DNA from: a virus | Length of the DNA stretch: 64,000 nucleotides | Strand: one strand, 5' to 3' | Virus record (IMG/VR): IMGVR_UViG_3300028422_000919 | Coordinates: 124,001-188,000 of that record | Shown here: positions 1 through 64,000 of the stretch, in pieces | Numbering within the stretch: position 1 is the first letter of the stretch | Layout of the letters: every line of letters starts with the position of its first letter | Position numbers and translations under genes: made by a program | Notes under the pieces: model-generated | The model's database searches: none | Told to the model about the DNA's origin: nothing | Seen by the model: the letters and a program-made list of their open reading frames with translations, nothing else

Positions 1-375
1 CGGGTCCTTGTAGTCGTCCGGCGTCAGCAGTCGGCCGTAGTGGCGGACCTGACGGAGGCTCGCCAGGAACTGGACCTGGCCGAGATCGGCATTCAGCCAG
101 ATGACCCGGATGGGCAGGCCCAGTTCCTTGGCGATGGCGACCGCAGCCATCCTCGACTCCTTCGTGCCGAATGTGTTGTCGAGGACAAACTTGCGGTGTC
201 CTTCCCCGTACTTCTCCCGTAGGGATTGGTAGATGGGGGCTCCGGCCATGCCCAGAGAACCACCGAGGCTGTCTCGGTTGAGACGGCAGTAGCCCTGCTC
301 CACCAGGGACTTGCTGTAGGTGGTCTTCCCGCAGGCGGGAGGGCCCATAACGAGAACGATCTCACCATTGAACAT
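1..375 (-). CDS. P-loop kinase, polynucleotide-kinase-like (C-terminus beyond window)
   Basis: The gene is open at the window's left edge, so only the first 125 residues are visible. A Walker A loop (GPPACGKTT, near residues 11-19) is followed by LNRDS and, further on, VLDNTFGTKESR. This order is known from the 5'-kinase domain of T4 Pnk and related zeta-toxin-like kinases, where the NRD segment sits near the acceptor and the DNT..R segment carries the base. The likely role is phosphorylation of a nucleic-acid 5' end or a small substrate, which cannot be separated without the C-terminus. The ATG at 375 has a GGGAG eight bases upstream. It follows the next gene on the same strand by 11 bases and is probably served by the promoter near 1058-1083. 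Confidence 0.8.
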   Translation of the reverse strand, partial: MFNGEIVLVMGPPACGKTTYSKSLVEQGYCRLNRDSLGGSLGMAGAPIYQSLREKYGEGHRKFVLDNTFGTKESRMAAVAIAKELGLPIRVIWLNADLGQVQFLASLRQVRHYGRLLTPDDYKDP

Positions 376-386
376 GATGCACTCCC

Positions 387-1031
387 TCAGTTCAGGATTT
401 TGGGGAAAGTGATCTCCCCGGGCAAGTGGTCCCCCGTGAGCAGGTTCTTCGGGGGTAGGGGGTCGATGACAAACATGTCCGGGAACTGGCTGGCCAGGGA
501 TGTTACCAGCTCTTGAACATCGGGAAGATCGAGGACCCCCACAAGGTCCTCATGGCCCTCTGTGAGGGCCACAACGGCATGGAGCGTCTCTGTCTGGGGA
601 TCCCATTCCAGGGGGACACTCAAGTGTTCCCCCATATGGATGCAGACGGACAACCCTTCCTCCATGAAATTAGATGTGGTGAGGTAGCTGACCTTGGTCA
701 CGGAAGGCCACTCTTCGAGGGCCCTCAGGAACGGGGTTTGCTTGCATTCCCGTTCGAGGACACCGGCCATCTCGTTCAGCTCCCCCAACATCTTCCGTAG
801 ACTCAGCAGAACGGGCAACGTTCCGTCGGTGGCCGGGCGAATCAGCTCCGCCTCCAGCAGGTAACGTGCCATCTTCCCGATGGCGTACAGCGTCTCCGCC
901 CGGCTCACTGGTCGTAGGGAGGCGACGTCCAAGTTACCGATGGCCGTCCCGGTTTCTTTGACCTGGGAGAGAAGCCCGAGAGCCATCAAGCCCTCAGGGT
1001 TTTTGGGGGTGTAGCTAGGCTTATCGCTCAC
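387..1031 (-). CDS. Hypothetical protein, 214 aa
   Basis: Not recognised. The start is set at the GTG at 1031, which has GGAGG just upstream and lies about 27 bases below a copy of the phage promoter motif. A longer reading begins inside or above that promoter and is unlikely. The protein is mixed helical and strand, has no membrane segment, and contains PDVQELVTSLASQFPDMF near its end. It is probably co-transcribed with the P-loop kinase immediately downstream. Confidence 0.75.
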   Translation of the reverse strand: MSDKPSYTPKNPEGLMALGLLSQVKETGTAIGNLDVASLRPVSRAETLYAIGKMARYLLEAELIRPATDGTLPVLLSLRKMLGELNEMAGVLERECKQTPFLRALEEWPSVTKVSYLTTSNFMEEGLSVCIHMGEHLSVPLEWDPQTETLHAVVALTEGHEDLVGVLDLPDVQELVTSLASQFPDMFVIDPLPPKNLLTGDHLPGEITFPKILN

Positions 1032-1057
1032 GGGGCCTCCTTGTTTGCTCCGTCCCT

Positions 1058-1083
1058 GTACCCGAAACTGGTGCTTCGTTACC
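1058..1083 (-). promoter_or_regulatory. Phage promoter motif, GGTAAC-N15-GGTAC
   Basis: On the minus strand GGTAAC (1078-1083) is followed after 15 bases by GGTAC (1058-1062), a slight departure from the usual last block. It points into the gene starting at 1031. Confidence 0.5.
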
Positions 1084-1151
1084 AGCCACTCTACTCGCTC
1101 AAGCTCCAGTCCTAGCCTTCCACCAGTTCTCAAGATTTGGGTTGTAGGGCT

Positions 1152-1838
1152 TCATGGCTTGGGCTCCCCCAGCGGGATGACATGTTTCCAGCTCCGCTGA
1201 GTCTTCATGGCTTCCCGAGCCATCCGGTCCGCCTGAGTGTTCAGGAACGCCGGGGTATCCTCAGCCCCTCGATGTCCCTTGACCCACTGCACAATCAGCT
1301 TCAACTCAGCGTCTTCCACCAACTGGTAGCTCCGGTGCAGAAGGTCAAGGACCTGGATCTTCTTGGGGAGCTTGGATGCTCCCCCATTCCACCCATACAG
1401 CCTTGCCACATGTTGACTGTCTGTCTTCAGGACCAGGATGTTCGCTTTGCCCGTGTCGAAATTCGACACTGCTGTCCAAATGGCGGCAAACACGGCGGTC
1501 AGCTCAGCGTCGTTCGAGGATTTGACCCAAGGGGGGCACGGACCACACCGTAAGATTCGGGTGTTGCTGTCCCGTAGCCAGATTCCCCACCCCGCCCGGT
1601 GGGTGTCCGAATGCAGGCTGGCATCCGAATAGCCCGAGATAAAGACAGCACGATCCGGGTTGCGCTGTCGGTTGACCAGTTGGAGACGACGAACGTCTTC
1701 TGACGTGGGTTTCACAACACCCCTCCAGGTTGGGGGGTCGTTCGGCTCAGGCAAAGTGCGGAAAGTCTGGACTGTAGGAAGACCCCCCACTTCTTGTGGG
1801 TCCAAATCCTCCAGGATGTCTCCCCACATGTCTGTCAC
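1152..1838 (-). CDS. Ribonuclease HI-like protein
   Basis: This protein is expected to hydrolyse RNA in RNA-DNA hybrids, for example primers or host transcripts during phage replication. The RNase H fold residues are readable in order: the first Asp in GYSDASLH, Glu in SSNDAELTAV, Asp in LKTDSQHV, then the His of VKGHRGAE and a last Asp in TQADRMAREA. An N-terminal extension of about 65 residues precedes the fold and is not recognised. The start is uncertain: GTG at 1838 lies 11 bases after GGAGG, while TTG at 1847 is too close to it and ATG at 1829 is far. It is downstream of an unknown gene and probably shares the promoter at 2366-2391. Confidence 0.85.
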   Translation of the reverse strand: MTDMWGDILEDLDPQEVGGLPTVQTFRTLPEPNDPPTWRGVVKPTSEDVRRLQLVNRQRNPDRAVFISGYSDASLHSDTHRAGWGIWLRDSNTRILRCGPCPPWVKSSNDAELTAVFAAIWTAVSNFDTGKANILVLKTDSQHVARLYGWNGGASKLPKKIQVLDLLHRSYQLVEDAELKLIVQWVKGHRGAEDTPAFLNTQADRMAREAMKTQRSWKHVIPLGEPKP

Positions 1839-1940
1839 GATTTCCAAGTCCTCCAGCCGGGCGTTGCTGGTGAGGCAACTCTCAGGCCCTTCTGGTTCGC
1901 TGAGGGGTCCGGTACAAGGGGTTTTTTGGCAGGCTGGCTA

Positions 1941-2327
1941 TCAGTACCCGAGATCGGCGATGATGCTGTTCATGTCGAGTCCGTACTTCTGACAGACAGC
2001 CTCGAACCGGGCTTCCGTTTCGGGACTCTCGAACAGCGCCACCATGTTGCGGAACATCTTGGTGGCCCTCTCGACAGCCTTGGGATCTACGTAGACCCGA
2101 GTGTTGCCGCAGAGGTAGGGTTCCTGGCCCTTGACCACCTCGGGATTGGGGACTTCGGCCACCAGATAGGCTCCGGGCAGCCCGTTTTGGGTTACGCTGA
2201 CCACCAGGAAGGGGCGTTCCTCCATGATGATCACGTCGCCGGGGAAGATGGCGTCCGTGTCCAGGAACTCTCGCATGGCATCGGGGCTGCCGAAGACCTG
2301 CAGCATCTTGGTGAAATCGACCGACAT
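1941..2327 (-). CDS. Hypothetical protein, 128 aa
   Basis: Not recognised. The ATG at 2327 is preceded by GGAGGTCCC, a strong ribosome-binding site, and the phage promoter motif ends about 39 bases upstream. The protein is soluble, with a strand-rich middle (VIIMEERPFLVVSV) and a helical C-terminal third (ERATKMFRNMVALFE). It is the first gene of the short unit that also holds the RNase H gene. Confidence 0.75.
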   Translation of the reverse strand: MSVDFTKMLQVFGSPDAMREFLDTDAIFPGDVIIMEERPFLVVSVTQNGLPGAYLVAEVPNPEVVKGQEPYLCGNTRVYVDPKAVERATKMFRNMVALFESPETEARFEAVCQKYGLDMNSIIADLGY

Positions 2328-2365
2328 GGGACCTCCGTTTTGGTGCGCTCAAGGTTTCGTAACGC

Positions 2366-2391
2366 CTACCCGAAAAGGGGTAGGCGTTACC
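2366..2391 (-). promoter_or_regulatory. Phage promoter motif, GGTAAC-N15-GGTAG
   Basis: GGTAAC (2386-2391) and GGTAG (2366-2370) on the minus strand are separated by 15 bases. The spacer and right block form an inverted repeat (CTACCCGAAAAGGGGTAG on the plus strand), which could be an operator or the first hairpin of the transcript. Confidence 0.65.
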
Positions 2392-2395
2392 TGGT

Positions 2396-2503
2396 TTAGT
2401 TGCTGTCGGGGAAGAACTCCTCGATGAGAGTGTCCGCTTCGTACTCCAGCGAGAACACGGTCAGAGTGATCCCGTCTGGGGTGGTGTACTGCCCAAGGCT
2501 CAT
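2396..2503 (-). CDS. Small hypothetical protein, 35 aa
   Basis: A short acidic protein beginning MSLGQYTTPDG and ending EEFFPDSN. Its ATG overlaps the TGA of the gene before it (ATGA), indicating translational coupling. Its stop lies directly beside the promoter motif of the next unit. No family is recognised; the support is the overlap arrangement, the fit into the gap and the ribosome-binding context. Confidence 0.5.
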   Translation of the reverse strand: MSLGQYTTPDGITLTVFSLEYEADTLIEEFFPDSN

Positions 2504-2835
2504 CGGACCCCCCGAAGGTACTGTTGGATGTCCGTGCGGAAGCACGGGCCTCGGCTGGGCCCCACGGGGATCCCGTCCTTGACCTTGGCCTTCCGCAGAG
2601 CCACCTGGGGATGGATCTCGATGCGGGGGGAGAACCCCGGAACGGTCTGTCCATCCACCCGTTCGTCCGTGACGAACCGGGGACTGAACCGCCTGGTCCA
2701 GAAGGCACGCCACAGGGAGGTCAGGTTCTCCAGAGTCCCCTCGATGTTGAGGGCTCCGTTGGGGAACACGACCGGCTTGCAGCCATGCTTGTGGGACATG
2801 CGGATGATCTCGCTTCCGGTGATCTGGTTGTTCAT
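2500..2835 (-). CDS. Hypothetical basic protein, 111 aa
   Basis: Not recognised. The start is taken as the ATG at 2835 (MNNQITGSEIIRM), with an AGGGAG a few bases upstream and the phage promoter motif ending about 63 bases above it. The sequence is Arg/Lys-rich, with a central RRFSPRFVTDE segment, and looks soluble. It is translationally coupled to the 35-residue protein downstream. Confidence 0.7.
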   Translation of the reverse strand: MNNQITGSEIIRMSHKHGCKPVVFPNGALNIEGTLENLTSLWRAFWTRRFSPRFVTDERVDGQTVPGFSPRIEIHPQVALRKAKVKDGIPVGPSRGPCFRTDIQQYLRGVR

Positions 2836-2897
2836 AGCCCCAAGCTCCCTTGATCCTAAAGAGGATGTACTGAAGGGCACCCTCTAAGTTGCCCCAC

Positions 2898-2923
2898 CTA
2901 CTTGCTTCATCTCCGGTGTTACC
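2898..2923 (-). promoter_or_regulatory. Phage promoter motif, GGTAAC-N15-AGTAG
   Basis: GGTAAC at 2918-2923 and AGTAG at 2898-2902 on the minus strand, 15 bases apart, upstream of the gene starting at 2835. The 95 bases above it, up to 3018, show no further feature. Confidence 0.65.
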
Positions 2924-3018
2924 TGAAATCGGCGGCTGCGGCTCCCAGAAGGCCGCTACGTCACCCCAGCCTCTCTACACTGGGAAAACAAATACGGTCA
3001 GCACTGGCCTTTTTAGGT

Positions 3019-3891
3019 CTAATCAGGGGCAGTAAGGCCGGGGAGAACCCGGAAGTTTTGGGGCCCTACACGGGACTTGGTCACGGAGAAGGGCAATCCT
3101 TCCCCGTGAGACTCGAACACCTTGGCTATGGTTTGGGTGACCCTTTGCGGAACCTCTACGGCAGTCTCAGGAACCTCGAATGTCCAGAGGATTCGGGTGT
3201 TCATCGACTCCGCCAGGAGTTGTGGCTGGCGGTTCAGCCCAGGAACCTGAATATCCACCACTACCAGATCTGAAAAGTTTGCCTGGGAGATGAATTCCAG
3301 GCTCTCCTCCCGGTGCTGGAAGACCTGGCTAGAAGGGAACTCAAATCCCCAACGGCTCCGGAAGGTTTCAAGGGCCTGGCTCCGGTGTGGGACATGTAGG
3401 ATAACCCTGGCTCCGCCCAATGCGAAATCCCGGGCCATACGGAAAGCCAGGAGTGTCTTGCCGGATCTCCGCTTACCAGCGATCAGGGCGGCCTGCCCCC
3501 TCCCCCAGTCGAGCTTAGACAAGTCCGTAGTCATGTCCAAGGGCATGGTCCCAGGGTGGTAGCAGATGCCCTCTCCTGAGAGAGGCCCCTCCGTTGTAAG
3601 AGGGGTTGGGAGTTGTGCTAGCCCCGCAAAGACCCGGTACGCTTCCCAAAGCCAGTCCCGAAGTTCGGGGATGCTGGGGCACTCCAAGTGCAAGTCGATG
3701 CCAAAAACAACCCCTCTGGGACTACGGTGGTCCCCCTCCAGCAGATCCACCTCCCACTCCCCCCGTTTCTTCAGGGTCAGGGTGTATTTGCGGTTCAAAG
3801 TCTTGTAGTAGGTTCTCTCAGCGGGATCCTCGTGCCAGGCTCCCTCCGGGAAGATCTCATCTACCCAGAATCGAAGTGTCTTCAGTCCCAT
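3019..3891 (-). CDS. P-loop NTPase, 290 aa
   Basis: A Walker A motif (AGKRRSGKTLL, about residues 138-148) and a Walker B strand (DLVVVDIQV) identify a P-loop NTPase, with an N-terminal domain of about 130 residues that is not recognised. The single-domain RecA-like layout resembles small phage ATPases and nucleotide kinases; the substrate is unknown. The ATG at 3891 overlaps the TGA of the upstream gene. It is the last gene of an operon with the AAA+ ATPase and DUF4419 protein. It ends in TAG, and a TAA follows one codon later in the same frame, which matters because the phage carries a CUA-anticodon tRNA. Confidence 0.75.
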   Translation of the reverse strand: MGLKTLRFWVDEIFPEGAWHEDPAERTYYKTLNRKYTLTLKKRGEWEVDLLEGDHRSPRGVVFGIDLHLECPSIPELRDWLWEAYRVFAGLAQLPTPLTTEGPLSGEGICYHPGTMPLDMTTDLSKLDWGRGQAALIAGKRRSGKTLLAFRMARDFALGGARVILHVPHRSQALETFRSRWGFEFPSSQVFQHREESLEFISQANFSDLVVVDIQVPGLNRQPQLLAESMNTRILWTFEVPETAVEVPQRVTQTIAKVFESHGEGLPFSVTKSRVGPQNFRVLPGLTAPD

Positions 3892-4370
3892 CACCCCTCA
3901 CTGTCGAAGCGGCCCTCCCGCTCCTTGATGTGCTTGGGGCACAGGACAGCCACGTACCCCTGGAGGGTGACTTTCTCACCTGGCGCAGCACACTGTTCGC
4001 AGGTGCGGCTGGCTTCGAGAACCCCAGCGGACACAATGTCCTGGGCAATCTCGGGGAAATGACCACCAGGGTCAGGGTTATCCTGGATCCTCCCCATGCA
4101 GACCCCGTTGATGTACAGGAGGGTACCCCCCTCCCCTCCAGGTTCGGGGAAGTCGAGGTAGATGGTCAGGCGGCCGAATTTCTGTTTGATTTGGGCCACT
4201 ATGACATCTCGGCCATAAGCTCCAGACAAGCTGTCCAGCCGGGCCAAGATCCTCTCGACGATGGCGTTCCAACCAGGAGAAATCTCGATGCTACGACCTG
4301 AGGGGTAGCCGGAGAACAGCTTGGGGTATTCCTCCCGCAAACCGCACTCCCAAGCGAGTTGTTTGCTCAT
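3891..4370 (-). CDS. Zinc-ribbon hypothetical protein, 159 aa
   Basis: The C-terminal part holds CEQCAAPGE and then VLCPKHIK, a likely four-ligand zinc site. The N-terminal half is helical and the middle has a strand segment (FGRLTIYLDF). No function is known for the family. The start is the ATG at 4370 with GGAG upstream; the longer reading adds an unlikely Pro/Arg-rich lead. It overlaps the following gene by TGATG. Confidence 0.7.
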   Translation of the reverse strand: MSKQLAWECGLREEYPKLFSGYPSGRSIEISPGWNAIVERILARLDSLSGAYGRDVIVAQIKQKFGRLTIYLDFPEPGGEGGTLLYINGVCMGRIQDNPDPGGHFPEIAQDIVSAGVLEASRTCEQCAAPGEKVTLQGYVAVLCPKHIKEREGRFDSEG

Positions 4371-4411
4371 GGGGTCTCCAGGGGCCCTTAGGGGTTTCCG
4401 AAGTAAGAGCC

Positions 4412-5047
4412 TCAGGGGAGAAGGTGGAAGCCGAGCATATCCCATTTGGCCTGCTCGATGTACTGCACTTCTCCATTGGCCTGGAGGGTGATCCAGCCGC
4501 CGACGGGTACGTCGATTTCGGTTTCCACGTTCATTCCATCGATCGTCTGGTGAACGGTGCTAACTCGGTTGTTACCGGAGTCTACGTCCTCTTGAGTGAC
4601 CTGGTAGGCCTGCTGGGTGGTGTACTTTCGACGAACCCCTCGGAGGGCCATCACGATGGTTTTCTGTTGGAGGGGCGTCAGGTCATTGGCACTGACAAGA
4701 ACGTCGAGGGCGTCGTGGATAGAGTCCTCGGTTAGGGCTTGCCCGTAAGCTAGGGGTTGGTCTCCCCCGCCGGACTCGCATCCGTATACGTTGCCGGTGA
4801 GGTCCGTCATGGTGAAGTGACGAGTGCGGAGTACCTGGACGCCGTCGAATCCAGCCTCTACCAGAGCAGCCTTGACACCGTTGGCGGGGGCTTCCGGCAG
4901 GGGCACCCCGGTTTGGTACCCGGTGCCCTTGCTCCACCCACCCTTGACGTACAGGATAGGGTCAGAGGAGAGGTGGCCAATGGCTAGGGCCTCCTTCTGG
5001 TAGGTACCGGCTCGATCGAGAGGGAAATTGGCAGCAGTGATTTCCAT
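4412..5047 (-). CDS. Hypothetical protein, 211 aa
   Basis: Not recognised. The ATG at 5047 has AAGGGT upstream and sits five bases after the stop of the DUF4419 gene. The sequence is soluble, with a middle helical segment (DSIHDALDVLVSANDLTPLQ) and a strand-rich C-terminus. Its place between the DUF4419 protein and the Zn-ribbon protein suggests a shared function in this operon, but nothing in the sequence shows what it is. Confidence 0.7.
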   Translation of the reverse strand: MEITAANFPLDRAGTYQKEALAIGHLSSDPILYVKGGWSKGTGYQTGVPLPEAPANGVKAALVEAGFDGVQVLRTRHFTMTDLTGNVYGCESGGGDQPLAYGQALTEDSIHDALDVLVSANDLTPLQQKTIVMALRGVRRKYTTQQAYQVTQEDVDSGNNRVSTVHQTIDGMNVETEIDVPVGGWITLQANGEVQYIEQAKWDMLGFHLLP

Positions 5048-5052
5048 ACGGA

Positions 5053-6198
5053 TTACCCTTCCTGGCGGGCGACGGCCCACGAGAGCTGGGGGGTGATAGC
5101 CTGTTCCTCCACCTCGATGGCGGTGATTCCTCCGATGAAGGACATCGGGATCTCGGTGTCCAGGTACTCCCAGACGAAGGGTACGACGGATATGTGGGTC
5201 TGCTCAGAACCGGACTTCACATCGAAGCGGCTCGGTTTGTTCTGGTCGAACAGGGGGAACTTCCTACGAAGCACAGCCCGGAGACTCGGCTCACGGACCT
5301 GGATGCGGTCGAAGCTGTAGGTGCTGTTGGGGTCCCTCTCCATGCCGTCGTCTACCTCCATCACGTAGCCGACGAATGTGGCGGCCCATCCGCTGTAGGA
5401 ATCTCCACCCGATCCTCTGTAGTGCTTGTAGATCTGACTCCAGAAGGCCAGATCCGGCTGGGCTCCATTGTAGATGGCCTCAGCCTCCGTGGCGATCTTG
5501 GTGAGGACCGGCAGCAGAGCCGTGAAATAGTCCCCCAGGTGCTCGGGGAACACCTGGGAAAGCTGTTCAGCGGAGTTGACGACCTTGCGGTAGTCCTCTG
5601 GCTCTCCGAACAGCACGATGCGTGGGATGCCGCAGAGAGTCCTTACCCGGTAGTCATAGAAGGGTCTGGCAGCGTCCATGAACGTCACCAGGCTGGACAC
5701 CAGGGTCTCGTCGGTGTGGGTGCTCAGAGATGGCAGCATCCACTTCAGGATGCCGGACGGCACCCGAATCTGCAGCTCAGGCAGGAACAGGGCGATTGCT
5801 TCATTCCAGGGGGAATCCGGATTGCCGGGCCGCAACCCGTCGTGGAGGACCCGGATGACCTCCTTGCCGTGGGCGTTCGTGGTGAACAGCTCCCGGTATG
5901 CGTCCGGGTTCTGGTTGACGCATTCAGCCACCGTGGCGTTGACCAGAAACATCAACACCTCGGGGCGGATGCCGAAGGCGTGATGATCGGCGTAGGCCCG
6001 ATGCAGGGCCTGGAAGAACAGGCTGTGGGGTTTGACGTACTCGTTGACATTCAGAAGGTCACTTCGTGCAGCGGCCTCCAGGCGGAGATCCGGAAGGGCA
6101 GCCCGAAGCTGAGACTTGAGGTTCCTTCTCCTGGAAGGGACGGGAACCTCGGCGACATCCCCCGTGGAGATGTTGGCGACGATGAAAGATGAGGCCAT
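5053..6198 (-). CDS. DUF4419-family protein, 381 aa
   Basis: The protein follows the DUF4419 pattern over most of its length: a region around residue 70-110 with LHRAYADHHAF and a conserved ECVNQNPDAYRELF, a middle LSTHTDE followed by a transmembrane-free helical stretch, CGIPRIVLFGEPEDYRKVV, and a late AFWSQIYKHYRGSGGD with SGWAATFVGYV. DUF4419 is known mostly from fungi and some bacteria and has no assigned biochemical activity. The start is the ATG at 6198. It is directly downstream of an AAA+ ATPase and upstream of three small genes. Confidence 0.75.
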   Translation of the reverse strand: MASSFIVANISTGDVAEVPVPSRRRNLKSQLRAALPDLRLEAAARSDLLNVNEYVKPHSLFFQALHRAYADHHAFGIRPEVLMFLVNATVAECVNQNPDAYRELFTTNAHGKEVIRVLHDGLRPGNPDSPWNEAIALFLPELQIRVPSGILKWMLPSLSTHTDETLVSSLVTFMDAARPFYDYRVRTLCGIPRIVLFGEPEDYRKVVNSAEQLSQVFPEHLGDYFTALLPVLTKIATEAEAIYNGAQPDLAFWSQIYKHYRGSGGDSYSGWAATFVGYVMEVDDGMERDPNSTYSFDRIQVREPSLRAVLRRKFPLFDQNKPSRFDVKSGSEQTHISVVPFVWEYLDTEIPMSFIGGITAIEVEEQAITPQLSWAVARQEG

Positions 6199-6226
6199 GA
6201 CAGGCTCCTTCTGCCCTCGGGGCAGT

Positions 6227-7309
6227 TCACGCATTCTCTTGGGAGAGCTTGACGGCGGCGTACACGTCCGCCAAGGCCACGTCCTGCTCCCAGCCCGGAT
6301 CCCCCACACCACCCTTGGAGTGGTACAAGCTGACGGCCTGGTCACGAGTCAACTTGCCGATCTCGATACGGCGGGACAACCGTCCGGGACGTCGCATGGC
6401 TTCGTCGATCCGATCCAGCGGCTGGTTGGTCGAGCAGATCAGACGGATGTTCAGGGCCTCGCCCAGAAGCCCGTCCCCGATGTTCAAGGCCGAGGTGATC
6501 GAGGTCATCGAGACGGCCATCCGATCAGAGAGCATCTGGTCAGCATCCTCCAGAACCAGGATCATTGGCTCGTCGTCCTTGTTGGCCAAGAGCACGGGCA
6601 GCAGCTCGGGCTTGCCCATCTCTCCCACCATGTCCGGGGGGACCACCACGAACTGGCATTCCGGATTGTGGTGGATCAGCGCCCGAATCAGCCAGGTCTT
6701 CCCCGTCCCCGGAGGGCCATCCAGGATCGTGATGCGTCCGAAGGGGTCATCCCGGTTCAGCTCCTTGCAGACGAACTTGAAGGACTCGACCACTTCGGGA
6801 GTGTAGTTCTCCTCCACCAAGGGGGCGTCCACCCAAGCCAGCTTGCGGATCACGTATCCGTTGAACCCCCGCATGATGGCATGGATGTCGTTGCCAGGAT
6901 TTTCCTGGAATTCCTCGAACCGCACATGCTCTTCCTGCCATTCCGTCAGGATCCTGTCATTGTCCGGGTTCATCGTCAGGTACGAGACGGTGATCGGTTT
7001 GTCGTCGGCGCCGCCGCTGACCTGGAGAAACCCATCGGCCCACACCCAGACCTCATCGAAGTCCTTCTCGGAGTTGTCAATGACCGCATGCCCCCCGAAC
7101 GAGGCCAGGATGTCACGGAAGGCGTTCATCCCTTTGGGGACCTCCTGCATCCAGGTCCGGCCTCTCCCGGACCAGTACCTCTGCCGAATGGTCCTCCCGT
7201 GCTCCAGGGCATAAGCCATCAAGGCTCCCCGGAACAGGTCCGAATCCAGATCGATGGCCAGCCCAATGGCGGAGGGTGCAAGGTGATGAATCCAGGGGTA
7301 GGTCGGCAT
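6227..7309 (-). CDS. AAA+ ATPase, 360 aa
   Basis: An AAA+ module occupies the C-terminal half: Walker A LDGPPGTGKTWL, Walker B ILVLEDADQML, sensor-1 ICSTNQPLD, and an arginine-rich RRPGRLSRRIEIG box like the second-region-of-homology in membrane-remodelling and protease-type AAA proteins. The N-terminal 180 residues are unassigned and may bind the target. Its single AAA core suggests a hexamer that remodels a protein or complex. ATG 7309 is chosen because GAGG lies upstream and the phage promoter motif ends at 7363. It is the first gene of a five-gene unit with the DUF4419 protein. Confidence 0.85.
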   Translation of the reverse strand: MPTYPWIHHLAPSAIGLAIDLDSDLFRGALMAYALEHGRTIRQRYWSGRGRTWMQEVPKGMNAFRDILASFGGHAVIDNSEKDFDEVWVWADGFLQVSGGADDKPITVSYLTMNPDNDRILTEWQEEHVRFEEFQENPGNDIHAIMRGFNGYVIRKLAWVDAPLVEENYTPEVVESFKFVCKELNRDDPFGRITILDGPPGTGKTWLIRALIHHNPECQFVVVPPDMVGEMGKPELLPVLLANKDDEPMILVLEDADQMLSDRMAVSMTSITSALNIGDGLLGEALNIRLICSTNQPLDRIDEAMRRPGRLSRRIEIGKLTRDQAVSLYHSKGGVGDPGWEQDVALADVYAAVKLSQENA

Positions 7310-7337
7310 GTCACTCCTCAGTTTGGTTTCGGAAAGA

Positions 7338-7363
7338 CTACTCGAAAAGGGGATGGGGTTACC
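7338..7363 (-). promoter_or_regulatory. Phage promoter motif, GGTAAC-N15-AGTAG
   Basis: GGTAAC at 7358-7363 and AGTAG at 7338-7342 on the minus strand, 15 bases apart. It drives the AAA+/DUF4419 operon. Confidence 0.65.
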
Positions 7364-7373
7364 CTCCTCCCCC

Positions 7374-9425
7374 TTAGTTGGGCATGGGTTGTCCAAGAAC
7401 CTGGGTCCAGAAGTCGGAGAGGCCGATAACGGTGATGCTAGCCTTGCCCTCGGCGTTGAGCTGGCGGGCCTTGGTCGGCTTTCCCGATGTGGATGTGGGA
7501 TCGTCGCACACCAGGTAGTCGAGGCCCTTACCCACGCTGGACTTGAAGGTCCCTCCGAGCTGAGTCACGGCGTCCACCAGGTCCTTCTCCCGCTGCCCCC
7601 GGAACCCCGTAACGCAGAGGGTCTTGCCGGTGAGGGGGCCGACGATCTTCTTCTGGATGGTGACACCGTTGCCAAGGATCTTGGCGATCAGAGGCATCCG
7701 ATCCCAGAACCCCTGATAGAAGCTGGCGGCCTTCGTAGAGCCCACCCCCGGAATGGCGGCTACCTCTTGGGGGGTCATTTTCGCCATCTTGGAGAGGCTG
7801 TCGAAGCCCCCATCCACGATGGTCAGCGCCATGCTCCGGCCGATCAGGGGGATTCCGAGAGAGCCCACGAAGACGTCGAGAGGAAGGTTCTTGGTGGCGT
7901 GCAGGTTCTTGAATGCCTTGCCAGCCGTTCCACCCACCCTCACCCCGTTGGTGTACCGCAGGTCGGCAGCCTCGGCCGGGTCTACCTTGTACAGATCTGC
8001 GATGTCCTCCACCAGACCGGCGGAGATCAGGGCTTCGACCAGGGTGTCACCGAAGTGTAGGACCCCAATCTTCTTGATCCAGCGGGTGATCATGCCCTTG
8101 ATCTGAGCGGGGCAAGCGTCCCCGTTGCAGACTAGGTACTCACCATCCATGACCGTGGGGGACCCGCACTCAGGGCAGGTCTCGGGGGGCTCGAACACCT
8201 TGGCGTTGGGGTCCTGGGTATCCAGGAGGACCGTCTCGACAAAGGGGATCACGTCATTGCGCCGGCATACCAGAAGCCTATCCCCTGCAGCCAGGACCGA
8301 CTGACCCACAGCAGAGGCTAGGTCGTGGATGTTGCTGAGGTTGTGGAGGCTGGCCCGGCTCACAGTGGCCCCCGCTAGAAGAACCGGCTCGACGATGGCG
8401 ACAGGGGTAATCCGACCGGACTTACCGACCTGCCAGACGACCTCCTTGAGGGTAGTCTCCTTCTCCTCATGAGGGAACTTGAATGCGACGGCGCCCTTGG
8501 GGCCACGACCCTGGAGCCCCAGAGACTCCATCGTGGTGTCGTCGTCGAACTGGATGACGATGCCGTCGATGTCGTAGTCCAGCTTGGCCCGGAGGGTGTC
8601 TACGTAGAGTTGGTAGATGCTCTCGACTTCCGCCGTGGTCTTGACGACCTCATAGCGGGGGAGGATGAAGCCGGCCTTTTTGAGGGCGGCGAACTCGGCG
8701 CTTTTGCTCGGGAGGGGGCCGGAATCGGGAACCATCTGGAACATGACCACGGTCAGGTGCTTGCAGCCGTCGGCATCCGATTGGCGCTTCATTGTCCCAT
8801 TGGCCGTGTTCCGGGGATTGGACTGCCCAGGGAAGTACACATCGAAGTCATCGTGGGTGCAGATAACCTCGCCCCGGCAGAACCCCGTGAAGCTGGGAAA
8901 CACCTTGACCACGCCCTGCATGAGCTTGGCGTTGACAGTGATGTCCTCACCCGTCTCTCCATCCCCACGGGTGACCGCCTGGACGAACTGTCCGTTTTCA
9001 TAGCGGAAAGAGCAAGATGCTCCGTCCAGCTTGTCCATGACGATCAGGGGCTGGCCCCCTCGGTGTCCGCAGTCCTTCGCCCAACGGCGGAATTCTGGGA
9101 CTTCCTGGGCCTTGTTGAGTGAGCCCATTGGGATGCCGTGCTTGGTCTTCTGCCAGCCTGAGCTGACACTGGCTCCGATCTTGTTGAGCTGGGGATGGCT
9201 GGGGCTAATACGCCTCAGACCTTCGGTCAGCCCGTCGTAGTGGGCATCCGACATGAGGGGGTTGCCCCCGCCGTAGTAGGCGGAGTCCGCCCGGGACAGC
9301 AGATCAGCGACCTGAGCAGCGACCTGAGGCAACTCAGGATGGTTGGGAGGGGCTCCCAGCACAAGAGTTTCGAGCTGGGCATAGTCCCCCTGGGAGAGCA
9401 GGCTGGAGACTTGTTGGAGCATCAT
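7374..9425 (-). CDS. ligA: NAD+-dependent DNA ligase
   Basis: The enzyme seals nicks using NAD+, releasing AMP and NMN. All parts of a full-length bacterial LigA are present in 683 residues: the N-terminal Ia helices, the adenylation lysine in VMDKLDGAS (about residues 120-130), the following TRGDGETGED, an OB fold, a four-cysteine zinc finger (CPECGSP then CNGDACPAQ), helix-hairpin-helix segments, and a C-terminal BRCT domain (GKTLCVTGFRGQREK). Nothing catalytic appears missing. It has its own promoter motif 39 bases upstream. Its NMN product links it to the PncC-like amidase at 18534-19094 and its NAD+ use to the PARP-like protein at 25854-27683. Confidence 0.97.
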   Translation of the reverse strand: MMLQQVSSLLSQGDYAQLETLVLGAPPNHPELPQVAAQVADLLSRADSAYYGGGNPLMSDAHYDGLTEGLRRISPSHPQLNKIGASVSSGWQKTKHGIPMGSLNKAQEVPEFRRWAKDCGHRGGQPLIVMDKLDGASCSFRYENGQFVQAVTRGDGETGEDITVNAKLMQGVVKVFPSFTGFCRGEVICTHDDFDVYFPGQSNPRNTANGTMKRQSDADGCKHLTVVMFQMVPDSGPLPSKSAEFAALKKAGFILPRYEVVKTTAEVESIYQLYVDTLRAKLDYDIDGIVIQFDDDTTMESLGLQGRGPKGAVAFKFPHEEKETTLKEVVWQVGKSGRITPVAIVEPVLLAGATVSRASLHNLSNIHDLASAVGQSVLAAGDRLLVCRRNDVIPFVETVLLDTQDPNAKVFEPPETCPECGSPTVMDGEYLVCNGDACPAQIKGMITRWIKKIGVLHFGDTLVEALISAGLVEDIADLYKVDPAEAADLRYTNGVRVGGTAGKAFKNLHATKNLPLDVFVGSLGIPLIGRSMALTIVDGGFDSLSKMAKMTPQEVAAIPGVGSTKAASFYQGFWDRMPLIAKILGNGVTIQKKIVGPLTGKTLCVTGFRGQREKDLVDAVTQLGGTFKSSVGKGLDYLVCDDPTSTSGKPTKARQLNAEGKASITVIGLSDFWTQVLGQPMPN

Positions 9426-9463
9426 GGATTTCTCCCTTATCGGAATTTGGGTACACCCCCCGA

Positions 9464-9489
9464 TTACTCGTCGGGGAGGGGGTGTTACC
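9464..9489 (-). promoter_or_regulatory. Phage promoter motif, GGTAAC-N15-AGTAA
   Basis: GGTAAC at 9484-9489 and AGTAA at 9464-9468 on the minus strand, upstream of ligA. It overlaps the stop codon of the small gene at 9485. Confidence 0.6.
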
Positions 9490-9643
9490 GGGGGGTTTGC
9501 TCTTTCTGGGCCTGGACCAGGGTTTGTGCCGCCTCCTTGTACAGACGGGAGGCCTCTTCGAGGTTTCCGGCTGCTTCGGCCTTGGCGGCCTTCTCCATCA
9601 ACCTGGCGGCTTCAAGGTTGCCCTTCGACGTAATCTTGCCCAT
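9485..9643 (-). CDS. Small coiled-coil protein, 52 aa
   Basis: An Ala/Glu/Lys-rich single helix (ARLMEKAAKAEAAGNLEEAS) with a TPR-like spacing of small residues. The ATG at 9643 has GGAGGG upstream. It lies downstream of the CPBP protease gene and is likely co-transcribed with it. The function is unknown. Confidence 0.6.
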   Translation of the reverse strand: MGKITSKGNLEAARLMEKAAKAEAAGNLEEASRLYKEAAQTLVQAQKEQTPR

Positions 9644-9715
9644 AGCACCCTCCAGGGATCCCTGTTTGGGAACAGAAGTCTCCCTACTTGAGTCCTTCGT
9701 ACCCCTTTCCACCAC

Positions 9716-10588
9716 CTATCGACGGAAGGCGGCGAACACAGCGACCGTGGAAAAGATGAGGAAGTCGTACAGGAAATGAACCACCACGGCAGAAATCAAA
9801 CCGTATGTTACCACCATCCAGAAGAAGAACATCCCCAGGAACCAGGAGTTGATCCTGCCGAACAACCCTTGATACTTGTGGCCGTCCTGGTAGGTGGCAT
9901 TGCTCATTAGGATACCGGCACCAACAGTCCAGGAATACGGGTGGAATAGGTACCCCTCCAGGAATCCTAACGTCATCCAGTTCGCCAGAGGCCCGGCGAT
10001 GGCTTCGTACAGGAACTGGTAGTCCAGGCCGAACACGAGGCACACCCCAGCAAACAGGCCGAGGGCGAGGCCAGCGATTTTGTGGGCCCTCTCTCCAACA
10101 AGTAGCAAGATGACGGCGATGCCTACGAAGAACCACATCAAGCCGATCCAGATGTAGAGGAGTACGAGAGACCCGGCAATTCCCAGAAGCCAACGGCACC
10201 AACGGTAGTACACCTCTTCGGTGACCCCTGCCCGCAGGGACACCAGGAATCCTTCTTGCAAGATCGCCCCGGCAGAAAGGCGACCACCCAACCTTTTGGC
10301 TAGGAGCCGTTCCAGGGATGTCTGCCGCCGGCTGAGGAGCCGGGACACCACGTTGGTCCCGATGCCCCAGGCGAACAGCCCCAGGGCAGCCAGAAGCCAG
10401 TCCACCAACTCGCCACGGGCGACCCAGAACATGGGGTCATACAGGTCGAAGGGGATCACGTCGGGCCACAGGGCCTCAATAATGAATACGAGGCCACAGA
10501 CCACTACGATCCGAAAGATCCAGTCGGCCCATGTACGGTTTTCCTTGTTCAGGCGTTGGAAGAGTCGCTTCACGTGGATTCGATTCAT
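9716..10588 (-). CDS. CPBP-family intramembrane protease-like protein
   Basis: A hydrophobic protein of 290 residues with about six to eight predicted membrane helices. It carries the signature of the CPBP (CAAX protease and bacteriocin-processing) family: paired glutamates in AGVTEEVYYRWC, a later histidine in YQDGHKYQG, and a final histidine in AVVVHFLYDF. These are the metal-binding residues of Rce1-type glutamyl proteases. In bacteria such proteins mature peptides, give immunity to bacteriocins or act in abortive infection; which applies to a phage copy is open. ATG 10588 is preceded by AGGAGGTGA. The gene ends in TAG. Confidence 0.8.
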   Translation of the reverse strand: MNRIHVKRLFQRLNKENRTWADWIFRIVVVCGLVFIIEALWPDVIPFDLYDPMFWVARGELVDWLLAALGLFAWGIGTNVVSRLLSRRQTSLERLLAKRLGGRLSAGAILQEGFLVSLRAGVTEEVYYRWCRWLLGIAGSLVLLYIWIGLMWFFVGIAVILLLVGERAHKIAGLALGLFAGVCLVFGLDYQFLYEAIAGPLANWMTLGFLEGYLFHPYSWTVGAGILMSNATYQDGHKYQGLFGRINSWFLGMFFFWMVVTYGLISAVVVHFLYDFLIFSTVAVFAAFRR

Positions 10589-10614
10589 GGTGGGGTTCAC
10601 CTCCTGGTGTGCTG

Positions 10615-10640
10615 CTACCCGAGACTATCCGGGGGTTACC
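10615..10640 (-). promoter_or_regulatory. Phage promoter motif, GGTAAC-N15-GGTAG
   Basis: GGTAAC at 10635-10640 and GGTAG at 10615-10619 on the minus strand, upstream of the membrane protease gene. Confidence 0.65.
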
Positions 10641-10652
10641 ACCCTCTCGGAC

Positions 10653-11036
10653 TCAGGGGTTCAGATCCCCCGGCAGGAGGGGGATCGGGCCGTCGTAAGG
10701 GCGGACATCCTTGTGGTAAGCGCAGAGGAGAGGAGTGTCCACCTGCAAAGGTCCCCACCCGCAGGGAAGGCAACGGTGGACGCTGCCACTCGGGAGCATG
10801 ATGGCGTCGTTGACGCTGGTAGACCGCTGCTGGGGGCCGTCGGGCAGCTCGACCACCTCAGAGTTGATTGTCCAAGACATTCCGGTGTGGTTGGTCAACT
10901 CAAAAACCCTCCACACCTCGTCCGTCTTGACCTCGATGGTGCCAACGTGCTTGTAGTCGGCAGGGAACTGGAAACCCTCCCAAGCGCTTCGGCCGTGCTC
11001 GTCCTTCGCCTGGCAGTGGTACACCTTCACCTTCAT
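10653..11036 (-). CDS. Hypothetical protein, 127 aa
   Basis: Not recognised. MKVKVYHCQAKDEHGRSAW opens the protein, followed by a strand-rich middle and two cysteines in HRCLPCGWG that could bind metal. ATG 11036 has GAGGAACGAC upstream. It follows the gene at 11051-11335 after 14 bases and is probably the second gene of that unit. Confidence 0.7.
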   Translation of the reverse strand: MKVKVYHCQAKDEHGRSAWEGFQFPADYKHVGTIEVKTDEVWRVFELTNHTGMSWTINSEVVELPDGPQQRSTSVNDAIMLPSGSVHRCLPCGWGPLQVDTPLLCAYHKDVRPYDGPIPLLPGDLNP

Positions 11037-11050
11037 GTCGTTCCTCACGA

Positions 11051-11335
11051 TCAACGGGCGGGGGATAGCCCCCACAGAGCCAGCTCTTCGGCCTCGTTCT
11101 CGGTCCACCATCGGTGGAACTCTTCCTTCTGCTGATCTTCGATCTCCCTCTCCAGGTCATCGGGGACCTTGCCGGCACCGTACACCCACTGCTCGGGACT
11201 GGCCGGTACGTGACCCATGGCGGCGCAGATGGCGAACTCAAACCGGGGCGGTTTGCTCCGACCCAGGGCGGTTTGAATCACGTAGTATTCGTGGCGAAGC
11301 CGGCGGTATTCGGTCCGGATCTTGATGTGGCTCAT
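11051..11335 (-). CDS. Hypothetical protein, 94 aa
   Basis: Not recognised. It is Arg/Glu-rich and helical (EEFHRWWTENEAEELALW at the end). The ATG at 11335 follows GGAGGACACC, the leader type shared by several genes of this phage, 25 bases below a promoter motif. Confidence 0.7.
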   Translation of the reverse strand: MSHIKIRTEYRRLRHEYYVIQTALGRSKPPRFEFAICAAMGHVPASPEQWVYGAGKVPDDLEREIEDQQKEEFHRWWTENEAEELALWGLSPAR

Positions 11336-11359
11336 GGTGTCCTCCGTCGTCCGCATCGC

Positions 11360-11385
11360 CTACTTGCAGCTCCCTTGCCGTTACC
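11360..11385 (-). promoter_or_regulatory. Phage promoter motif, GGTAAC-N15-AGTAG
   Basis: GGTAAC at 11380-11385 and AGTAG at 11360-11364 on the minus strand. It serves the genes at 11051 and 10653 and is divergent from two plus-strand copies just to its right. Confidence 0.65.
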
Positions 11386-11473
11386 CAGAATCGACATCCT
11401 TTTCAGGGTGACGGTGCCAACCACATCGGAAAAGTTTTTCTGGGGTGGTGGTTGCCAATTTGTCGGCGGCCGA

Positions 11474-11499
11474 GGTAACGCTGGCCTCGGGGCAAGTAG
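11474..11499 (+). promoter_or_regulatory. Phage promoter motif, GGTAAC-N15-AGTAG (upstream copy)
   Basis: GGTAAC at 11474-11479 and AGTAG at 11495-11499 on the plus strand, the first of two tandem copies before the gene at 11620. Confidence 0.65.
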
Positions 11500-11566
11500 G
11501 TGAGGCGAACGTATGAATCTGACGCTTGCACGACAGAAGCGGGGTTCCTTTGAACGCCCCTAGCAG

Positions 11567-11592
11567 GGTAACTCGGTATCCCTAGCGAGTAG
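11567..11592 (+). promoter_or_regulatory. Phage promoter motif, GGTAAC-N15-AGTAG (proximal copy)
   Basis: GGTAAC at 11567-11572 and AGTAG at 11588-11592, ending 27 bases before the ATG at 11620. The doubled promoter suggests high or twice-timed expression of the following operon. Confidence 0.65.
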
Positions 11593-11619
11593 TTCTGGCC
11601 AAACCTAAAAGAGGTTAGC

Positions 11620-12813
11620 ATGTCACGTTACAACGCCCACATTCCCCTGAACCGGAATGACCTGGAAGTGCTGTCCTGGTATGCCGCTTGGACCCCCGAG
11701 ATCCACCAGGCCGACTGGCCGTCCCGTCGGCAATGGCAGCCGGGGTTCCGCTACATGGAAGATCTCTCCAATCCGGGATGGGCCGGCCACAAGAACTCGA
11801 TCGAGAACTCTGAGGCCCTGGCTTCGGCTGGCCCCGTGCTGAATGGTGAGTCCCCTACGGGCAAACGAGTCATCGCCAGGAGCTACGTACTGCCTAAGCT
11901 CCTGGCCTACGGTCTTGTTGAGGGATGCCTGTCTCGTGCCTGTCGCCTCACCGCTCGGGGTCGTGCCGCCCTGCTTTTTCACGGGTGGCCCTGCCCGGAC
12001 GTGTTCGAGAGCCACTGCCCGGAGATCTTCGACGCCCATTCGTTGAAGCCGATCAAGGGGATCAACGTCCACATCGACATCCAGGATGAAACCATGGGCC
12101 GCATCGGGCCGGAGTACAAGATCGAGCACGGGAGGCCCCTGCCCGACAACAAGACCACCTGGGGCATCATGCTGACCGAATACCAGGAAGATGGGTATCG
12201 GGGAAGAGGGACTCTCACCGGGTCCACCGCAGGGCTTCGGGTGACCACCGGCAACGGTATGTACTTGAACGGTTCTTTGCGAGAGCACCGTCAGGTCCTC
12301 TCCCTGACCGTAAGCGATGCTTACGAGCGGCAGGTGCTGGATGTGGCCCTGAGCTTTGAGCAACTGGCGGACCTCCTGGTCTCCCAGGGTGATGTTCCCG
12401 TCACCCTCAACTACTTCGTCGGCAAGGACGGGATGGCCTACAGCCGCCCCGCCCCGCCCCCGGTGTCGGTGTCCCGTCGGATGCAAGAACGGATCTCCCG
12501 AGGGACCCAGGACCTGTTGAACCGGATCGCCCGGATCCGGACGGCGGTCGACGGCAAGATGGGCAAGAAGCTCCAGTCCGAAGTCACGGGGCTCCTGGAT
12601 CTCGTCGAACGGGATGCGAAGGGGCTCGGGTCTTTCTCTGCTGAGCAGGCCATGGAAGAGATGTCCGCCTTGGCCGAGTCCTTGATGACGGTAGTGGCCG
12701 ACAGGGCTTCCTTCACGGGCGGCGACGCCCCGGGACTGCTTCTGAGGTCCCCCGAGAATCCCAGGCCGGTCACCACCCCCCTTCTGATCGAAGGGGAGGT
12801 TATCGAGGACTGA
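11620..12813 (+). CDS. Hypothetical protein, 397 aa
   Basis: Not recognised. The first 120 residues are helical and basic with a pattern (YVLPKLLAYGLVEGC, then LTARGRAALLF) that resembles a winged-helix 'read the end of the DNA-binding domain' segment, so a regulator is possible. A strand-rich middle follows, then a long helical segment (ERISRGTQDLLNRIARIRTA) and an acidic tail. It is the first gene of the plus-strand operon that ends with the pyrimidine-dimer glycosylase, downstream of two tandem promoters. Confidence 0.75.
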   Translation: MSRYNAHIPLNRNDLEVLSWYAAWTPEIHQADWPSRRQWQPGFRYMEDLSNPGWAGHKNSIENSEALASAGPVLNGESPTGKRVIARSYVLPKLLAYGLVEGCLSRACRLTARGRAALLFHGWPCPDVFESHCPEIFDAHSLKPIKGINVHIDIQDETMGRIGPEYKIEHGRPLPDNKTTWGIMLTEYQEDGYRGRGTLTGSTAGLRVTTGNGMYLNGSLREHRQVLSLTVSDAYERQVLDVALSFEQLADLLVSQGDVPVTLNYFVGKDGMAYSRPAPPPVSVSRRMQERISRGTQDLLNRIARIRTAVDGKMGKKLQSEVTGLLDLVERDAKGLGSFSAEQAMEEMSALAESLMTVVADRASFTGGDAPGLLLRSPENPRPVTTPLLIEGEVIED

Positions 12814-12860
12814 GCTGTTCCGAGCTGCAATGGTGGCGACCGAACAAGAGGCCACGTTTG

Positions 12861-13499
12861 ATGATCGGATTCACTCCGCCTATCTATGAGGAAGTCATCC
12901 CGGGGGTTAGGATGGCCGTGTTCACGGTCTCGGATACCCCTGGAAGTCAGTACGTCTACCGGAACAGGGATATCCAGTGGTTCCGGGAGTTGCTGTCCCT
13001 GTACGCTGACAACCCGAGACTGTCTCCCCTTCGGGGAGATGTGCATGTCACCAACTACCACGGGCTAGGGCCTCTCCGGGAGCACATGAGGTCCGTTGAA
13101 TCCCTAGCCCGTTGGTGGATCGGCCAAAAAGACGTGTACCCTTTCAGTTCTACGGGAGAAGGGGCCCTTATCCGAGTGGCCAAGAAGCGGCGCACATGGA
13201 GGATGCCGGGAGATCTGTTCGTGTTCGTGATGATCCTGGGATCGTCGTTGGCGACCGGAAAGTGGGGGTACAAGCCCTGCCCTCTCTACTCGTACTGGTA
13301 TCACGGGTTCCCCAGGAAGAACCGGAGGCGCCGCAAGTGGGAAGTGCGGCAGAGAGAGGAATGGGCCTACAAGGGGTGGGCCGCTCGTTTGGGCCGTGAG
13401 CCTCCTTGGCCCTACGAAACGGATCTCTACCGCAACGTGTACTCTCCCCTCACCGAGGAACACCGACAGTTCCGGCTGTTGTTGGAGAATGAAGTATGA
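12861..13499 (+). CDS. Hypothetical basic protein, 212 aa
   Basis: Not recognised. It is Arg/Trp/Tyr-rich with a strongly basic patch (PRKNRRRRKWEVRQREEW) suggestive of nucleic-acid binding, and one hydrophobic segment (DLFVFVMILGSSLATG) that is short for a membrane helix. ATG 12861 is used; AGAGG is upstream. The TGA overlaps the ATG of the glycosylase gene, so the two are coupled. Confidence 0.7.
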   Translation: MIGFTPPIYEEVIPGVRMAVFTVSDTPGSQYVYRNRDIQWFRELLSLYADNPRLSPLRGDVHVTNYHGLGPLREHMRSVESLARWWIGQKDVYPFSSTGEGALIRVAKKRRTWRMPGDLFVFVMILGSSLATGKWGYKPCPLYSYWYHGFPRKNRRRRKWEVRQREEWAYKGWAARLGREPPWPYETDLYRNVYSPLTEEHRQFRLLLENEV

Positions 13500-13966
13500 G
13501 GCTCTGGTCTGTACACCCTGAAAACCTAGACAAAGCAGGACTCGGCGCCGCCTGGCGTGAGGGGCTGCTTGCCCAGAATGTGCTGTCCCGACTGGCTGCG
13601 GGGGAGCAAAGGGTGGGTTACCAAAACCACTCCCAGCTCGAACGGTTCAAGCGTCTTCCAGATCCTTTGCAGGGAATCTGTGACTGGCTCTGGGGGGTTC
13701 AGCGGGAGGCGGCGGGGCGAGGCTACAAGTACAACCCCAGTCTGATCGTGAGGCCCCCACAAGGCATTCGGATGAAGGTCACCCAGGGGCAACTCAGCTA
13801 CGAATTGGGCTGGCTGAGAAGGAAGCTGGAAAAGCGGGACCCTGGCCGAATCCCATCGCTAGTCAGTACCCCTCACCCGATGTTCGATTTGGTCGAAGGG
13901 GTAGTGGCCTCTTGGGAGAAGGTGTCCTCTGAGAGGGACAAGGATCCGGTGAGGGGTGCTGACTAG
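13496..13966 (+). CDS. Pyrimidine-dimer DNA glycosylase (T4 endonuclease V family)
   Basis: The N-terminus follows the Pyr_excise family (T4 DenV and bacterial relatives): MRLWSVHPENLDKAGL, then WREGLLAQNVL, GYQNHSQLERFK and EAAGRGYKYNPS. Family members cut the glycosyl bond of UV-induced pyrimidine dimers and nick the backbone. In DenV the nucleophile is the alpha-amino group of residue 2 after Met removal; here residue 2 is Arg as in the bacterial branch, so the exact nucleophile needs care. Its length of 156 residues is close to the family's. It is coupled to the gene before it and meets the amidase gene tail to tail, sharing four bases, both ending in TAG. Confidence 0.9.
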   Translation: MRLWSVHPENLDKAGLGAAWREGLLAQNVLSRLAAGEQRVGYQNHSQLERFKRLPDPLQGICDWLWGVQREAAGRGYKYNPSLIVRPPQGIRMKVTQGQLSYELGWLRRKLEKRDPGRIPSLVSTPHPMFDLVEGVVASWEKVSSERDKDPVRGAD

Positions 13967-14943
13967 TCGAGGAAATTCTCGGCCTCCCTCCACCGGATCT
14001 CCGTGCAGCCGTCCTCCTTGAGGTGGTGGAGGGGCAGGATGCCATCCACCCGGCTCCCCGGCTTAGCGATCTGGCAGTGGGCGATGATCCCCTTCACGTT
14101 GGTCACCGGGTCCCCCGCCCCCAACCCACCAACCCGAAACGTCCTCCAATCCTCACAAGCCGTCAGCTCGATTCCTCGCAGCTCACAGTACCAGGGCAGG
14201 AACAGCTTCAGAGCTTCCCTCTGCTCCGGAGTCATCGACCAGCACTTCACCGTACCGTACTTCCTCTTCAGCGGGGGGACGCCGTCGTCCTTTCGGCCAA
14301 TTGCCATCTGGAGAGTCAGCTTCTCCTGACCCGGGGCTGGCGTGACGTTCCAGGAGAAGGGCCCGGCGATGTCGAGGCTGTCCGACTGCGAGTTGTGGTG
14401 GACGCAGTGGATGCCGTGGCGAAGACCCGGATCGAAGTGCTGGTAGATGGACCCATCCGTATCCATCGTGAACGTGGTCGAGCACCCTTTGGCATCGAGT
14501 ACCCTCTCCGTAGCATGGGCCAGAGACTTCTCGGACTTCATCTTCCTCTCCGCCCCACGGTGGAGGACCATCTGAATGGGCTGGCCCACTCGATTGCCGG
14601 TGTCATTCTTCTGGGAGGGGGCACCGTCGGGCTCCAGGTAGTTGATGACAGTGACCCCTGGAGGGGGCTGGAAAAAAACTCCGTTGATGATGACGCACCC
14701 CTTCGAGGTTTTGTCGCCATGCTTGACCTCGGCATGGTCATCAACCGGAGAATTGGCATTCTTGCGTGCCCACGCCTTCCACAGCTTGATGGACTTGGGC
14801 CCGAACCAGCCGTCCACCTCAGCACCGATCTTGGTCTGAAGGGGTTTGACCTCATCGGGTTCCCAGGAGCTGAGTCCGAGGTCGGAGAGGGAGAGGTTTG
14901 CCTGGGTGGCATACTTCTTGGAGTAGAGAGCCGACTGGGTCAT
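13963..14943 (-). CDS. Endolysin, N-acetylmuramoyl-L-alanine amidase
   Basis: The protein should cleave the amide between muramic acid and the peptide stem to release progeny. An N-terminal peptidoglycan-binding segment (about residues 15-65, with KIGAEVDGWFGPKSIKLW) is followed by an amidase_2 domain: first His in QMVLHRGAE, a central HCVHHNSQSDSLD, and a late AHCQIAKPGSR with the zinc His and a Lys. There is no signal peptide, so a holin should be needed. The start codon's GGAGG lies inside a nine-base-pair hairpin (14950-14975), suggesting control of translation. The neighbour upstream is a lysozyme-like lipoprotein, forming a lysis cassette. Confidence 0.9.
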   Translation of the reverse strand: MTQSALYSKKYATQANLSLSDLGLSSWEPDEVKPLQTKIGAEVDGWFGPKSIKLWKAWARKNANSPVDDHAEVKHGDKTSKGCVIINGVFFQPPPGVTVINYLEPDGAPSQKNDTGNRVGQPIQMVLHRGAERKMKSEKSLAHATERVLDAKGCSTTFTMDTDGSIYQHFDPGLRHGIHCVHHNSQSDSLDIAGPFSWNVTPAPGQEKLTLQMAIGRKDDGVPPLKRKYGTVKCWSMTPEQREALKLFLPWYCELRGIELTACEDWRTFRVGGLGAGDPVTNVKGIIAHCQIAKPGSRVDGILPLHHLKEDGCTEIRWREAENFLD

Positions 14944-14949
14944 AATGGA

Positions 14950-14975
14950 GCCTCCGCACATGTGGTTGCGGAGGC
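14950..14975 (-). promoter_or_regulatory. Hairpin masking the endolysin ribosome-binding site
   Basis: GCCTCCGCA and TGCGGAGGC form a perfect nine-base-pair stem with an eight-base loop. On the minus strand its 3' arm contains GGAGG, the ribosome-binding site of the amidase gene, six bases before the ATG. Folding would hide the site; ribosomes ending translation of the upstream gene at 14989 could open it. Confidence 0.55.
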
Positions 14976-14988
14976 ACTCTACCGGGTC

Positions 14989-15903
14989 CTACTGCATGGC
15001 GTCCGTGCGGCGGGATTCCAGCCGGGCGAGTTGCCATAGCTGAGCTTGCCAGGCTTTCCGCCATCGGCGGAGCCGTTGATAGTGCCTGGTTTCGTCGAAG
15101 CAACGCTCCGCCAGCATCATGGACTTCCGGTCCAGTTCCTTACGCCCAATCTGGAGAGCCCTGTTGCTGCTGATATGGGCCAGGTCCACCCCGTACTTGG
15201 TTTCGATCTCGGCCTGCCGTTTTTTGGGGAGTTTGCGGAGCTGCCGGCGGTAGCCCTTCGAGATGGATCCCCGAGCCGCACGGGCCTGACCGACCACCCA
15301 CGCCTTCTCGTCGCTGTACCCGCAGATCTGTTTGGCGACCTCCATCTGCTCCGACATGAAGGACAGGTAGGCTCTGACCGACTGGTGAGGGTTCTTCCGG
15401 TCAATTCCGTATCTCCCCTCCCACCAAGGCCACATCTGAACGAACCCGATGGCCTTCGGCTTCCCTTTGCGGGAGAATTTGTGATCTCCCTCTGCCCCAG
15501 ATTGAAGGCCACTTTCGAGGCACCCCGTCGCAAGGATGATCCCCCGCATGGAGTCAGGAAGAGGGAAATCTTCCTCGATCCGCAGAAGCTCCAGCAGGAC
15601 GTGGTAGGGAAGCCGCAGAGAGGGTCTCCCTCGTTCGCACTGGAGGGCCTGATCCAGAATGGCGGCCTCCAGAGGGGTCACCGATAGGACCTCAGGTTCC
15701 CCCAGCTCCATCGTTCTTTGGGAGGGGGGGTTCTCGTTGCTGATCTCAGCAACGCAGAGGCCGAGATCCAAGTCGGCCTCTGCGGTCGAGTATGCCGGAA
15801 TCTCAGGAGTCCCCACCTCCGGGGGTGGTGGCGTGATCTCCGTCGCTGGGTTCTGGCAACCGATCAGCGTCAGCAGAATCAGGGTCGTGAGCATCTTCCG
15901 CAT
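14989..15903 (-). CDS. Lysozyme-like transglycosylase lipoprotein
   Basis: A lipoprotein signal (MRKMLTTLILLTLIGCQ) with lipobox LIGC predicts anchoring to a membrane. A Pro-rich linker follows, and then a lysozyme-like domain with the probable catalytic Glu in ATGCLESGLQSGAEGD and a downstream KAIGFVQMWPWWEGRYG, typical of SLT/transglycosylase folds. The C-terminal 80 residues are very basic. The start is the ATG at 15903, nine bases after GGAGG; the gene begins inside the preceding gene, in another frame. It may digest peptidoglycan at entry or at lysis. It ends in TAG. Confidence 0.8.
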   Translation of the reverse strand: MRKMLTTLILLTLIGCQNPATEITPPPPEVGTPEIPAYSTAEADLDLGLCVAEISNENPPSQRTMELGEPEVLSVTPLEAAILDQALQCERGRPSLRLPYHVLLELLRIEEDFPLPDSMRGIILATGCLESGLQSGAEGDHKFSRKGKPKAIGFVQMWPWWEGRYGIDRKNPHQSVRAYLSFMSEQMEVAKQICGYSDEKAWVVGQARAARGSISKGYRRQLRKLPKKRQAEIETKYGVDLAHISSNRALQIGRKELDRKSMMLAERCFDETRHYQRLRRWRKAWQAQLWQLARLESRRTDAMQ

Positions 15904-16429
15904 GAACATCTTCCTCCACTGAGTCGAAGACCTGACTGAAACCCTCCCAGAGAACGCCAACGTGCGGCTTCCGCAGCATGTCCACAGGGTCCTCTTCAGG
16001 ATAGGCTTTCAGAACCTTCGCCGCCATCCCGGCCTTGAAGGCCCAGATCAGGTGGCGCTCGGTCAACAGCCAAGCCAGGACTCGTTTTTGCACCCCTTTT
16101 CGGGGTTCTCCGTTGGCCTCATAGTGGGCCAGTGTCTTGTTCAGCAGCTCTTCCGGCTGGTAGAGCCGTCCTGTATACAGCTCTGGGAACAGAGGTGTCC
16201 AGTTCCCTTCCTGGTAGTCCGAGGCCAAGTAGTTGGCTCCGTGGGCCAGCCAGTACACGTATTCGGGCTCGGGGAGGAGCTGGTCGAGGTTCGGCACCTG
16301 AGAGGGCTGGTAGCCTCCCTGGCGCCTCTTCGCCTCCAGCTTGGCCCTGACCTCCCGGCGTCGGTGAGTGTCCCTGAGAGCCCTTTCCTGACGCTTCTTG
16401 GTGGCATTCCTCTGCTTGTTCTTCGCCAT
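15803..16429 (-). CDS. Hypothetical protein, basic N-terminus and acidic C-terminus, 208 aa
   Basis: Not recognised. The first 35 residues are extremely basic (NATKKRQERALRDTHRRREV), a middle helical region follows, and the last 40 residues are acidic (DAHDPDSADADRLPEPSDGD). About 100 bases of its 3' end overlap, in a different frame, the signal peptide and linker of the lipoprotein gene, an arrangement seen in spanin pairs, although no membrane segment is evident here. ATG 16429 overlaps the stop of tmk. Confidence 0.7.
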   Translation of the reverse strand: MAKNKQRNATKKRQERALRDTHRRREVRAKLEAKRRQGGYQPSQVPNLDQLLPEPEYVYWLAHGANYLASDYQEGNWTPLFPELYTGRLYQPEELLNKTLAHYEANGEPRKGVQKRVLAWLLTERHLIWAFKAGMAAKVLKAYPEEDPVDMLRKPHVGVLWEGFSQVFDSVEEDVHAEDAHDPDSADADRLPEPSDGDHATTPGGGDS

Positions 16430-17109
16430 CAACTCACCTTTCCCTTGACGGCCGCCCAGATGGCATCGTGAGTTTCGTCACGAGACCCCGAGGCGTTGAT
16501 GACCAGCCGGAGGCAGCCGTCGGCCACCAGCCCCCCCAGGGGATCGTGGTCCGGGGCGGTCCCAGCGAGTGTTGGCCAGTTCTCTGCCCGCATGGTGTTG
16601 TCGGGGTCCACCAGTCTAAGATAGCGCTGGCGGTTCCTCTCCAGGATGTCGATCCTCTCGTAGACCTCTTTGTCAGACCCCCTCTTGCCAACCCGATCGA
16701 GACCTTCCTGGGGGTTGATGTCCAGATAGACGACCACGTTGGGTTTTGTCAACATCTGGCGGTGGATGTCGATGAGCCACCCCAGCGGCCAGTTCTCCTG
16801 CTGGTACACCAGTGTGGACAGGAACGACCGAACCGATACCACGGGGCGGCCCAGAGCCAAAGCGGGGGCCACGATAGCTTCCTGGAGAGCCATGCGGTCC
16901 GCCAAAAACAGGGGAGCGTGGCTAGCCTGGTACTCTCCCGATCGCAGCAATTCACGCAGCAGACGACCATGGGGTAGCTCTTCGCAGGGCTCCGCTACCC
17001 GAAGGGGGTCCAACCCGGCTTCGATGAGACGGGAGACCAGCATGTCAGCCTGGGTGTCCTTGCCGGACCCGTCAATCCCTTCCACGACTATCAGGGGGGC
17101 TTTGTTCAC
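16429..17109 (-). CDS. tmk: Thymidylate kinase
   Basis: The enzyme phosphorylates dTMP to dTDP for phage DNA synthesis. The P-loop VVEGIDGSGKDTQADML is near the N-terminus, followed by a DR-type motif (ADRMALQEAIV), VVSVRSFLSTLVYQ and the DINPQEGLDRVGKRG lid segment. At 226 residues it is near normal length. The usual LID arginines appear as KRGSDK. With tdk and the deoxynucleoside kinase it forms the phage's dNTP supply set. It is followed by an unknown gene with a TGA/ATG overlap. Confidence 0.92.
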   Translation of the reverse strand: MNKAPLIVVEGIDGSGKDTQADMLVSRLIEAGLDPLRVAEPCEELPHGRLLRELLRSGEYQASHAPLFLADRMALQEAIVAPALALGRPVVSVRSFLSTLVYQQENWPLGWLIDIHRQMLTKPNVVVYLDINPQEGLDRVGKRGSDKEVYERIDILERNRQRYLRLVDPDNTMRAENWPTLAGTAPDHDPLGGLVADGCLRLVINASGSRDETHDAIWAAVKGKVS

Positions 17110-17181
17110 GCTTTACCTCTTTGAGTGGTCTATCTTGAGGGTTTTCAGCTCAGAACCTGCATGATACCCTCGTGGATCATC

Positions 17182-17784
17182 TCACGGCCGCCCCGCCATG
17201 GTCTTGTCCTTCCACCAGCGGACCGCCTCTCCGAGCTTGGACTCGAACTCAATGGGAGTCAAGCCGGTTGGGGTGCCCCCGGACAGGCCGTAGTGGTTCG
17301 ATAGGAGGGTCCACGGCTGAATGGGCGGGACCTCGGAGGTGGGGGACGAGTTGACCGACACGATCTCCCATGTGGCGATGGTGTCCTCTCCGTCAGCCTC
17401 CAACACCTCCCGGTGGTACAGGACGATCTGGGCGCTCTTCGACGGCCCCTTGCTCCGGTTCTTGGCGACGGTGTACGTTCGGGGGTCTTCTCCCGGCCTC
17501 CGGGCTTCGTACCGGGTCTCCAGCTCGTCCCCGGGATCCAGGACGATGACCCCGCACCGGAATAGGTGGAGCTTGTCCTCAGGGACGGGGACTACGCAGA
17601 TCCCGTTGTGGGGCAAGTGGGGGAACTTGGTCTCGGACCCCTGGTACCCGGGGCCGGCGTTGTCCAGGTTGTCCCCGGCGATAGCACACAGCTCTTCGTC
17701 GGAGCAGGTCCAGTGAGTGAACCGGGACTCAGGAGTCTGCCGTTTGGCGAAACCCACAGCGATGAGAGGAAGGTTGGCGATCAT
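17182..17784 (-). CDS. DUF3228-like protein, 200 aa
   Basis: The middle and end resemble DUF3228: NGICVVPVPEDKLHLF, AQIVLYHREVLEADGED, TWEIVSVNSSPTSEVPP and LSNHYGLSGGTPTG match the order of conserved blocks in that family, whose function is unknown. The start is the ATG at 17784 with AGGGG eight bases upstream; an in-frame ATG at 17808 is an alternative. It sits between the UDG and tmk genes in a repair and nucleotide operon. The 108 bases above it hold no gene or promoter motif. Confidence 0.6.
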   Translation of the reverse strand: MIANLPLIAVGFAKRQTPESRFTHWTCSDEELCAIAGDNLDNAGPGYQGSETKFPHLPHNGICVVPVPEDKLHLFRCGVIVLDPGDELETRYEARRPGEDPRTYTVAKNRSKGPSKSAQIVLYHREVLEADGEDTIATWEIVSVNSSPTSEVPPIQPWTLLSNHYGLSGGTPTGLTPIEFESKLGEAVRWWKDKTMAGRP

Positions 17785-17892
17785 TTGATTACCCCTGTCG
17801 TCACCCATTTAGACCCCAGGGCTCGGCGCCGTGGGTCCGCTGGAGTCGGATCTCGAAGTCGTATCGATCAGGGTCAGATTCCTCGGTTTTTT

Positions 17893-18537
17893 TCAACCCA
17901 GGAGGGCTCCGATGTCGATACCCTCTTCCTTCTCTTGAACGACCTCACCTCGGGAGATGGCGAGCGCCATATCGAAGCGGACCTTGAAGTCGTCGTAGAT
18001 GCGGCGGGCTCGGATCTTGTCCTTCCGATCTCCCTTCAGCAGGCGCAGGAGGTAGCCAGGGTGGTAGGCCACCACCACCGGGATGCCCTCACCCGTCATG
18101 TGAGTCTGGAGGTTAGGGACCTCCTGGAGGCCCTGGACAGGGCCGTAGTGCCCGGTGCAAGACTGGGCTGCCGGACGGCCCAGGGTGACTACCACCTTGG
18201 GCTGGATGGCCTGGAGCTGGGCAGCGAGGTGCTGCCGACAGGCAGTGACCTCCTTGGTCTCGGGATCCCGGTTGTCGGGGGTCCGGCACTTGACTACGTT
18301 GGTGAGAAACACCTCACTCCGCTTGATCCCCGCATCCTTCAGGAGTCGGGTCAGAAGCTGCCCTGCGGGACCCACGAAAGGCTGGCCACTGAGGTCTTCC
18401 TCATTGCCGGGGCCCTCCCCAATGAGGACAATGCTGGCAGTTGAGGGGCCGTTCCCGGGAACGGGAAGGTGTCGCCTCTTGCATAGTTCGCAGGCTTCGC
18501 AGTCGGCAACGGTCTTGGCGATGGTTTCCAGGCTCAT
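17893..18537 (-). CDS. Family-4 uracil-DNA glycosylase
   Basis: The enzyme removes uracil from DNA. CEACELCKRR near residue 13 supplies the first Fe-S cysteines, and others lie in VVKCRTPDNRDP and VTACRQHLAAQL. The catalytic segment GEGPGNEEDLSGQPFVG, the tNVVKCRTP block and the later AYHPGYLLR are all in family-4 order. At 214 residues it has the usual length plus a short acidic tail. The start overlaps the TGA of the PncC-like gene (ATGA). Confidence 0.92.
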   Translation of the reverse strand: MSLETIAKTVADCEACELCKRRHLPVPGNGPSTASIVLIGEGPGNEEDLSGQPFVGPAGQLLTRLLKDAGIKRSEVFLTNVVKCRTPDNRDPETKEVTACRQHLAAQLQAIQPKVVVTLGRPAAQSCTGHYGPVQGLQEVPNLQTHMTGEGIPVVVAYHPGYLLRLLKGDRKDKIRARRIYDDFKVRFDMALAISRGEVVQEKEEGIDIGALLG

Positions 18538-19094
18538 GGGTCCTCGCAGAAGAAGTCATCGGGGTTGAGGCCCAGCGTCTGGGCCAAGAGGAGCAGCGCC
18601 CGCACGGTTACGAGTTGCTGCATCTCCTGTCGGGAGAGGGATGTGAGGCTATGCCCGCACACATCTGCTGTTGCGGTCTCCTGGTGGATAAAAAAAGCAG
18701 AGTTGATCCGGGTGTTCCATAGGCGAACCACGCAAATGTGGGCGTGAGGGCTCGTGACGCCCTGATCGGGATCGGGTTCGGCGTACCCCGTGGTGGCGAC
18801 GGCGATGTCCGCCTTGAACAGGCGGAGGCACCCTTCGGCCATCTCCAGAGCCACTCTTGGTGCCACGCAGTTGAAGGCAGCGGCGTGCTCCCGGTCCACC
18901 CCCAGAAGAGCCACCTTCTGATCGATATTGTAGGCGCACACCCCACCCACGAACGAATGGGAGGCCCCTGAGACAGAGCCCAGAGCCGCCTGGATGTTCC
19001 CTGCGGTCAGGGATTCTGCCGTGGCGATCGTGAACCCCTTGCTCCTTGCTTCGTTTTCGATGGCCTTCACCAGGCTCTGGATGTCTACGTCCAT
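18534..19094 (-). CDS. pncC: CinA C-terminal / PncC-type nicotinamide-nucleotide amidase
   Basis: This family deamidates NMN to nicotinate mononucleotide, returning the by-product of LigA to NAD+ synthesis. The sequence follows the family: ATAESLTAGNIQAALGS, SHSFVGGVCAYNIDQKVALLG, APRVALEMAEGCLRLF and VATTGYAEPDPD. Typical copies have ESCTGG and TGIAGP, so some active-site positions are substituted here (SLTAG, TGYAEP), and activity should be tested rather than assumed. At 186 residues it lacks the CinA N-terminal domain, like free-standing PncC. ATG 19094 has a short upstream site. It shares an operon with the UDG and tmk genes. Confidence 0.8.
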   Translation of the reverse strand: MDVDIQSLVKAIENEARSKGFTIATAESLTAGNIQAALGSVSGASHSFVGGVCAYNIDQKVALLGVDREHAAAFNCVAPRVALEMAEGCLRLFKADIAVATTGYAEPDPDQGVTSPHAHICVVRLWNTRINSAFFIHQETATADVCGHSLTSLSRQEMQQLVTVRALLLLAQTLGLNPDDFFCEDP

Positions 19095-19122
19095 GGGGTC
19101 TCTACCCTCCCGCTCAGAATCG

Positions 19123-19716
19123 TTACCCTTCGAGGCTTGGGCCGCAAACCCACATGTGCCAGGTTTCACCATCTCGCAGTCCGGTCAACCTGGAAAAAGG
19201 GGCGTTGTCCGGAAAGTATCCCTTGGGGAGCCCGAGGCAATCCTCCACCACTGTAGTCAGCTCTCCCGCACTCCTTCCTTCGTCGTCCAGGAACAGGGCT
19301 TTGCAGAGCATGACCCTTTCCCCAGAGATTGTGGTTGGGCGGAAGCACACGGAATCGACCTCCATGCCAGCTTCCGTCAGCGCATCGTATACCTGGTCCG
19401 CAGTCCGACGGCGGTTCTCGTTCTCGTCCTCGATCATGTTGTGGATCAGGAGGGGGAGAGACAGCCTCGGGGGGCTCCTGTTTACTGCATGGAGGCCGAA
19501 CTCGGTCACTTTCCAGGTGGAGTGCCACGCCTGGGGGACGCTTTCTAGCATCCCCGCCGACTCCAACTCTTCAATCAAGGGAAGCACCTTTTCGTCTTCG
19601 GGGCCTCCCCGCAGCTCGAAGGTCCCCGGGTTCTTACGGATCAGATCGAGGGCGGCTTCCGAAACCTGGAATGTGATGGTCACCTGCCGACGGCTTGGAT
19701 TGAACTCTCTTTTCAT
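19123..19716 (-). CDS. Hypothetical protein, 197 aa
   Basis: Not recognised. The N-terminal 100 residues look like a winged helix (VSEAALDLIRKNP, then LIEELESAGMLESV, then WKVTEFGLHAVN), so it may be a DNA-binding or transcription-related protein. It is the first gene of the 13.9-19.7 kb minus-strand operon. ATG 19716 lies about 62 bases below a promoter motif with a 16-base spacer. Confidence 0.7.
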   Translation of the reverse strand: MKREFNPSRRQVTITFQVSEAALDLIRKNPGTFELRGGPEDEKVLPLIEELESAGMLESVPQAWHSTWKVTEFGLHAVNRSPPRLSLPLLIHNMIEDENENRRRTADQVYDALTEAGMEVDSVCFRPTTISGERVMLCKALFLDDEGRSAGELTTVVEDCLGLPKGYFPDNAPFSRLTGLRDGETWHMWVCGPSLEG

Positions 19717-19777
19717 CGGGTATCTGTCCCTCTTTCTACTGGGGAGGGGCTTTTTCCGCCCCGTGTATCTACCGGGG

Positions 19778-19804
19778 TTACCCGAAATGCCTGGGTCCGT
19801 TACC
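19778..19804 (-). promoter_or_regulatory. Phage promoter motif, GGTAAC-N16-GGTAA
   Basis: GGTAAC at 19799-19804 and GGTAA at 19778-19782 on the minus strand, 16 bases apart, a weaker match. It would drive the operon from 19716 down to the endolysin. The divergent plus-strand glycosyltransferase gene shows no plus-strand copy. Confidence 0.45.
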
Positions 19805-19864
19805 AGGACGGTAGCGTCCCTATGCCCCTCCTGGAGTGCAAGCCTTAGCCTGGAGGTCACCCCG

Positions 19865-22846
19865 ATGAGCAGTCTTTTCCGCCACCTTCGGAGTCCCGGA
19901 ACCCTGAAAAGCCGACCCGCCCCTCTAGCCACCCCCACCCTCCCAGCTCCCCCGGTGAAACCCCAACGCTTGGCTTCCGTGTTCATCGCCACACACCACC
20001 GCCCAGAGCTGCTCAAGTTGTCCCTGGGGCAGTTTGCCCGAATGCCTGTCCCTCCGGGGTGGGCTGTGGAAATCCTGGTGTCCGGGGTCCCTGGAGACCC
20101 AGGGAAAGCAGTGGCTCTCCAGTTCCCGGGAGTTCAATACCTGGATAGCCCGACTGAGGTGGTCACCGACAAGATGAACCTTTGCCTCCAGGCAGCTCAG
20201 GGGGAACTGGCGATCCTAGGGGATGATGATGACATCCAACCCATGAACCGGATCTCGGAGTCTATCCGGGCCTTTGAAGAAGGGTTCGACTGGTCGGGGT
20301 CTGGGGATCTATGGTTCTACCACCCCGAGCCGGACCGCATGGTGTTCTGGTCAGGGCGGTCTTCCCGAGGGCTTGTGGGGACCAGCATGTCGTACAGCAT
20401 CACCATGCTCAGGCAGGCTGGGGGATGGCCCCGGAGGTCCAAGGGCAAAGACGGGGCATTGGCGTACCGGATGACCTCGTTGGGGGCCAAGTTCAAGGAT
20501 ATCTCCCTCACCGTCGGCCAGAGCCTGGTGGGAGTCCAGCACGGGAAGAACATCTGGCGAAGGCCCCCACTCGCCAAGGGGGCCAAAGAGACCCAGGGGA
20601 GGTTCCAGTTGGAGGGCCGGGGGACATTGGAAGAGTTGCAGGGGCAGCTCGACCCAACTGTGGTCTCAGCTTTGAAAGCGTTTCGCCAGACCCGGGCGGG
20701 GATCCCCCGAAATCAGAAGTCCCCAGACCTTCTTTGCACCGCTTCGATGGCCTCAATCCCTGGCCGAGAGGACCTGCTGAGGCAAGCTGTCCAGTCTCTC
20801 CTCCCCCAGGTGGACCACCTGAATGTCTATCTGAACGAGTATCCCGAGGTGCCCACCTTCTTGCAGGGCCACCCTCAGATCACGGTGGCCCGGAGCCAGG
20901 ATCACGGAAACAGGGGGGACGCCGGCAAGTTCTTTTGGTCGGCTGGCATCGAGGGATACCACTTCACCTGCGATGACGACATCGTGTACCCCCCGGACTA
21001 CGTCACCCGAGCGGTGAAGGCCGTTGAGCACTTCGGGCGTAGGGCGGTGCTCAGTTTCCACGGGACCATCCTCAGGGACAATCCGAAGGTCTACTACGAA
21101 GACCGGAAGGTCACCTACCACTGCCTCAGGCATGTCCCCCGAGACCATGCCGTGCATGTGGCGGGGACCGGGGTCATGGTCTACCACGCCAGCACGATCA
21201 AGGTGTCCCCAGACCTGTTCCGCCACCCCAACATGGCCGACATGTGGATGGCGAAGCACTGCCAGGAGTGCAGTATCCCTCAGGTTGTCGTTAACCACCC
21301 CGAAGGATGGATCAAAACTCACAGGGTGGTGGACACCATCTACTCCCGGTCTGCACGGTTGAAGGATGGATCGTTCATGGATTCGTCCGCCGTTCAGAAT
21401 CAGGTCGTCCGGGAAATTCCCTGGGTCCTGTTCCCGATCCCCCTTCCTCCCGCTGCCCGTTCAGGGGAGAAGAAGGTGGTTGTCACAGTGTTCACGTACA
21501 ACCGGCCCCACCAACTTCGTACCTTGCTCCAGGAGCTAAGGCTGGAAGCCCAGATGCCGGGGTTCAACGTGTCGGTACGGGTGTTCGACGATGCCTCTGA
21601 CATGGACAACTCGGAGGCCGAGAGAATCGCATCCTCGGAGGGATGGGAGTACCACAAGGCCTCTCAGAACCATGGTAAGAAGAAATTCTGGGAGTGGTAC
21701 ACCACTGCTCTACAAGGTCTCCGCAACACCCCCGCCGACTACTACGTGTTCCTGCCCGACGACGTGAGGTTGTGCTGCGGGTTCGTCAGCAGAGCCGTTC
21801 AGTCTTGGGAGGGCATTCGGGACCCCCGCAAAGCCACCTTGAACCTCATGGTGAATGAAGGCCGCCAGCACAAGGCGAACTGGACAGGGGTTCTCCCTTC
21901 CCGAAACGGCCGGGTATGGCACACCGGATGGGTGGATGGGTTGTTCATCTGCACTCGCAATACCCTGGAGGTGTTGGAGTTCCGCATCACCCCCCAGAAC
22001 AGGCCCTGGGAAACCCAGCCCCTCTTGGGGTCTGGGGTGGGGGCGGACATGAGCCGCAGGCTGCACCGGAAAGGGCACACGCTCTATCGGGTGGACCGCT
22101 CTCTGGTGGTCTCCTACCCCTTCAGCACGTCCAAGATGAACCCACAAGCCCGCAAGCAAGTCCCCCTGAAGACTATCCAGTACATCGACGAGCCCCAGAT
22201 CTCCGGTCAACGCCAGGTCGCTCGGGTAAGGGGTAGTCGGGACTACCTGATCGAGGTCATCCCTGGGGATCACGTCGGGCGTGCGTTGTCAACAGGAAAA
22301 TTCTATGAGGGGGAAATGCTGGCGGCAATCCGCCAGATGGGAGTCAAGGGGGTCTACGTGGACGTGGGGGCCTTTGTCGGCAGCCACACTACGTTCTTCG
22401 CCGGAGAGTGCCCCTCTTCGCACGTCATCGCCATCGAGCCCCAGGAGGTGGCCTACAGCCGATTGGTGGAGACCATCCGCCAGAATCGGCTGAACGCCAC
22501 TGCCATCCACGGTGCCATCCACGACGAATGGGCTAGGTGCTCCATCCAGAAACCCCCCTTGGGGAACTACGGCATGGCGAAGGTGGTGGAAGGGGGGAGG
22601 ATCCCCTGCTACGACCTGGACTCTCTTCTGGAGGGTCAGGAGATAGGGCTCATCAAGATTGATGTGGAGGGGAAAGAGATCAGTGTCCTGAAGAGTGCCC
22701 ACCAGACCATCGAGAGGTTCCGCCCCGTCATCATCACAGAGGCTCAGACGGAAGATGACCTCCGTTTGCTCAAAGAGGCACTTCCGGGATATGCCCCATC
22801 CAAGTCCTACAACTCCACCCCCACGTACATCTGGACCCCGAGCTGA
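19865..22846 (+). CDS. Triple glycosyltransferase fused to FkbM-type methyltransferase
   Basis: A 993-residue, four-domain protein. Domain 1 (about residues 40-250): GT-A fold with ASVFIATHHRPELLKLSL and metal-binding LGDDDDIQPMNR. Domain 2 (about 280-490): ASMASIPGREDLLRQAVQSL with FTCDDDIVYPPDYVTRAV. Domain 3 (about 535-770): VVTVFTYNRPHQLRTLLQEL with YVFLPDDVRLCCGFVSRAV. The last 200 residues form an FkbM-family SAM methyltransferase: YVDVGAFVGSHTTFF, VIAIEPQEVAYSRL and LIKIDVEGKEISVLK. FkbM enzymes methylate sugar hydroxyls. The protein may build and cap a glycan on phage DNA, virions or host surface. The start is the ATG at 19865 after GGAGG. Confidence 0.88.
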   Translation: MSSLFRHLRSPGTLKSRPAPLATPTLPAPPVKPQRLASVFIATHHRPELLKLSLGQFARMPVPPGWAVEILVSGVPGDPGKAVALQFPGVQYLDSPTEVVTDKMNLCLQAAQGELAILGDDDDIQPMNRISESIRAFEEGFDWSGSGDLWFYHPEPDRMVFWSGRSSRGLVGTSMSYSITMLRQAGGWPRRSKGKDGALAYRMTSLGAKFKDISLTVGQSLVGVQHGKNIWRRPPLAKGAKETQGRFQLEGRGTLEELQGQLDPTVVSALKAFRQTRAGIPRNQKSPDLLCTASMASIPGREDLLRQAVQSLLPQVDHLNVYLNEYPEVPTFLQGHPQITVARSQDHGNRGDAGKFFWSAGIEGYHFTCDDDIVYPPDYVTRAVKAVEHFGRRAVLSFHGTILRDNPKVYYEDRKVTYHCLRHVPRDHAVHVAGTGVMVYHASTIKVSPDLFRHPNMADMWMAKHCQECSIPQVVVNHPEGWIKTHRVVDTIYSRSARLKDGSFMDSSAVQNQVVREIPWVLFPIPLPPAARSGEKKVVVTVFTYNRPHQLRTLLQELRLEAQMPGFNVSVRVFDDASDMDNSEAERIASSEGWEYHKASQNHGKKKFWEWYTTALQGLRNTPADYYVFLPDDVRLCCGFVSRAVQSWEGIRDPRKATLNLMVNEGRQHKANWTGVLPSRNGRVWHTGWVDGLFICTRNTLEVLEFRITPQNRPWETQPLLGSGVGADMSRRLHRKGHTLYRVDRSLVVSYPFSTSKMNPQARKQVPLKTIQYIDEPQISGQRQVARVRGSRDYLIEVIPGDHVGRALSTGKFYEGEMLAAIRQMGVKGVYVDVGAFVGSHTTFFAGECPSSHVIAIEPQEVAYSRLVETIRQNRLNATAIHGAIHDEWARCSIQKPPLGNYGMAKVVEGGRIPCYDLDSLLEGQEIGLIKIDVEGKEISVLKSAHQTIERFRPVIITEAQTEDDLRLLKEALPGYAPSKSYNSTPTYIWTPS

Positions 22847-22848
22847 CC

Positions 22849-23619
22849 TTAGCCCCCAGAAGCGCAGCTCATCTTGTGGTGCCGGGTGACGGTTCCACAT
22901 TCCTTGCAAGGAGCCATCTCCTGGACGTCGGGACACCCCAGATCAGGGTAGTACGTCCTTCTCTCTTCGGGGTACCAGTGCCTGTTGGGGGTCCTCAGGA
23001 TGCCTCCAGCGGGCTTTGCTGCTTGCCTCCCCAGCATCCTCAGAGCCTTCCTGACGTGCTTGTCATGGAACCCCCCCGTGCTGCTGGCCGTCCTAAGGTG
23101 GACAGCCCTCAGCCTCCCAAAGTCGGAGTGATCGTCTAGGATGATGAACGGAGTTTCCAGCATCTCGGCCCGGGGCAGATGCGTCAGAAGCCACTGCTCG
23201 ATCTCCATCCCTCGTTGGATGTGGCCCGTCTGATCAGGGGTGTAGTCGAACCCCCCCCAGAGAATTCCTGTGACGGAGATGACCCTCTGGGGCTGCCGGA
23301 GGCCCCTCTGAGACAGAAGGTTCCTCAACTCCTCCAGAGTAAAGGACTTCCGCCACGTCGAGGACACAACGATCCGGGCACATGTCCGCTCGGCCAGGTC
23401 GTTGAGGTGTTTGACGTTCCTGGGATCGATGTCCGTCAGACCCTGCAAGTTGCAGTAGACATCCCGCACATTCCCGTTACGGGGCCGGCCGGCCAATTGC
23501 CACTGGTAGTAGGCCTCATCGCACTGCCGAGAGAGAGGCTTCCGAAAGGAAGACTTCCAGAACCGACGATTGTTCAGGACGCCGTCAATGTCCAGGAACA
23601 GGATGGGATCAGGTTGCAT
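22849..23619 (-). CDS. HAD-superfamily phosphatase-like protein
   Basis: A haloacid-dehalogenase core is readable: FLDIDGVLNNRRFW with the nucleophile and acid/base aspartates, VVSSTWRKSF as motif II, and FIILDDHSDFG as motif IV. This spacing matches the small HAD group of phage and RNA-repair-associated phosphatases. The C-terminal 50 residues hold CKECGTVTRHHKMSC, a likely zinc site. ATG 23619 follows a short upstream AAGG-like site. The gene ends tail to tail with the glycosyltransferase gene, three bases apart. Confidence 0.8.
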   Translation of the reverse strand: MQPDPILFLDIDGVLNNRRFWKSSFRKPLSRQCDEAYYQWQLAGRPRNGNVRDVYCNLQGLTDIDPRNVKHLNDLAERTCARIVVSSTWRKSFTLEELRNLLSQRGLRQPQRVISVTGILWGGFDYTPDQTGHIQRGMEIEQWLLTHLPRAEMLETPFIILDDHSDFGRLRAVHLRTASSTGGFHDKHVRKALRMLGRQAAKPAGGILRTPNRHWYPEERRTYYPDLGCPDVQEMAPCKECGTVTRHHKMSCASGG

Positions 23620-23628
23620 TGGGTTTCC

Positions 23629-23826
23629 TTAGACTAGCCCTAGTTCGATAGCCTTCTCTTCGGGGATGGCGATGGTGCCAGTTTCCCCGATTTCCGAGTC
23701 CTCGTCCAGGGAGGACTCTTCGGGATCGATGAGTTTGTAAAGGACCCACCCCTCCACATCCCCATCGGTCACTAGCATGGCATTGTCCCGGTGCTCCAAA
23801 ATTTCAACATCAATCTCCGCCAGCAT
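23629..23826 (-). CDS. Small acidic hypothetical protein, 65 aa
   Basis: Not recognised. A strand-rich, acidic protein (MLAEIDVEILEHRDNAMLV then EESSLDEDSEIGETG). The ATG at 23826 lies within the last codons of the preceding gene, about 17 bases before its stop, with AAGG upstream. Confidence 0.6.
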   Translation of the reverse strand: MLAEIDVEILEHRDNAMLVTDGDVEGWVLYKLIDPEESSLDEDSEIGETGTIAIPEEKAIELGLV

Positions 23827-24226
23827 CCTTGGTTTCCTCCTTGATGGCATCCCAGATCAGGTCGTCCGACCCTTTGAACTCGAACTCCAGATCTGTGTCC
23901 TCGCCTTCAATACCCACCAAAATAGCTGCGGCGATCCCTGCTAGTGTCAAAATAGCATCGGTGACGAACGCATGGACCTCCCGGAAGTCCAAAGTAGTCC
24001 GCTTGCGGACGGTGAGAGCGTGCCGGATGTCTTTTCTGGGCTGCTGCATCAATCGCAGTTGGGCAGCATTCCCTTCAATGCGGGCCTCCAGAGTGAACTG
24101 CCAAACTCTGGCAGCGATGGTCTCTACGCCCAAAAGCTCCCGACGAGACACTTCTGCTCCGGGGAGCTTTTCTTCCAGCAGCATCTCCACAGAGTCTGCG
24201 TCAATGGTGACAGGCCGATTGGTCAT
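23810..24226 (-). CDS. Hypothetical protein, 138 aa
   Basis: Not recognised. A helical protein with a basic region (QQPRKDIRHALTVRKRTT), one hydrophobic stretch (AILTLAGIAAAILVGI) that may be a membrane helix, and an acidic tail. ATG 24226 has GAGGG upstream. It follows a strong hairpin that closes the previous gene. Confidence 0.65.
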   Translation of the reverse strand: MTNRPVTIDADSVEMLLEEKLPGAEVSRRELLGVETIAARVWQFTLEARIEGNAAQLRLMQQPRKDIRHALTVRKRTTLDFREVHAFVTDAILTLAGIAAAILVGIEGEDTDLEFEFKGSDDLIWDAIKEETKDAGGD

Positions 24227-24240
24227 CAACCCTCGGGTTC

Positions 24241-24274
24241 CGGGAGCCCCCGCATTCGAGGGCGGGGGCTCCCG
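24241..24274 (-). terminator. GC-rich hairpin terminator
   Basis: A 13-base-pair perfect stem (GGGAGCCCCCGC with GCGGGGGCTCCC plus a closing C-G pair) around an eight-base loop, starting eight bases after the stop of the gene at 24282-25160 on the minus strand. It lacks a T run, so termination may be partial or need a factor. Confidence 0.6.
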
Positions 24275-24281
24275 GGGTTGG

Positions 24282-25160
24282 TTACCCCAGATTCACGATG
24301 ATGCCGTCGTTGCTCACGACGACCGTGAACTCGTCTCCCGGATTCCAGGTGTACCCGTTGTCCGTGTCGGGGTAGAAGGCGATCCGGCCGGAGCCCTGCC
24401 AGATCGTGTACTCCTTGCCTCCGTTGTCCTGGAACGACACCAGGGCGTGGGGGCGGCCGAGATCATCGTCGAATGCCACGTAGACCTTCGTGTTGCCGTC
24501 GATGATGTGGCCAAGGGAGCAGTAGGCGTCCACCACCTTACGAGGGAGGTAGAGACGGTTGTCCGAGCCCACCTTGACCGTCGGAAGCCCGATGCTCACG
24601 CTGGCAGGGGTCCGGGGGGCCGGAGGCTGAGCAGGCCACGGGCTGGCATCCCGGTTCGCCACATCGCTCTGGGTCTGGCCGGGGACCGGGACGTAGACCT
24701 CGAAGTCGTGGGCCAGTGCCGAGGCGGCATCCGGGCCGTACACGAACACGTCTCTGTTGGCCGGGGTCCGGTCGGGGAACAGTCCCTGAGTCTGGCGGTA
24801 GACCTGGACGGGCATGGCGCCGAGTCCGTTGCCGTCGTCGTACAGACCGAGGTTCCCCTGGAAGTAGTTGTCCCGGATGTACTCCCCCACCTGGGAGACT
24901 GCGAACCGGAGGTTCGGGTTGACCATGCGGAGGAACCGAGCGACTTCACCGGACGAGAAGCACTCGTTGTTGGCGATGAGGTGGCGGCACACGTTCACGG
25001 AGGCGTCACGCCAGCTATCCCCACCTTCCTTGACAGCCTCGTCCACCGTCCGGAAATCGGAGACGGTCGGGACGGAGTCCGCCGGGCTCGGGGCGAGCGG
25101 CTGGCTGGGCTGTCCGGTGGCGGAGGTCTGAGCAGCGGCGTTGGGATCGAAGTTCAACAT
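24282..25160 (-). CDS. Hypothetical two-domain protein, 292 aa
   Basis: Not recognised. A Pro/Ala-rich N-terminus leads to a helical domain (about residues 35-130, with DASVNVCRHLIANNECFSS), a linker, and a strand-rich C-terminal domain (DNRLYLPRKVVDAY, then TKVYVAFDDDLGRPHALVSF) with a loose SpoVT/AbrB look. It could be a structural or regulatory protein. The ATG at 25160 has GAGGAAGG upstream and a promoter motif 20 bases above. A strong hairpin follows the gene. Confidence 0.7.
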   Translation of the reverse strand: MLNFDPNAAAQTSATGQPSQPLAPSPADSVPTVSDFRTVDEAVKEGGDSWRDASVNVCRHLIANNECFSSGEVARFLRMVNPNLRFAVSQVGEYIRDNYFQGNLGLYDDGNGLGAMPVQVYRQTQGLFPDRTPANRDVFVYGPDAASALAHDFEVYVPVPGQTQSDVANRDASPWPAQPPAPRTPASVSIGLPTVKVGSDNRLYLPRKVVDAYCSLGHIIDGNTKVYVAFDDDLGRPHALVSFQDNGGKEYTIWQGSGRIAFYPDTDNGYTWNPGDEFTVVVSNDGIIVNLG

Positions 25161-25180
25161 GTTCACCTTCCTCTCTGGTG

Positions 25181-25206
25181 CTACCCGAGAAGCTGTTGCG
25201 GTTACC
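25181..25206 (-). promoter_or_regulatory. Phage promoter motif, GGTAAC-N15-GGTAG
   Basis: GGTAAC at 25201-25206 and GGTAG at 25181-25185 on the minus strand. The first block overlaps the stop codon of the upstream gene. Confidence 0.65.
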
Positions 25207-25753
25207 CGATACCGTGAAGATGCCGGAAGGCACCCAAATCCATACCTTGGAGCTGCTGGTAAGCGCTGACGATCTGCTCGACGGTCAAGGCTTCCCTCTC
25301 CACGAGATAGGCCAACACATCCGTGGCGTCGAAGGGATCCAGCTTATTGATGCGATCCCCGAAAGTCTGCTCCCTCATCACGCTGTTCTGGAGGAACAGC
25401 TCCACGAATCTCAGGATCTTACGCTCCCTCAGGTCCAGGTGACCTACCTCCCCGTAGGTGAGGTCAAAAGGGTCGTCGCCGTAACTACTGCCGGCATGGT
25501 AGAAGGGTTCAGTCACCCCCGCTAGACTCACCTGGTTCCAGTGGACGGCGTCAGATCTGAAAGTTCTCCGAGATACTCGGAACAAAAAGCCCGCCGCTAC
25601 CGTAGGTGAGCCAATCAGACCGGAACCGTTCTTGCGGTAGAGAGGGTTAGAGAACCCTTTACAAATTTCGTAAGTACCCTCTCGGAGGGCGGCATAACCC
25701 TCATTGATGGCGTCTACCTGGGTGCTGCTGTCGTAGGCAGGGATGCGTTCCAT
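25202..25753 (-). CDS. Hypothetical protein, 183 aa
   Basis: Not recognised. ATG 25753 is used because the longer GTG start at 25783 would lie six bases from the promoter block. It is soluble with a helical C-terminus (LDPFDATDVLAYLVERE, VEQIVSAYQQLQGMDL). It is monocistronic with its own promoter and follows the PARP-like gene. Confidence 0.7.
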   Translation of the reverse strand: MERIPAYDSSTQVDAINEGYAALREGTYEICKGFSNPLYRKNGSGLIGSPTVAAGFLFRVSRRTFRSDAVHWNQVSLAGVTEPFYHAGSSYGDDPFDLTYGEVGHLDLRERKILRFVELFLQNSVMREQTFGDRINKLDPFDATDVLAYLVEREALTVEQIVSAYQQLQGMDLGAFRHLHGIG

Positions 25754-25788
25754 AGCTACCACCCTAAAACCTTCGTTGTTCACAGGGG

Positions 25789-25814
25789 CTACTTACGTAG
25801 GCGAGGGTGTTACC
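25789..25814 (-). promoter_or_regulatory. Phage promoter motif, GGTAAC-N15-AGTAG
   Basis: GGTAAC at 25809-25814 and AGTAG at 25789-25793 on the minus strand, upstream of the gene starting at 25753. Confidence 0.65.
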
Positions 25815-25853
25815 CCAAAAACGACATTCCTTCGCCGGACGCCGGATCTGACC

Positions 25854-27683
25854 TCAGGTGAGCCAGTCGAACTCGACCACGTAGCGGATTCGCTGGTAGT
25901 CGGGGGAGAAGATGATGTGCTCATCGTTCTCTAGCCCGTGCCCGTTATCTCCACCGACCCCGAAGACCGAGTCGGACTGGACCTGGGCCCCGCCACACTG
26001 ACAGGTCGTGGCCCCACCCCGGTTACCGTAGGAGCGGTAGGTGCCCTGCATGTTGTTCGGGCGGTGGCACTTGACACAGCTCTGGGGAGGGCTGCTCCAG
26101 GAGCCCGTCGAAGGCGCCCGGTAGGCATGCCCCATGATCATGTCCGTGACGAACATGAAACATCCCCGGTTCTGGACCCCGCCCCCACCCCCGCCGCTGT
26201 AGTAGCCTCGCCCCGTGTAGCCGTAGCTCTTCCGCCAGTCGGTGGCGAAGTAGATACCGTGTCCGAAATTGGCCCCGGTGATCTGGGCTCCCGGCAAGCT
26301 CTGAGGGAGCCGGAAATTAGTCCCCATGATGGGGGCGATGTTGACCGGGCGGGTGCCGTGGATGCTCAGGATGACGTTCGCCTGGGCGTACTCATCGGAG
26401 AGACCCGCCAGGTCGGTCCGGCGAGGTTGGAGATTGCCCCGGAGGGAGAACTTACCCTGGACACGGGCACCAACCCTTTGAACTTCCGCCAGGAAGCGGG
26501 CGTCTCGATCGGGACGTTCCACAGCAAACAGAGAACGGACCTTGGGAGACTTGGATCCCATGTAACCGTGCCGGTTGTTGCTCATGTGGACGAAAGCATC
26601 CCAGAGCCACTTCCCCTCGGTCCCGTTCGGATCGATCCAGCGGAGCTGAGCGTTCAGCAGGGAATCCGGATCGATGGACTGGACCGGAGTTGTCGTCGTG
26701 AAGTCCTCGGTCGTCAGAGCGGTCTCGAAGGCGTCGAGGTCCGCCTGGAGGGACAGGAGGTTGCCTGAGTTCAGGATGGCCTGCTCGTCGGTCCATCCCG
26801 TCCGGGGGATAGGACGGGGAACCAGACTGTTGACCGTGGTCGAGATGGTCCGCAGAGCGGAGTCCTTGACCTGGGCGGCCACCAGGGCATCGTTGTCCCG
26901 GAAGTTGGTGCCCACGGCGGCCAGTCGCTGAAGGGCCGCCGGGATGAGCTGGTCTCGAACCTTCGAGATGGCCCGCATGGTCGGAGTCACACCGCTGGCC
27001 TGGGACAGGGAGCGGGTGTACGTCTGGGTGCCGCCGACGAGGTCCCTGGCGAGTTGGACGACCTCGGGCTGCCACGACTTCAGAGACTTGACCACAGCGG
27101 GGGCGGCCGTCTTGACCGGCGTGGGAGCAGGCATGGCGACCCCGGACCCGTCTTTGACGGTCAGCACGTCGGGGAGCCCCTTCTCACGAGTTGCTAGGTC
27201 CTGGATGAGATAGCCGTCTTTGCCAGCCTTGGCACACCACAGGTCGATGCCCCCGATGCTCTTGCACTCCAGACGGGCCAGGTTCTTGTCTCGGACCTGC
27301 CCAGCGAACCAGGAACGGGCCTGGTCGAGGGTGGCCCCCACGGTGAACTGGAAATCCTGGTAGGCCCCCGTCCAGGAGCCGTGCTCCCAGCTCTTCCCCG
27401 GACGGGAACGACCCCACTCGAAGTAGGCGTGGTACTGGCCCGTCTTCTTGTCCCGCACCACCCCGGCGTGGTAGCCCTTGGCGTTGTTCGCTTCCCCGAA
27501 CTGGTTGACGCACACCATGTCCACGAGCCCGATGTCGGGGTTGGGCATGGAACCGTTCAGGTACCCATTTTCGTCGATGGCGGGCTTTCCGACGTACTCG
27601 AAGTCGTCAGGAGAGCAGCCTGCGGGGAGCTGGCGCTTGCCCAACTTGTCGTTGGTCCCAGGTTTCTTGACGGCGATGGTCAT
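25854..27683 (-). CDS. WGR-domain PARP-like ADP-ribosyltransferase
   Basis: The protein should transfer ADP-ribose from NAD+ to a protein or nucleic-acid target. The N-terminal 130 residues contain a WGR-like domain (HAYFEWGRSRPG), the middle resembles the helical PARP regulatory domain, and the last 180 residues are a PARP catalytic domain. The His, Tyr and Glu of the H-Y-E signature are visible: SIHGTRPVN (near 443), GHGIYFATDWRKSYGYT (near 477) and NDEHIIFSPDY (near 587). Between them a zinc-ribbon-like insert (CVKCHRP ... CQCGG) replaces the usual loop and is unusual. At 609 residues it is complete. It has its own promoter. An ADP-ribosylglycohydrolase is encoded at 44722-45627. Confidence 0.9.
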   Translation of the reverse strand: MTIAVKKPGTNDKLGKRQLPAGCSPDDFEYVGKPAIDENGYLNGSMPNPDIGLVDMVCVNQFGEANNAKGYHAGVVRDKKTGQYHAYFEWGRSRPGKSWEHGSWTGAYQDFQFTVGATLDQARSWFAGQVRDKNLARLECKSIGGIDLWCAKAGKDGYLIQDLATREKGLPDVLTVKDGSGVAMPAPTPVKTAAPAVVKSLKSWQPEVVQLARDLVGGTQTYTRSLSQASGVTPTMRAISKVRDQLIPAALQRLAAVGTNFRDNDALVAAQVKDSALRTISTTVNSLVPRPIPRTGWTDEQAILNSGNLLSLQADLDAFETALTTEDFTTTTPVQSIDPDSLLNAQLRWIDPNGTEGKWLWDAFVHMSNNRHGYMGSKSPKVRSLFAVERPDRDARFLAEVQRVGARVQGKFSLRGNLQPRRTDLAGLSDEYAQANVILSIHGTRPVNIAPIMGTNFRLPQSLPGAQITGANFGHGIYFATDWRKSYGYTGRGYYSGGGGGGVQNRGCFMFVTDMIMGHAYRAPSTGSWSSPPQSCVKCHRPNNMQGTYRSYGNRGGATTCQCGGAQVQSDSVFGVGGDNGHGLENDEHIIFSPDYQRIRYVVEFDWLT

Positions 27684-27716
27684 ATAGTAGGTCCTCACAT
27701 TCAGTCTCAGAAAGGG

Positions 27717-27742
27717 CTACCCGATCTCAGCTCAGGGTTACC
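27717..27742 (-). promoter_or_regulatory. Phage promoter motif, GGTAAC-N15-GGTAG
   Basis: GGTAAC at 27737-27742 and GGTAG at 27717-27721 on the minus strand, upstream of the PARP-like gene. The first block covers the stop codon of the gene above. Confidence 0.65.
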
Positions 27743-28040
27743 TGATCTTCTCGGGGGACTTCTGGGCCTTGAATAGCTCGAACCGGAGACGGGCACGGGC
27801 GTTCAGAATGGCGATGTTGATGAGGGAGAGGCCGATTCGGGCGTCCGGGTTGTCCATCTCCGCCACCAGCTTTCGGAGGGTGGCCTCGGCCAGGACCGCA
27901 CATTCCTCAGCGGCCTGGAGATCCCCCGCATGGATATAGCGGTCGATCTCCGGGATTCCTACACGGTCTTCCAGGCGACTCTGGGCTTCGGTAGCCTGGG
28001 CAACCAGGATGGCGTCCCGCTCAATGTCCCCACGGGTCAT
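27738..28040 (-). CDS. Helical hypothetical protein, 100 aa
   Basis: Not recognised. Almost all helix (EECAVLAEATLRKLVAEMDN, NIAILNARARLRFELFKAQ). ATG 28040 follows GGAGGACACC in the shared GAACAACGGAGG leader. It has its own promoter motif. Confidence 0.7.
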   Translation of the reverse strand: MTRGDIERDAILVAQATEAQSRLEDRVGIPEIDRYIHAGDLQAAEECAVLAEATLRKLVAEMDNPDARIGLSLINIAILNARARLRFELFKAQKSPEKIR

Positions 28041-28063
28041 GGTGTCCTCCGTTGTTCGTCCCC

Positions 28064-28089
28064 CTACTCACCAGGTGAGGAAGGTTATC
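28064..28089 (-). promoter_or_regulatory. Phage promoter motif variant, GATAAC-N15-AGTAG
   Basis: GATAAC at 28084-28089 and AGTAG at 28064-28068 on the minus strand, upstream of the gene at 28040. Confidence 0.6.
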
Positions 28090-28345
28090 CGTTCTGAGAC
28101 CACCCTTGGGTTTCCTCGGAGGCTTCCGCCAGGGCTTCCTCAGCTTTGTCCACGAATTCCGCCCAGGTCTCCTGAGCGTACCCCTCGTAGCCGTCGCCAT
28201 TGTCGTCGAAGTCCTTCGTGAACTCGTCATGGCCCCAGGAGAAGTCCTCGGGGCTGTCACCCTGCTCGGGCACGTACCCATTGAGGTCTTGGAACGGGGT
28301 GAGACGGGAGCCGAACGATCCGAAGTTGCTGATATGCACGCTCAT
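28085..28345 (-). CDS. Acidic hypothetical protein, 86 aa
   Basis: Not recognised. It is Asp/Glu-rich (FDDNGDGYEGYAQETW) with a helical end (EEALAEASEETQGW). ATG 28345 follows GCGAACAACGGAGGACCCC, the shared leader. Small acidic proteins of this type can be DNA mimics, but no direct evidence is seen. Confidence 0.65.
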   Translation of the reverse strand: MSVHISNFGSFGSRLTPFQDLNGYVPEQGDSPEDFSWGHDEFTKDFDDNGDGYEGYAQETWAEFVDKAEEALAEASEETQGWSQNG

Positions 28346-28369
28346 GGGGTCCTCCGTTGTTCGCCTCAC

Positions 28370-28395
28370 CTACTTGCCAGGGAACCCGTGTTACC
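28370..28395 (-). promoter_or_regulatory. Phage promoter motif, GGTAAC-N15-AGTAG
   Basis: GGTAAC at 28390-28395 and AGTAG at 28370-28374 on the minus strand, upstream of the gene at 28345. Confidence 0.65.
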
Positions 28396-28416
28396 TGCTT
28401 GTACCTTACGGAAGAT

Positions 28417-28450
28417 TGAAGGGGGGTGGGGATTCCCCCACCCCCCTTCA
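28417..28450 (-). terminator. Strong hairpin, probable terminator
   Basis: A perfect 15-base-pair stem with a four-base loop (TGAAGGGGGGTGGGG against CCCCACCCCCCTTCA), ten bases after the stop of the gene at 28460. No T run follows, as with the hairpin at 24241. Confidence 0.6.
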
Positions 28451-28459
28451 CCTTTCGCC

Positions 28460-28972
28460 TTAGTTCTCGTACTTGGCCTTCAGGGAGGCGAGTTGTTCTC
28501 GCTCCCTCTTCTCCGCAGCTTCCTTCTGGCGGGCATCCTCTTCGGCCTGACGGGCTTCCTCGGCCATCTTCTCGGCTTCCGCCTTGGCCTTGATGTCCGC
28601 CAAAACCTCCGACTGGTCGAGCCAGAGGTAGGAGGTGGGAAACCGGAAGTAGTGCCGGTCGTCCCCGCAACACCCCCGGCCGCAGGCGGGGGCCTCGGCC
28701 TGGATTTCGACCTCGTCGCTGTTGATCTCGATGGTCTTGATATGGGGGCGATATTGGAACAGGTCCTGCCACTCGGGATCGGCGGCGTACCGCTTCCAGA
28801 AATAGCTCTGGGCCAGGTTCTCCATCACGTCCTTGCTCTCCACCAGCAGGTGGATCAGGCTTTCGGATAGGTTGCTTTCGACGTACTTCTGGAGGGTTTG
28901 GTACACCTTGCCGTTGGCGTCCTCCCAGTAGGTGTCACCGTGATCATTCGTCTTCTTGGTCAGCCCTAGCAT
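28460..28972 (-). CDS. Hypothetical protein with Cys cluster and coiled coil, 170 aa
   Basis: Not recognised. A cysteine cluster (PACGRGCCGDDRHYF) sits after a helical N-terminal half, and the C-terminal 60 residues are a charged coiled coil (EKMAEEARQAEEDARQKEAA). ATG 28972 overlaps the TGA of the Pth2-like gene. It is the last gene of a three-gene unit closed by a strong hairpin. Confidence 0.7.
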   Translation of the reverse strand: MLGLTKKTNDHGDTYWEDANGKVYQTLQKYVESNLSESLIHLLVESKDVMENLAQSYFWKRYAADPEWQDLFQYRPHIKTIEINSDEVEIQAEAPACGRGCCGDDRHYFRFPTSYLWLDQSEVLADIKAKAEAEKMAEEARQAEEDARQKEAAEKREREQLASLKAKYEN

Positions 28973-29277
28973 CACGCAGCCCTCCGATAGCAGTTGGAAG
29001 TCTTCCGCCCCAGGAGGGGCAGTTCCAGCCGGCCAGCGTCCGTGGCGAACGCCGTGGCCTCGTTGTTCAGGTCCGGCTCCCGCCAGAGGATAGTCCTGCC
29101 TTCCTTGGGGAGGCAGGCCATGAGATCGTCCTCGGAAGGAACAGCATACACGATAACCGTTCCTCGATGAGGGCCGTGAGCGTGGCACCACTCATCCATA
29201 GCGTGGATTGCCATCGCAGCACGTCTCCCTTCGGAGAGGTCAGTGCGGGTCACGAAGTAGAGACGGTTGGGAGCCAT
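28972..29277 (-). CDS. Peptidyl-tRNA hydrolase 2-like protein, 101 aa
   Basis: The layout follows the Pth2 fold: NRLYFVTRTDLSEGRRAAM with HAMDEW at the N-terminus, GTVIVYAVPSEDDLMACL in the middle, and ATDAGRLELPLLGRKTS near the end, matching the DAGRTQ region of Pth2. Pth2 releases tRNA from stalled peptides. The basic residues known to bind tRNA are only partly kept and the protein is short, so the activity is uncertain. It starts beside the TAG stop of the upstream gene and is coupled to the gene downstream. Confidence 0.6.
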   Translation of the reverse strand: MAPNRLYFVTRTDLSEGRRAAMAIHAMDEWCHAHGPHRGTVIVYAVPSEDDLMACLPKEGRTILWREPDLNNEATAFATDAGRLELPLLGRKTSNCYRRAA

Positions 29278-29712
29278 CTACGCTGCCTCCCCCTGCTTGG
29301 CCTGCTTCTCGGTCCACTCCTTGCGGAGACGGTCCTGGAGGTCAGCGGCAGTCCCGGACTGGACGGCCATGCGCCATTCCGTCATGTACTCCAAAGCGGT
29401 CCCCATAAGAGCCTTGCGGTCCACTCCGGAACCCTCGAAGTGCATGCCCACGAGTGCCACCACCCGAGACGAGGCTGGGAACGACCAATTGGACCAGCGG
29501 GTGTTCGGGCTCTCGGAAAGAGCCGGGTGACGACCCCGGAGGATGTGGTAGGCCAGCAGGTGTTCCCTGGCATCGGAACCCACCTCATTGGCCTCAGCCT
29601 TGAGGTGGTAGCGCTCCATGTGGGAAGTCTGCCGGGCTTCGTTGCGCTTCTGGCGGCCCTCGGCGGCGAGGGTCTTGATGGCGGTCTGGATCTTGGTCAG
29701 GTACGGCTTCAT
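29278..29712 (-). CDS. Hypothetical helical protein, 144 aa
   Basis: Not recognised. A basic, helical protein (EGRQKRNEARQTSHMERYH). It is first in its unit, 170 bases below the promoter at 29882-29907; the 150-base leader shows no open gene. It ends in TAG. Confidence 0.65.
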   Translation of the reverse strand: MKPYLTKIQTAIKTLAAEGRQKRNEARQTSHMERYHLKAEANEVGSDAREHLLAYHILRGRHPALSESPNTRWSNWSFPASSRVVALVGMHFEGSGVDRKALMGTALEYMTEWRMAVQSGTAADLQDRLRKEWTEKQAKQGEAA

Positions 29713-29881
29713 AGGGATTCTCCTTGTGGTTCGTTGTACCGTTTCTCGTCTCAGGAAAAGAGAAGCGGACGAACCGGAGGACCCCGGGGCCGTTGAACCT
29801 ACTCGTGGCGGAAAGCGTAACTCATGTTTAGAACCTATCCACGTTGGTGGGACGTGTCAAGCCCCCCCTGTCACACTAAAG

Positions 29882-29907
29882 CTACCCTATTCTCGGAAAT
29901 CGTTACC
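29882..29907 (-). promoter_or_regulatory. Phage promoter motif, GGTAAC-N15-GGTAG
   Basis: GGTAAC at 29902-29907 and GGTAG at 29882-29886 on the minus strand. The first block meets the TAG of the gene above. The leader to the next start is long (about 170 bases). Confidence 0.6.
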
Positions 29908-30728
29908 TACTCAGAATCGTTTTCCGCCACCACGAGGCCTCCTGCATAGCCCCGCTGGGCGTCCCCGTAAACCCGGTCGAGCCGGCCTTCATAGATGTCA
30001 GGACTCCCAGACAGGAACGCCTCAATGAACTCGGAAGTCGTGTGCCCGGCGATCCGAATCCAGACTTCTTCTCCCATCTGAATCGGGGCCATGACGGCCA
30101 AGCGCTGCTGGAGGGCGGCCTCCCGCAGCAACAGCCACTCCTGCTCGTCGATGCTGTGGCCAACCTTGCGGTGGAGGCGGGTGCCATAGAGTTCCACCCA
30201 TTCCGCCCGCATAAACCGAGACTGCCATTTGAAGATGCCCCGCATAACCTCTTTCAGATCCTTGTTGGAGGACCTGGCGATCTGCTCAGCGGAAAACACC
30301 ATCACGTCGTAGGAGGCCACCCCAGGACACTCGTCGCTGTAGGCAGCATGGGGGCAGTGGTCCGTGGCAGCGATCAGACGCAGACCCTCAGGGGGCTTGT
30401 CGCCCCCGCCGATGGCATCCCAAACCTGACCGAGGCTCGAAGCCTCCCAGAACTCTGCCGGGGGTCGTCCGTATCCGGGATCCCCCGGATAGTGGTGGTC
30501 CACGAAGTGGAGCGTTTCCTTGCCCGCCAGGGGGGAACACTCCACCCAGAGCTGCCCTTTCTCCACCTCGGGCCAGTCGGCTTGGTACATGTTGGAATAG
30601 GTGACGGGCTTGCCGTCCTTCTTCGCCCAGAGCACGTTCAGCCTCTTGCTAACGGCGAGTCGGGCGATGGCTTCCATCTCGGGGTCGATCACCCCCAAAA
30701 CGAGGGTGGCAGGCTTGTCAGTAAGCAT
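29907..30728 (-). CDS. DHH-phosphoesterase-like protein, 273 aa
   Basis: The middle holds LHFVDHHYPGDPGYG, the DHH motif of the RecJ/nanoRNase phosphoesterases, followed by LIAATDHCPHAAYSDE, which may supply the next metal-binding Asp/His. The usual N-terminal DxD motif is not clear, so the assignment is tentative. The C-terminal half is helical and unassigned. If correct it would degrade short nucleotides or signalling dinucleotides. It lies downstream of the PspA-like gene, with an 82-base gap, and could share its promoter. It ends in TAG. Confidence 0.45.
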   Translation of the reverse strand: MLTDKPATLVLGVIDPEMEAIARLAVSKRLNVLWAKKDGKPVTYSNMYQADWPEVEKGQLWVECSPLAGKETLHFVDHHYPGDPGYGRPPAEFWEASSLGQVWDAIGGGDKPPEGLRLIAATDHCPHAAYSDECPGVASYDVMVFSAEQIARSSNKDLKEVMRGIFKWQSRFMRAEWVELYGTRLHRKVGHSIDEQEWLLLREAALQQRLAVMAPIQMGEEVWIRIAGHTTSEFIEAFLSGSPDIYEGRLDRVYGDAQRGYAGGLVVAENDSE

Positions 30729-30810
30729 CCCGGTCTCTCTTCCAGCAGTTGAACCACCTTGTGACTCAACATAGGTGGTCTACCGTGTAGGCGGAAAGGG
30801 GGGGTACTGC

Positions 30811-31599
30811 TCAGAGGGTCTTGGCGGCGTTCACGTACTCCGCATCGGTGACCGAATCCTCCTCGATCCTTTGCCTCAAGGCGAGGAGGGAGGCCATCGG
30901 CTGAGGCTCGACGGGAATAGCGGCCACCATGTCGAATTCGGCGGCGAACTCCGACAGGGCATCCTGTTCCAGAACTTCGTGCTCGACCTCGGACATCACC
31001 CAGGCGTTGCCGGAGTTGGCCTCGGCGGCGACTCGGGTGCGGCCCTGGGCGTTGGTGATCTGCTCGTTGAGGCTCTTCTCCAGGTCGGAGAGCCCCTGCC
31101 CGTCCGGGTTGAACGTCAGCTCGGAAGCCATCTCCGAGAGCTTGGCCTGGGCGTTTGCCATTTCCGCCTGGGAGATCTTGCCCCTGACCGTTTCGATCTT
31201 CGTCATCGACTGCTTGACGAAGATGTCCCTCTGACGGGTGAGCTGCTGGAACTGCTCTTCGGCGGCCTGGAGCTGGCGCTCGTTCTCGGTGATGTTGGCC
31301 TGTACCATCTTGCGTTGGCCGGCGAGTTGGCCGGCAAGGGTGGCTTTGCCAGCCTTCATGAGGGCCTTGATTCGGATTACGAGTTGGGCTTCTTTGGCCC
31401 GATCGTCCTGAAGCTGAAGCTCCAGGCGGCGGCGGAAGGCATCCTGTTTCGCCAGATTCTGGTTGAACGTCGCCTGGTTCTTCTGAAACTCCTGGATGTG
31501 CGCATCCAGAAGGGCCTTCGGGTTCGACTTCTCGATCCCGCCGATGAACAGGCCGAGGAACCCTCGGATGAGTCGCATGATGCGTCGGAAGAAACTCAT
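30811..31599 (-). CDS. PspA/IM30 (ESCRT-III superfamily)-like protein
   Basis: The N-terminus has the amphipathic membrane-binding helix of PspA (SFFRRIMRLIRGFLGLF). It is followed by long antiparallel helices (QEFQKNQATFNQNLAKQ, LVIRIKALMKAGKATLAGQ, ITENERQLQAAEEQF), the helical hairpin typical of PspA/Vipp1. These proteins bind and remodel the inner membrane and keep the proton gradient under stress. At 262 residues it is slightly longer than bacterial PspA. Its own promoter is 61 bases upstream, and the TPM-domain membrane protein gene lies just above it. A role in membrane protection or remodelling during infection is inferred. Confidence 0.82.
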   Translation of the reverse strand: MSFFRRIMRLIRGFLGLFIGGIEKSNPKALLDAHIQEFQKNQATFNQNLAKQDAFRRRLELQLQDDRAKEAQLVIRIKALMKAGKATLAGQLAGQRKMVQANITENERQLQAAEEQFQQLTRQRDIFVKQSMTKIETVRGKISQAEMANAQAKLSEMASELTFNPDGQGLSDLEKSLNEQITNAQGRTRVAAEANSGNAWVMSEVEHEVLEQDALSEFAAEFDMVAAIPVEPQPMASLLALRQRIEEDSVTDAEYVNAAKTL

Positions 31600-31659
31600 G
31601 GATGTTCTCTCCTTGTCCCTTTTCAGTGATGGGCCCTAGCCGGGGCCGGGATGGAAGCT

Positions 31660-31685
31660 CTACCCGACCCCGGGTGATCGTTACC
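31660..31685 (-). promoter_or_regulatory. Phage promoter motif, GGTAAC-N15-GGTAG
   Basis: GGTAAC at 31680-31685 and GGTAG at 31660-31664 on the minus strand, upstream of the PspA-like gene. Confidence 0.65.
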
Positions 31686-31696
31686 TGGTTGGGGGT

Positions 31697-34318
31697 CTAC
31701 CAGCCGTCGGAACCACCGAAGCTGCCACCGCCCCCGCCGAAGCTGCTGGAGCTGCCCCAGGAGCTACCCCCGCCGAAGCTGCTGGTGCTGCCCCAGGAGC
31801 TGCCTCCTCCGAAGCTGCTGGTGCTGCTGTGGTACCTGGACCGGCGGCGACGGTCCTCTTCTTCCTGCCGCCGCCGACGGTGCCGGGCCTCCTCCTCCCG
31901 GCGGCGCTCTTCCTCCCGGCGGAGGCGGGCTTGCTCTTCCTCGTACCTCTGCCGGGCGGTGCGAACCAGGCGGTCCCACCCCTTCTCCTGGGAATCGAGG
32001 GACAGCAGGAGAGCAGCGTAGTCCACCAGACCCCGGCCGACGAGGGGTGCCTGGTAGCTGAGGTTGGCAGTTCCCCCGAATTCCCGGATCTTGTGGGCCT
32101 TGCTGGACCGCAGGGACTCCATCTGGCTCAGCTTCTTCTCGAAGGCAGCCTTGCGGCGGTCGAGGGTCTTGCAGTGGGCGCTTGCATCGTTGAAAGAGGC
32201 CTTGGCCTTCTCCCAGGACCGCTGGGCGTCGGAGAACAGCCGGCAGGCGTCCAGGTGCCGGTTGGCGGCCACAGCCTCCTCGGCGGAGGTAAACTCGATG
32301 GAAGCCCCAGACTGGGCGATTTCACCGGCCTCGATGTTCCGGTTGGCTTGGAGCATGTCCGTGTGGACCTGACGGGCGGAAGACACCGCCAAGTTGGCGG
32401 CTCGGAAAGCCAGGGCTGCGTTTTGACGTGCGTCCTCAGCACCCTTGCGAGCAGCGGCGATGCCACGGACGGCGGCCTGAATCTCAGCCACCTGCCCCCG
32501 CACCTTGCGATACAGGGTCTCTACCCTGTCGGCTTGTACCTGAAGGGCCTTGATGTCCTTGCTGGAGGCGGCTGTCTGGAGCATCGCTTGGAAGCGGTCT
32601 TCAGCACTCATGGCGGTGTCGAGGGTGACCTTCGGATCGTTCTTCGGGTCCACCCTGGTGTCGATGTCCTCGTACTGCGTGACCCGGGACTTCTCCACTC
32701 TCTGGATGATCTCGGAGACTTCCTGGATGCGAGCCAGGATGGCGGTCTCCATCTCGGCCAGCTCTTCCAGCCGCTTCAGGTAGGCCAGAGGATCCGCCCA
32801 GCGGACGGAGTTGATCGTCTGGTAGAAGGCGGCATCGGACTCGTCGTCTCCGTAGAGGGGGTGGTCATCCACCCAGGTGTTGGGCATACCAGCCGCCTCG
32901 CACATCTTGAACAGACGATCCATCGTGCGGTGCGGGAAGGCCTTCTCTGCTTCCTGCATCCGTGCCTCGGCGGCCCGCTTAAGAGTGTCCCAGCCCTCCT
33001 TGGCTTTCCGGAACGTATTCGCCTGCTCGGCGGCGAACTTGATTGGGTCCACGGTGATCTTGACGGTTTCCCCGCCGAACAAGTCGGACGAGTTGACTTC
33101 TGCGGTGTCCATCGAGAAAGGCTCGGCAAGGGCGGCCAAGGCATCCCGCAGAGGCTGAACCTTGAAGAAAGTGGCAGTCCTGCCTAGTTCCTCACAGCGG
33201 CGGACGTGCCGTTCCAACCCAAGGATGTTCATGTAGATGGTGTCGATGGAGGAAGTGACCCAGTCGTACAACTTGCGGGTCTCCCCCACTACGTCATCGA
33301 AGGCGACCAAGTCCTCACGGTCTTTGAAATGGAATTCGGTGTACTTGGCCTGAGCATGGGACAGCTTCTCGTCCCACTCCCTGAGTGCCGTCTCCAGGTT
33401 TTCCCGAAGCACGGTGAACAGGACAAAGCGGCGGTAGAGCAGCCGCAACAGGAACCCAAGGACAATTGGAAAAGCCAGGATCGCCAAAGTCAGCAGCAAG
33501 ATTTTGAGGATCAGAGCAAACTGGGCCTGCTGAACGGAGAGCCGCAATGGCTCCATGCTGGTGTTCAGCTCCTGGGTGGCCTGGATAAGGGTGTCGGGGT
33601 CCGTAGAGTCTTTCACCGCCAGGGCCTGCTGGTAGGCGGCCTCGTAGGCCCCCACTCCCGTCGAAGGGTGATGTTGACGGGCGGCCAGCAGGCCTTGGGC
33701 CTTCCCGAGCATCTCCAGATAGTTTGTTTGAGCGGCCCGGAATTTTCGGGCAGCGATCTGCACAGGGTCAATCTGCGGCCAGACCCGGGAGATAGCGGCC
33801 CGGAGGGTGTTGATGATTCCCCCCTTCAAATCCTGGGGGCTCTTCGCCACCTTCGGGATGAAGTATGCCTTCCGGTCAGAACTCTGGGTGGAATGGGGGT
33901 ACACGGCCCCCAACGTCTCCGGCATGGAGAATCCCACCTGGCAGAAATCTTTGCCCGAACGCCGGTAAAACGGCTTTCTGTCGCAGTCCGAGGACCAAGC
34001 CACGGTCAGGATCAGGAACCGCTCGGAGTCCAAACCCTGGCTGGCCCACTTGGTGGCGAACCCGTCCCCGAGGATGTGAGGCTCGATGCGGTAACCGTCC
34101 GAGTTGACCAGCACGACATAGCTGGGGATCGGCAGGGTGCGGGCGAACTCCTCTACGGCTTGGGCCTGGGGGATCCCAAACCCTGTGGGGAAGAACCCCT
34201 CCGGCGAGCTGTAGACGTGAACGCCCTGTTGGAACTCCGGGGTCGCCGGGGCCGCTTGGGCGAGGGGTGTGGCAGCCAATACGGCCAAGGCTAGGAAGCT
34301 CCGGATGAACCGTTTCAT
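31697..34318 (-). CDS. TPM-domain membrane protein with Gly/Ser-rich tail, 873 aa
   Basis: A signal peptide (FLALAVLAATPLAQA) precedes a TPM-like domain (residues about 45-190, with YVVLVNSDGYRIEP and RFLILTVAWSSD). One or two membrane helices near residue 265-295 (ILKILLLTLAILAFPIVLG) separate this periplasmic part from about 450 cytoplasmic residues of charged helices. The end is a repeated Gly/Ser/Phe/Trp tail (FGGGSSWGSTSSFGGG) like those of YgcG-type TPM proteins. It probably senses or organises the envelope with the PspA-like protein next to it. It ends in TAG. Confidence 0.75.
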   Translation of the reverse strand: MKRFIRSFLALAVLAATPLAQAAPATPEFQQGVHVYSSPEGFFPTGFGIPQAQAVEEFARTLPIPSYVVLVNSDGYRIEPHILGDGFATKWASQGLDSERFLILTVAWSSDCDRKPFYRRSGKDFCQVGFSMPETLGAVYPHSTQSSDRKAYFIPKVAKSPQDLKGGIINTLRAAISRVWPQIDPVQIAARKFRAAQTNYLEMLGKAQGLLAARQHHPSTGVGAYEAAYQQALAVKDSTDPDTLIQATQELNTSMEPLRLSVQQAQFALILKILLLTLAILAFPIVLGFLLRLLYRRFVLFTVLRENLETALREWDEKLSHAQAKYTEFHFKDREDLVAFDDVVGETRKLYDWVTSSIDTIYMNILGLERHVRRCEELGRTATFFKVQPLRDALAALAEPFSMDTAEVNSSDLFGGETVKITVDPIKFAAEQANTFRKAKEGWDTLKRAAEARMQEAEKAFPHRTMDRLFKMCEAAGMPNTWVDDHPLYGDDESDAAFYQTINSVRWADPLAYLKRLEELAEMETAILARIQEVSEIIQRVEKSRVTQYEDIDTRVDPKNDPKVTLDTAMSAEDRFQAMLQTAASSKDIKALQVQADRVETLYRKVRGQVAEIQAAVRGIAAARKGAEDARQNAALAFRAANLAVSSARQVHTDMLQANRNIEAGEIAQSGASIEFTSAEEAVAANRHLDACRLFSDAQRSWEKAKASFNDASAHCKTLDRRKAAFEKKLSQMESLRSSKAHKIREFGGTANLSYQAPLVGRGLVDYAALLLSLDSQEKGWDRLVRTARQRYEEEQARLRREEERRREEEARHRRRRQEEEDRRRRSRYHSSTSSFGGGSSWGSTSSFGGGSSWGSSSSFGGGGGSFGGSDGW
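31700..31830 (-). repeat. Coding repeat of the TPM protein tail
   Basis: Two to three imperfect copies of a unit encoding SSSFGGGSSWG-type residues (a 36-base period is visible between 31745 and 31820), ending in a run of glycines and GGSDGW. It is part of the coding region and not a CRISPR or integration repeat. Confidence 0.6.
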
Positions 34319-34358
34319 GATGCTTTCGTCCTTCGTTGAAGGGTAGTTCTCGGCCCCT

Positions 34359-34385
34359 CTACCCCAAAATAGATGTGCTGTTACC
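34359..34385 (-). promoter_or_regulatory. Phage promoter motif, GGTAAC-N16-GGTAG
   Basis: GGTAAC at 34380-34385 and GGTAG at 34359-34363 on the minus strand, 41 bases above the TPM gene and just below the tRNA. Confidence 0.6.
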
Positions 34386-34402
34386 TACTTGACGGAACGC
34401 AG

Positions 34403-34477
34403 TGCGCCCGGGGGGACTCGAACCCCCGCATCACCAAGTTTTAGAGACTCGGGCTCTAACCTCTGAGCTACGGGCGC
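34403..34477 (-). tRNA. tRNA with anticodon CUA (amber-reading, suppressor type)
   Basis: A complete cloverleaf: acceptor GCGCCCG/CGGGCGC, D arm GCTC/GAGC, T arm GGGGG-TTCGAGT-CCCCC, discriminator A, no encoded CCA. The anticodon stem CGAGT/ACTTG (one G-U pair, extended by C26-G44) encloses a seven-base loop CTCTAAA, which puts C-T-A at positions 34-36 after T33, so it reads UAG. The variable region is seven bases, longer than usual. It has its own promoter (34516-34542) and is isolated from other tRNAs. The charged amino acid cannot be read from the sequence. About a quarter of genes in the window end in TAG. Confidence 0.82.
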
Positions 34478-34481
34478 ATAC

Positions 34482-34498
34482 TGGGGCCTCGTGGCCCC
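34482..34498 (-). other. Hairpin just upstream of the tRNA
   Basis: GGGGCC and GGCCCC form a six-base-pair stem with a four-base loop, five bases before the 5' end of the mature tRNA, probably in the precursor leader. Confidence 0.45.
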
Positions 34499-34515
34499 GT
34501 CGTTGTTCGGGGGGA

Positions 34516-34542
34516 CTACTTCGGCACCCTCCTGCTGTTACC
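34516..34542 (-). promoter_or_regulatory. Phage promoter motif, GGTAAC-N16-AGTAG
   Basis: GGTAAC at 34537-34542 and AGTAG at 34516-34520 on the minus strand, about 40 bases before the tRNA. Nothing else is recognised between here and the response-regulator stop at 34657. Confidence 0.6.
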
Positions 34543-34656
34543 AGGCTTTCATCGAAAAGCCCTAACTAACCGAACAGGAAAGGTTATTCAATTTCCCGGG
34601 GGGTGCCTATGTAGAGGAGAGCCAACCAAAACTGGCGGCTGAGAGGGGAAAAGAGA

Positions 34657-35085
34657 TCAGGTGGGCTCTAGGCGGGGGAGTAGCACCACTCCCCCCCAGT
34701 ACCTCTTCATGGTGCGGAGGGCCGCCTCAGACAGAGGTTTCGCCACGTAGCTGTTCGCTCCCCCCTGATACCCTCGAAGGATGTCCGTATCGGACTTGCT
34801 GGCCGTCATGACGACCACGGGGATATGGCTCAACAGAGGGTCCTTGCGGATCTGGGCAAGAGCCTCATGTCCCCCCATCCTTGGCATCTTCAAATCCAGT
34901 AGGATCATGTCGGGCAGGGTTTTAGAGGGGTCCCTCAGCCTCTCCAGCAATTCCACTCCATCCTTGACCCTCTCCAGCTTGTTCGGACTCTGGCACTCGT
35001 CGAAGCTGTCAGCTATGAGCATCCAGTCTTCATCGTCATCTTCGGCAAAAAGAAGCAGCGGGTTGCGTTTTGAAGCTGTGAGCAT
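34657..35085 (-). CDS. Response regulator, single receiver domain
   Basis: A free-standing REC domain of 142 residues of the Rcp1 type. The acidic pocket (FAEDDDEDWML), phosphoacceptor Asp (ILLDLKMPRMGG), Thr (VVMTASKSD) and Lys (YVAKPLSE) are present, so it should be phosphorylated. There is no output domain. The ATG at 35085 is chosen over a longer start at 35118 that overlaps the kinase gene. It lies four bases downstream of a histidine kinase gene and is its likely partner. Confidence 0.92.
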   Translation of the reverse strand: MLTASKRNPLLLFAEDDDEDWMLIADSFDECQSPNKLERVKDGVELLERLRDPSKTLPDMILLDLKMPRMGGHEALAQIRKDPLLSHIPVVVMTASKSDTDILRGYQGGANSYVAKPLSEAALRTMKRYWGGVVLLPRLEPT

Positions 35086-35089
35086 GGGA

Positions 35090-36253
35090 TCAATCCACCT
35101 TTCTCTTTGGGAGGCCAACGTGGAACGTGGCCCCTTCTCCGGGCATAGCCTCGCAGTCGATCCAGCCTTGGTGACGATCTAGAATCTTCTTCACCAGTGC
35201 CAGACCGATGCCCGTGCCCGGATAGTCAAACCGGGTGTGAAGCCTCTCGAAGAGCTGGAACACCTTGTCTTTGAATGCCATGTCGAACCCGATCCCGTTG
35301 TCCGACACTGAAATCACCCAGTCCTCGTCGGTCTCCTGGGCGGTGAACTGGATCAAGGGCACCCTGTCGGGGTGCCGGAACTTGATGCTGTTGCTGATCA
35401 GGTTCTGAAGCACGGTCCGCATCTGGTAGCGGTCTGCCCAGACGGTAGGTAGGTCCTGTGCCAAAACCCGGGCATTGGCCTGTTCGATGGGGATGGCCAG
35501 GTCTTCCAGAATGCTGCGGAGGATCTTGTTGAGGTCCACTGCCTCAAAGGGGTCTTCCAGCCTCCCCACCCGGCTGTAGGACAGGAGGTCATCCATCAAC
35601 GACTGCATGCGCTCCGTGGCGTTCAACATCACGTCGATATATGACTGCCCCTTGTCGTCCAGCACTTCGGCGTACTTCTCCTTGAGCCTTTGGCCGAAGG
35701 CCCTCACTTTGAGCAGGGGTTCTCGGAGGTCATGGCTGGCAGCGTAAGCGAACTGACGTAGCTCATCGTTGGACAGTTGAAGCTCTTCCGTCCGGGCCCT
35801 CACTAGAGCTTCCAAATCCTGGACATTCCCTCGATGCTCCGTCACATCCCGTACCAGGACTAGGCACTCGTCCTCATGACTGCGGGCGAACCGAGCCTCG
35901 AACACGGAATTAGGATGATTGGGGACCTTGAACTCCCAGGTGATTACCTCTCCAGTGTCCATCGCTTGGAGGGCTTTATGCAGGGTGGCGTTTGCGAATT
36001 CCGGCCTGCCTACATCGAGAACCCGCCGGCCGATAACGTTCTGGTGATCCGCCAAGGGGGAGGCATTCAGCCCCGGCGCCATGTCGGCATAGAACCCTTC
36101 TCGGGTGATGATGCAGATCAGGTCGGGAGAGGCAATGCGGAGGGCATCCAGACGACCGGGATCATTGACTCGGCCGTAAGAGGGATCCTGCTGGCACCGA
36201 TTCAGAAACGGACAGCTCTTGCCCTGCAGGCACCAGTCGGGAGAACTGGACAT
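35090..36253 (-). CDS. Soluble PAS histidine kinase
   Basis: A full transmitter in 387 residues: a PAS-like sensor (about residues 40-145) after a Cys-rich N-terminus (WCLQGKSCPFLNRC), the H-box AASHDLREPLLKVRAFG, the N-box LQNLISNSIKFRH, the G1 box VSDNGIGFDM, the F box VFQLFERLHTRF and G2 box PGTGIGLALVKK. Nothing essential is missing, so it should autophosphorylate. It has no membrane helix, so the signal is probably cytoplasmic; the cysteines could bind metal or sense redox state. It is close to phytochrome-type kinases. It is encoded between two receiver proteins, one with a membrane helix. Confidence 0.93.
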   Translation of the reverse strand: MSSSPDWCLQGKSCPFLNRCQQDPSYGRVNDPGRLDALRIASPDLICIITREGFYADMAPGLNASPLADHQNVIGRRVLDVGRPEFANATLHKALQAMDTGEVITWEFKVPNHPNSVFEARFARSHEDECLVLVRDVTEHRGNVQDLEALVRARTEELQLSNDELRQFAYAASHDLREPLLKVRAFGQRLKEKYAEVLDDKGQSYIDVMLNATERMQSLMDDLLSYSRVGRLEDPFEAVDLNKILRSILEDLAIPIEQANARVLAQDLPTVWADRYQMRTVLQNLISNSIKFRHPDRVPLIQFTAQETDEDWVISVSDNGIGFDMAFKDKVFQLFERLHTRFDYPGTGIGLALVKKILDRHQGWIDCEAMPGEGATFHVGLPKRKVD

Positions 36254-36257
36254 GCCC

Positions 36258-37013
36258 TCACCCTACACTCTTGAGCGCCCGGATGGCTTCGACATCCACC
36301 ACCTGGACCAGGAGGGTTAGAAGAACCACGATGGTGATCAAACCCAGGAACAACATAACCGAAGCGACAGGGTGCAATGTGACCCATTCGGCCGTGTCCC
36401 GGACCCTATCCCAAGGGGTCTTCTTGATATTCTTGAGGATCTCTTCCTTTTGCTGGTCCAGCTTGACATCCAAGCGGCCGAACCCCTCTTTGAACTCGGA
36501 CCTCAGCTCACTTAGCTGAAAGGCAGTGCTGGTCTGAGCGGACGCACCCTCTCGGGTAAGGGATACTAGCTCCTGAACCTGGAGACCCACCCCTCCTGAT
36601 TCCGAGCCGTTTCGGATCTGCCTCTCATGTAGCCCGATGGCGTACAGGCAGGTCCGCTCCAGGAGGTCAGACGAGAAAGTCCCCTTCTCCAAGAATTCCG
36701 CCACCCCCGCCTCCAGAGCTTCATCCTGGAGACGGCGGTCCCCGTGGCTGGTGATAAGCACCACGGGGATGTGAAAATGCAGTCGCACCATCTCGGACAG
36801 CAGATCCATTCCGGACTGGTCGGGGAGACGATAGTCAAGGAGCATCACGTCGTAGCGGTGCTTCTTGACCTTCTCCAGGGCGGCGGCGGCGGTTTCGACG
36901 GCATCCACGCCAAACTTGGCCCGCTTGGAGTCATCGAGCAGGTCGATGACCAGCCGGGCGTCGTCCCGGTCGTCCTCAACCAACAGCACTCGAACAGTTG
37001 CGGGCGGGGGCAT
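36258..37013 (-). CDS. Membrane-anchored response regulator, receiver plus C-terminal helix
   Basis: An N-terminal REC domain (about residues 8-125): LLVEDDRDDARLV, MLLDYRLPDQSGMD, VVLITSHGD and EFLEKGTFS carry the conserved Asp, Thr/Ser and Lys. A coiled coil follows (EFKEGFGRLDVKLDQQKEE), and then a C-terminal membrane helix (VASVMLFLGLITIVVLLTLL). No known output domain is present. The regulator is therefore placed at the membrane, an unusual architecture. ATG 37013 has GGAGG eight bases upstream. It is the first gene of the three-gene two-component operon. Confidence 0.88.
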   Translation of the reverse strand: MPPPATVRVLLVEDDRDDARLVIDLLDDSKRAKFGVDAVETAAAALEKVKKHRYDVMLLDYRLPDQSGMDLLSEMVRLHFHIPVVLITSHGDRRLQDEALEAGVAEFLEKGTFSSDLLERTCLYAIGLHERQIRNGSESGGVGLQVQELVSLTREGASAQTSTAFQLSELRSEFKEGFGRLDVKLDQQKEEILKNIKKTPWDRVRDTAEWVTLHPVASVMLFLGLITIVVLLTLLVQVVDVEAIRALKSVG

Positions 37014-37160
37014 GTCTCGAACCTCCAAAAACAGCAGGACCCTCCTAAGTTGGGGCCGCTACCACGTATGGATTATCGAGCATCTACCATTCTCGGGGCC
37101 GACTTCACGATAGTGGTCCCTAGTCCCCCATCTTCTGGCCAGTGTTGTGATCCCTCACAG

Positions 37161-37478
37161 CTATTTCCGCAGCACGAGATCGAGAGATTCCTCAGTCAGA
37201 TCATCTCTACAGACAAGGTTCTGAAGCTCTCGACAGAGCCGGCGCCACCAATAGATGCGATCCCGATCCCCATAATCGCACATCCCCACGTCAATACGGG
37301 GGGACCCTTTCCGGCGTTTCCTGCAGTTGCAGTACCATACGGTACTCTTTTTGAGGCGACCGGGCTCTTCTGCCCGGAAGTTGGTCCCGTAGGCCACCCG
37401 AGTCCAGTCCCGTACTCGGCGTTCACAGATGCGAAGGGTGGCAGCCCTCCGGGCTGCTCTCTTTGATGTCTCTTCCAT
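37161..37478 (-). CDS. Basic hypothetical protein, 105 aa
   Basis: Not recognised. Arg/Cys-rich, with TVWYCNCRKRRKGS and DVGMCDYGDRDRIYWWRR, possibly a zinc-dependent nucleic-acid binder. ATG 37478 has GGAG upstream. It ends in TAG. Confidence 0.6.
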   Translation of the reverse strand: MEETSKRAARRAATLRICERRVRDWTRVAYGTNFRAEEPGRLKKSTVWYCNCRKRRKGSPRIDVGMCDYGDRDRIYWWRRLCRELQNLVCRDDLTEESLDLVLRK

Positions 37479-37574
37479 TGTTCTTCTCCGCATGCGGGCG
37501 CTACCCGCCCGGGTATGTTGGGATGCGGGGAGAGGGGTGAAGATGCTGGTCATGGACTTCTCTGTTCGGGTCAG

Positions 37575-37814
37575 TCAGCCGTTGGTCTCCAGGAGGGAGA
37601 TCAAGCCCGCCTTGTTCAGTTTGGAGTAGCCGGAGAGACCCTTGTCTCTGGCGGTGGCCTTCAGCTCTGGCATGGTCATTGACTCGAACCCGCCGTCCAC
37701 AGGCTTCGCCTTGGGCTTGGGGGGAGGGCCGATCGGAAGCTGGATGCCTGGACGTTCGGATCCGGGCCGCTGCTCCCGCCTGAGTTGTTCAAGATGTTCA
37801 GTCACCCAACACAT
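37575..37814 (-). CDS. Small protein with Rho_N/SAP-like C-terminal domain
   Basis: The last 38 residues (MPELKATARDKGLSGYSKLN and KAGLISLLE) match the helix-extended-loop-helix of Rho N-terminal and SAP domains, which bind RNA or DNA. The N-terminal half is Arg/Pro-rich. ATG 37814 follows AAAGGAG. Its promoter motif ends 32 bases upstream. Confidence 0.65.
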   Translation of the reverse strand: MCWVTEHLEQLRREQRPGSERPGIQLPIGPPPKPKAKPVDGGFESMTMPELKATARDKGLSGYSKLNKAGLISLLETNG

Positions 37815-37845
37815 AGGGAATGCTCCTTTGCCGGTTCTTCCGCAT

Positions 37846-37871
37846 CTACTCATTCCAACACTGCTGTTACT
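37846..37871 (-). promoter_or_regulatory. Phage promoter motif, AGTAAC-N15-AGTAG
   Basis: AGTAAC at 37866-37871 and AGTAG at 37846-37850 on the minus strand, upstream of the Rho_N-like gene. Confidence 0.6.
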
Positions 37872-37931
37872 CCATGATTGCATAACCCTGGAGGCCTATC
37901 CAGGTAACAGTCGGTTTCCGGGCCAACGGAA

Positions 37932-38031
37932 CCCATCGCCTCCGCAGGGGGTGGGTGGACTGCGGGGGCGGTCTCTGCCAGGTCACCGACCGCCCCGCTT
38001 CTTCGCAGGAAGCGGCCCAGATTGCGATGGG
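37932..38031 (+). other. Multi-stem structured element between divergent promoters
   Basis: An outer stem CCCATCGC (37932-37939) and GCGATGGG (38024-38031) encloses three adjacent hairpins: CCGCA/TGCGG, GGGCGGTC/GACCGCCC (37966-37973 with 37988-37995) and CGCTTC/GAAGCG with a seven-base loop TTCGCAG. The arrangement looks like a four-way junction and the region holds no protein gene. It could be a small RNA, a tRNA-like fold or an operator. The strand is not known and is given arbitrarily as plus. Confidence 0.35.
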
Positions 38032-38052
38032 GAAAGTGTTGTCGTAGGGACA

Positions 38053-38079
38053 GGTAACACCTTCCCCCCCCGCAAGTAG
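38053..38079 (+). promoter_or_regulatory. Phage promoter motif, GGTAAC-N16-AGTAG
   Basis: GGTAAC at 38053-38058 and AGTAG at 38075-38079 on the plus strand, 30 bases before the gene at 38110. Confidence 0.6.
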
Positions 38080-38109
38080 GGGATGCAGGACGAGCGAAGG
38101 AGAAACACA

Positions 38110-38532
38110 TTGAAGACCGACAACAAGATCCACACCACCTTGGCCGGGAACTTTGGAGCCAACTGCTCCGCCATCATGAGTGAGCAGGCCCCCTGCACCT
38201 TCGGGTTTGGGACCCTGTACAACTCGGACACCGAGTTCGGCAAACGGTACCTGGGCGTGGTGGTGGAATGCAAGATCCTCCCCAAGGACGAGCGGCGGCG
38301 CCCGGAGGACCTGCCGGAGAACTACACCCTCGCCGGGGTCACGGAGAAGTCGTGGGACATCTGGGACAACGTGTGGCTCAAGGTCCAAACCCACGCCGCC
38401 AACGGCGTGACCTCCCAGACCAAGTGGGTCTGGTGTGGGAACCGGCATGGCGGGGTCCAGGAGTACGCCAAGGTCGTTGCCCCGGTCCTGGCCGCCCTGG
38501 CCGTCCAGGAGTCCCGGGAGTCCGCTGAGTGA
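38110..38532 (+). CDS. Hypothetical protein, 140 aa (TTG start)
   Basis: Not recognised. The TTG at 38110 lies seven bases after AAGGAG and gives a protein that begins at the next methionine-free stretch (LKTDNKIHTTLAGNFGANCS); no ATG fits the leader. The protein has strand and helix segments with a Cys near the start. It is coupled to the small gene downstream. Confidence 0.6.
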   Translation: MKTDNKIHTTLAGNFGANCSAIMSEQAPCTFGFGTLYNSDTEFGKRYLGVVVECKILPKDERRRPEDLPENYTLAGVTEKSWDIWDNVWLKVQTHAANGVTSQTKWVWCGNRHGGVQEYAKVVAPVLAALAVQESRESAE

Positions 38533-38720
38533 CTCTTCCCCCGACCACTTGGGTCATGTCCCTCCGGCCTCGCCGGGGGGACACATACGAGGTTGCCCTG
38601 AAAGACTCTGGGCTGCAAGCCAATGTCCTTGCCTACCTCCAGACAGAGTTGGCTTCCCAGCCCGCCCTAGCCCTCTTTACAGCCGACCTGGCGGTCGAAG
38701 GACCCGATGCCGATGTGTGA
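38529..38720 (+). CDS. Small hypothetical protein, 63 aa
   Basis: Not recognised. The GTG at 38529 overlaps the stop of the gene before (GTGA). The C-terminal helix is LQANVLAYLQTELASQ. Its 3' end overlaps the next gene. The support is mainly positional. Confidence 0.4.
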   Translation: MTLPPTTWVMSLRPRRGDTYEVALKDSGLQANVLAYLQTELASQPALALFTADLAVEGPDADV

Positions 38721-39522
38721 CGAAAGCGACAAGAACGCCACCCCCGACGAGATCACCGTGGATGAGGGCTCGACTAGCCTGGACGACGTGTACATCTCCA
38801 CGGCACGACTCGTGGAGGACCTGTTCGTCGAGAACGACCGGATGACCCAGCTTCTGCACATCTACGAAGAAGCACGAGACAGCAGGTACGGCTGGTTCGA
38901 GACCGTGTACGAGATGATGGAGGCTCTGGGTTACCGCCGGGAGGCCCAGGACAACACGTACAACAACCCCAACGATCTCGATGACGACTTCGTGTACGAG
39001 GTCTGGGTGTCCCCCGACTGGAAAGGCGATTGGATCTACCGCACCGAGATGAACGATGACGGCTACATCCCGGAACCTGATCACCGCCCCGAGTGGGCTA
39101 AGCCCATCCTGGACGAGATGGACGAAGACGGAAACGAGACCCTGCCTCAACTGGTGGTGGTCTGCCACTACCACATCGGGGGGGACTCCAGGTACGAGGG
39201 CAACTACAACAGCCCGGTGCTGGGCTACTTCGAGGGCGACTACACGGTGCCCTTCGACCTGTGCCTCCAGTGGCATCTGGAGCCCTGCGAAGAAGACGAC
39301 GACGAAGCCGCCCAGTTCTTCGCCCAAAATGCCAACGAGGGGGGCTACCTGGACAGTAGTGAGGCCACCTACCATCTGGAGTCCAAGTACGGCATCGAGG
39401 TCGTCGTGGACGAAGACGGGAACTCAGTCCCGTTCAACCCGGAAAAGCGGGCATTCCTGGTCCAGAACGAGAACGGGCAGCGGTTCTGGGCGTACCCCGA
39501 CCGACACTATTTCGGGCAATGA
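38707..39522 (+). CDS. Large acidic hypothetical protein, 271 aa
   Basis: Not recognised. Very acidic throughout, with NPNDLDDDFVYEVWVSPDW and LEPCEEDDDEAAQFFA. It might be a DNA-mimic or anti-restriction type, but no known domain is seen. AAGGA is four bases before the ATG at 38707. It closes a unit before the next promoter motif. Confidence 0.65.
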   Translation: MPMCDESDKNATPDEITVDEGSTSLDDVYISTARLVEDLFVENDRMTQLLHIYEEARDSRYGWFETVYEMMEALGYRREAQDNTYNNPNDLDDDFVYEVWVSPDWKGDWIYRTEMNDDGYIPEPDHRPEWAKPILDEMDEDGNETLPQLVVVCHYHIGGDSRYEGNYNSPVLGYFEGDYTVPFDLCLQWHLEPCEEDDDEAAQFFAQNANEGGYLDSSEATYHLESKYGIEVVVDEDGNSVPFNPEKRAFLVQNENGQRFWAYPDRHYFGQ

Positions 39523-39524
39523 GG

Positions 39525-39550
39525 GGTAACCTGCCGTCCTCCCCGAGTAG
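39525..39550 (+). promoter_or_regulatory. Phage promoter motif, GGTAAC-N15-AGTAG
   Basis: GGTAAC at 39525-39530 and AGTAG at 39546-39550 on the plus strand. The shared leader GAACAACGGAGG lies between it and the ATG at 39575. It drives the CYTH/MBL operon. Confidence 0.7.
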
Positions 39551-39574
39551 TTGATGAGAACAACGGAGGCCACC

Positions 39575-39823
39575 ATGAACACGGAAACCACCCGTGGTGG
39601 CCTCCACCAGCCTGGCGTAGGAGTTCGATTACTTATGGCTTCCAAGTGGCCCCTTCAGATCAAAGTCGGCAAGACCCGGTTCAAGATCATGCACCCGGAA
39701 CAGGGTCGGCACCAGATCATCAACACCAAGACAGGTGAGGTGGTGGGACATCTGGTAGAGCACCAGGTGCCGTTCAACGGACTCAAGGTCGCAGCCCGGG
39801 AAGTCATCGAGCAGGTCGCATGA
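39575..39823 (+). CDS. Hypothetical protein, 82 aa
   Basis: Not recognised. A basic, mostly strand-rich protein (MASKWPLQIKVGKTRFKIMH). Its TGA overlaps the start of the CYTH gene. Confidence 0.65.
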   Translation: MNTETTRGGLHQPGVGVRLLMASKWPLQIKVGKTRFKIMHPEQGRHQIINTKTGEVVGHLVEHQVPFNGLKVAAREVIEQVA

Positions 39824-40287
39824 TGGGCATCGAGATCGAACGCAAATATCTCGTTGCCGACGACGGCTGGAAGCAGGAGCACGTCATCTCCCACCAGTCC
39901 ATTCGCCAGGGGTTCCTGTCCACGGACCCACTGCGGGTGGTCCGGGTGAGAGTTACCGAAGACCAGGGGTTCTTGACCGTCAAAGGGGCGGGCCATCTGT
40001 CCCGCCCCGAATACGAGTACGAGATCCCCACTGAGGATGCTGAAGCTCTCCTTCTGCTCTGCAAAGGGAAGATCATCCAGAAGACCCGCTGGACGCTGGT
40101 TTTCTCCGGCCGACACTGGGAGGTGGACGTATTCGAGGGCCAGCACGCAGGACTGGTCCTGGCTGAGACCGAAATGAAGGTCGAGAACGAGATCTTCAAG
40201 GTCCCTTCCTGGGCGGATCTGGATGTTACGATGTACCCCAGATACAAGAACATGAACCTCGCCTTGGAAGGGGAAGACATCCCATGA
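39820..40287 (+). CDS. CYTH-domain protein (triphosphate tunnel enzyme)
   Basis: The N-terminal EIERKYLVADDG (about residues 4-15) is the signature of CYTH enzymes, which form a tunnel binding triphosphates and Mg2+. Other charged strand motifs follow: VVRVRVTEDQGFLTVKG, RPEYEYEIPTEDAE and KTRWTLVFSGRHWEVDVFEG. Known members are class IV adenylate cyclases, thiamine-triphosphatases and inorganic triphosphatases, which this sequence alone does not separate. The length of 155 residues matches a stand-alone CYTH. It overlaps by four bases the gene for a metallo-beta-lactamase-fold protein, suggesting that the two handle one nucleotide substrate. Confidence 0.85.
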   Translation: MMGIEIERKYLVADDGWKQEHVISHQSIRQGFLSTDPLRVVRVRVTEDQGFLTVKGAGHLSRPEYEYEIPTEDAEALLLLCKGKIIQKTRWTLVFSGRHWEVDVFEGQHAGLVLAETEMKVENEIFKVPSWADLDVTMYPRYKNMNLALEGEDIP

Positions 40288-41096
40288 GCTTGACCATCAT
40301 CTCTCTCGGTCATGGAGGGGGCGTTCCTGTCTTCCCCTACGGGACCGCCGGCAACACCAACTTCGCTCTGGTCCCTGGGCGGCACGAAGGACCCGTGGTG
40401 GGCATCCTCCGGTCCAACCCCTACTGGCTCATCGACTGCGGGCCGGAAACCTTGATGAGGATCGCAGGGACGGGACAGATCCCGGAACCCATGGTTCAGA
40501 ACCTCCAGGGGGTCATTGTCACTCACTGCCATGGGGATCATTCTGGGGGGCTCTACGGTCTGGCTTGGAGGACTCACTTCATCGAAGAGAGGAAGGTCAA
40601 CCTGGTCTACCGGGAAGAGCTGATCCCGTTTTTGGAGGATCAGCTCATCGAGATCCAGTACCTGTCCGGAGACACCCCTCGGGTGCCCTGGACCTACTAC
40701 TGGGAGACCGTCGCCTGTTCTCCCACCCGGATATGGATGGACCTAGGGGATTTCAAGATCTGCTTTTTCAAGGTGGACCACAACATCCCCGGTTTTCCCA
40801 GCTTCGGAGTCGAGGTGCAGACCGTAGAGGGGGGCAGAGCTGTCTTCAGTGGAGACAGCGCCCACCCCATCGACGCCCACCGCTTCAGTGGTGCCGACGT
40901 GGTGTTCCACGATGTGCAGTTCTACACGAGCGACCCGAGGGTAGCCGTACACTGCCCATACGAGGCCCTGGAAACCGCTGTGAGCCCCGAGTTGCGGAAA
41001 AAGGTACACCTGGCCCATACCGGCCAGAAGCCGCCGGGGGCGGCCTTAGAGGCGTTCTCCTGGGCTTCTCTTGATACGATCGTAGTGGTGGATTAG
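40284..41096 (+). CDS. Metallo-beta-lactamase-fold hydrolase, RNase Z/Apyc1-like
   Basis: The zinc-binding motif THCHGDHSGG (about residues 78-87) is clear, with further ligands in FFKVDHNIPGFPSFG, AVFSGDSAH and VFHDVQFYTSD and a final HLAHTGQKPPG. The order and the 270-residue length match the tRNase Z-like branch that includes Apyc1, a phage phosphodiesterase that degrades cyclic pyrimidine signals of the Pycsar defence. RNase Z itself and other cyclic-nucleotide phosphodiesterases are alternatives. It is coupled to the CYTH gene upstream and ends in TAG. Confidence 0.85.
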   Translation: MSLTIISLGHGGGVPVFPYGTAGNTNFALVPGRHEGPVVGILRSNPYWLIDCGPETLMRIAGTGQIPEPMVQNLQGVIVTHCHGDHSGGLYGLAWRTHFIEERKVNLVYREELIPFLEDQLIEIQYLSGDTPRVPWTYYWETVACSPTRIWMDLGDFKICFFKVDHNIPGFPSFGVEVQTVEGGRAVFSGDSAHPIDAHRFSGADVVFHDVQFYTSDPRVAVHCPYEALETAVSPELRKKVHLAHTGQKPPGAALEAFSWASLDTIVVVD

Positions 41097-42682
41097 CGGG
41101 AGGAACCCGAACGGCTATTGCTGTCGGTGGTGAGGCGCCGGCTCAGAAGGTACGTGTCGGTGTCGTGCTTGTCCGACAGGTCCTCCAAGAAGTTGATCAT
41201 TCCGACCGTGAGCACATCGAGGCGTTCACCAAGGTCCAGCACCTGCTTGATGTTCCCCTTGAAATCCTGCTCAGCAGCCAACGCCTGATCGAAATTGTCC
41301 CCAGGAATCTCATCCCACTGCTTGATCCAAAACGCCGTCCACATGGCCTGCTGCTTGGGATCCACAGCATCGACACCGTACATGTCCACCAGCTTCTCAG
41401 CCAGGCCGTCGATCTGATCGTCCATCGCCTCATACAGGCGCTGGAACAGGAGATGATCCCCGTAGTAGCCCGTCCCCGAAGCGGTCCAGTGGCAGTTGAG
41501 AATGAAGTCACGAAGGGCTCGGAGCTGACTCAGGAGGCGCATCAAAGCCAACTGGGCTGAGGCTTTGCCAGCGGCATCGGCCTTTTTTCCCGCTGCTGGG
41601 GGAACTACCTGAGTGATTCGACCGTCATTTGTCCCTACCCACAAAGGGACTTGGTGCAGAGCGGGAATGCTGGAATGCAGGTTCCTCCGTCCGACAAGCC
41701 CCTTGAAAGCCCGCAGGCCAAACCGGGTGGCCTGCCCTGAAGAAATGTCAGCGTAGATGAACCACGCCTTGTGTGGCTGGACGTAACGGAACTTGTGCTG
41801 GGCCAACTCAATGACTTTGTTGTCTTTCATCATGGAGGGGGCCAGCTCCCGAATCTGGGACATCCCGAACTTGCGCTCGAACTCCGCTAGCGCTTTCATC
41901 TCTGGGGTCTCTTCGGGCTCTGGTCCCACATCGTCGAACAAAGTGAACCCATCCAGCATGGCCCTCTTCCCTACCGGCTCGACCACCCAGTCGTCCACAT
42001 CATCGAACCTATCGAGCTGGGGGCGAACCATCGTTGCCGCCTTGTTGTCGGCGTCCTTGTCGTCCCGAGCCGTGAATTCCTTGGACCATAGCTCCTCCCC
42101 TGAGTCACTGAACAGGTAGACTCGGTACTTCCCGCCCGCCGCCGCCTGCTTGGACACCCATTTTGAAGCCAGGGAGTAGACGTAGCTCTCCACCTCATCG
42201 GTGGAAACCCCTGCCTTGTCCGCCAAGCCGTGAACCTTCGAGTCAGGCACGGCTTTCCCCCCATACTCCCTCAGGAGGGCGTGGAGCTGATCCTTCAGAT
42301 CCTTAGGGATGGCGGCCTTCTTGTCGCACTTGCCGGCCTCCATCCTCTCCAGCTTATCGTAGTAGGCCGGATCTTCGGTGAGGTGGTCCCGAGCAATCTC
42401 CCGAGCAAGGGATGGATCATCCGTGTGCTCCATCTCGACCTTCTGCCCCTTGGCAACAGCTTTGGGATCGAAGTCGGAGGGCTTCTTTTTGTCAGAGAGT
42501 CCGCCAGGAATCTGGTCCTTAGCCGTTTTGAACTCGTGGGAAGGTTTCATCTTCTTGTAGATCCCCATCACATAGGCGTAGAAATCCTTGTCGGACTCTT
42601 TGCGGCCGTCATCCTTGGCAATTTCCACCGCTTTGGTCCACTTCTCTTCATCACGCCTCGTGTGGACCACGTTGCTGGGCAT
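41093..42682 (-). CDS. Fusion of DUF5661-type and ferritin-like domains, 529 aa
   Basis: The N-terminal third holds HTDDPSLAREIARDHLTEDP and YYDKLERMEAGK, the hallmark of DUF5661 proteins found in virions and phage genomes. The C-terminal 170 residues contain NCHWTASGTGYYGDHLLFQ and EAMDDQIDGLAEKLVDMYG, the four-helix ferritin/Dps-like pattern with His, Asp and Glu metal ligands. The middle has strand-rich regions with no assigned fold. It may be a structural or DNA-protecting protein. The ATG at 42682 overlaps the TAA of the upstream gene. Confidence 0.75.
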   Translation of the reverse strand: MPSNVVHTRRDEEKWTKAVEIAKDDGRKESDKDFYAYVMGIYKKMKPSHEFKTAKDQIPGGLSDKKKPSDFDPKAVAKGQKVEMEHTDDPSLAREIARDHLTEDPAYYDKLERMEAGKCDKKAAIPKDLKDQLHALLREYGGKAVPDSKVHGLADKAGVSTDEVESYVYSLASKWVSKQAAAGGKYRVYLFSDSGEELWSKEFTARDDKDADNKAATMVRPQLDRFDDVDDWVVEPVGKRAMLDGFTLFDDVGPEPEETPEMKALAEFERKFGMSQIRELAPSMMKDNKVIELAQHKFRYVQPHKAWFIYADISSGQATRFGLRAFKGLVGRRNLHSSIPALHQVPLWVGTNDGRITQVVPPAAGKKADAAGKASAQLALMRLLSQLRALRDFILNCHWTASGTGYYGDHLLFQRLYEAMDDQIDGLAEKLVDMYGVDAVDPKQQAMWTAFWIKQWDEIPGDNFDQALAAEQDFKGNIKQVLDLGERLDVLTVGMINFLEDLSDKHDTDTYLLSRRLTTDSNSRSGSSR

Positions 42683-43956
42683 TAGCGGATCTCCTTGTAT
42701 GTGAGGGTCGACAGGGCCTCTCCGGACCCCGTCACCAATCGGGCACACACCCACAACTCATCGGGCGTACCGTCATAGGCCGAAACCACAGGCACAGATT
42801 CGATTAGAGTACCCGAAACAGCATTGCCACGGGACTGAGCTCCCCCCCCAAGCACCCCGGAGCTGAGAACTAGAGAGCGGGCCCCATTGGGCAATCCGCT
42901 CCCGTTTACCCCCACCGCAATCTGGCTGCGGCTGTACTGGGCAATGGAATCCGCCCCTGGGACATCTGCCCAGACGGCAGCTCCTGTCCCACCGGGATTT
43001 AGCACCAAGCACCACAACAGGGCTTCGGTGTCCAGGTTGATGAAGCTATGCTCCAGAGCCCGGAGAGTGGCGTGGATGTTGGCGGCTTGAAGCCGGATAC
43101 CTAGAATGGTGGTGAGAGTGGTACTGGTCGCAGCCAACCCCGTTCCAGAGTCGGGCTGAGACCAAACCGATCGTTGGGCGCCAGGCTCATCCACGGCACC
43201 TTCCCGGTTTACTGCCGAACAGATCTGCATCAACTCTGTGGGGCCCGCAGTGGCCCCGGTGTTCTCGATTTCGTAGCGGACGGGGAGCTTCGGGGAACGG
43301 ATGTAGGGGAGAGTGTTCCCCCCCTGGTTGGCATGCTTGAACTCATGGACGTAGATGATCATCCCGTCGATGTCGAAGCCCATACGGACTCGCCCAACCC
43401 CCAACCATTGGAAATCGCACACCCAAATCTGGGTCTTGGTTAGATCCAGGGTGATACCGCTAGGCCCGGTTCCGTCAAGGGGATCCATGTTCCAGGAAGA
43501 CTGAGGGATGCGTTCGTAGGTGGTGGCCCCGGAGGCAACGGACCGGATGACCATTTCAGGGTCATCGTTATCCCTCACCTCCAAATACATCCCTTCGGCC
43601 CCATTGAAGTAGCCAACCTTCTGAGTCATATTGGCCTGGGGAGGCGCCATCAAAAAAGTGGCTAGGACAAGCTGACCCTGGGCTGCACGGTAAGAATAGA
43701 ATTCTTTGGACTGTCGGACTACACGGTCTCCGGCTGCCGCCGTCACTGCCAACCGCATGGTTCCCGAGCTAGGATGATATGTAGCCGTTCCGGCCCCCGC
43801 CACAGTGCCGTCCCAATACAGAGTACGATCTGCCGTGTCAAACAACGTCGAGAACTGGAGATGAGGATAGCTAACCCTCACCCGACTGAACGGGTCCAGG
43901 TTGGGGCCGTCAGAAATACCCACGTCCTCGGGGAAAGTGCTACCGGGATAACTCAT
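42682..43956 (-). CDS. Tail-appendage-like structural protein, 424 aa
   Basis: Strand-rich with Gly/Thr repeats, few charges in the middle and aromatic clusters (YSYRAAQGQLVLATF, VWVCDFQWLGVGRVRMGF-type). No exact family is recognised. The composition and its overlap with the next structural-looking gene suggest a virion appendage or baseplate protein. ATG 43956 overlaps the TGA of the upstream gene. Confidence 0.6.
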   Translation of the reverse strand: MSYPGSTFPEDVGISDGPNLDPFSRVRVSYPHLQFSTLFDTADRTLYWDGTVAGAGTATYHPSSGTMRLAVTAAAGDRVVRQSKEFYSYRAAQGQLVLATFLMAPPQANMTQKVGYFNGAEGMYLEVRDNDDPEMVIRSVASGATTYERIPQSSWNMDPLDGTGPSGITLDLTKTQIWVCDFQWLGVGRVRMGFDIDGMIIYVHEFKHANQGGNTLPYIRSPKLPVRYEIENTGATAGPTELMQICSAVNREGAVDEPGAQRSVWSQPDSGTGLAATSTTLTTILGIRLQAANIHATLRALEHSFINLDTEALLWCLVLNPGGTGAAVWADVPGADSIAQYSRSQIAVGVNGSGLPNGARSLVLSSGVLGGGAQSRGNAVSGTLIESVPVVSAYDGTPDELWVCARLVTGSGEALSTLTYKEIR

Positions 43957-44651
43957 GCCAGACTCCACTCAGTGCCGGAGAACACGAACTTGAGGGCTGC
44001 GTAGTTTCCGTTGATGACGATGCTACCAGCACCGTCAATAGTTTCTGCCCCGTCTGCGTTGATGGTGATGTTGTTGACCGTTGCGGTCCCGGTTTTGTCC
44101 TTGACAGTCACCACCCCAGTCGTATGGGTAGCTCCCGCAGGGAGGTTGACCACGAAAGGGACGGGGATTGCGGGATTGACCAGCACATACTCGTCCCCCA
44201 CCGCTACAGCATATGGGGTAACCAGAGCTTCCACGATGCTGGGGGACCCGGGGCTGAACGACTGATTCTCCCACCGGGAATGAGCGGCGCTGTATCGCAG
44301 GAACTGACCATCCGCAAGGGCAAGGGGGTACTGAACGTCTCCCAAATCCTCCAACAGGATCTCAGACGTGAGGGCCGACCCTAGGATGAACTGAGCGCTG
44401 ATCTCTCCCTGGTCGCATAGGCGGCGGATATCCCCAGACTCGAACGATCTGGCAACTGCTGTGCCGTAAGTCAGATCGATGGACCCACCGGCAGGGACGT
44501 AGAAGGGTTCTGGGGAGAGACCCCGGATCTCGGCAGCGGCCCGCAGGTCATCAAGCAGCAAGGAACTGCCCCGCACCGTACCTGCAAGGTACGGAGGGCT
44601 CGGCAGGGTCTTCCCAAGATGGATGAGCCGGAGTTGAATGCCTTCGGCCAT
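43953..44651 (-). CDS. Structural-type protein with beta-rich C-terminus, 232 aa
   Basis: The C-terminal 90 residues have the regular small strands of tail-fibre tips (GVVTVKDKTGTATVNNITIN, GAETIDGAGSIVINGNYAAL). The N-terminal half is not recognised. GGAGG precedes the ATG at 44651. It is coupled to the structural gene downstream, which together with the DUF5661 fusion forms a three-gene unit. Confidence 0.65.
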   Translation of the reverse strand: MAEGIQLRLIHLGKTLPSPPYLAGTVRGSSLLLDDLRAAAEIRGLSPEPFYVPAGGSIDLTYGTAVARSFESGDIRRLCDQGEISAQFILGSALTSEILLEDLGDVQYPLALADGQFLRYSAAHSRWENQSFSPGSPSIVEALVTPYAVAVGDEYVLVNPAIPVPFVVNLPAGATHTTGVVTVKDKTGTATVNNITINADGAETIDGAGSIVINGNYAALKFVFSGTEWSLA

Positions 44652-44721
44652 GCAGGTTTCCTCCACACCCGTCCCCCGGGTTGGTCTCTACCGACAGAGG
44701 CCTATAGGCGTTTGACCGGGC

Positions 44722-45627
44722 TTATGCGCCGAACAACTCTCCGATGAGGTCTTCTTCGCCCACTCCCGTCCACTTGGACGGGAACTTGGAGATCAGGGCT
44801 TCCCCCAGGTTCTTGAGGTAGTCGTAGCCGTAATCCCCATTCTCGGCACATCGGGAGAGGGTGTCGGGGATGTCATTCTCGATCTCCGAGCAGAAGAACA
44901 CGGCGGGGGCGGCAATAGCCGCAGAAGTGTCCACGTCCCCTGTGAGAGACACGATGTGCTTGAGAATAGCCGAGGCACTGTCGTAGCGTTGGATCGCCCC
45001 AATGGCCGCACGAACGTGCTGAAAGCCTTTCTCCTGAATGGGAGTAACCCAGCCATCTGCCCAACCCCATCCTGGAATCAGCTCTTCGATGTACGCTCCC
45101 GCATCCGCCTTGGGGCCGATGTGGTGGTATGTGTAGTGGGTGAGCAAAGCCGAGGCGGCAGCGGCCTCCAGCCCCGCCCTGGTGGCGTGCGTGAGACACC
45201 CCTGGAGGTAAGCGGCGTCAATGACTCCCTGCTCTTCCTTGAGCAATCCCAGGACCGGAGCCCGCATAGCGGCCCCCGACTTGTCACTGTAGGGACGGAT
45301 GCCCTTCAGAAACTCGGCCGGAGTTTGGACTCTCGCCAGAAAGTCGTAGAACGCCCCGGCGTATCCCTTGCGGGGGTCCCGTCGGAATGTGCTCAAAAAA
45401 GACTGGGCGATGTCACCCAAGCTCCAGGTGGACGGGAGTGGCTGCCGAAGCATCAACTCGGCCAACGCTACCTGCATCTGGGTGTCGTCCGAATATGTCC
45501 CGGGCTTCGTCTTCCACTTGGGGTGGCTCTGGAAGGTCCGAAGGTTGTTCCTCTTGGCGACGAATTTGGGGTCGGCATACTCGAAGCCGAAACCGTATCC
45601 GTCAAAAATCGCCGTATAGTGGAGCAC
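44722..45627 (-). CDS. ADP-ribosylglycohydrolase (DraG/ARH family)
   Basis: The family removes ADP-ribose from arginine, serine or other targets with two Mg ions. The ligand motifs are intact: YSDDTQMQVALAEL (about residues 45-58) and GDVDTSAAIAAPAVF near the end, with KSGAAMRAPVLGLL between and IFDGYGFGFEYADP at the start. At 301 residues it is a full domain. The GTG start at 45627 lies after AAAGGAG, and a promoter motif with a 16-base spacer is 33 bases upstream. It can reverse the PARP-like protein encoded at 25854-27683 or a host/defence transferase. It lies beside a kinase-vWA pair. Confidence 0.92.
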   Translation of the reverse strand: MLHYTAIFDGYGFGFEYADPKFVAKRNNLRTFQSHPKWKTKPGTYSDDTQMQVALAELMLRQPLPSTWSLGDIAQSFLSTFRRDPRKGYAGAFYDFLARVQTPAEFLKGIRPYSDKSGAAMRAPVLGLLKEEQGVIDAAYLQGCLTHATRAGLEAAAASALLTHYTYHHIGPKADAGAYIEELIPGWGWADGWVTPIQEKGFQHVRAAIGAIQRYDSASAILKHIVSLTGDVDTSAAIAAPAVFFCSEIENDIPDTLSRCAENGDYGYDYLKNLGEALISKFPSKWTGVGEEDLIGELFGA

Positions 45628-45659
45628 TCTTTGGACTCTCCTTTGATGGGGCAGCCTAT

Positions 45660-45686
45660 CTACCCGGGAATCCTACCCCCGTTACC
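45660..45686 (-). promoter_or_regulatory. Phage promoter motif, GGTAAC-N16-GGTAG
   Basis: GGTAAC at 45681-45686 and GGTAG at 45660-45664 on the minus strand, upstream of the ADP-ribosylglycohydrolase gene. Confidence 0.6.
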
Positions 45687-46851
45687 GGCTGAGGTCTCTA
45701 CGGCGGGGATCCGGCGGAGGGGCGCTCGGCCCACCCGGCACCATCGAGAGGGATGCGTGAACCGTCCCCAGGTTCTCGTCAGTGTACCGGGTGCCGGCCT
45801 GACGGGCGGAGAGAGCCTGGGTGAACGTGTCGTACTGACTGGTCACCTTGGCGACCGCCCCCAACATCACATCTACTACCCGACGCTGGTCGTGCAGCGG
45901 GAGGACATGATCCGATCCCAGAACCCGATTCCAGTACCCGTCGATATCGTAAGAACAGGATTTGACATAATAGTTGTGGTCTGCAGTGTGGGCCAGAACG
46001 GTGAACACTTCCCCCTTGCGCCGGAGGCAGGAGAACGTGTCCTTAGCCGTGTCCAGCTCCTCGTCTTTGCTGATCCCGACCCCCTGCAAACAGTAGCGGC
46101 TCGCCATGCTCTCGGCACCGGCCTCGTCGGTGATAAAGAACGTGAAGACGTGTTTGGCCGACCCAGTGTCCACGGCGTGCAGGAGCCAGTGGGCGACGAT
46201 CTCCGGGCTCTCTTCACCGTCCCCCCCACCCGAGGCCTCGGTGTTCAGGGCCTCCAAATGGTCGTCGAGAAGGGGTCCGCTGGCGAAGTCGATAACCTCG
46301 ATCACGTCACCGTACTTCACATCGCCGTATGTGATGAACAGGATCTGAAGGTCATCCCCCAGGAACTTCTGGGCCTCCCCGAACATCAACGGGAGGCGAC
46401 GGAAGATCTCGGGAACCCAGGACCGGATAGACCCAGTCACATCCACGACGACCTGGATGACGGCCTTAGCCGTGCTCTTAAGCGTCTTGCCGTGGGGCCT
46501 CCGGTTGAAGGAGTGCGGCGGCACCGGGACGTGGTTATGCTGCCAAACCACAGAAGCGGCAGGCTTAGGGGCGGGCTTCGGCGGCGCCTGAACGGCAGGG
46601 CTAGGGTTCCACGCCCTGGACGCCTGGTCCTTGACAGCCTTATCCTTGGCAGCCTTGTCTTTGCACCCCCAGCACAGATCACCGCTGTAGTTCACCTCCT
46701 TGCCACAGGAGCAGCGGTAAGTAGGGGCTGGGGTGCTATAACCTCTCCGGGCTCGGCTGTAATCAGTTCTGCTGTAGATATCCTCGCTGGAGTCACTCCG
46801 ATCACGATAGTCACGTCGGTCACTGCCGCCCCATCCAAAGGATCCACTCAT
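45682..46851 (-). CDS. Zinc-ribbon and von Willebrand A-domain protein
   Basis: The N-terminal region has CSCGKEVNYSGDLCWGC, a four-Cys zinc ribbon. A Pro-rich linker leads to a vWA domain (about residues 135-330) with the MIDAS signature VVDVTGSIRSW and an FITDEAGAE segment. vWA proteins coupled to Ser/Thr kinases occur in TerY-type and other regulatory systems. Here the gene overlaps the kinase gene by four bases (ATGA). Its partners are probably the kinase and a target bound by the metal site. Confidence 0.85.
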   Translation of the reverse strand: MSGSFGWGGSDRRDYRDRSDSSEDIYSRTDYSRARRGYSTPAPTYRCSCGKEVNYSGDLCWGCKDKAAKDKAVKDQASRAWNPSPAVQAPPKPAPKPAASVVWQHNHVPVPPHSFNRRPHGKTLKSTAKAVIQVVVDVTGSIRSWVPEIFRRLPLMFGEAQKFLGDDLQILFITYGDVKYGDVIEVIDFASGPLLDDHLEALNTEASGGGDGEESPEIVAHWLLHAVDTGSAKHVFTFFITDEAGAESMASRYCLQGVGISKDEELDTAKDTFSCLRRKGEVFTVLAHTADHNYYVKSCSYDIDGYWNRVLGSDHVLPLHDQRRVVDVMLGAVAKVTSQYDTFTQALSARQAGTRYTDENLGTVHASLSMVPGGPSAPPPDPRRRDLSR

Positions 46852-47642
46852 CGGTCCCTCCACTGCTCCTCGCAGCTCTCTCGCCCCCACACATCCATAC
46901 GGATGTGGTACAGCTCTCGCCGTACATCATCCGCCGAGGGGGGTCTCTTAGCCGGGTCTCGTGCAATCATCTGCTCCAACAGATCAGCCAGGGGCTCGAC
47001 CATGTCGGAAGGCACGGTTCCCTTGTGAATGTCTCCCCCGGCCAGGGCAATACCTACCTTGCCGACGGAGTAGATGTCCGACTCAGGAAGAGGTGGGAAC
47101 CCCTGCTGGAACTCAGGAGCCATGTAGCCAGGGGTTCCCCCTTTGGCCTTCGTCTTCTCATTGGGTTCTAGCGTTGCCATACCCAGGTCTACCAGGGTGA
47201 CCTGGTGATCCTCGATGTCGAGGATGGCGTTGGCCGGCTTGATGTCGCAGTGGACGATTCCGTGCCGGCGGTGCAGATAGTCCAGAGCACCCAAGACCCG
47301 ATCCAACACCCAGCAGATGTGCTCGTCCGCCACAGGACCCCGGGTTTCCAGGTGCTTGTCTAGGGGGGTCCCCGGAATGTAGCTCAGGACCATGATCTGG
47401 CCGATGTCTCCACCCACCTCGAAGTAGTCCAACAGGCTGGGGAACTGGAAGTGGCGGAGCTTCGCCAACAGCTCCGCCTCCTGGCGGAACATCCTGGTGA
47501 ACGGATCCTTGTGGGTCTTCTCCTGTTTGATGACCACAGGAAGACCCCTGCCGAGGATACAATGCCGCCCTAGATACACGTCTCCGAAAGCACCCCCTCC
47601 GAGCTTTTTACGAATCTCCCAGCTTCCGATGACGTGTCCCAT
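46848..47642 (-). CDS. Hanks-type serine/threonine protein kinase
   Basis: A whole kinase domain in 264 residues: the Gly loop KKLGGGAFGDVYLG, lysine in VVIKQEKTH, catalytic loop IVHCDIKPANAI, the DFG-equivalent VDLGMATLE (Asp kept, Phe to Leu), and the APE region YMAPEFQQGFPP. No membrane segment or sensor is attached. It should phosphorylate the vWA partner or host proteins. The ATG at 47642 has GGGGAG upstream. It is coupled to the vWA gene, and the gene at 47740 and CoaD-CoaE precede it. Confidence 0.93.
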   Translation of the reverse strand: MGHVIGSWEIRKKLGGGAFGDVYLGRHCILGRGLPVVIKQEKTHKDPFTRMFRQEAELLAKLRHFQFPSLLDYFEVGGDIGQIMVLSYIPGTPLDKHLETRGPVADEHICWVLDRVLGALDYLHRRHGIVHCDIKPANAILDIEDHQVTLVDLGMATLEPNEKTKAKGGTPGYMAPEFQQGFPPLPESDIYSVGKVGIALAGGDIHKGTVPSDMVEPLADLLEQMIARDPAKRPPSADDVRRELYHIRMDVWGRESCEEQWRDR

Positions 47643-47739
47643 CTCAACAACACTCCCCGAACAGCTTGCCCCGCACCCTGTCGTACCCGGAATGAACCCG
47701 TTCCCATCCTCCAGACGGCGGATGGCGTGGTGACTCAGC

Positions 47740-48210
47740 TCATGGAAAGGGGGACTTGTGGGATGTCCGGAAGTGGCGAGACCACAGCTCCCGGACAACT
47801 TCTGGGGGAGCATCCGTGGCGAGGCCCTGAGGCGAACAGCCCCTCCCACCCCCGTACCCGTACACATGGTACTTGCCCCAACGACCGAGGAACACACTTG
47901 CGTCCCACCAGAAATCCCAGAGGGGAGTCCCCTCAGAGTTCAGCTCCCCCGTGTCATAGTAGCAGAGTTCCACTCCACTCTTCCCCAACTCCCGAAACGG
48001 CTCAGGGGTGTCACCCCAGGAATCGGGATCGATATACACAGCCCCCTCATCCTGCATGAGCTGCCAATCTCCGGGCCAGCAGTCGTTGCCGGAGGCGGAC
48101 TTGGCGACTGCAGGGGCCATCCTGGTGAGCTGCCCCAGCAACTCACCCACCCGGGCTTCGGCCCTCTGACGGGTGGTGCGGGGTTCAGTTCCGAAAGTGA
48201 ACGTCTTCAT
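47740..48210 (-). CDS. Hypothetical protein, 156 aa
   Basis: Not recognised. It is Trp/Gly-rich in its second half (LWDFWWDASVFLGRWGKYHV) and soluble. Its ATG overlaps the TGA of CoaD-CoaE. It lies between the CoA gene and the kinase gene. Confidence 0.65.
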   Translation of the reverse strand: MKTFTFGTEPRTTRQRAEARVGELLGQLTRMAPAVAKSASGNDCWPGDWQLMQDEGAVYIDPDSWGDTPEPFRELGKSGVELCYYDTGELNSEGTPLWDFWWDASVFLGRWGKYHVYGYGGGRGCSPQGLATDAPPEVVRELWSRHFRTSHKSPFP

Positions 48211-49421
48211 ACGTCGTCGCCGGTCGCTTTGCCGTAGTAGGCGGGCAAACTGGGCATAGCCTCGTAGAGGCATGACCGTAGGTAGGGGTACCCGAGATCG
48301 TCCCAAATGCGGAAATACGGGATAACATTCCCGAACTTCTCCCTTTCGTTGAGGATCTGGATACGTCTGATCTTCTCATCCTCTGGTAGGTGTTGCTCGT
48401 CGAAGCGAGCCTGGGTGTTGGGGTCCACACCTCTTTTTGCCAAGAGTTTGCTTTGGTCTGAGTTTCGCACTACGATCACGTTGCCGTTGACCAAAGAGGC
48501 CATGTCATTCTCGACCAGGAGAGCCCACTCCAGGATGATGACCCCCGCCTTGTCCGCCAACCACTCCCGCATTTTCCGGAGGACGTGAGGCTTGGTCCTC
48601 GTGTGGATCTGCTTGAGCATGTCCGGGGTGATCTCCCCGCTAGAGATCTTGGCCTTGAGCACAGCCGTGTTGACATTGTCTCCAAGGGGCATCAACACAT
48701 CCTTGCCCACGAGGTCAGCGATATCGTCCCGGACCTTCTGAGCGCCTGGCGTGTCCTCCTCGTATAGGTCACGGATGCACTTATCGAGGTTCAGGTGGTG
48801 GGCGGGGATGCCGTCGAGCCTGAGCCTCTTCTCCAGCTCCTTCGCCACCCAGGTCTTGCCTGTCGCCACCCGACCGCAGATACCAACCATGAATTGGCGA
48901 TGCAGTTTGACCTCCAAGCGATGCTTCACTCGGAGTGGCACTAGATGACCGATATCGACGTGCCGCTGGGCCATAGCCTTGACCAAACTGGAGCTGACGT
49001 GAGCCCAGTCAGGATCCGGGTGGACGAACACCACCATGTCCTTGATGCCGGGCATGATCCGGTCGTGGTGGCCCATCTGAGACTCCTCGTAAGCACGGTC
49101 ACGAGCGTCCCTCACCCCCCGAAAAATCACGTCGATCCCCTCCCGGAGGACGACGTCCACCAGAAGGTCGTTGGACCCGATGACCCGCCATCTCCCCCGA
49201 CAATCACCCGGAAGGAAAGTCGAGAGAGCATGGGTGACATGAAGCATCCTCTCGTTCATCTCTAGGAGGTACTTGCCCGCCTTATCGTCGTTGTTTCCGA
49301 CCCAGACCACCAGCTCGTCGATGACGGGTGCCCCCGGATCGTACTTCCCGAGGCACTTCCGAATGATGTGCAGGTGCCCCCGGGTCACGGGGTCTCCCGA
49401 CAAAGCGAACAATCCACGCAC
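48207..49421 (-). CDS. Fused phosphopantetheine adenylyltransferase and dephospho-CoA kinase
   Basis: Residues about 1-195 are a PPAT (CoaD): nucleotide-binding SGDPVTRGHLHIIRKCLG, IDVIFRGVRDARDRAYEESQ and VSSSLVKAMAQRHVDIGHLV. Residues about 200-404 are a CoaE-type kinase: Walker A GICGRVATGKTWVAKELE, then VIILEWALLVENDM and LLAKRGVDPNTQ. The pair catalyses the last two steps of CoA synthesis; a fused form is known in animals (CoA synthase) but is not the usual bacterial form. The start is the GTG at 49421, placed by AAAGGAGG six bases upstream; the ATG at 49442 lies six bases from the promoter and is not used. It opens the kinase-vWA operon. Confidence 0.88.
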   Translation of the reverse strand: MRGLFALSGDPVTRGHLHIIRKCLGKYDPGAPVIDELVVWVGNNDDKAGKYLLEMNERMLHVTHALSTFLPGDCRGRWRVIGSNDLLVDVVLREGIDVIFRGVRDARDRAYEESQMGHHDRIMPGIKDMVVFVHPDPDWAHVSSSLVKAMAQRHVDIGHLVPLRVKHRLEVKLHRQFMVGICGRVATGKTWVAKELEKRLRLDGIPAHHLNLDKCIRDLYEEDTPGAQKVRDDIADLVGKDVLMPLGDNVNTAVLKAKISSGEITPDMLKQIHTRTKPHVLRKMREWLADKAGVIILEWALLVENDMASLVNGNVIVVRNSDQSKLLAKRGVDPNTQARFDEQHLPEDEKIRRIQILNEREKFGNVIPYFRIWDDLGYPYLRSCLYEAMPSLPAYYGKATGDDV

Positions 49422-49447
49422 GGAGAACCTCCTTTCGTCCATGACCC

Positions 49448-49473
49448 CTACCCGTTTTGGGTAGCTCGTTACC
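49448..49473 (-). promoter_or_regulatory. Phage promoter motif, GGTAAC-N15-GGTAG
   Basis: GGTAAC at 49468-49473 and GGTAG at 49448-49452 on the minus strand. The right block lies in an inverted repeat (CTACCCGTTTTGGGTAG on the plus strand), as at 2366. The plus-strand gene at 49514 shows no motif of its own. Confidence 0.65.
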
Positions 49474-49513
49474 CGTCCCTCGGGGGGTATGGTCCACCAC
49501 ACAGGAGGTCCCC

Positions 49514-50488
49514 ATGAGCAACCTGCGGCTGATTTCCGGAGGTCAGAACAAAGCCCCGGGGGGGTCCCCATCCCAAATCGCCAACATCAAAGGCATCGGG
49601 ATGGCCGACTACGTCTGGCCCGCCCAGGATGGGGGGATTTATTGGAGGAAGCGTCCCGTAGTCTTGATTAAGGGTGGCACTGTTCGGGACGCCTCCGATA
49701 CAGTCCCCATCATCGAGGTGTGGACTTTCGCCACGACGCTGCCAGGGGAATCCCCGGAGGTGAATGTCCTCAACCAGTACGCCCTGAACCCCTGCTACTA
49801 CCTTCCGGATCCGACCCGGCCCGAGGGATCTTTCCTCGTGTGCTGCGAGGTTAAGACCCTTGACGGAAACCCCACCGCCTCAAACTCCAGGGCCACATTG
49901 AGGGCCACCCATGAATCCGTGGGGGGACTGCAAGACTCTCTGGACCACCGAGGTTCGGCCTGGGGTTGGATTCAGGGGTATAGCCTGATCGATGCCAAAG
50001 GCAACGAGGTGACGTTCGAGATCAGCAACGAGGTGTTCGAGCACCACTTCGGAGCTTGCATCGACGCCGGCCTCATGATCATGGCGGGGGACCCGCTCTC
50101 TCTGGGGTTCTGGTCCTACACTCTGGGAGACCGGGGTTTCCCCGAGATCCTGGAGCCGGACCTCCCGAACCCCATCATCATGGGGGATCAGGTCATCCTC
50201 TCCCGGCATCTCCTGAGCAAAATCGCTCGGGACCGAGGACTCCGAGTCCTCTGGGACAGCACCATGCTGACCTACACGGATGAGTCCCTCGCTGAGTCTG
50301 AAGACCCCCTGGAGCTTCTGGATAGAGTCGAGGGAGCGTACCCATACCGAACCTGGAACCCCAACAGCCGGGAGTTCCAGATCTCCCACATCGCCGTCAG
50401 CGTTCCCCCGAACGCTGATCCCTATCACCAGGCCGCTAAGGTGTTGGCGGCTATCCACCATAAGGGCAACAATCGTGCCGCAGAATAG
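49514..50488 (+). CDS. Glutamine-synthetase-type II-like protein with altered metal site
   Basis: The order of blocks follows eukaryotic-type glutamine synthetase: MADYVWPAQDGGIYWRK (start of the fold), IIEVWTFATTLPGESPEVNV at the DGSST position, NPCYYLPDPTRPEGSFLVCC, then HFGACIDAGLMIMAGDPLS and GDQVILSRHLLSKIARDRG. In the family, glutamates in an E-Q-E motif and later glutamates bind the metals. Here the aligned segment reads WGWIQGYSL and the DGSST serines are also lost, so it is probably a non-catalytic GS-fold protein or one with a changed substrate. GGAGG precedes the ATG. It overlaps the next gene by 14 bases. Confidence 0.65.
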   Translation: MSNLRLISGGQNKAPGGSPSQIANIKGIGMADYVWPAQDGGIYWRKRPVVLIKGGTVRDASDTVPIIEVWTFATTLPGESPEVNVLNQYALNPCYYLPDPTRPEGSFLVCCEVKTLDGNPTASNSRATLRATHESVGGLQDSLDHRGSAWGWIQGYSLIDAKGNEVTFEISNEVFEHHFGACIDAGLMIMAGDPLSLGFWSYTLGDRGFPEILEPDLPNPIIMGDQVILSRHLLSKIARDRGLRVLWDSTMLTYTDESLAESEDPLELLDRVEGAYPYRTWNPNSREFQISHIAVSVPPNADPYHQAAKVLAAIHHKGNNRAAE

Positions 50489-51191
50489 CAAGGTCATCAT
50501 CGTCGAAGGGCTGATCGGAAGTGGGAAGACCACCCTCACCAGAGAGTTGGGTAGAGCCCTCGGACCCAATACCCTCACCCTGTTCGAGCCGGACGAAAAG
50601 GAGGGCAAGGAAGCCAGCAATCCTTACCTGGCCTCCTTCTACGGCGACGCCCCCCGCTGGGCATTCACTATGCAGGCACACCTCCTAGCAGAGCGGTTCC
50701 GCATGCACCTGCACGCACAGTGGCACGCTTTGCAGGGCCACGGGGACGCTGTCCTGGATCGGAGCTTCTATGGTGACACCGCCTTCGCCCACCTACAGCT
50801 CCAGCTCGGCCAGATGACTCAGCATGAGTTCGACACTTACTCCCGCCTCTACCACGCCATGACAGCCTCCGTCCTGCTACCTACCGTCTGCGTGCGGGTG
50901 CTCACCAGTCCGGAGATCTGCAACGAACGGGTCTCCCGCCGGATGACGGTTGAGACCGGCCGGAAATGCGAGACCGCCATTGACCTGGACTATCTACAGG
51001 GTCTCGACCGGGAGATCGACCACATGGTCGGTGTCCTCCGTTCCCAGGGTGTGACCGTGCTCGATGTCCCCTGGGATGAATCCCGACCAAAAGAGGAGGA
51101 CCGCAAAGAAGCGGTGAGCGCCCTGGTATCCCGTATCCAAGGGGTACTCCCCTTCAACTCGTTCCTGGACACCCACCGCCGGAGGATTTGA
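50475..51191 (+). CDS. Deoxynucleoside kinase
   Basis: The enzyme phosphorylates salvaged deoxynucleosides. The P-loop IVEGLIGSGKTTLTREL, the ERS/DRS segment VLDRSFYGDTAFAHL, and a lid with RRMTVETGRK follow the dNK/dCK/dGK family in 238 residues. The exact nucleoside cannot be told. The start is the GTG at 50475, eight bases after AAGGG. It is coupled to the glutamine-synthetase-like gene. A run of hairpins (51326-51502) follows. Confidence 0.85.
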   Translation: MPQNSKVIIVEGLIGSGKTTLTRELGRALGPNTLTLFEPDEKEGKEASNPYLASFYGDAPRWAFTMQAHLLAERFRMHLHAQWHALQGHGDAVLDRSFYGDTAFAHLQLQLGQMTQHEFDTYSRLYHAMTASVLLPTVCVRVLTSPEICNERVSRRMTVETGRKCETAIDLDYLQGLDREIDHMVGVLRSQGVTVLDVPWDESRPKEEDRKEAVSALVSRIQGVLPFNSFLDTHRRRI

Positions 51192-51325
51192 CACCACATA
51201 GGAGACGCTAACTCCTCCGTCCCACCTGCCACTAAACCCCTGTTTACCCCCAACCCCCATTGACCTCCCGTACTACGGGGGGTGCGGCCCCGATTTTGTA
51301 CTCCAACCCTGTTGCTAAAGAGCAG

Positions 51326-51502
51326 AAGTTGCGACATGCACATCGCAACTTTGCCTGGGCGTGAGAGTACTCACCCAGAGGGTGGGGCTTGGGCTCTTGG
51401 GACTTTGCGGGCGGTATAGCTGTGCCGGGTTGGGTCCGATTTCCGGACCCAACCCGGTGCTTCCCCAGATTCCCCCAAACTCCCCCAACTTGCTGTTGGG
51501 GG
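51326..51502 (+). terminator. Cluster of four hairpins between convergent genes
   Basis: The 375-base gap 51192-51567 holds no gene. It contains four hairpins in a row: AAGTTGCGA/TCGCAACTT (51326-51351), a bulged stem at 51355-51378 around GTGAG/CTCAC, a perfect 14-base-pair stem CCGGGTTGGGTCCG/CGGACCCAACCCGG (51425-51457), and CCCCCAAC/GTTGGGGG (51482-51502). The last two probably act as a two-way terminator; the first two are unexplained. Confidence 0.6.
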
Positions 51503-51567
51503 TGGAGAATGTCCTTCGGTAGCTTCGATAGTAGCGGTAGGAACGGGGGGTTGGGGCGGGTTTGATT

Positions 51568-53478
51568 CTACAAGGGCTCGAACGTGACCCTCAGACCCTG
51601 GGCCGCAGCCATCTTGATGAGGTCGAGAGGGTTGAGGCTGGTCGTCTGGGGCTGCCTCTCCTGTGTACCCTGAAGAGTGTCCAGGGTCTTCTGGAGGATG
51701 TCCAGGCGGGTGTTCAGGCGGGTGCTCATGCTGGAGAGATCCATCCCCACCCCCACCGTCTTATTGGAAGACAGCCCCGAAATGGAAACCTCGATGGCCT
51801 TCAGTTGATCGCCCACCTCGGACATGAGCACTTCGGGGGTCAGATCCTCGGAGTTGAGGGCCTGCACCTTCTGGTTGATGTTGCGGAGCCAGGTTCGGAT
51901 GTCCGTGGCGATGTTGCGGGAGGCCTCCACCTGATCGGAGACCTGCTTGATCACCGCCGCCGAGTGACGGCTGTGGATGTCCGCCAAAGACTCGTGGGCC
52001 CCCTTCATCTCCGAGGACACCACCCGGACGATTGCATCCGTGAGGGGGGTCAGGGCGGATTGGATGGTCTCGACCAGCTTGTCTCCATACTCCAGGAGCC
52101 CGGAGCGCTGGGACTTGAGCACCCCCTCGGTGACCAGATCGGCCATCACCGAGGACAGCTCCAGCATCCGCCCCTCGACGATACGGGTCACGGCCTCGAC
52201 GAACGACTCCCCCAGGTCAGGGATCTCCGGATCGGGGACATCCTGTTCCTCGATGGTGGGCTTTTCCTCGGGCTCCGGGGAGACATCCTTCGCAGGCACC
52301 CTTTCACTCAGCTCAGCCAGCAGAGCGACCTCCTCCGGATCCGGCTCACTCGGGGCCGGAAGCTGGAACTGGCGTGAGGGCATATCCGGGGGCAGCATCT
52401 GCTTCTTGGCCTTCTCCGAGGCGAGCGCCTGGACGTACTCGTCGATAGCGGCGGTGGATGTCCACCAACGCCTTCCCGCCAAGAACCCCTTAACCAGGCC
52501 GTTCTCAAGCAGATACTTGAGATCTCCGGGACAGGATACCTCCAGAGCCTTGCAGATCTTCCCCAGGTAGAACTGGAGCTGGTTGTGGGGGGAGACCTCA
52601 CGAGCCCAGTCCCCCAACACTTCCATCCTGCCTTGCACCACGTACTCGTGGGAGATGTGGCGCCCGAACACCTCGATCCCCATCCTCTTGATGTAGGTGC
52701 TCCCAGGGTACTCTCCGGTCCCCTCCTTCCATTCCTGCCAGATTCGGCGGGCCCAGCGGCGGACCGCCTTCTTGCGGACCTCGATGTTGCTCTCCCACTC
52801 CTCTCGGAGCGCTTTGACCTCCATCTGCACCAACTCCCCCAATGTCTCCGGCCAGTGGCACTCTCCCGAAGGCTTCGACAGCTCCTTCACTTGGGCTACG
52901 AGTTCGTTGGCGGACTCCGGGGTGGTGAGAGCCGGAGAATCCTCCACGAGGGCCCGGGCGGCCGACCGGATAGTATTCCCGTCGACAACGGGGGGCATCG
53001 GGGCGGTCCTCCCAAGCTGAAACCAACGACCCAACTCGTTCTGAGAGATCTTGGTGTTGGGGCCGAACTGGGCTCGCAGAAGCCCCCGGATCTCTCCTGG
53101 GCTGGGATCCCTTCCGGCCTTCCTCTGATCCTTGATGTAGTCGACAGCCGTGGTCTGTTTGTCACTGCTGCTGGGCTGCTTCCCCGACTTGCTGGGAGGG
53201 ATGAGCCCCTCGGCTCGCAACACCGGCTCGGCTTTGGCCCAACGACGAGAGACCCTCAGCACTTTGGCCCCTACCCGAGCGGCGGCGGAGTCCAGGTTGT
53301 TGGTGTTCAAGTCGGAGCAGGCGTCACCCAACAGCACGACCACGTCAGTTTGGGAAGGGATGTCCTTGACCGCTTGACGTAGATCGAAATGCTCCAGGAT
53401 CACGTTGTGCTCTCGAAGAGCTGCCATGTAGGCCTGGTTGGCGAAGATGGCCTCTCCGCCGACAACGGTGATGTTCAT
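51568..53478 (-). CDS. DUF2325-like N-terminal domain in a large helical protein, 636 aa
   Basis: Residues 1-95 resemble DUF2325 (MNITVVGGEAIFANQAYMAA, DVVVLLGDACSDLNTNN, VGAKVLRVSRRW). The rest is a helical, charged scaffold: a basic Trp-rich region (RRWARRIWQEWKEG), an acidic Pro/Glu linker, then long helices (VSDQVEASRNIATDIRTWL). The function is unknown; a partner-binding scaffold is plausible. GGAGG precedes the ATG at 53478, and a promoter motif with a 16-base spacer is 36 bases upstream. It ends in TAG. Confidence 0.65.
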   Translation of the reverse strand: MNITVVGGEAIFANQAYMAALREHNVILEHFDLRQAVKDIPSQTDVVVLLGDACSDLNTNNLDSAAARVGAKVLRVSRRWAKAEPVLRAEGLIPPSKSGKQPSSSDKQTTAVDYIKDQRKAGRDPSPGEIRGLLRAQFGPNTKISQNELGRWFQLGRTAPMPPVVDGNTIRSAARALVEDSPALTTPESANELVAQVKELSKPSGECHWPETLGELVQMEVKALREEWESNIEVRKKAVRRWARRIWQEWKEGTGEYPGSTYIKRMGIEVFGRHISHEYVVQGRMEVLGDWAREVSPHNQLQFYLGKICKALEVSCPGDLKYLLENGLVKGFLAGRRWWTSTAAIDEYVQALASEKAKKQMLPPDMPSRQFQLPAPSEPDPEEVALLAELSERVPAKDVSPEPEEKPTIEEQDVPDPEIPDLGESFVEAVTRIVEGRMLELSSVMADLVTEGVLKSQRSGLLEYGDKLVETIQSALTPLTDAIVRVVSSEMKGAHESLADIHSRHSAAVIKQVSDQVEASRNIATDIRTWLRNINQKVQALNSEDLTPEVLMSEVGDQLKAIEVSISGLSSNKTVGVGMDLSSMSTRLNTRLDILQKTLDTLQGTQERQPQTTSLNPLDLIKMAAAQGLRVTFEPL

Positions 53479-53513
53479 TCGGCCTCCCTTGGGGGGGTGT
53501 ACGTTCTCAGGCA

Positions 53514-53540
53514 CTACCCTTTTTGGGCCGAGATGTTACC
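53514..53540 (-). promoter_or_regulatory. Phage promoter motif, GGTAAC-N16-GGTAG
   Basis: GGTAAC at 53535-53540 and GGTAG at 53514-53518 on the minus strand, upstream of the DUF2325-like gene. Confidence 0.6.
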
Positions 53541-53562
53541 GGGGGGCCTCCCCCGCTCCTAC

Positions 53563-54051
53563 CTACACACGCTTGTTGCCATGACGGTAAGGGCGCTGGA
53601 GATTGAAGGCGTGCTTCTGGGCCATGATGGACTGCATGTCGATACCAACTCGGCCGCAGTAGTCCAGGATACGGATGACCACGTCGGCCAACTCGGTGGG
53701 GACTCCCTCGGGTTTGTCGGGCTTGCTTTCGTTGAAATAGGTCTCGGTGACATCGTGGCCGTTTCGCCACTCTTCGTAGGCCTCACTCACTTCAGAGGTG
53801 AACAGGGCGCAGAAGTCCCCGAATGTGCGGTCATCCCGGTCCCACCAACCCTTGTCCTGGGCATACTGGTGGATGACCCCCTGCCAGTCCCGGATGGTCT
53901 GGGGGTCTTGCAGCCCCACCTGCTTTTCGAGATCTCCGTACTCCTTTTCGATGGAGTCGAGAAGGCCCAGGGCGGCCCCCCGGATGTCCCCGGAATCCAC
54001 ACCGATAGCCACAGCCCGCTTGAGGCTACGAGCGGCATCCAAATCGATCAT
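53563..54051 (-). CDS. MazG-like NTP pyrophosphohydrolase
   Basis: An all-helical protein whose second half shows the MazG metal-binding pattern: FTSEVSEAYEEWRNG with the EExxE-type motif, GVPTELADVVIRILDYC with the second pair of acidic ligands, and NLQRPYRHGNKRV at the end as in phage MazG proteins. It should hydrolyse dNTPs or alarmone-type nucleotides. The start overlaps the stop of tdk. At 162 residues it has an extra N-terminal helix. It ends in TAG. Confidence 0.85.
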   Translation of the reverse strand: MIDLDAARSLKRAVAIGVDSGDIRGAALGLLDSIEKEYGDLEKQVGLQDPQTIRDWQGVIHQYAQDKGWWDRDDRTFGDFCALFTSEVSEAYEEWRNGHDVTETYFNESKPDKPEGVPTELADVVIRILDYCGRVGIDMQSIMAQKHAFNLQRPYRHGNKRV

Positions 54052-54605
54052 ACCTTGTCTCCCTTGTGGTAGCAGGCCCGGCACCGAGCCTCGTACTGAT
54101 CAGCCCCCACCTCGACCACATTGGAAGTCCCCGATTTCCGATAGCTTCGAGTAGCGTCACCGCCGCAGATCATGCAGACGGCGTGGAGCTTCGTCACGTA
54201 GTCGGCCCTGACAATCAGATCCGCCATCGGGCCGAACGGCTTCCCGAAAGCGTCCATGTCCAGCCCAGCGACGATCACCCTCTTACCCTCATTGGCGAGA
54301 GCATCCACCACGGCCACGATGCCGGGGGAGAAGAACTGGGCTTCGTCGATGGCGACAACGTCACAGTCCTCGTAGCAGTGCCCCGAGAGTTGAGTGACAT
54401 TGTCCACGGGGATACAGGGGACCTCTCCTTTAACATGGGTGACGACAGCGTGAGTGGCATAGCGGTCGTCGATGGACGGCTTGAGCACCTTGACGGTCTG
54501 CTTGGCGTACTCGGCTCGGCGGATCCGGCGAATCAGCTCTTCGGTCTTGCCGGAGAACATGCAGCCGCAGATTACCTCGACCTGTCCCTTGACGTTTCGT
54601 GGCAT
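54048..54605 (-). CDS. tdk: Thymidine kinase
   Basis: A type II thymidine kinase of 185 residues: the P-loop EVICGCMFSGKTEELIRRIR, the DEAQFF motif (VVAIDEAQFFSPG), the lasso near VTKLHAVCMICGGDAT, and a structural zinc site (CMIC and CRAC). It salvages thymidine to dTMP, which Tmk then raises to dTDP. The ATG at 54605 follows a GGAGG-like site. It is translationally coupled to the MazG gene. Confidence 0.96.
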   Translation of the reverse strand: MPRNVKGQVEVICGCMFSGKTEELIRRIRRAEYAKQTVKVLKPSIDDRYATHAVVTHVKGEVPCIPVDNVTQLSGHCYEDCDVVAIDEAQFFSPGIVAVVDALANEGKRVIVAGLDMDAFGKPFGPMADLIVRADYVTKLHAVCMICGGDATRSYRKSGTSNVVEVGADQYEARCRACYHKGDKV

Positions 54606-54677
54606 GTGGCCCTCCTGGTGTTTTGCCAGGGGGACCTTACCCTTAATGGACCTGCCAGATACGGGGGTCCTGCTCGT

Positions 54678-55163
54678 TTAGGATCTCCCCCAGCGTACAG
54701 GATCCGGGTGGAGGTAGTCGTGCGTGCAGTTCCCCCGGGATAGGTACACGGCAGCGAGCCTCTTGCGGGCCTCAACTCCCCGGGGGTCATACACCAGGGG
54801 GACCAGCTTTTTGCGCCAGGACCGGAGCTTCTGCCCAAGGTCCCGGATGGCGTAACTGTCCTGGGCGTCTGCCACCGCCATGATGGCTTGGCGAGCCACC
54901 TCAGCCAGGGCGGCGGGGAGTCCCCCGTACAGGTTCCCCGTGTCCAGGGCCTGGGCTTCTTCTGCGAATGCCTCAATGGTTAGCAGGTGCTTGCGGATGC
55001 AGTCACTGCAGTAGTGGTGCTGGAGATGGTCTTCCAACAACAAGAGCTGCTTGGCGATCTCACGGAGATTAAACGCCGGGTGCATCAAGTTAAGGCGGTC
55101 CCCGCTCGCCCTCCGGAACTGGTGGGCGGCGAGGCGTCTCTCAGTCTGGTGATTTCGGGGCAC
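54678..55163 (-). CDS. Hypothetical helical protein with Cys pair, 161 aa
   Basis: Not assigned, although the segment HHYCSDCIRKHLLTIEAFAE is found in a widespread phage protein family of unknown role. The protein is nearly all helix. The start is the GTG at 55163, eight bases after GGAGG; an internal ATG at 55085 is an alternative. Confidence 0.65.
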   Translation of the reverse strand: MPRNHQTERRLAAHQFRRASGDRLNLMHPAFNLREIAKQLLLLEDHLQHHYCSDCIRKHLLTIEAFAEEAQALDTGNLYGGLPAALAEVARQAIMAVADAQDSYAIRDLGQKLRSWRKKLVPLVYDPRGVEARKRLAAVYLSRGNCTHDYLHPDPVRWGRS

Positions 55164-55211
55164 GGCGGCGTCCTCCACAAGGGTCCCACCCTGAGCAAGG
55201 GGATAGGAGGA

Positions 55212-55841
55212 CTACCGTTTGAGGCCTTCGGCCACTGCCTGAGCGGCTTCCACCTGGTCAACCTTGCGGATCCGCTCAGCTCCCTGTTCGAGGTTGTGCA
55301 GCATCTTCTTCCGGACGGAGTCCAGCTTCATGTTCCCCTCTGCGGTCATCAATCCGGTGTCCCGGTCCTGGCGCCGACTTGTCAGCCCCAAAGCCCCCGG
55401 TTTGATGGCTTTGACCAGTTCGGGGTCCATCGACTTGATGGCGATGTCCCACTGCCACTCGACGAACGTGCTGCCGTCGATCAGGATAGGGGGTGTGATG
55501 GCTTTCATCTCCCGGAAGAGCGTCATCCCTGCCCGAGTCCTCAGCTCCATGTCCAGGTAGCTCAGGGGTCGGGAGACAGCAGTACCCTCGAAGTCGATGC
55601 GGAACCGGATGCCAACTCGGTGGTCCCCAGCGATGATGTCGGGGTGCTCCAGCACCCCCCAGCCGTGGGCAACCACCTCCAGGTCATCCGTCTCGATGAG
55701 ACGGTGGATAACCTCCTGCTCATCCTCCGACATGGGGACGTACAGCCCATGAGGGTTCAGCCCTCCAAAAGGGTTTTTGCCGTCCAACATGGGTAGAGGG
55801 TTGAACTGCCCGTGTTGGGGGGTCCACTTTTTGCCGTTCAT
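55212..55841 (-). CDS. Hypothetical protein, 209 aa
   Basis: Not recognised. It begins MNGKKWTPQHGQFNPLPML and contains a strand-rich middle (EVVAHGWGVLEHPD, VGIRFRIDFEG). Its ATG overlaps the stop of the cold-shock-type gene (ATGA). It ends in TAG. Confidence 0.65.
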   Translation of the reverse strand: MNGKKWTPQHGQFNPLPMLDGKNPFGGLNPHGLYVPMSEDEQEVIHRLIETDDLEVVAHGWGVLEHPDIIAGDHRVGIRFRIDFEGTAVSRPLSYLDMELRTRAGMTLFREMKAITPPILIDGSTFVEWQWDIAIKSMDPELVKAIKPGALGLTSRRQDRDTGLMTAEGNMKLDSVRKKMLHNLEQGAERIRKVDQVEAAQAVAEGLKR

Positions 55842-56329
55842 CCGCACACCTTCACATGGCAAGCTCGGGGGCGACCCTGACGGGTGCCGCCGTAGAACAT
55901 GATAGCCTGGCCCACAGTTGGGATGCGCCCATCCAAGATCTCGGACTTGTGCAGATGGTAGCTCAAGCCGTCGTCCCCTTTGGCAAACCCATACCCTCGA
56001 TGGCCGTCGAACGTGTCCACCTTCCCCTGGATGACCCGGATGGGTTCCAGCCGGGTGACCAGGTCGGCCCGAGGGGCCTTCCCAGGATCTACGGAGGACA
56101 GGTCCACTTCGACATCCACCAGCTCCCCCAAGATGGGGGGAGGGGTTGAGTTCACCCAGGAACAGCCCTCAGAGGGACAGTGCATGCAACGCTGCTCCCC
56201 CTCGGCCTTCCCCGAACGGAAAGACCCAAGGTGGAAGAACACCTCCTGACCAGTCTCCGGGTGCTTACAGAACCCGAACAACTTCGAGGGGATGTACTTG
56301 TGGACCCGCATCTTTACGGTCTGTGACAC
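55838..56329 (-). CDS. Cold-shock-domain-like protein, probably two CSDs
   Basis: The C-terminal half matches a cold-shock fold: GKVDTFDGHRGYGFAKGDDG then LSYHLHKSEILDGRIPTVGQ, with the RNP1-like GYGFA and an HLH strand. The N-terminal half looks like a diverged second CSD (SKLFGFCKHPETGQEVFFHL) with a Cys-rich insert (CMHCPSEGC). These bind single-stranded nucleic acid and may regulate RNA. The GTG at 56329 is used because GGAGG is seven bases upstream; ATG at 56335 is too close to it. Confidence 0.75.
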   Translation of the reverse strand: MSQTVKMRVHKYIPSKLFGFCKHPETGQEVFFHLGSFRSGKAEGEQRCMHCPSEGCSWVNSTPPPILGELVDVEVDLSSVDPGKAPRADLVTRLEPIRVIQGKVDTFDGHRGYGFAKGDDGLSYHLHKSEILDGRIPTVGQAIMFYGGTRQGRPRACHVKVCG

Positions 56330-56342
56330 GGGCATCCCTCCG

Positions 56343-56771
56343 TCAGCCCCTAGCGGCCAAAATGGCGTCGATGACGGCCTGCTTGTTCGCCAGCTTGTCA
56401 GGGCGCTCGATGCCCTCATCCATCGCCATCTCGTTCAGATCCCGACGGGACATGTCCAGGGTCGGGACCCCGTCTTCAACGGTCGGAATGGGGAGGGGCG
56501 CAGGCACCGGCTCTTCCTCGACCACCGGCTCTTCCTCGACCACCGGCTCTTCCTCGACCACCGGCTCTTTCTCGAAGATGGGATCAGGGTCCACATTATC
56601 CAGGGGATACGGGCTTTCCTCCACCTCAGGCATCGCCTTCAGAGCTTCTGCGACATTGGCCGGCTCCGCCGGACCTTCGGCGGTGTGGTAGTGGGTCCCC
56701 CGAAAGGTGGGGTGGTCCCTCTTGATCTTCCGCATTCGGGCAAACGGGGGCATGTAGGGGTTGTTACTCAT
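56343..56771 (-). CDS. Acidic repeat protein with HeH/SAP-like C-terminus
   Basis: The middle contains EPVVEEEPVVEEEPVVEE, an 18-base repeat in three copies. The C-terminal 35 residues (RRDLNEMAMDEGIERPDKL with KQAVIDAILAA) resemble helix-extended-loop-helix/SAP modules that bind nucleic acid. ATG 56771 follows AGGAGAACTG. It belongs to a family of three such proteins in this phage. Confidence 0.65.
   Translation of the reverse strand: MSNNPYMPPFARMRKIKRDHPTFRGTHYHTAEGPAEPANVAEALKAMPEVEESPYPLDNVDPDPIFEKEPVVEEEPVVEEEPVVEEEPVPAPLPIPTVEDGVPTLDMSRRDLNEMAMDEGIERPDKLANKQAVIDAILAARG
56505..56570 (-). repeat. 18-base tandem repeat inside the acidic protein gene
   Basis: About three and a half copies of an 18-base unit (CACCGGCTCTTCCTCGAC on the plus strand), encoding a repeated EPVVEE stretch on the minus strand. 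It is coding and not a CRISPR array. Confidence 0.8.
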
Positions 56772-56787
56772 TGTTTCAGTTCTCCTT

Positions 56788-57165
56788 TCAGGAAAGCAAG
56801 CCCTTGATGAATCCACCAAGGACATCTCCAAGGACGTGGCCGACCTTCGTCATGAAATCCTTGGCTGCCGACTTCCGGCCGGCTTCAGCGTTCTGGAAGT
56901 GGGCCAGGATATCCGACCCTGTCGCCAGGTCTGCCCACTCGGGGACTTCGTCCCCTCCGTCTAGCAAGTTAGTGATAGCCTCCACGGCCATATGGAGGCC
57001 CTGCAAGCCGTAGGCGGCCACCCCCTCAGAGAGGAGAGAGAGGATTGCTTTCTGCCAAGACTCAGAGGATTCCGCTCCAATGCCTACCAGCTCACCCTCC
57101 AATTTCTTGACACCCCACTCCCCCAGAACGGGAAGCAGGCTCTCCAGCATCTTGCCGAAGTCCAT
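56788..57165 (-). CDS. Hypothetical helical protein, 125 aa
   Basis: Not recognised. An amphipathic start (MLESLLPVLGEWGVKKLEG) and a C-terminal helical end (VGHVLGDVLGGFIKGLLS) suggest peripheral membrane contact. The second ATG (57165) is used, six bases after GGAGG. It lies beside a lipoprotein and a holin-like gene. Confidence 0.6.
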   Translation of the reverse strand: MDFGKMLESLLPVLGEWGVKKLEGELVGIGAESSESWQKAILSLLSEGVAAYGLQGLHMAVEAITNLLDGGDEVPEWADLATGSDILAHFQNAEAGRKSAAKDFMTKVGHVLGDVLGGFIKGLLS

Positions 57166-57518
57166 CATCGACCTCCCGGGCACAACGTCTCTGCGACAGG
57201 AATCTCTGGGGGTGTCTCAGAGGGGCGTTCGGCCACCATCCCCGCATTGAAGAGGGCCATGGCAGTGTGCCACGGGGCCCTCGTCTTGGCGGTGAGGGCC
57301 GTTTTGGCGGCCTTCTCACACTGGGGGTCGTCAAACTTCCTCTCAGTGCATGTGCAGTGCTGAGGAAGGGACCACTCCAGATAGCGGGCCTGCTCCACCG
57401 CTGCCTGAGTGTACCATGTCATCTCTGCCCTGTAGACATTAGCCTCACGGACGATGGTGGGGGTACAGCCATTCAAGGTCAGGAGGACGAGAAGAAAAAC
57501 AGCCAAGCCTCGGATCAC
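57165..57518 (-). CDS. Lipoprotein, 117 aa, possible spanin
   Basis: The N-terminus MIRGLAVFLLVLLTLNGC is a lipoprotein signal with lipobox LNGC. The mature part has Cys pairs (HCTCTERKF). Together with the two-helix membrane protein upstream it might be part of a lysis system, although a spanin's typical coiled coil is not strong. The start ATG overlaps the stop of the holin-like gene. Confidence 0.65.
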   Translation of the reverse strand: MIRGLAVFLLVLLTLNGCTPTIVREANVYRAEMTWYTQAAVEQARYLEWSLPQHCTCTERKFDDPQCEKAAKTALTAKTRAPWHTAMALFNAGMVAERPSETPPEIPVAETLCPGGR

Positions 57519-57886
57519 TGGTCACCTCTCTCTGGGGACTGCACCGGCGCTTCCGCCTTGGATTCCGTCTTCCGCAGCTCCGCCCCCTTGGGGATCACGA
57601 TACCCTGACCAGCATCGGCGGCGATCCTAGCGAGCCCCAGATACTTGTCGAGGCTGGCCTGCCCGATGATGTAGCCTGCCTCGACGAACCCTACGATGGT
57701 GGTAGCGAACAGGACGATGGATCCGAGCATCAAGTCGATGTCTCCGTCCTTCATCCCCATGATCACCACGATGGAGATGATGATCTTCCATGTGCTCTCG
57801 GCCACCAGGAAGGCGATGAACTTGCGACTCTGCAACGGAGTCTTAACAACTTCGCTCTTGACCTCGACCTCCTCATCGAGTCCCAT
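57515..57886 (-). CDS. Two-helix membrane protein, holin-like
   Basis: Two membrane helices (about residues 30-48 WKIIISIVVIMG and 52-75 LMLGSIVLFATTIVGFVEAGYIIG with GMKDG between them) and charged ends fit a class II holin of 123 residues. It is followed by a lipoprotein gene. The location is far from the endolysin at 14 kb, so the pairing is by inference. TAATG overlap with the upstream gene. Confidence 0.55.
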   Translation of the reverse strand: MGLDEEVEVKSEVVKTPLQSRKFIAFLVAESTWKIIISIVVIMGMKDGDIDLMLGSIVLFATTIVGFVEAGYIIGQASLDKYLGLARIAADAGQGIVIPKGAELRKTESKAEAPVQSPERGDQ

Positions 57887-58200
57887 TAGTTGCCTCCAAT
57901 TCGGGTCCCACCTCGGGGACCTGTGGTGTGAATACCTGCCCTATTCCAGTTGTTCTGGATGCGGTCCGAGTACACTTTGCCATCCGTTGTGGCAGAAGCT
58001 GTCAGGGCGAACTTATACAGGGGAGATACCCTCTCCTGATCCTCGGCGGATAGGTTTGGGTAGAGACGGAGGTAGGAATCCCGAGCCGCTCGGATGCGGG
58101 TTAGGAAGTCCTGAATGTAGTCGTTGGGGAGAAGAGGTCGCCCTGCTTCATCACTCTCCAGCAGGTTCTGACCTACCTCATCAATCCACCACTCTCCCAT
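57886..58200 (-). CDS. Hypothetical protein, 104 aa
   Basis: Not recognised. Helical in its first part (QDFLTRIRAARDSYLRLYP), with a Gly-rich C-terminus. It is coupled to the holin-like gene. Confidence 0.6.
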   Translation of the reverse strand: MGEWWIDEVGQNLLESDEAGRPLLPNDYIQDFLTRIRAARDSYLRLYPNLSAEDQERVSPLYKFALTASATTDGKVYSDRIQNNWNRAGIHTTGPRGGTRIGGN

Positions 58201-58255
58201 CCTGATCCTCCGGGCAAAGTCTTCACCTCTGCCCGGTTATAGGAGGGAAAACGGC

Positions 58256-59044
58256 TCAGTCGTCGGAGATCAGGGACAAAATGTCAAGCTCAGAGTCGTC
58301 CTCCGGTTCAGAGGGGGCTTTCACCTCAGCAAGGTCCACCTCTGTTTTCGCCTTGGCGGCAAGAGCAGCCATCCCCCCCATCCCCCCCTTCATTCGGAGA
58401 ACTGGGGACTTCGGTTTGGAGACCTCGAATTCCACAACAGTGGCCTTGCCGAGGGCGGGGGACAGCTTGACCCTCTTGGGCTTCTCCTCCTCCGGTTGAT
58501 AGGGCTGAAGCTCTCCCACTTCAGGGATGACAGCCACACCATTCAGCTCTGCCGGCTCTCCGAGCTTGGCCACATTCAGGAGGGAGGGCTGAGCCTTCGC
58601 CTGGTGGATGGCCTCCATGAGAGCCGTCTTGCTACGGCCGAAAGAGGCCGGGTCAATCCCTAGGTCTTGGGCCTCCAGACGAAGCTGGTCAAGCGGGGGG
58701 AGGTTCGAGCGCCAAGACCGCCTGGCGGTGGCAGATGGGGGGTTGGGGACCGGAGAAGGACTAGACCCCTGATACGTGACCACCAGGTCAATGTTCCCCT
58801 GGTCGCTCACGTCGATGGATGGGGTCCCCCGCCGATTCAACCTGGACATGGCAGCTACGGCCACCACTGCCGACAGTGGGTTCTGGTCGATGGCCGAGCG
58901 GGCTTCTTGCTGCGCTTCCAGCAGTTCCTTCCGGGCTGCCATCAAGCGGTCGTACACCGAACCCTCGAACGCTCCTGACTGGGTGGAAAGCAATGACTGT
59001 GCCCAGCTATCATCCAGAGGTTCCCGGTGCTTTTTTCCGATCAT
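58256..59044 (-). CDS. Hypothetical protein with SAP/Rho_N-like segment, 262 aa
   Basis: A helical N-terminus (DRLMAARKELLEAQQEARSA), a Pro/Ser linker, and a segment LDQLRLEAQDLGIDPASFG then KTALMEAIHQAK that looks like a SAP/Rho_N helix-loop-helix; a basic and acidic tail follows. ATG 59044 opens the minus-strand unit from 59.0 to 53.5 kb, for which no GGTAAC motif is found. Confidence 0.65.
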   Translation of the reverse strand: MIGKKHREPLDDSWAQSLLSTQSGAFEGSVYDRLMAARKELLEAQQEARSAIDQNPLSAVVAVAAMSRLNRRGTPSIDVSDQGNIDLVVTYQGSSPSPVPNPPSATARRSWRSNLPPLDQLRLEAQDLGIDPASFGRSKTALMEAIHQAKAQPSLLNVAKLGEPAELNGVAVIPEVGELQPYQPEEEKPKRVKLSPALGKATVVEFEVSKPKSPVLRMKGGMGGMAALAAKAKTEVDLAEVKAPSEPEDDSELDILSLISDD

Positions 59045-59063
59045 CGGCTTGGTCCCTTAAGCT

Positions 59064-59178
59064 CGAAAGTTTCCGTCTTGGCTCTCAGCCTCTACCCTAC
59101 CAGCCGAGCCGCAGCACCCCCTGGGCCAGCTCGAAACTTTGCACCCCCGAAACTTCGGGGTCAAATGTGAAACTTTCC
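59064..59178. repeat. GAAACTT repeats between divergent genes
   Basis: Four copies of GAAACTTT or GAAACTTC occur within 115 bases: inverted at 59064-59074, direct at 59132-59140, within the hairpin CCCCGAAACTTCGGGG at 59145-59160, and at 59168-59178. They lie between the minus unit starting at 59044 and the plus promoter at 59180, and may be binding sites for a regulator of both. Confidence 0.5.
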
Positions 59179-59179
59179 A

Positions 59180-59205
59180 GGTAACCCCAGGCTCCAGGAA
59201 AGTAG
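59180..59205 (+). promoter_or_regulatory. Phage promoter motif, GGTAAC-N15-AGTAG
   Basis: GGTAAC at 59180-59185 and AGTAG at 59201-59205 on the plus strand. The shared GCGAACAACGGAGGACCCC leader follows, directly before the ATG at 59229. Confidence 0.7.
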
Positions 59206-59228
59206 GTGGGCGAACAACGGAGGACCCC

Positions 59229-59621
59229 ATGCTGAGCAGAACCGAAATCGAAGCCCTCATGACCGAGAAGTCCATCCTGGCCGAGAAGGCCCAGCTCTCC
59301 AATGTGGATCTCGACCGCTTGGGCGAAATCCATCTGGTGCTGGACTCCCTCCCCGAGCTGACGATGGACATGCTTGGTCTTCTGAACCAAGACCTCTGCG
59401 ACGTGGAGGTTGATGTGGAGGAGGACGACGACGAGTTCACCGAAGCGGAGCCGAAGATCTCGGTCCAGGTGACAGACGGCGTGCTCACCTCGGTCTGGAT
59501 GGGCTACGCCGATGCCCCCCCGTGGGTCCAGGACATGGTGGACCGCCAATTCGAGGCGGAGTATGAGGTCACCGCCGAGGCCCGCTCCGAGCGCCAGCAG
59601 CTCTACGGGGGGCACTACTAG
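59229..59621 (+). CDS. Acidic hypothetical protein, 130 aa
   Basis: Not recognised. Acidic, with helices at both ends (EKSILAEKAQLSNVDLDRLG; APPWVQDMVDRQFEAEYEV) and a DVEEDDDEFTEAE middle. The stop is TAG followed at once by TAA in frame, a double stop of interest beside the CUA-anticodon tRNA. Confidence 0.7.
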   Translation: MLSRTEIEALMTEKSILAEKAQLSNVDLDRLGEIHLVLDSLPELTMDMLGLLNQDLCDVEVDVEEDDDEFTEAEPKISVQVTDGVLTSVWMGYADAPPWVQDMVDRQFEAEYEVTAEARSERQQLYGGHY

Positions 59622-59691
59622 TAACGTCTGCCAAATCGAGGGGGGGGGGTCACCCCCAGCAATGGCGGGCCACCCTCAAAAAGGTGCTGAG

Positions 59692-60591
59692 ATGACTCGA
59701 TTCGTCTCTGTCCGAGTTCCCGCTTCAGGTACCCCCACTCTGCTCGACCTAGATGTTCCCGAAGACATCTTCGTGTCCCCGGGAGACCTAACGGGGACCT
59801 TCGGTGTTCCTGCGGATACGAGCTGTTCATGGGATCCCGATTCTGCGGAGGATGTGGGACCCCAACCAGCTCGGAGGTCATCCGGGTATCTAAAAGGTCA
59901 CCTCGACACTTCGGAGGACCTCTTGAAGAAATCCCTACTTGATGAAAAGCTCCTTGCCTTCTGCGACCTGGAGACCACTGGACTGCACCCCGACATCAAC
60001 GAGATCATCTCGATCGCCGGGCAGAAGTACACCCGTGCAGGTGAGCTGGTTGAGGAGATCGAGTTCAAAATCCAGTTCAACCACATCACCGAACCTCCCC
60101 CCTATGCGGGAGCCGTCTGGCCTGGCCCGAAACCTTTCTCCGTCGAGGACTGGAAGGAGGGTGTGGACTTCGCCCTCAAGCTGAACGGCTACCGGGAAGA
60201 GGACTGGGAGAACGCCATCCCCCTTCGGGAAGCCATCAAGCGGATCATGACGTTCCTGAATGGCTGCGTGATTGTGGGGCACAACCCACACTTCGACCGG
60301 GAGTTCATCGCCACGAAGGCCAAGCGCCTCGGGTTCAAGGACAAGCTCCCTTACCACAAGATCGACACCGTCACCCTGGCCTACGAGCACCTGGCCCCCC
60401 TCGGTTTGGGGTACCTGTCCCTGTCGAGACCGGGAGGGGTCTGCGACTTCTTGGGCATCCCCATCACCCAGGCTCATGAGGCCCTAGACGACGTGAGGCG
60501 GACCGCTCAGGCGTTCTTCAAGATGGACCGGGCAACATGGGCCCAGCGGCTCTGGTGGGCACTCCGGTGGAACATGAAGCACCGCCAGTAG
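59692..60591 (+). CDS. DnaQ-like 3'-5' exonuclease
   Basis: A DEDD exonuclease core: FCDLETTGLHPDINEIIS (first Asp and Glu), VGHNPHFDREFIATKAKR (Asp), and QAHEALDDVRRTAQAFFK (His and Asp of a DEDDh-type site). The first 90 residues are a separate, unassigned, acidic region. It may proofread or degrade DNA or RNA. ATG 59692 lies after AAGGTG. The stop is TAG; reading through would add seven codons before TGA. It is followed by the methyltransferase gene. Confidence 0.88.
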   Translation: MTRFVSVRVPASGTPTLLDLDVPEDIFVSPGDLTGTFGVPADTSCSWDPDSAEDVGPQPARRSSGYLKGHLDTSEDLLKKSLLDEKLLAFCDLETTGLHPDINEIISIAGQKYTRAGELVEEIEFKIQFNHITEPPPYAGAVWPGPKPFSVEDWKEGVDFALKLNGYREEDWENAIPLREAIKRIMTFLNGCVIVGHNPHFDREFIATKAKRLGFKDKLPYHKIDTVTLAYEHLAPLGLGYLSLSRPGGVCDFLGIPITQAHEALDDVRRTAQAFFKMDRATWAQRLWWALRWNMKHRQ

Positions 60592-60611
60592 ATGCCAAAA
60601 AGAACAAACTC

Positions 60612-62030
60612 ATGACTGATCTGCTTCCATACACCACTATTTCCGCTGTTGTCTCCAACCGGAATGCCGCCGTCTCCAAAGCCCGAGAGGCTGCTGATAT
60701 GATTGCAGCAGGACTCCTATTGGCAGAGGAGGCTCAAACCCTGGCCCAACAAGCTCACGGGGCGACTACGTTCACACTGGCCGATCATTCCCGCCGAGAG
60801 GCTTACCAGAAGCTATTCCAGTCTTTCGACGCTGACCAATCTGTGGAGTGTTTCCGCCAGCAGACCGACGCCCGCACATGGATGAACCTTATCACCCTAA
60901 CGGGTATGAACGCCCTCATGGACAAAACCGCCAAAGATGAACTCTATGCGGGGCTGTGCGGGGCTGTCCCCGAAATCACCGAGGACAACATCGAGGCCAC
61001 GTTTTTGCACCTAGTGGGAGACGCCAAACTCATCTTCCAACGGGGGCTGGCACGAGCCTTCAGCGGCCTGGACCGCCGGTTCAAGAGCCACGGCGCCTTC
61101 AAGTTGGGATCCCGGATCATCCTAACCAACGTCTTCGACGACTGGGGAGGGTGGAACTACCACACCCGCATGGAAGACACCATGGCCGACATCGAACGGG
61201 TGTTCGCCGTGCTGGACGGCAACAAGATTCCGGACCCGGGAGCCCTCACCCGAGCCATCCGGAAAGACCGCCAGGGTGGCTGGTACCCCCGACAGTCCGT
61301 TACGGAGACCCCTTACTTCCGAGTGATGTGCTACAAGAACGGCAATGCCCACTTGTGGTTCCAGCGGGACGACCTGGTCGAGAAAGCCAATCAGGTCCTG
61401 GCGGAATACTATGGCGAGGTGCTTCCTGACGGCGTACCCGACGACATGCCGGTCTCTGATATCAAGACCAAGTCGGGTGCCTTGTGCAAAGACCTGGCGT
61501 TCTACCCGACCCCTGACGCTGTCGTGAACACCATCCTTAGCCAGAGCGGCGTTTTCCTGACCGATGACTCTGTAATCCTGGAGCCTTCGGCAGGTACGGG
61601 GAACCTCGTGCGGGGCGTCCTGTCCAAGAACATACGTCGAGTGGATGCTGTCGAAATTCATCCGGACCGTGTGCGGGCTCTGAAGGCCATTGATGACCCA
61701 CGGCTAAACGTCTTGGAGGCGAATTTCCTGCGGATGGGGGCCCGCCAGGATTACACCCACGTCTTCATGAACCCTCCCTTCTACGGCACCCACTGGATGG
61801 AGCACGTCACCCACGCTTTTGATTTCCTGGTTCCCGGGGGAACCCTCGTTGCTATTCTCCCCATCTCTGCCGAATTGGGGACATCAACGAAACACCAGAC
61901 GTTTCGTAAGTGGGCGGCCGCCCATACTGGATGGGATGACCTTCGATTCACAGATCTCCCTGCCGAATCGTTCAAGGATTCCGGCACCCGAGTCAACACC
62001 GTGTTCTTGGTTCTCCACAAAAAAAGGTAA
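60612..62030 (+). CDS. DUF4942-type N6-adenine DNA methyltransferase
   Basis: The N-terminal 270 residues match DUF4942, a domain that precedes adenine methyltransferases in phages and plasmids (SFDADQSVECFRQQTDAR, LKLGSRIILTN-type and VFDDWGGWNYH region). The C-terminal part holds the SAM motif LEPSAGTGNLVRGVL and catalytic VFMNPPFYG. It probably methylates adenine to protect phage DNA from restriction. No partner nuclease is next to it. The start ATG at 60612 has only a weak upstream site. Confidence 0.85.
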   Translation: MTDLLPYTTISAVVSNRNAAVSKAREAADMIAAGLLLAEEAQTLAQQAHGATTFTLADHSRREAYQKLFQSFDADQSVECFRQQTDARTWMNLITLTGMNALMDKTAKDELYAGLCGAVPEITEDNIEATFLHLVGDAKLIFQRGLARAFSGLDRRFKSHGAFKLGSRIILTNVFDDWGGWNYHTRMEDTMADIERVFAVLDGNKIPDPGALTRAIRKDRQGGWYPRQSVTETPYFRVMCYKNGNAHLWFQRDDLVEKANQVLAEYYGEVLPDGVPDDMPVSDIKTKSGALCKDLAFYPTPDAVVNTILSQSGVFLTDDSVILEPSAGTGNLVRGVLSKNIRRVDAVEIHPDRVRALKAIDDPRLNVLEANFLRMGARQDYTHVFMNPPFYGTHWMEHVTHAFDFLVPGGTLVAILPISAELGTSTKHQTFRKWAAAHTGWDDLRFTDLPAESFKDSGTRVNTVFLVLHKKR

Positions 62031-62051
62031 TCCCAACGCATATGTAAGTAG
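62026..62051 (+). promoter_or_regulatory. Phage promoter motif variant, GGTAAT-N15-AGTAG
   Basis: GGTAAT at 62026-62031 and AGTAG at 62047-62051 on the plus strand, 25 bases before the ATG at 62076; the first block overlaps the stop of the methyltransferase gene. Confidence 0.6.
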
Positions 62052-62075
62052 TGCTGGGATGGTAAGGAGAACGCC

Positions 62076-62330
62076 ATGAGAGAGAAAACGCAGTTAGTCG
62101 CCACCATCCTGATTTTTTTGGCTCTATGTGTGGCTTGGTTCTTCTTCTACGTGAAGCCGGCTGAGGATCATCGCAATAAGGTGTGGAGCTGCATGGCCGA
62201 ATTGCCGAACATGCCTCGTTTCGAGGCATACAAGGCCTGCCACAATGACAATATCGGTCAGGCCGGTCTCCTCATTGGTTTTTTCGACCCACCCATCCCC
62301 GTCGGCTACCACCCGCCCCGTCGTCGTTAG
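62076..62330 (+). CDS. Small single-helix membrane protein, 84 aa
   Basis: One N-terminal membrane helix (TILIFLALCVAWFFFYV) with a short polar tail that contains two cysteines. The function is unknown; it may be a superinfection or lysis-related membrane protein. It has its own promoter and ends in TAG, tail to tail with the structural gene. Confidence 0.6.
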   Translation: MREKTQLVATILIFLALCVAWFFFYVKPAEDHRNKVWSCMAELPNMPRFEAYKACHNDNIGQAGLLIGFFDPPIPVGYHPPRRR

Positions 62331-64000
62331 ACCCCGTCGATGTACGCCAGGTAGATGGCGGAGATATCCACCACCACGGCATCCCCACCATATGTGTCCG
62401 CCCCCGCCCCCGCCGCCCTTTTGACCGTGATATAGAGAATGTCCCCATGCCCACCGGCTCGGCGAGCCCTCGCCTGAGAGATCTTCAGGACGAACTCACT
62501 ATCCACCTCTTGCCGGGCAACCCCCGGGGTTGCGGTCACCACGGGAAGACTCTGCTCATTCGGATGGGGGATTCCTGGGTTAGCGAAACCCAGTACCTCT
62601 CCGCTTGCCACGAAAGTCCAGTATACGGTCCACTCAACGTTGCCTACAGTGGCGTCGGAAGGACACCATTTCCACGAAATTCTGATAGGGGTGGAAGTGT
62701 CCGTATTCTCGGGAAGAGTGCCTGACCGAGTCACCCGGGAGTCGAACCCTGCTCGGAAGTTGTTCTCAACCGTAGGTGCGGCGATATTCATAGAGACCCA
62801 GATGTTCTGGTCAGTCGGAGCGGTGCCGAACCCTACCACCTTCCCGAACTCCCCCAGTGCCCAAGGCAGCGATTCCTCCACCCGAGCCAGCCCATCCATC
62901 TCTCGAAGGCCGTTCTCGTCAAACCGAGTCCTGGTGGGGACCATCTTGATGAGGTCTACGATGGGAGATGTGGCGATGGGAGCAGTGATGCGGAACCGCA
63001 CCCAGTACAGGTCTACCCCCAGAGCCATCGGGTCATTAGCCACCCAGAGAGGTGGCATGTTTCTGTCGAACCTCAGGTGTTCCCCTCCGTTGAGGTTCTG
63101 CCACAGATCCATCGCCTGGGGGATAAACGGTGACTCTTCCTCGGTCACCATGAACGTAAAGGCCGTCCAGGCTCCGCCGTCCCAATATTCTGCCTCCACC
63201 GTCCCGCCCCCCAGGGCCATCACCTGAGAGATAGGGGAGAATTCCAGGCCGTAGAAAGGAAACCCACCGTCAAGCTGCCATCCCACGTAGAGGGACGTGT
63301 CGACATTCGTGTTGGGAAACACGGTGACTGGGGAACCCTCAGTTACCGCAGCCACCGACACGTCTGCGAATGCCGTCCCATCCCAGGTGAATGCTCGAAC
63401 TCCAAGGGTTGTCACGTCCCCTTGGCCCGTGACCAGCTCTCGGCCGATGCCAGGGGTACCAACATGTAGGGCCGACCAGACGGTGAGGGACGGGTCGATT
63501 CCCGCTCCGGAGCGGTCGCCATATCCCGTAATCTTGGAGTAATCCTCGGCCCTTACCCTCTCGGCATCCAAGGTAACCCCGTGCAGAACAATATATCCGT
63601 TGATGTCCTCCTGCAGTACATCGAGGGCTGCTGAAACGGTATGTATCCGACTTACACCATTAGCTACGATAACCCCTCCTCCAACCCCCGTGTGCATCAC
63701 TGCCGTCGTTGCCCCCAACACAAATGCACCTTCCCCCCTAATCTCACCCCCGTTTTCGACATACAACGCCGAAGCACACCCTTCCATAGAAGTAGACGAA
63801 AATGCAGAGAAAGCTCCCGCCCCAATAGACTCAAGAGGGTGAATCACCGCACGGTTTACCAGGCCGTGGTTTATGACGGTAGACGCTGGTTGTGCCCGTA
63901 GGCCGTAGGAAATGCCGTCGTTAATCAACCCGTGGCGGACGTACAAGATCGAGCCGTCTTTCGCCGTAGCAGCACCAAACCCCCCCAAAAACACCACACT
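62327..64000 (-). CDS. Tail-appendage-like structural protein (5' part beyond window)
   Basis: At least 557 residues are visible; the start lies beyond the window. The N-terminal visible part has repeating short strands (VNRAVIHPLESIGAGAFS, ALYVENGGEIRGEGAF, IHTVSAALDVLQED) like a beta-helix, followed by strand-rich domains. It is likely a tail fibre or spike. It is similar in composition to the genes at 42682 and 43953. Confidence 0.65.
   Translation of the reverse strand, partial: SVVFLGGFGAATAKDGSILYVRHGLINDGISYGLRAQPASTVINHGLVNRAVIHPLESIGAGAFSAFSSTSMEGCASALYVENGGEIRGEGAFVLGATTAVMHTGVGGGVIVANGVSRIHTVSAALDVLQEDINGYIVLHGVTLDAERVRAEDYSKITGYGDRSGAGIDPSLTVWSALHVGTPGIGRELVTGQGDVTTLGVRAFTWDGTAFADVSVAAVTEGSPVTVFPNTNVDTSLYVGWQLDGGFPFYGLEFSPISQVMALGGGTVEAEYWDGGAWTAFTFMVTEEESPFIPQAMDLWQNLNGGEHLRFDRNMPPLWVANDPMALGVDLYWVRFRITAPIATSPIVDLIKMVPTRTRFDENGLREMDGLARVEESLPWALGEFGKVVGFGTAPTDQNIWVSMNIAAPTVENNFRAGFDSRVTRSGTLPENTDTSTPIRISWKWCPSDATVGNVEWTVYWTFVASGEVLGFANPGIPHPNEQSLPVVTATPGVARQEVDSEFVLKISQARARRAGGHGDILYITVKRAAGAGADTYGGDAVVVDISAIYLAYIDGV

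Follow-up and report, generated by a model that had tools for sequence, protein, structure and literature searches.

Two adjoining genes in a large viral genome, the first for a CYTH protein (P0001) and the second for a protein of the metallo-beta-lactamase (MBL) fold (P0002), raise the question of whether a phage carries here a unit directed against Pycsar, in which one enzyme destroys cyclic mononucleotides and its neighbor removes a triphosphate precursor or mimics the signal, or whether the two proteins have some other role in the handling of nucleotides and phosphates. We approached this question through the layout of the genes, the catalytic motifs of the CYTH protein, the sequence, predicted fold and phylogeny of the MBL protein, and the conservation of the gene pair among other phages.

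Gene layout and origin of the window

The window, that is, the whole stretch of 64,000 bases that was analyzed, corresponds to bases 124001–188000 of a 402,383-base (402-kb) IMG/VR virus record, IMGVR_UViG_3300027985_000918; the G+C content of the window is 60%. Since the gene at 42682–43968 (minus strand) matches virion proteins of cyanophages, of the Puniceispirillum phage HMO-2011 and of the 440-kb Salicola phage SCTP-2, the source is taken to be a jumbo tailed phage. The genes of interest are part of a unit of at least three, a small upstream ORF followed by the CYTH and MBL genes, which are chained through ATGA overlaps (Table 1): the small ORF ends and the CYTH gene begins within one ATGA, just as the CYTH stop and the MBL start share another, and an SD-like GGAAGGGGAAG lies directly upstream of the latter overlap. 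The small ORF yielded no family match when searched against Pfam and PHROG. Both the CYTH and the MBL ORFs score as coding, with positive codon-usage scores, and their matches to PF01928 and PF12706 above the Pfam cut-offs indicate that they are more than chance ORFs. Thus, the overlap of two ORFs by four bases, as given in the preliminary description, stands, and each of the two has clear homologues. The accompanying statement that both lie under one promoter was not confirmed: a scan of 37000–41500 for promoters of the sigma-70 type, which leaves room for other phage promoter types, returned none, against an average of 1.0 in shuffled sequences. On its other side, the MBL gene is tail-to-tail with a gene on the minus strand (41093–42754), the stop bases being common to both; the product of the latter, 553 amino acids long, contains DUF5661 and a ferritin-like C-terminal part.

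Table 1. Positions of the overlapping genes within the window.
Feature	Positions	Strand	Start or stop codon	Basis
Small upstream ORF	39551-39823	+	start TTG 39551, ATG 39575 or ATG 39635	
CYTH / triphosphate tunnel metalloenzyme, 155 aa (P0001)	39820-40287	+		Pfam, PHROG, PDB, motifs
ATGA overlap, CYTH stop / MBL start	40284-40287	+		sequence
Metallo-beta-lactamase-fold phosphodiesterase-like protein, 270 aa (P0002)	40284-41096	+	stop TAG	Pfam, PDB, fold, tree

Several other features of the window deserve mention. A tRNA gene at 34402–34477 (minus strand; Rfam, 60.8 bits) has a CUA anticodon, was called tRNA-Pyl by ARAGORN and probably encodes an amber suppressor. With TAG still terminating 15 of the 68 ORFs that were picked, wholesale recoding is not indicated. 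Given that the MBL gene itself ends in TAG, some read-through, adding 63 residues, is possible in the presence of this tRNA; suppression at the TAG codon of the ORF at 14989–15960 (minus strand) would fuse it to an amidase-like ORF (13963–14961, minus strand) that follows in the same frame. A phage two-component system, in which two receiver-domain proteins flank a PAS/HisKA/HATPase histidine kinase, is encoded at 34657–37028 (minus strand). Possible writing and erasing of ADP-ribose is suggested by a protein with a PARP catalytic domain (25854–27698, minus strand) and an ADP-ribosylglycohydrolase (44722–45627, minus strand). Finally, at 46848–49571 (minus strand) a Ser/Thr protein kinase gene adjoins one whose product combines nucleotidyltransferase (CTP_transf_like) and CoaE-like domains.

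The CYTH protein has the motifs of a triphosphatase

P0001 matches the Pfam CYTH family (PF01928, E 1.6e-10, above the Pfam cut-off) and PHROG 6660 (E 2.9e-23), and its best PDB match, which extends along the whole length, is NE1496/NeuTTM (3typ and 2fbl, E 3e-18), a specific inorganic triphosphatase (PPPase) whose adenylyl cyclase activity is not significant (PMC3440374). Matches to P0001 are present in 37 annotated phage records, and CYTH triphosphatases have been reported to be widely scattered through jumbo phages (PMC7824862).

According to a structural study, activities within the CYTH superfamily are separated by three motifs (PMC8233210). P0001 has the motifs of the triphosphate tunnel metalloenzymes (TTM), namely ExExK (E5-E7-K9), RxR (R42/R44) and ExE (E116/E118), in common with the inorganic triphosphatases NeuTTM and E. 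coli YgiF, and an equivalent of NeuTTM Lys52 (K55) is kept as well. The class IV adenylyl cyclases (AC-IV), such as CyaB, are distinguished by HFxxxxExExK, by a small residue at the first Arg of RxR and by Ala, found in all AC-IV, at the second Glu of ExE (PMC8233210). P0001 belongs to the same superfamily as CyaB but has none of these three cyclase-specific motifs: only four residues precede E5, and both R42 and E118 are kept. The thiamine triphosphatase motif W/YxRxR, with W/Y two residues ahead of the first Arg (PMC8233210), is likewise absent from P0001, which reads V40-x-R42-x-R44. Because the TTM motifs are present and the signatures of both AC-IV and thiamine triphosphatase are absent, P0001 is, judged by its motifs, probably a TTM-type triphosphatase. 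This agrees with one of the two activities that had been proposed for it, and both the nearest solved relatives and the published motif scheme (PMC8233210) fit; the other, synthesis of a cyclic nucleotide, and with it the idea of mimicry, fails.

One deviation from NeuTTM concerns the catalytic dyad Tyr28-Lys52 proposed for that enzyme, of which P0001 keeps the Lys (K55) and replaces the Tyr (F32), so that the dyad is incomplete. The Tyr is kept in five of the five other phage CYTH proteins that were aligned, and, with Phe32 in its place, the predicted activity of P0001 could be slow or altered. The dyad is not family-wide, however, as YgiF seems to be without the Lys (PMC3440374).

The MBL-fold protein lies on the Apyc1 side of the fold

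P0002 matches Lactamase_B_2 (PF12706, E 3.3e-13, above the Pfam cut-off), and its best sequence matches in PDB are the Apyc1 structures 7u2r (E 2.9e-7) and 7t28 (E 2.2e-6), followed by RNase Z (1y44). Among annotated phages, all 35 matches fall in Bacillus and Staphylococcus phages, SBSphiJ included, and a scan of viral contigs with the single protein found only P0002 itself. NF041851 was tried as a lead and led nowhere. In a Foldseek search with the predicted monomer (pLDDT 85), whose AlphaFold alignment was built from Apyc1-side relatives and may favor an Apyc1 match, the top four rows were Apyc1 structures (E 1e-16 to 3e-15, TM 0.70–0.81). With VIA-align, the top three were again Apyc1 (Z 26.1, 25.4 and 24.5; rmsd 2.6; 230–238 residues), ahead of Z 21.8 for YhfI and about 19–20 for RNase Z. 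Phylogenetic trees, which included relatives retrieved from contigs of viruses and bacteria, place P0002 on the Apyc1 side as opposed to the RNase Z side with support of 100/99 and 100/100. Within the Apyc1 side, P0002 is sister to all other members, and its branch is so long, at about 2 changes per column, that its exact position is unsure and the placement approximate. Taken together, sequence matches, modeled fold and trees support the view that P0002 lies on the class II phosphodiesterase/Apyc1 side of the MBL fold and not on the RNase Z side; the assignment of the second ORF to the RNase Z/Apyc1 branch in the preliminary description is, to this extent, borne out. On the same side of the fold, YhfI of Bacillus subtilis (6kns) is a class II phosphodiesterase that prefers cAMP and cGMP; it shares fold and superfamily with P0002, but its identity is 18%, its fold score is below that of Apyc1, and it was not retrieved by the P0002 sequence search at E up to 1.

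The characterized Apyc1 proteins (SBSphiJ gp147, Bsp38 7t28 and Paenibacillus 7u2r/7u2s; PMC9117128) have in common with P0002 the MBL fold, HxHxDH and the other metal ligands, a similar length, and a phage origin. The metal ligands of P0002 are complete (H81, H83, D85, H86, H166, D191 and H245, common to the Apyc1 rows), and the Apyc1-type 'FHD' (FHD..F) and 'VH' stretches are kept. In other respects the proteins differ. Identity is about 19–25%, and P0002 has an N-terminal insert (about residues 14–45) relative to Apyc1. The Pfam family for Apyc1, PF23023, matches P0002 only partially (residues 49–112) at 17.0 bits, short of the curated cut-off of 50 bits, which the phage relatives L008, L009 and L080–L082 pass. 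Apyc1 is a homodimer, with Tyr112 contributed by the opposing protomer and a specific loop that reaches into the cNMP pocket, and hydrolyzes cNMPs broadly, cCMP and cUMP included; in the SBSphiJ protein Glu74 and Tyr112 are catalytic, and Glu74 is needed for cCMP hydrolysis (PMC9117128). The Glu74 position, which falls in a gap-free part of the alignment just after HxHxDH, is occupied by Tyr91 in P0002; it is Glu in 40 of 44 Apyc1-side rows and Pro in the RNase Z rows. The counterpart of Tyr112 is less clear, as Tyr126 of P0002 aligns with it in one alignment and not in others, and the relatives have His or Gln. With the PF23023 cut-off missed and Glu74 replaced, P0002 appears to be built on the Apyc1 plan and yet cannot be filed as Apyc1, and the replacement by Tyr91 suggests that its predicted activity could be slow or altered.

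The pairing of the two genes is not conserved

Among about 75 loci with related MBL genes, CYTH turned up within 8 kb on a single contig, L013, and the same contig (L117 in the CYTH set) was the only one of 37 further CYTH-phage loci with an Apyc1-like gene within 6 kb of CYTH, the two being 1 kb apart. Because the MBL protein of L013 groups with a Staphylococcus-phage branch and resembles MBLBt2 (7fct-like), it was not counted as another instance of the pair, and conservation of the pairing was rejected. A PF23023 search of 26 whole CYTH-bearing records added two carriers, both with the Apyc1-like gene on the same strand as CYTH: a 290-kb record, in which it lies 6.3 kb from CYTH and keeps the Glu, and a 351-kb record, in which it lies 12.3 kb away and has Ser for Glu. 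We estimate the combined probability of such closeness roughly at 0.02, too weak for a claim of linkage. The reverse search of 11 MBL records for PF01928 found none, a lower bound, since PF01928 missed the CYTH gene of L013. In the 290-kb carrier, the jumbo phage L133, the Apyc1-like and CYTH genes stand on one strand within 8 kb (5875–13474), and the ORFs between them are, by our reading, KptA-like and CoaD-like, the latter matching 48207–49571 of the window. A loose co-occurrence of CYTH and Apyc1-like genes is thus possible; the tight pairing has so far been seen in the present record alone. The proposal that the two enzymes work as a pair is weakly supported, as the adjacency is not conserved.

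Possible functions of the gene pair

The interpretation that we favor, and to which we assign about an even chance, is that the two genes of this jumbo phage are coupled in translation and encode small nucleotide/phosphate hydrolases. Of the two products, P0002 would be a divergent two-metal class II phosphodiesterase from the Apyc1/YhfI side; rather than process tRNA, it would most likely open a phosphodiester in a small substrate of the nucleotide type, either a cyclic mononucleotide or some other phosphate in cyclic or diester form. The CYTH protein would be a metal-dependent triphosphatase of the TTM type, acting most likely on inorganic tripolyphosphate or on a triphosphate-bearing small molecule, and together the two proteins, both soluble, would clear nucleotide-derived signals or by-products during infection.

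A tentative alternative, to which we give a minor share of credence, is that the pair has a metabolic task outside defense, clearing tripolyphosphate together with odd cyclic or modified nucleotides, or helping to remove unmodified NTPs, as part of a rebuilding of nucleotide pools by the phage. By our reading of the sequences, assorted hydrolase-like ORFs adjoin phage CYTH genes, pyrophosphohydrolase genes occur near CYTH in a Xanthomonas phage, and the window encodes a thymidine kinase, a thymidylate kinase and the CoaE/nucleotidyltransferase protein; it has also been suggested that CYTH and MazG could degrade NTPs with unmodified bases (PMC7824862). This alternative is at odds with the action on cyclic nucleotides of the characterized members nearest to P0002.

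An anti-Pycsar role of the MBL protein is possible, but in its strict form, hydrolysis of cCMP and cUMP, as well as cAMP and cGMP, in the manner of Apyc1, which would protect the phage and leave the CYTH neighbor without direct relevance, we consider it unlikely. The nearest solved relatives and the nearest folds of P0002 are Apyc1 structures, the metal site is intact, and jumbo phages are described as enriched in anti-defense genes (PMC13282480). Against this stand the PF23023 score, the substitution at Glu74 and the length of the P0002 branch, and the Apyc1-like action attributed to the protein by the preliminary description is not supported in the form in which it was put. Distinctly improbable, in our judgment, is a two-step counter-signaling unit in which P0002, as a class II phosphodiesterase that has departed from the Apyc1 line, has Tyr91 for Glu74 and a new substrate preference, and in which the coupled triphosphatase eliminates the same nucleotide signal in its precursor or triphosphate form.

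It is very improbable that P0002 is a tRNase Z or RNase BN that matures phage RNA. The two share the MBL fold and the metal motif, the RNase Z model TIGR02651 matches P0002 (E 5e-11), and the phage tRNA lies 6 kb away; however, that match scores 42.2 bits where the curated cut-off is 293, P0002 groups apart from RNase Z (100/99) and lacks the Pro-Gly that follows the HxHxDH block in all RNase Z rows, and its shorter middle part, with 81 residues between conserved blocks against 119 in 1y44, suggests little room for a tRNA-binding exosite arm. That the CYTH protein is a nucleotide cyclase making a decoy or regulatory cNMP, then removed by the MBL protein, is scarcely credible given the AC-IV positions described above, even though CyaB, the founding CYTH member, is a cyclase (PMC3440374).

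Implications

In the annotated phage collection, Apyc1-like genes are confined, three records excepted, to phages of Bacillota hosts. The present jumbo phage, with 60% G+C and structural genes resembling those of cyanophages, carries a divergent Apyc1-like copy and so extends the range beyond these. P0001 illustrates that the database label 'adenylate cyclase' on such CYTH proteins would mislead. P0002, in which the catalytic Glu is replaced, is a natural variant for probing other substrates of this branch, and, as Tad1 is the only anti-defense protein described in jumbo phages according to a 2026 review (PMC13282480), a tested jumbo-phage enzyme such as P0002 would be useful.

Follow-up and report, generated by a model that had tools for sequence, protein, structure and literature searches.

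A fused CoaD-CoaE gene in a 402-kb phage contig, with relatives in other viral contigs and in one Clostridia family

Introduction

Coenzyme A (CoA) synthesis is an essential pathway whose last two enzymes are known to be fused in eukaryotes, with a different type of PPAT, and in archaea, with an unrelated kinase. A gene at positions 48207-49421 of the DNA analysed here joins a CoaD (PPAT) domain to a CoaE (DPCK) domain among phage genes, which raises the questions of whether a virus carries a working CoA synthase of bacterial type and how the joined form arose. The stretch analysed, hereafter the window, comprises 64,000 bases (124001-188000) of a 402,383-base IMG/VR viral contig.

Results and Discussion

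One gene on the minus strand of a phage contig

The predicted fusion of CoaD and CoaE in a phage is real: a single uninterrupted frame of 404 residues runs along the minus strand, and the plus strand of the same interval is full of stops. The GTG start at 49421 is preceded by AAAGGAGG. The gene and its parts are as follows:

48207..49421, minus strand: fused CoaD-CoaE gene, 404 aa, GTG start at 49421, TGA stop
49428..49433, minus strand: Shine-Dalgarno-like AGGAGG, six bases 5' of the GTG start
48903..49421, minus strand: CoaD (PPAT) domain, residues 1-173, from TIGR01510 (E 2.3e-24), the structure model and the residue table
48237..48896, minus strand: CoaE (DPCK) domain, about residues 176-395, from Pfam CoaE and the structure model
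48852..48875, minus strand: P-loop GRVATGKT, residues 183-190, from the sequence and an alignment with 29 bacterial CoaE

At codon positions 1, 2 and 3 the CoaD half has a GC content of 0.68/0.36/0.76 and the CoaE half one of 0.60/0.36/0.77, a pattern that matches the other genes of the window; since it is the same throughout, the two halves form one coding frame. This continuity, together with eleven homologous fusions, rules out an assembly chimera or an accident of frame. The gene is present as a single copy in the contig. Around it lie genes for virion and tail-like proteins, an NAD-dependent DNA ligase and a thymidine kinase, with a deoxynucleoside kinase and a MazG-type pyrophosphatase also nearby, a setting that clearly marks the contig as phage and rules out host contamination.

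The CoaD half

The CoaD half matches NCBIfam TIGR01510 with 86.2 bits (E 2.3e-24), under the curated equivalog cut-off of 103.3, and passes the cut-off of Pfam CTP_transf_like. The archaeal/eukaryal-type PPAT model NF001985 (PRK00777) gave no match to the fused protein at E 0.1. An AlphaFold2 model of the whole protein, based on 13 aligned sequences (mean pLDDT 81, pTM 0.81), has the nucleotidyltransferase fold of PPAT in this half: its CoaD domain superimposes on M. abscessus PPAT 5o08 with a Z of 19.2 and an rmsd of 1.4 over 156 residues, and Foldseek matches it to 6b7a (E 9.8e-11).

The original prediction took the active-site motifs to be intact, which is borne out only in part. Kept in the CoaD half are S8 and H16 of the nucleotidyltransferase motif, K47, R101 and R104 (RGxR 101-104), S143-145 (SSS) and K148, the counterparts of reference T/S10, H18, K42, R88, R91 and SSS(L)VK, as well as D108 and E112. 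The E. coli CoaD positions G9, F11, N106 and E134 are changed, in the numbering of an E. coli CoaD sequence that agrees with the aligned E. coli PPAT chain. The GSF before DP reads LSG, and in place of the pantetheine-site Asn106 and Glu134 there are His/Asp near 119-120 and Ala149. The resulting S-G-D-P variant of the motif (Gly for E. coli F11, and no Gly at G9) is common to the window protein and three Clostridia fusions and is absent from 28 stand-alone phage CoaD and 79 bacterial CoaD. Substrate-binding residues of PPAT, whose loss had been named as grounds for rejecting the assignment, are thus lost at two pantetheine-side positions, with the ATP-handling and catalytic residues kept. However, the Clostridia fusions, which are the only CoaD candidates of their genomes, are also changed at the Asn106 and Glu134 positions.

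The same two changes, in a superfamily that has several substrates, are what would favour an activity of both domains on some other substrate pair, for instance NMN or a nucleotide analogue. Such a change of substrate appears highly improbable, given that NadD-type models reach only 17 bits on this half against 86 for TIGR01510, that a separate NadD-like gene lies in the same phage (contig 18250-18681), and that the Clostridia fusions changed at these positions are the sole CoaD and CoaE found in their genomes. NMN itself, suggested in the original prediction, is an unlikely substrate because the phage encodes its own NadD-like enzyme.

The CoaE half

The CoaE half scores 33.7 bits with Pfam CoaE, above the cut-off of 27, and 36.6 bits with TIGR00152, below the cut-off of 65.6. 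Residues 162-395 of the model align with the DPCK of mouse CoA synthase, 2f6r (Z 17.8, rmsd 2.9), and the CoaE domain aligns with the bacterial CoaE structures 8dv0 (Z 17.1) and 2grj (Z 16.7). Here the motifs stand as predicted at the P-loop and the catalytic Asp: G183, G188, K189, T190, D213 (the Asp at the acceptor site) and E304 (the Glu of LLVE) are kept. K189 and D213 correspond to K14 and D32 of M. tuberculosis and do not vary across the 12 fusions or the 29 bacterial CoaE.

They do not stand at the lid. The lid Arg (Arg140) is an Arg in 29/29 bacterial CoaE, and the window protein best aligns Lys325 with it, in a lid register uncertain by one residue; the invariant Gln that follows is best aligned with His344, where the register could likewise be off by one. 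Replacement of this residue in M. tuberculosis CoaE (R140K) abolishes most of the activity and leaves poor ATP binding (PMC3019153). The change of the lid Arg is the weakest point in arguing that the CoaE half is fully active. The Arg is also missing from three other phage fusions, where Val or Asn takes its place, so a different lid contact may serve in this subfamily; the basic residues Lys329 and Arg330 are close to Lys325.

A rival reading is that only the CoaD half still works: the CoaE half would have become a kinase that is regulatory or very slow, and the phage would make dephospho-CoA and leave the last step to the host. The lid change and the effect of R140K in M. tuberculosis, the Gln-to-His difference at His344, the great length of the CoaE branch and a score of this half below the equivalog cut-off all agree with such a loss. 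It is nevertheless an unlikely outcome, in view of the retained P-loop Lys, catalytic Asp and Glu304, the open frame with its normal coding signal, the neighbouring basic residues, and the absence of the same Arg from the three other fusions, which suggests that the subfamily tolerates it.

Fusion relatives in viruses

Profile scans revealed at least eight further viral contigs with a fused CoaD-CoaE gene. Members of the group are too divergent for single-sequence searches, which is why searches of viral sequences started from the window, L014 and L045 proteins matched only themselves and profiles were required. The contigs are:

L014: 169 kb
L045: 68 kb
L178: 174 kb
L179: 54 kb
L181: 304 kb
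L182: 51 kb
L183: 195 kb
L184: 109 kb

Both domains were confirmed by Pfam in five of them (L014, L178, L182, L183 and L184). The L045 fusion passes both NCBIfam cut-offs (CoaD 140.8 vs 103.3; CoaE 69.7 vs 65.6), and the TIGR01510 cut-off is passed by L014, L045 and the three Clostridia fusions.

Three tblastn queries against the 50,697 phage records of INPHARED detected no fused gene, and literature searches yielded no phage CoaD-CoaE fusion. Several unannotated INPHARED matches (MT837518, MT838720) were deposited as phage and look like pieces of bacterial chromosome, judging by their rsmD-coaD and polA-coaE gene order. Large phages commonly carry a stand-alone CoaD. One further viral contig has CoaE and CoaD as separate genes (L046, IMGVR_UViG_3300021142_000007), together with ORFs that by eye appear SmpB-like and sigma-factor-like.

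Counterparts in Clostridia

A scan of bacterial genomes placed a fused gene, one among the matches listed, in Clostridiales bacterium GWE2_32_10. Its neighbours, none of them phage genes, are a cyclase-like gene and one that by eye resembles mcsA. All three genomes examined of this family (3/3) carry the fusion, and these make up the Clostridia set (G001, G018 and G037). In each of them nothing but the fused gene passes the cut-offs for CoaD and CoaE, and it is provisionally regarded as their sole CoaD and CoaE; most others of the 196 genomes in the order have two separate matches, one for each enzyme. No further fusion appeared among 398 Bacillota species, a sample that included G001 as the only genome matched, or among 398 Pseudomonadota species, a sample without a positive control. 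The bacterial spread of the fusion seen in these scans is a lower bound. With the fused enzyme seeming to be the sole one, the three Clostridia genomes offer a natural test case.

Origin of the fusion

Phylogenies of both halves, proposed as a check on the fusion, were computed. A tree that combines all twelve fusions with 29 bacterial and ten stand-alone phage CoaE unites the fusion CoaE halves in one clade (97/88), as does a tree with six fusions (100/99). The best CoaD tree likewise groups the CoaD halves together, though weakly supported (58/86). The window protein has both domains in one frame and its CoaE half lies inside the 12-member clade; it is the most divergent of the fusions, with end branches of 1.64 (CoaD) and 3.3 (CoaE). 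Since the CoaE halves make one clade and the CoaD halves are grouped in the best tree, these relationships point to a single, ancient fusion of bacterial type that would have arisen in parallel to animal CoA synthase; the CoaD tree taken by itself allows a single event and does not prove it. For transfer between phages and Clostridia, the tree topology would be compatible with either direction.

The order of domains, PPAT followed by DPCK in one chain, is indeed that of the eukaryotic CoA synthase (COASY), as had been pointed out, and the alignment of the C-terminal domain with the mouse DPCK adds to the likeness. A special kinship to the animal enzyme does not follow. The CoaD half is of bacterial type, matching TIGR01510 and not the archaeal/eukaryal-type model, bacterial DPCK structures match the C-terminal domain about as well as the mouse one does (Z 16.7-17.1), and the protein groups with phage and Clostridia fusions in trees that contain no eukaryotic rows. 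Animal origin is therefore unsupported, and the bacterial type of the CoaD half speaks against animal descent. The resemblance to COASY lies in domain order and purpose and suggests that the two fusions arose in parallel.

With the separate bacterial CoaD and CoaE the window protein shares both folds and most of the catalytic residues; it differs from them in the joining of the domains and in the changed lid Arg and pantetheine-side residues. The CoaE halves of the fusions form a distinct subclade with respect to bacterial CoaE, with CNNN-like and further positions specific to the fusions. Jumbo phages of Caulobacter and Brevundimonas, Lak phages and the Microcystis phage MaAM05 encode a stand-alone CoaD, a phage PPAT that is known and annotated; it lacks a CoaE domain and falls into separate clades of the CoaD tree. 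In archaea, PPAT is fused to the dephospho-CoA kinase arCOG04076 (PMC6650551), which is unrelated to CoaE, whereas the kinase of the window protein has the P-loop CoaE fold. Both coaD and coaE are abundant viral genes in snow viromes, as separate gene calls and with no fusion mentioned in the portion of that report consulted (PMC11097641). Because the archaeal fusion and the snow-virome genes were already known, what is new is confined to a fused form built from bacterial-type domains, its spread among viruses, and a counterpart in bacteria that seems to be their sole copy.

Function of the fused protein

We consider it likely that the fused protein is a bifunctional CoA synthase of bacterial type. 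The fusion itself, the two folds, the retention of most catalytic residues and a clade shared with phage and Clostridia fusions back this assignment; scores below both NCBIfam equivalog cut-offs, the long branches, and the changes at the lid Arg and at N106/E134 count against it. The gene is probably a working maker of CoA rather than a curiosity, because no fewer than eight other viral contigs have a similar gene and it is apparently the only version in one small bacterial family.

We infer that in the window copy the CoaD domain would adenylylate 4'-phosphopantetheine, supplied by the host pathway or by turnover of host carrier proteins, to dephospho-CoA, which the CoaE domain would phosphorylate to CoA. 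A single gene could in this way enlarge or safeguard the CoA pool while a long infection lasts, to the benefit of the phage and alongside its NAD-related genes. The occurrence of a bacterial-type fusion in at least nine diverse viral contigs suggests that viruses gain from completing CoA themselves.

Neighbouring genes and a recurrent partner

As predicted, the fused gene heads a minus-strand run that includes a Ser/Thr kinase and a vWA-like protein:

47740..48210, minus strand: ORF of 156 aa with no family and no Pfam match; its ATG overlaps the fused-gene stop (ATGA)
46848..47642, minus strand: Ser/Thr (Hanks-type) protein kinase, Pkinase 117 bits; likely ATG start at 47642, inferred
45682..46851, minus strand: vWA-like protein with a MIDAS-like DVTGS by eye, PHROG 2971 (E 1.1e-9); its ATG overlaps the kinase stop
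44722..45627, minus strand: ADP-ribosylglycohydrolase, PF03747, 80.8 bits

On the downstream side of the fusion, the kinase and vWA-like protein (45682-47642) and the ADP-ribosylglycohydrolase (44722-45627) thus follow one another directly. The further suggestion of a takeover operon fares less well: the next gene does overlap by ATGA, but the neighbours differ in other phages, and with the neighbourhood not conserved the idea is only a guess.

A different partner recurs among the relatives. In four viral contigs the gene immediately next to the fusion encodes an HD-type phosphohydrolase (PHROG 19425), and a homologous domain is fused to the C-terminus of the Clostridia fusion in G037 and to CoaD in L026; searches by sequence found no solved structural relative. 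The corresponding features are:

L178:2974-3549, L179:2974-3549, L184:2925-3518 and L043:7118-7741: HD phosphohydrolase, PHROG 19425
C-terminus of L134:1501-3303, and L026:5968-7104: homologous HD domains, beside or fused to CoaD or CoaD-CoaE

RNA may start with dephospho-CoA as a cap. With the HD phosphohydrolase as a partner in relatives, the role of the fusion could be to limit free dephospho-CoA or to tune the CoA/dephospho-CoA ratio, for example in respect of such RNA. The recurrence of the enzyme beside or within CoaD-CoaE genes suits this role, but the window phage lacks an HD homologue, and for the window protein we give the proposal very little credence; the assignment as a CoA synthase is retained. 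It is tempting to hypothesize, as a rather doubtful extension, that phages and one Clostridia family share a self-contained CoA module of fusion and HD phosphohydrolase that makes and trims CoA metabolites, through which phages would set the CoA/dephospho-CoA level of the infected cell, and that the bacterial coaD and coaE were possibly replaced by a phage-derived enzyme. In any case, the recurring HD partner may point to a step in CoA metabolism that is new.

Other genes stand next to the fusion or elsewhere in these genomes. Directly upstream of the fused gene there is an HD_4 (SpoT/MESH1-like) ORF in the T4-like phage L043 (5479-5997) and a NADAR-domain gene in L182 (2991-3521). In the window phage itself, outside the window and near 18 kb of the contig, NadD-like, KptA/Tpt1-type and SpoT/MESH1-like HD_4 genes are clustered. 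Their positions in L006, which belongs to the window phage, are:

L006:1417-1986: NadD-like enzyme
L006:2176-2712: KptA/Tpt1-type RNA 2'-phosphotransferase
L006:642-1274: SpoT/MESH1-like HD_4 protein

The window also holds a tRNA gene (34402-34477, minus strand) with anticodon CTA, labelled tRNA-Pyl by ARAGORN and a possible amber suppressor; yet TAG is the stop codon of 5 of the 24 window ORFs sampled.
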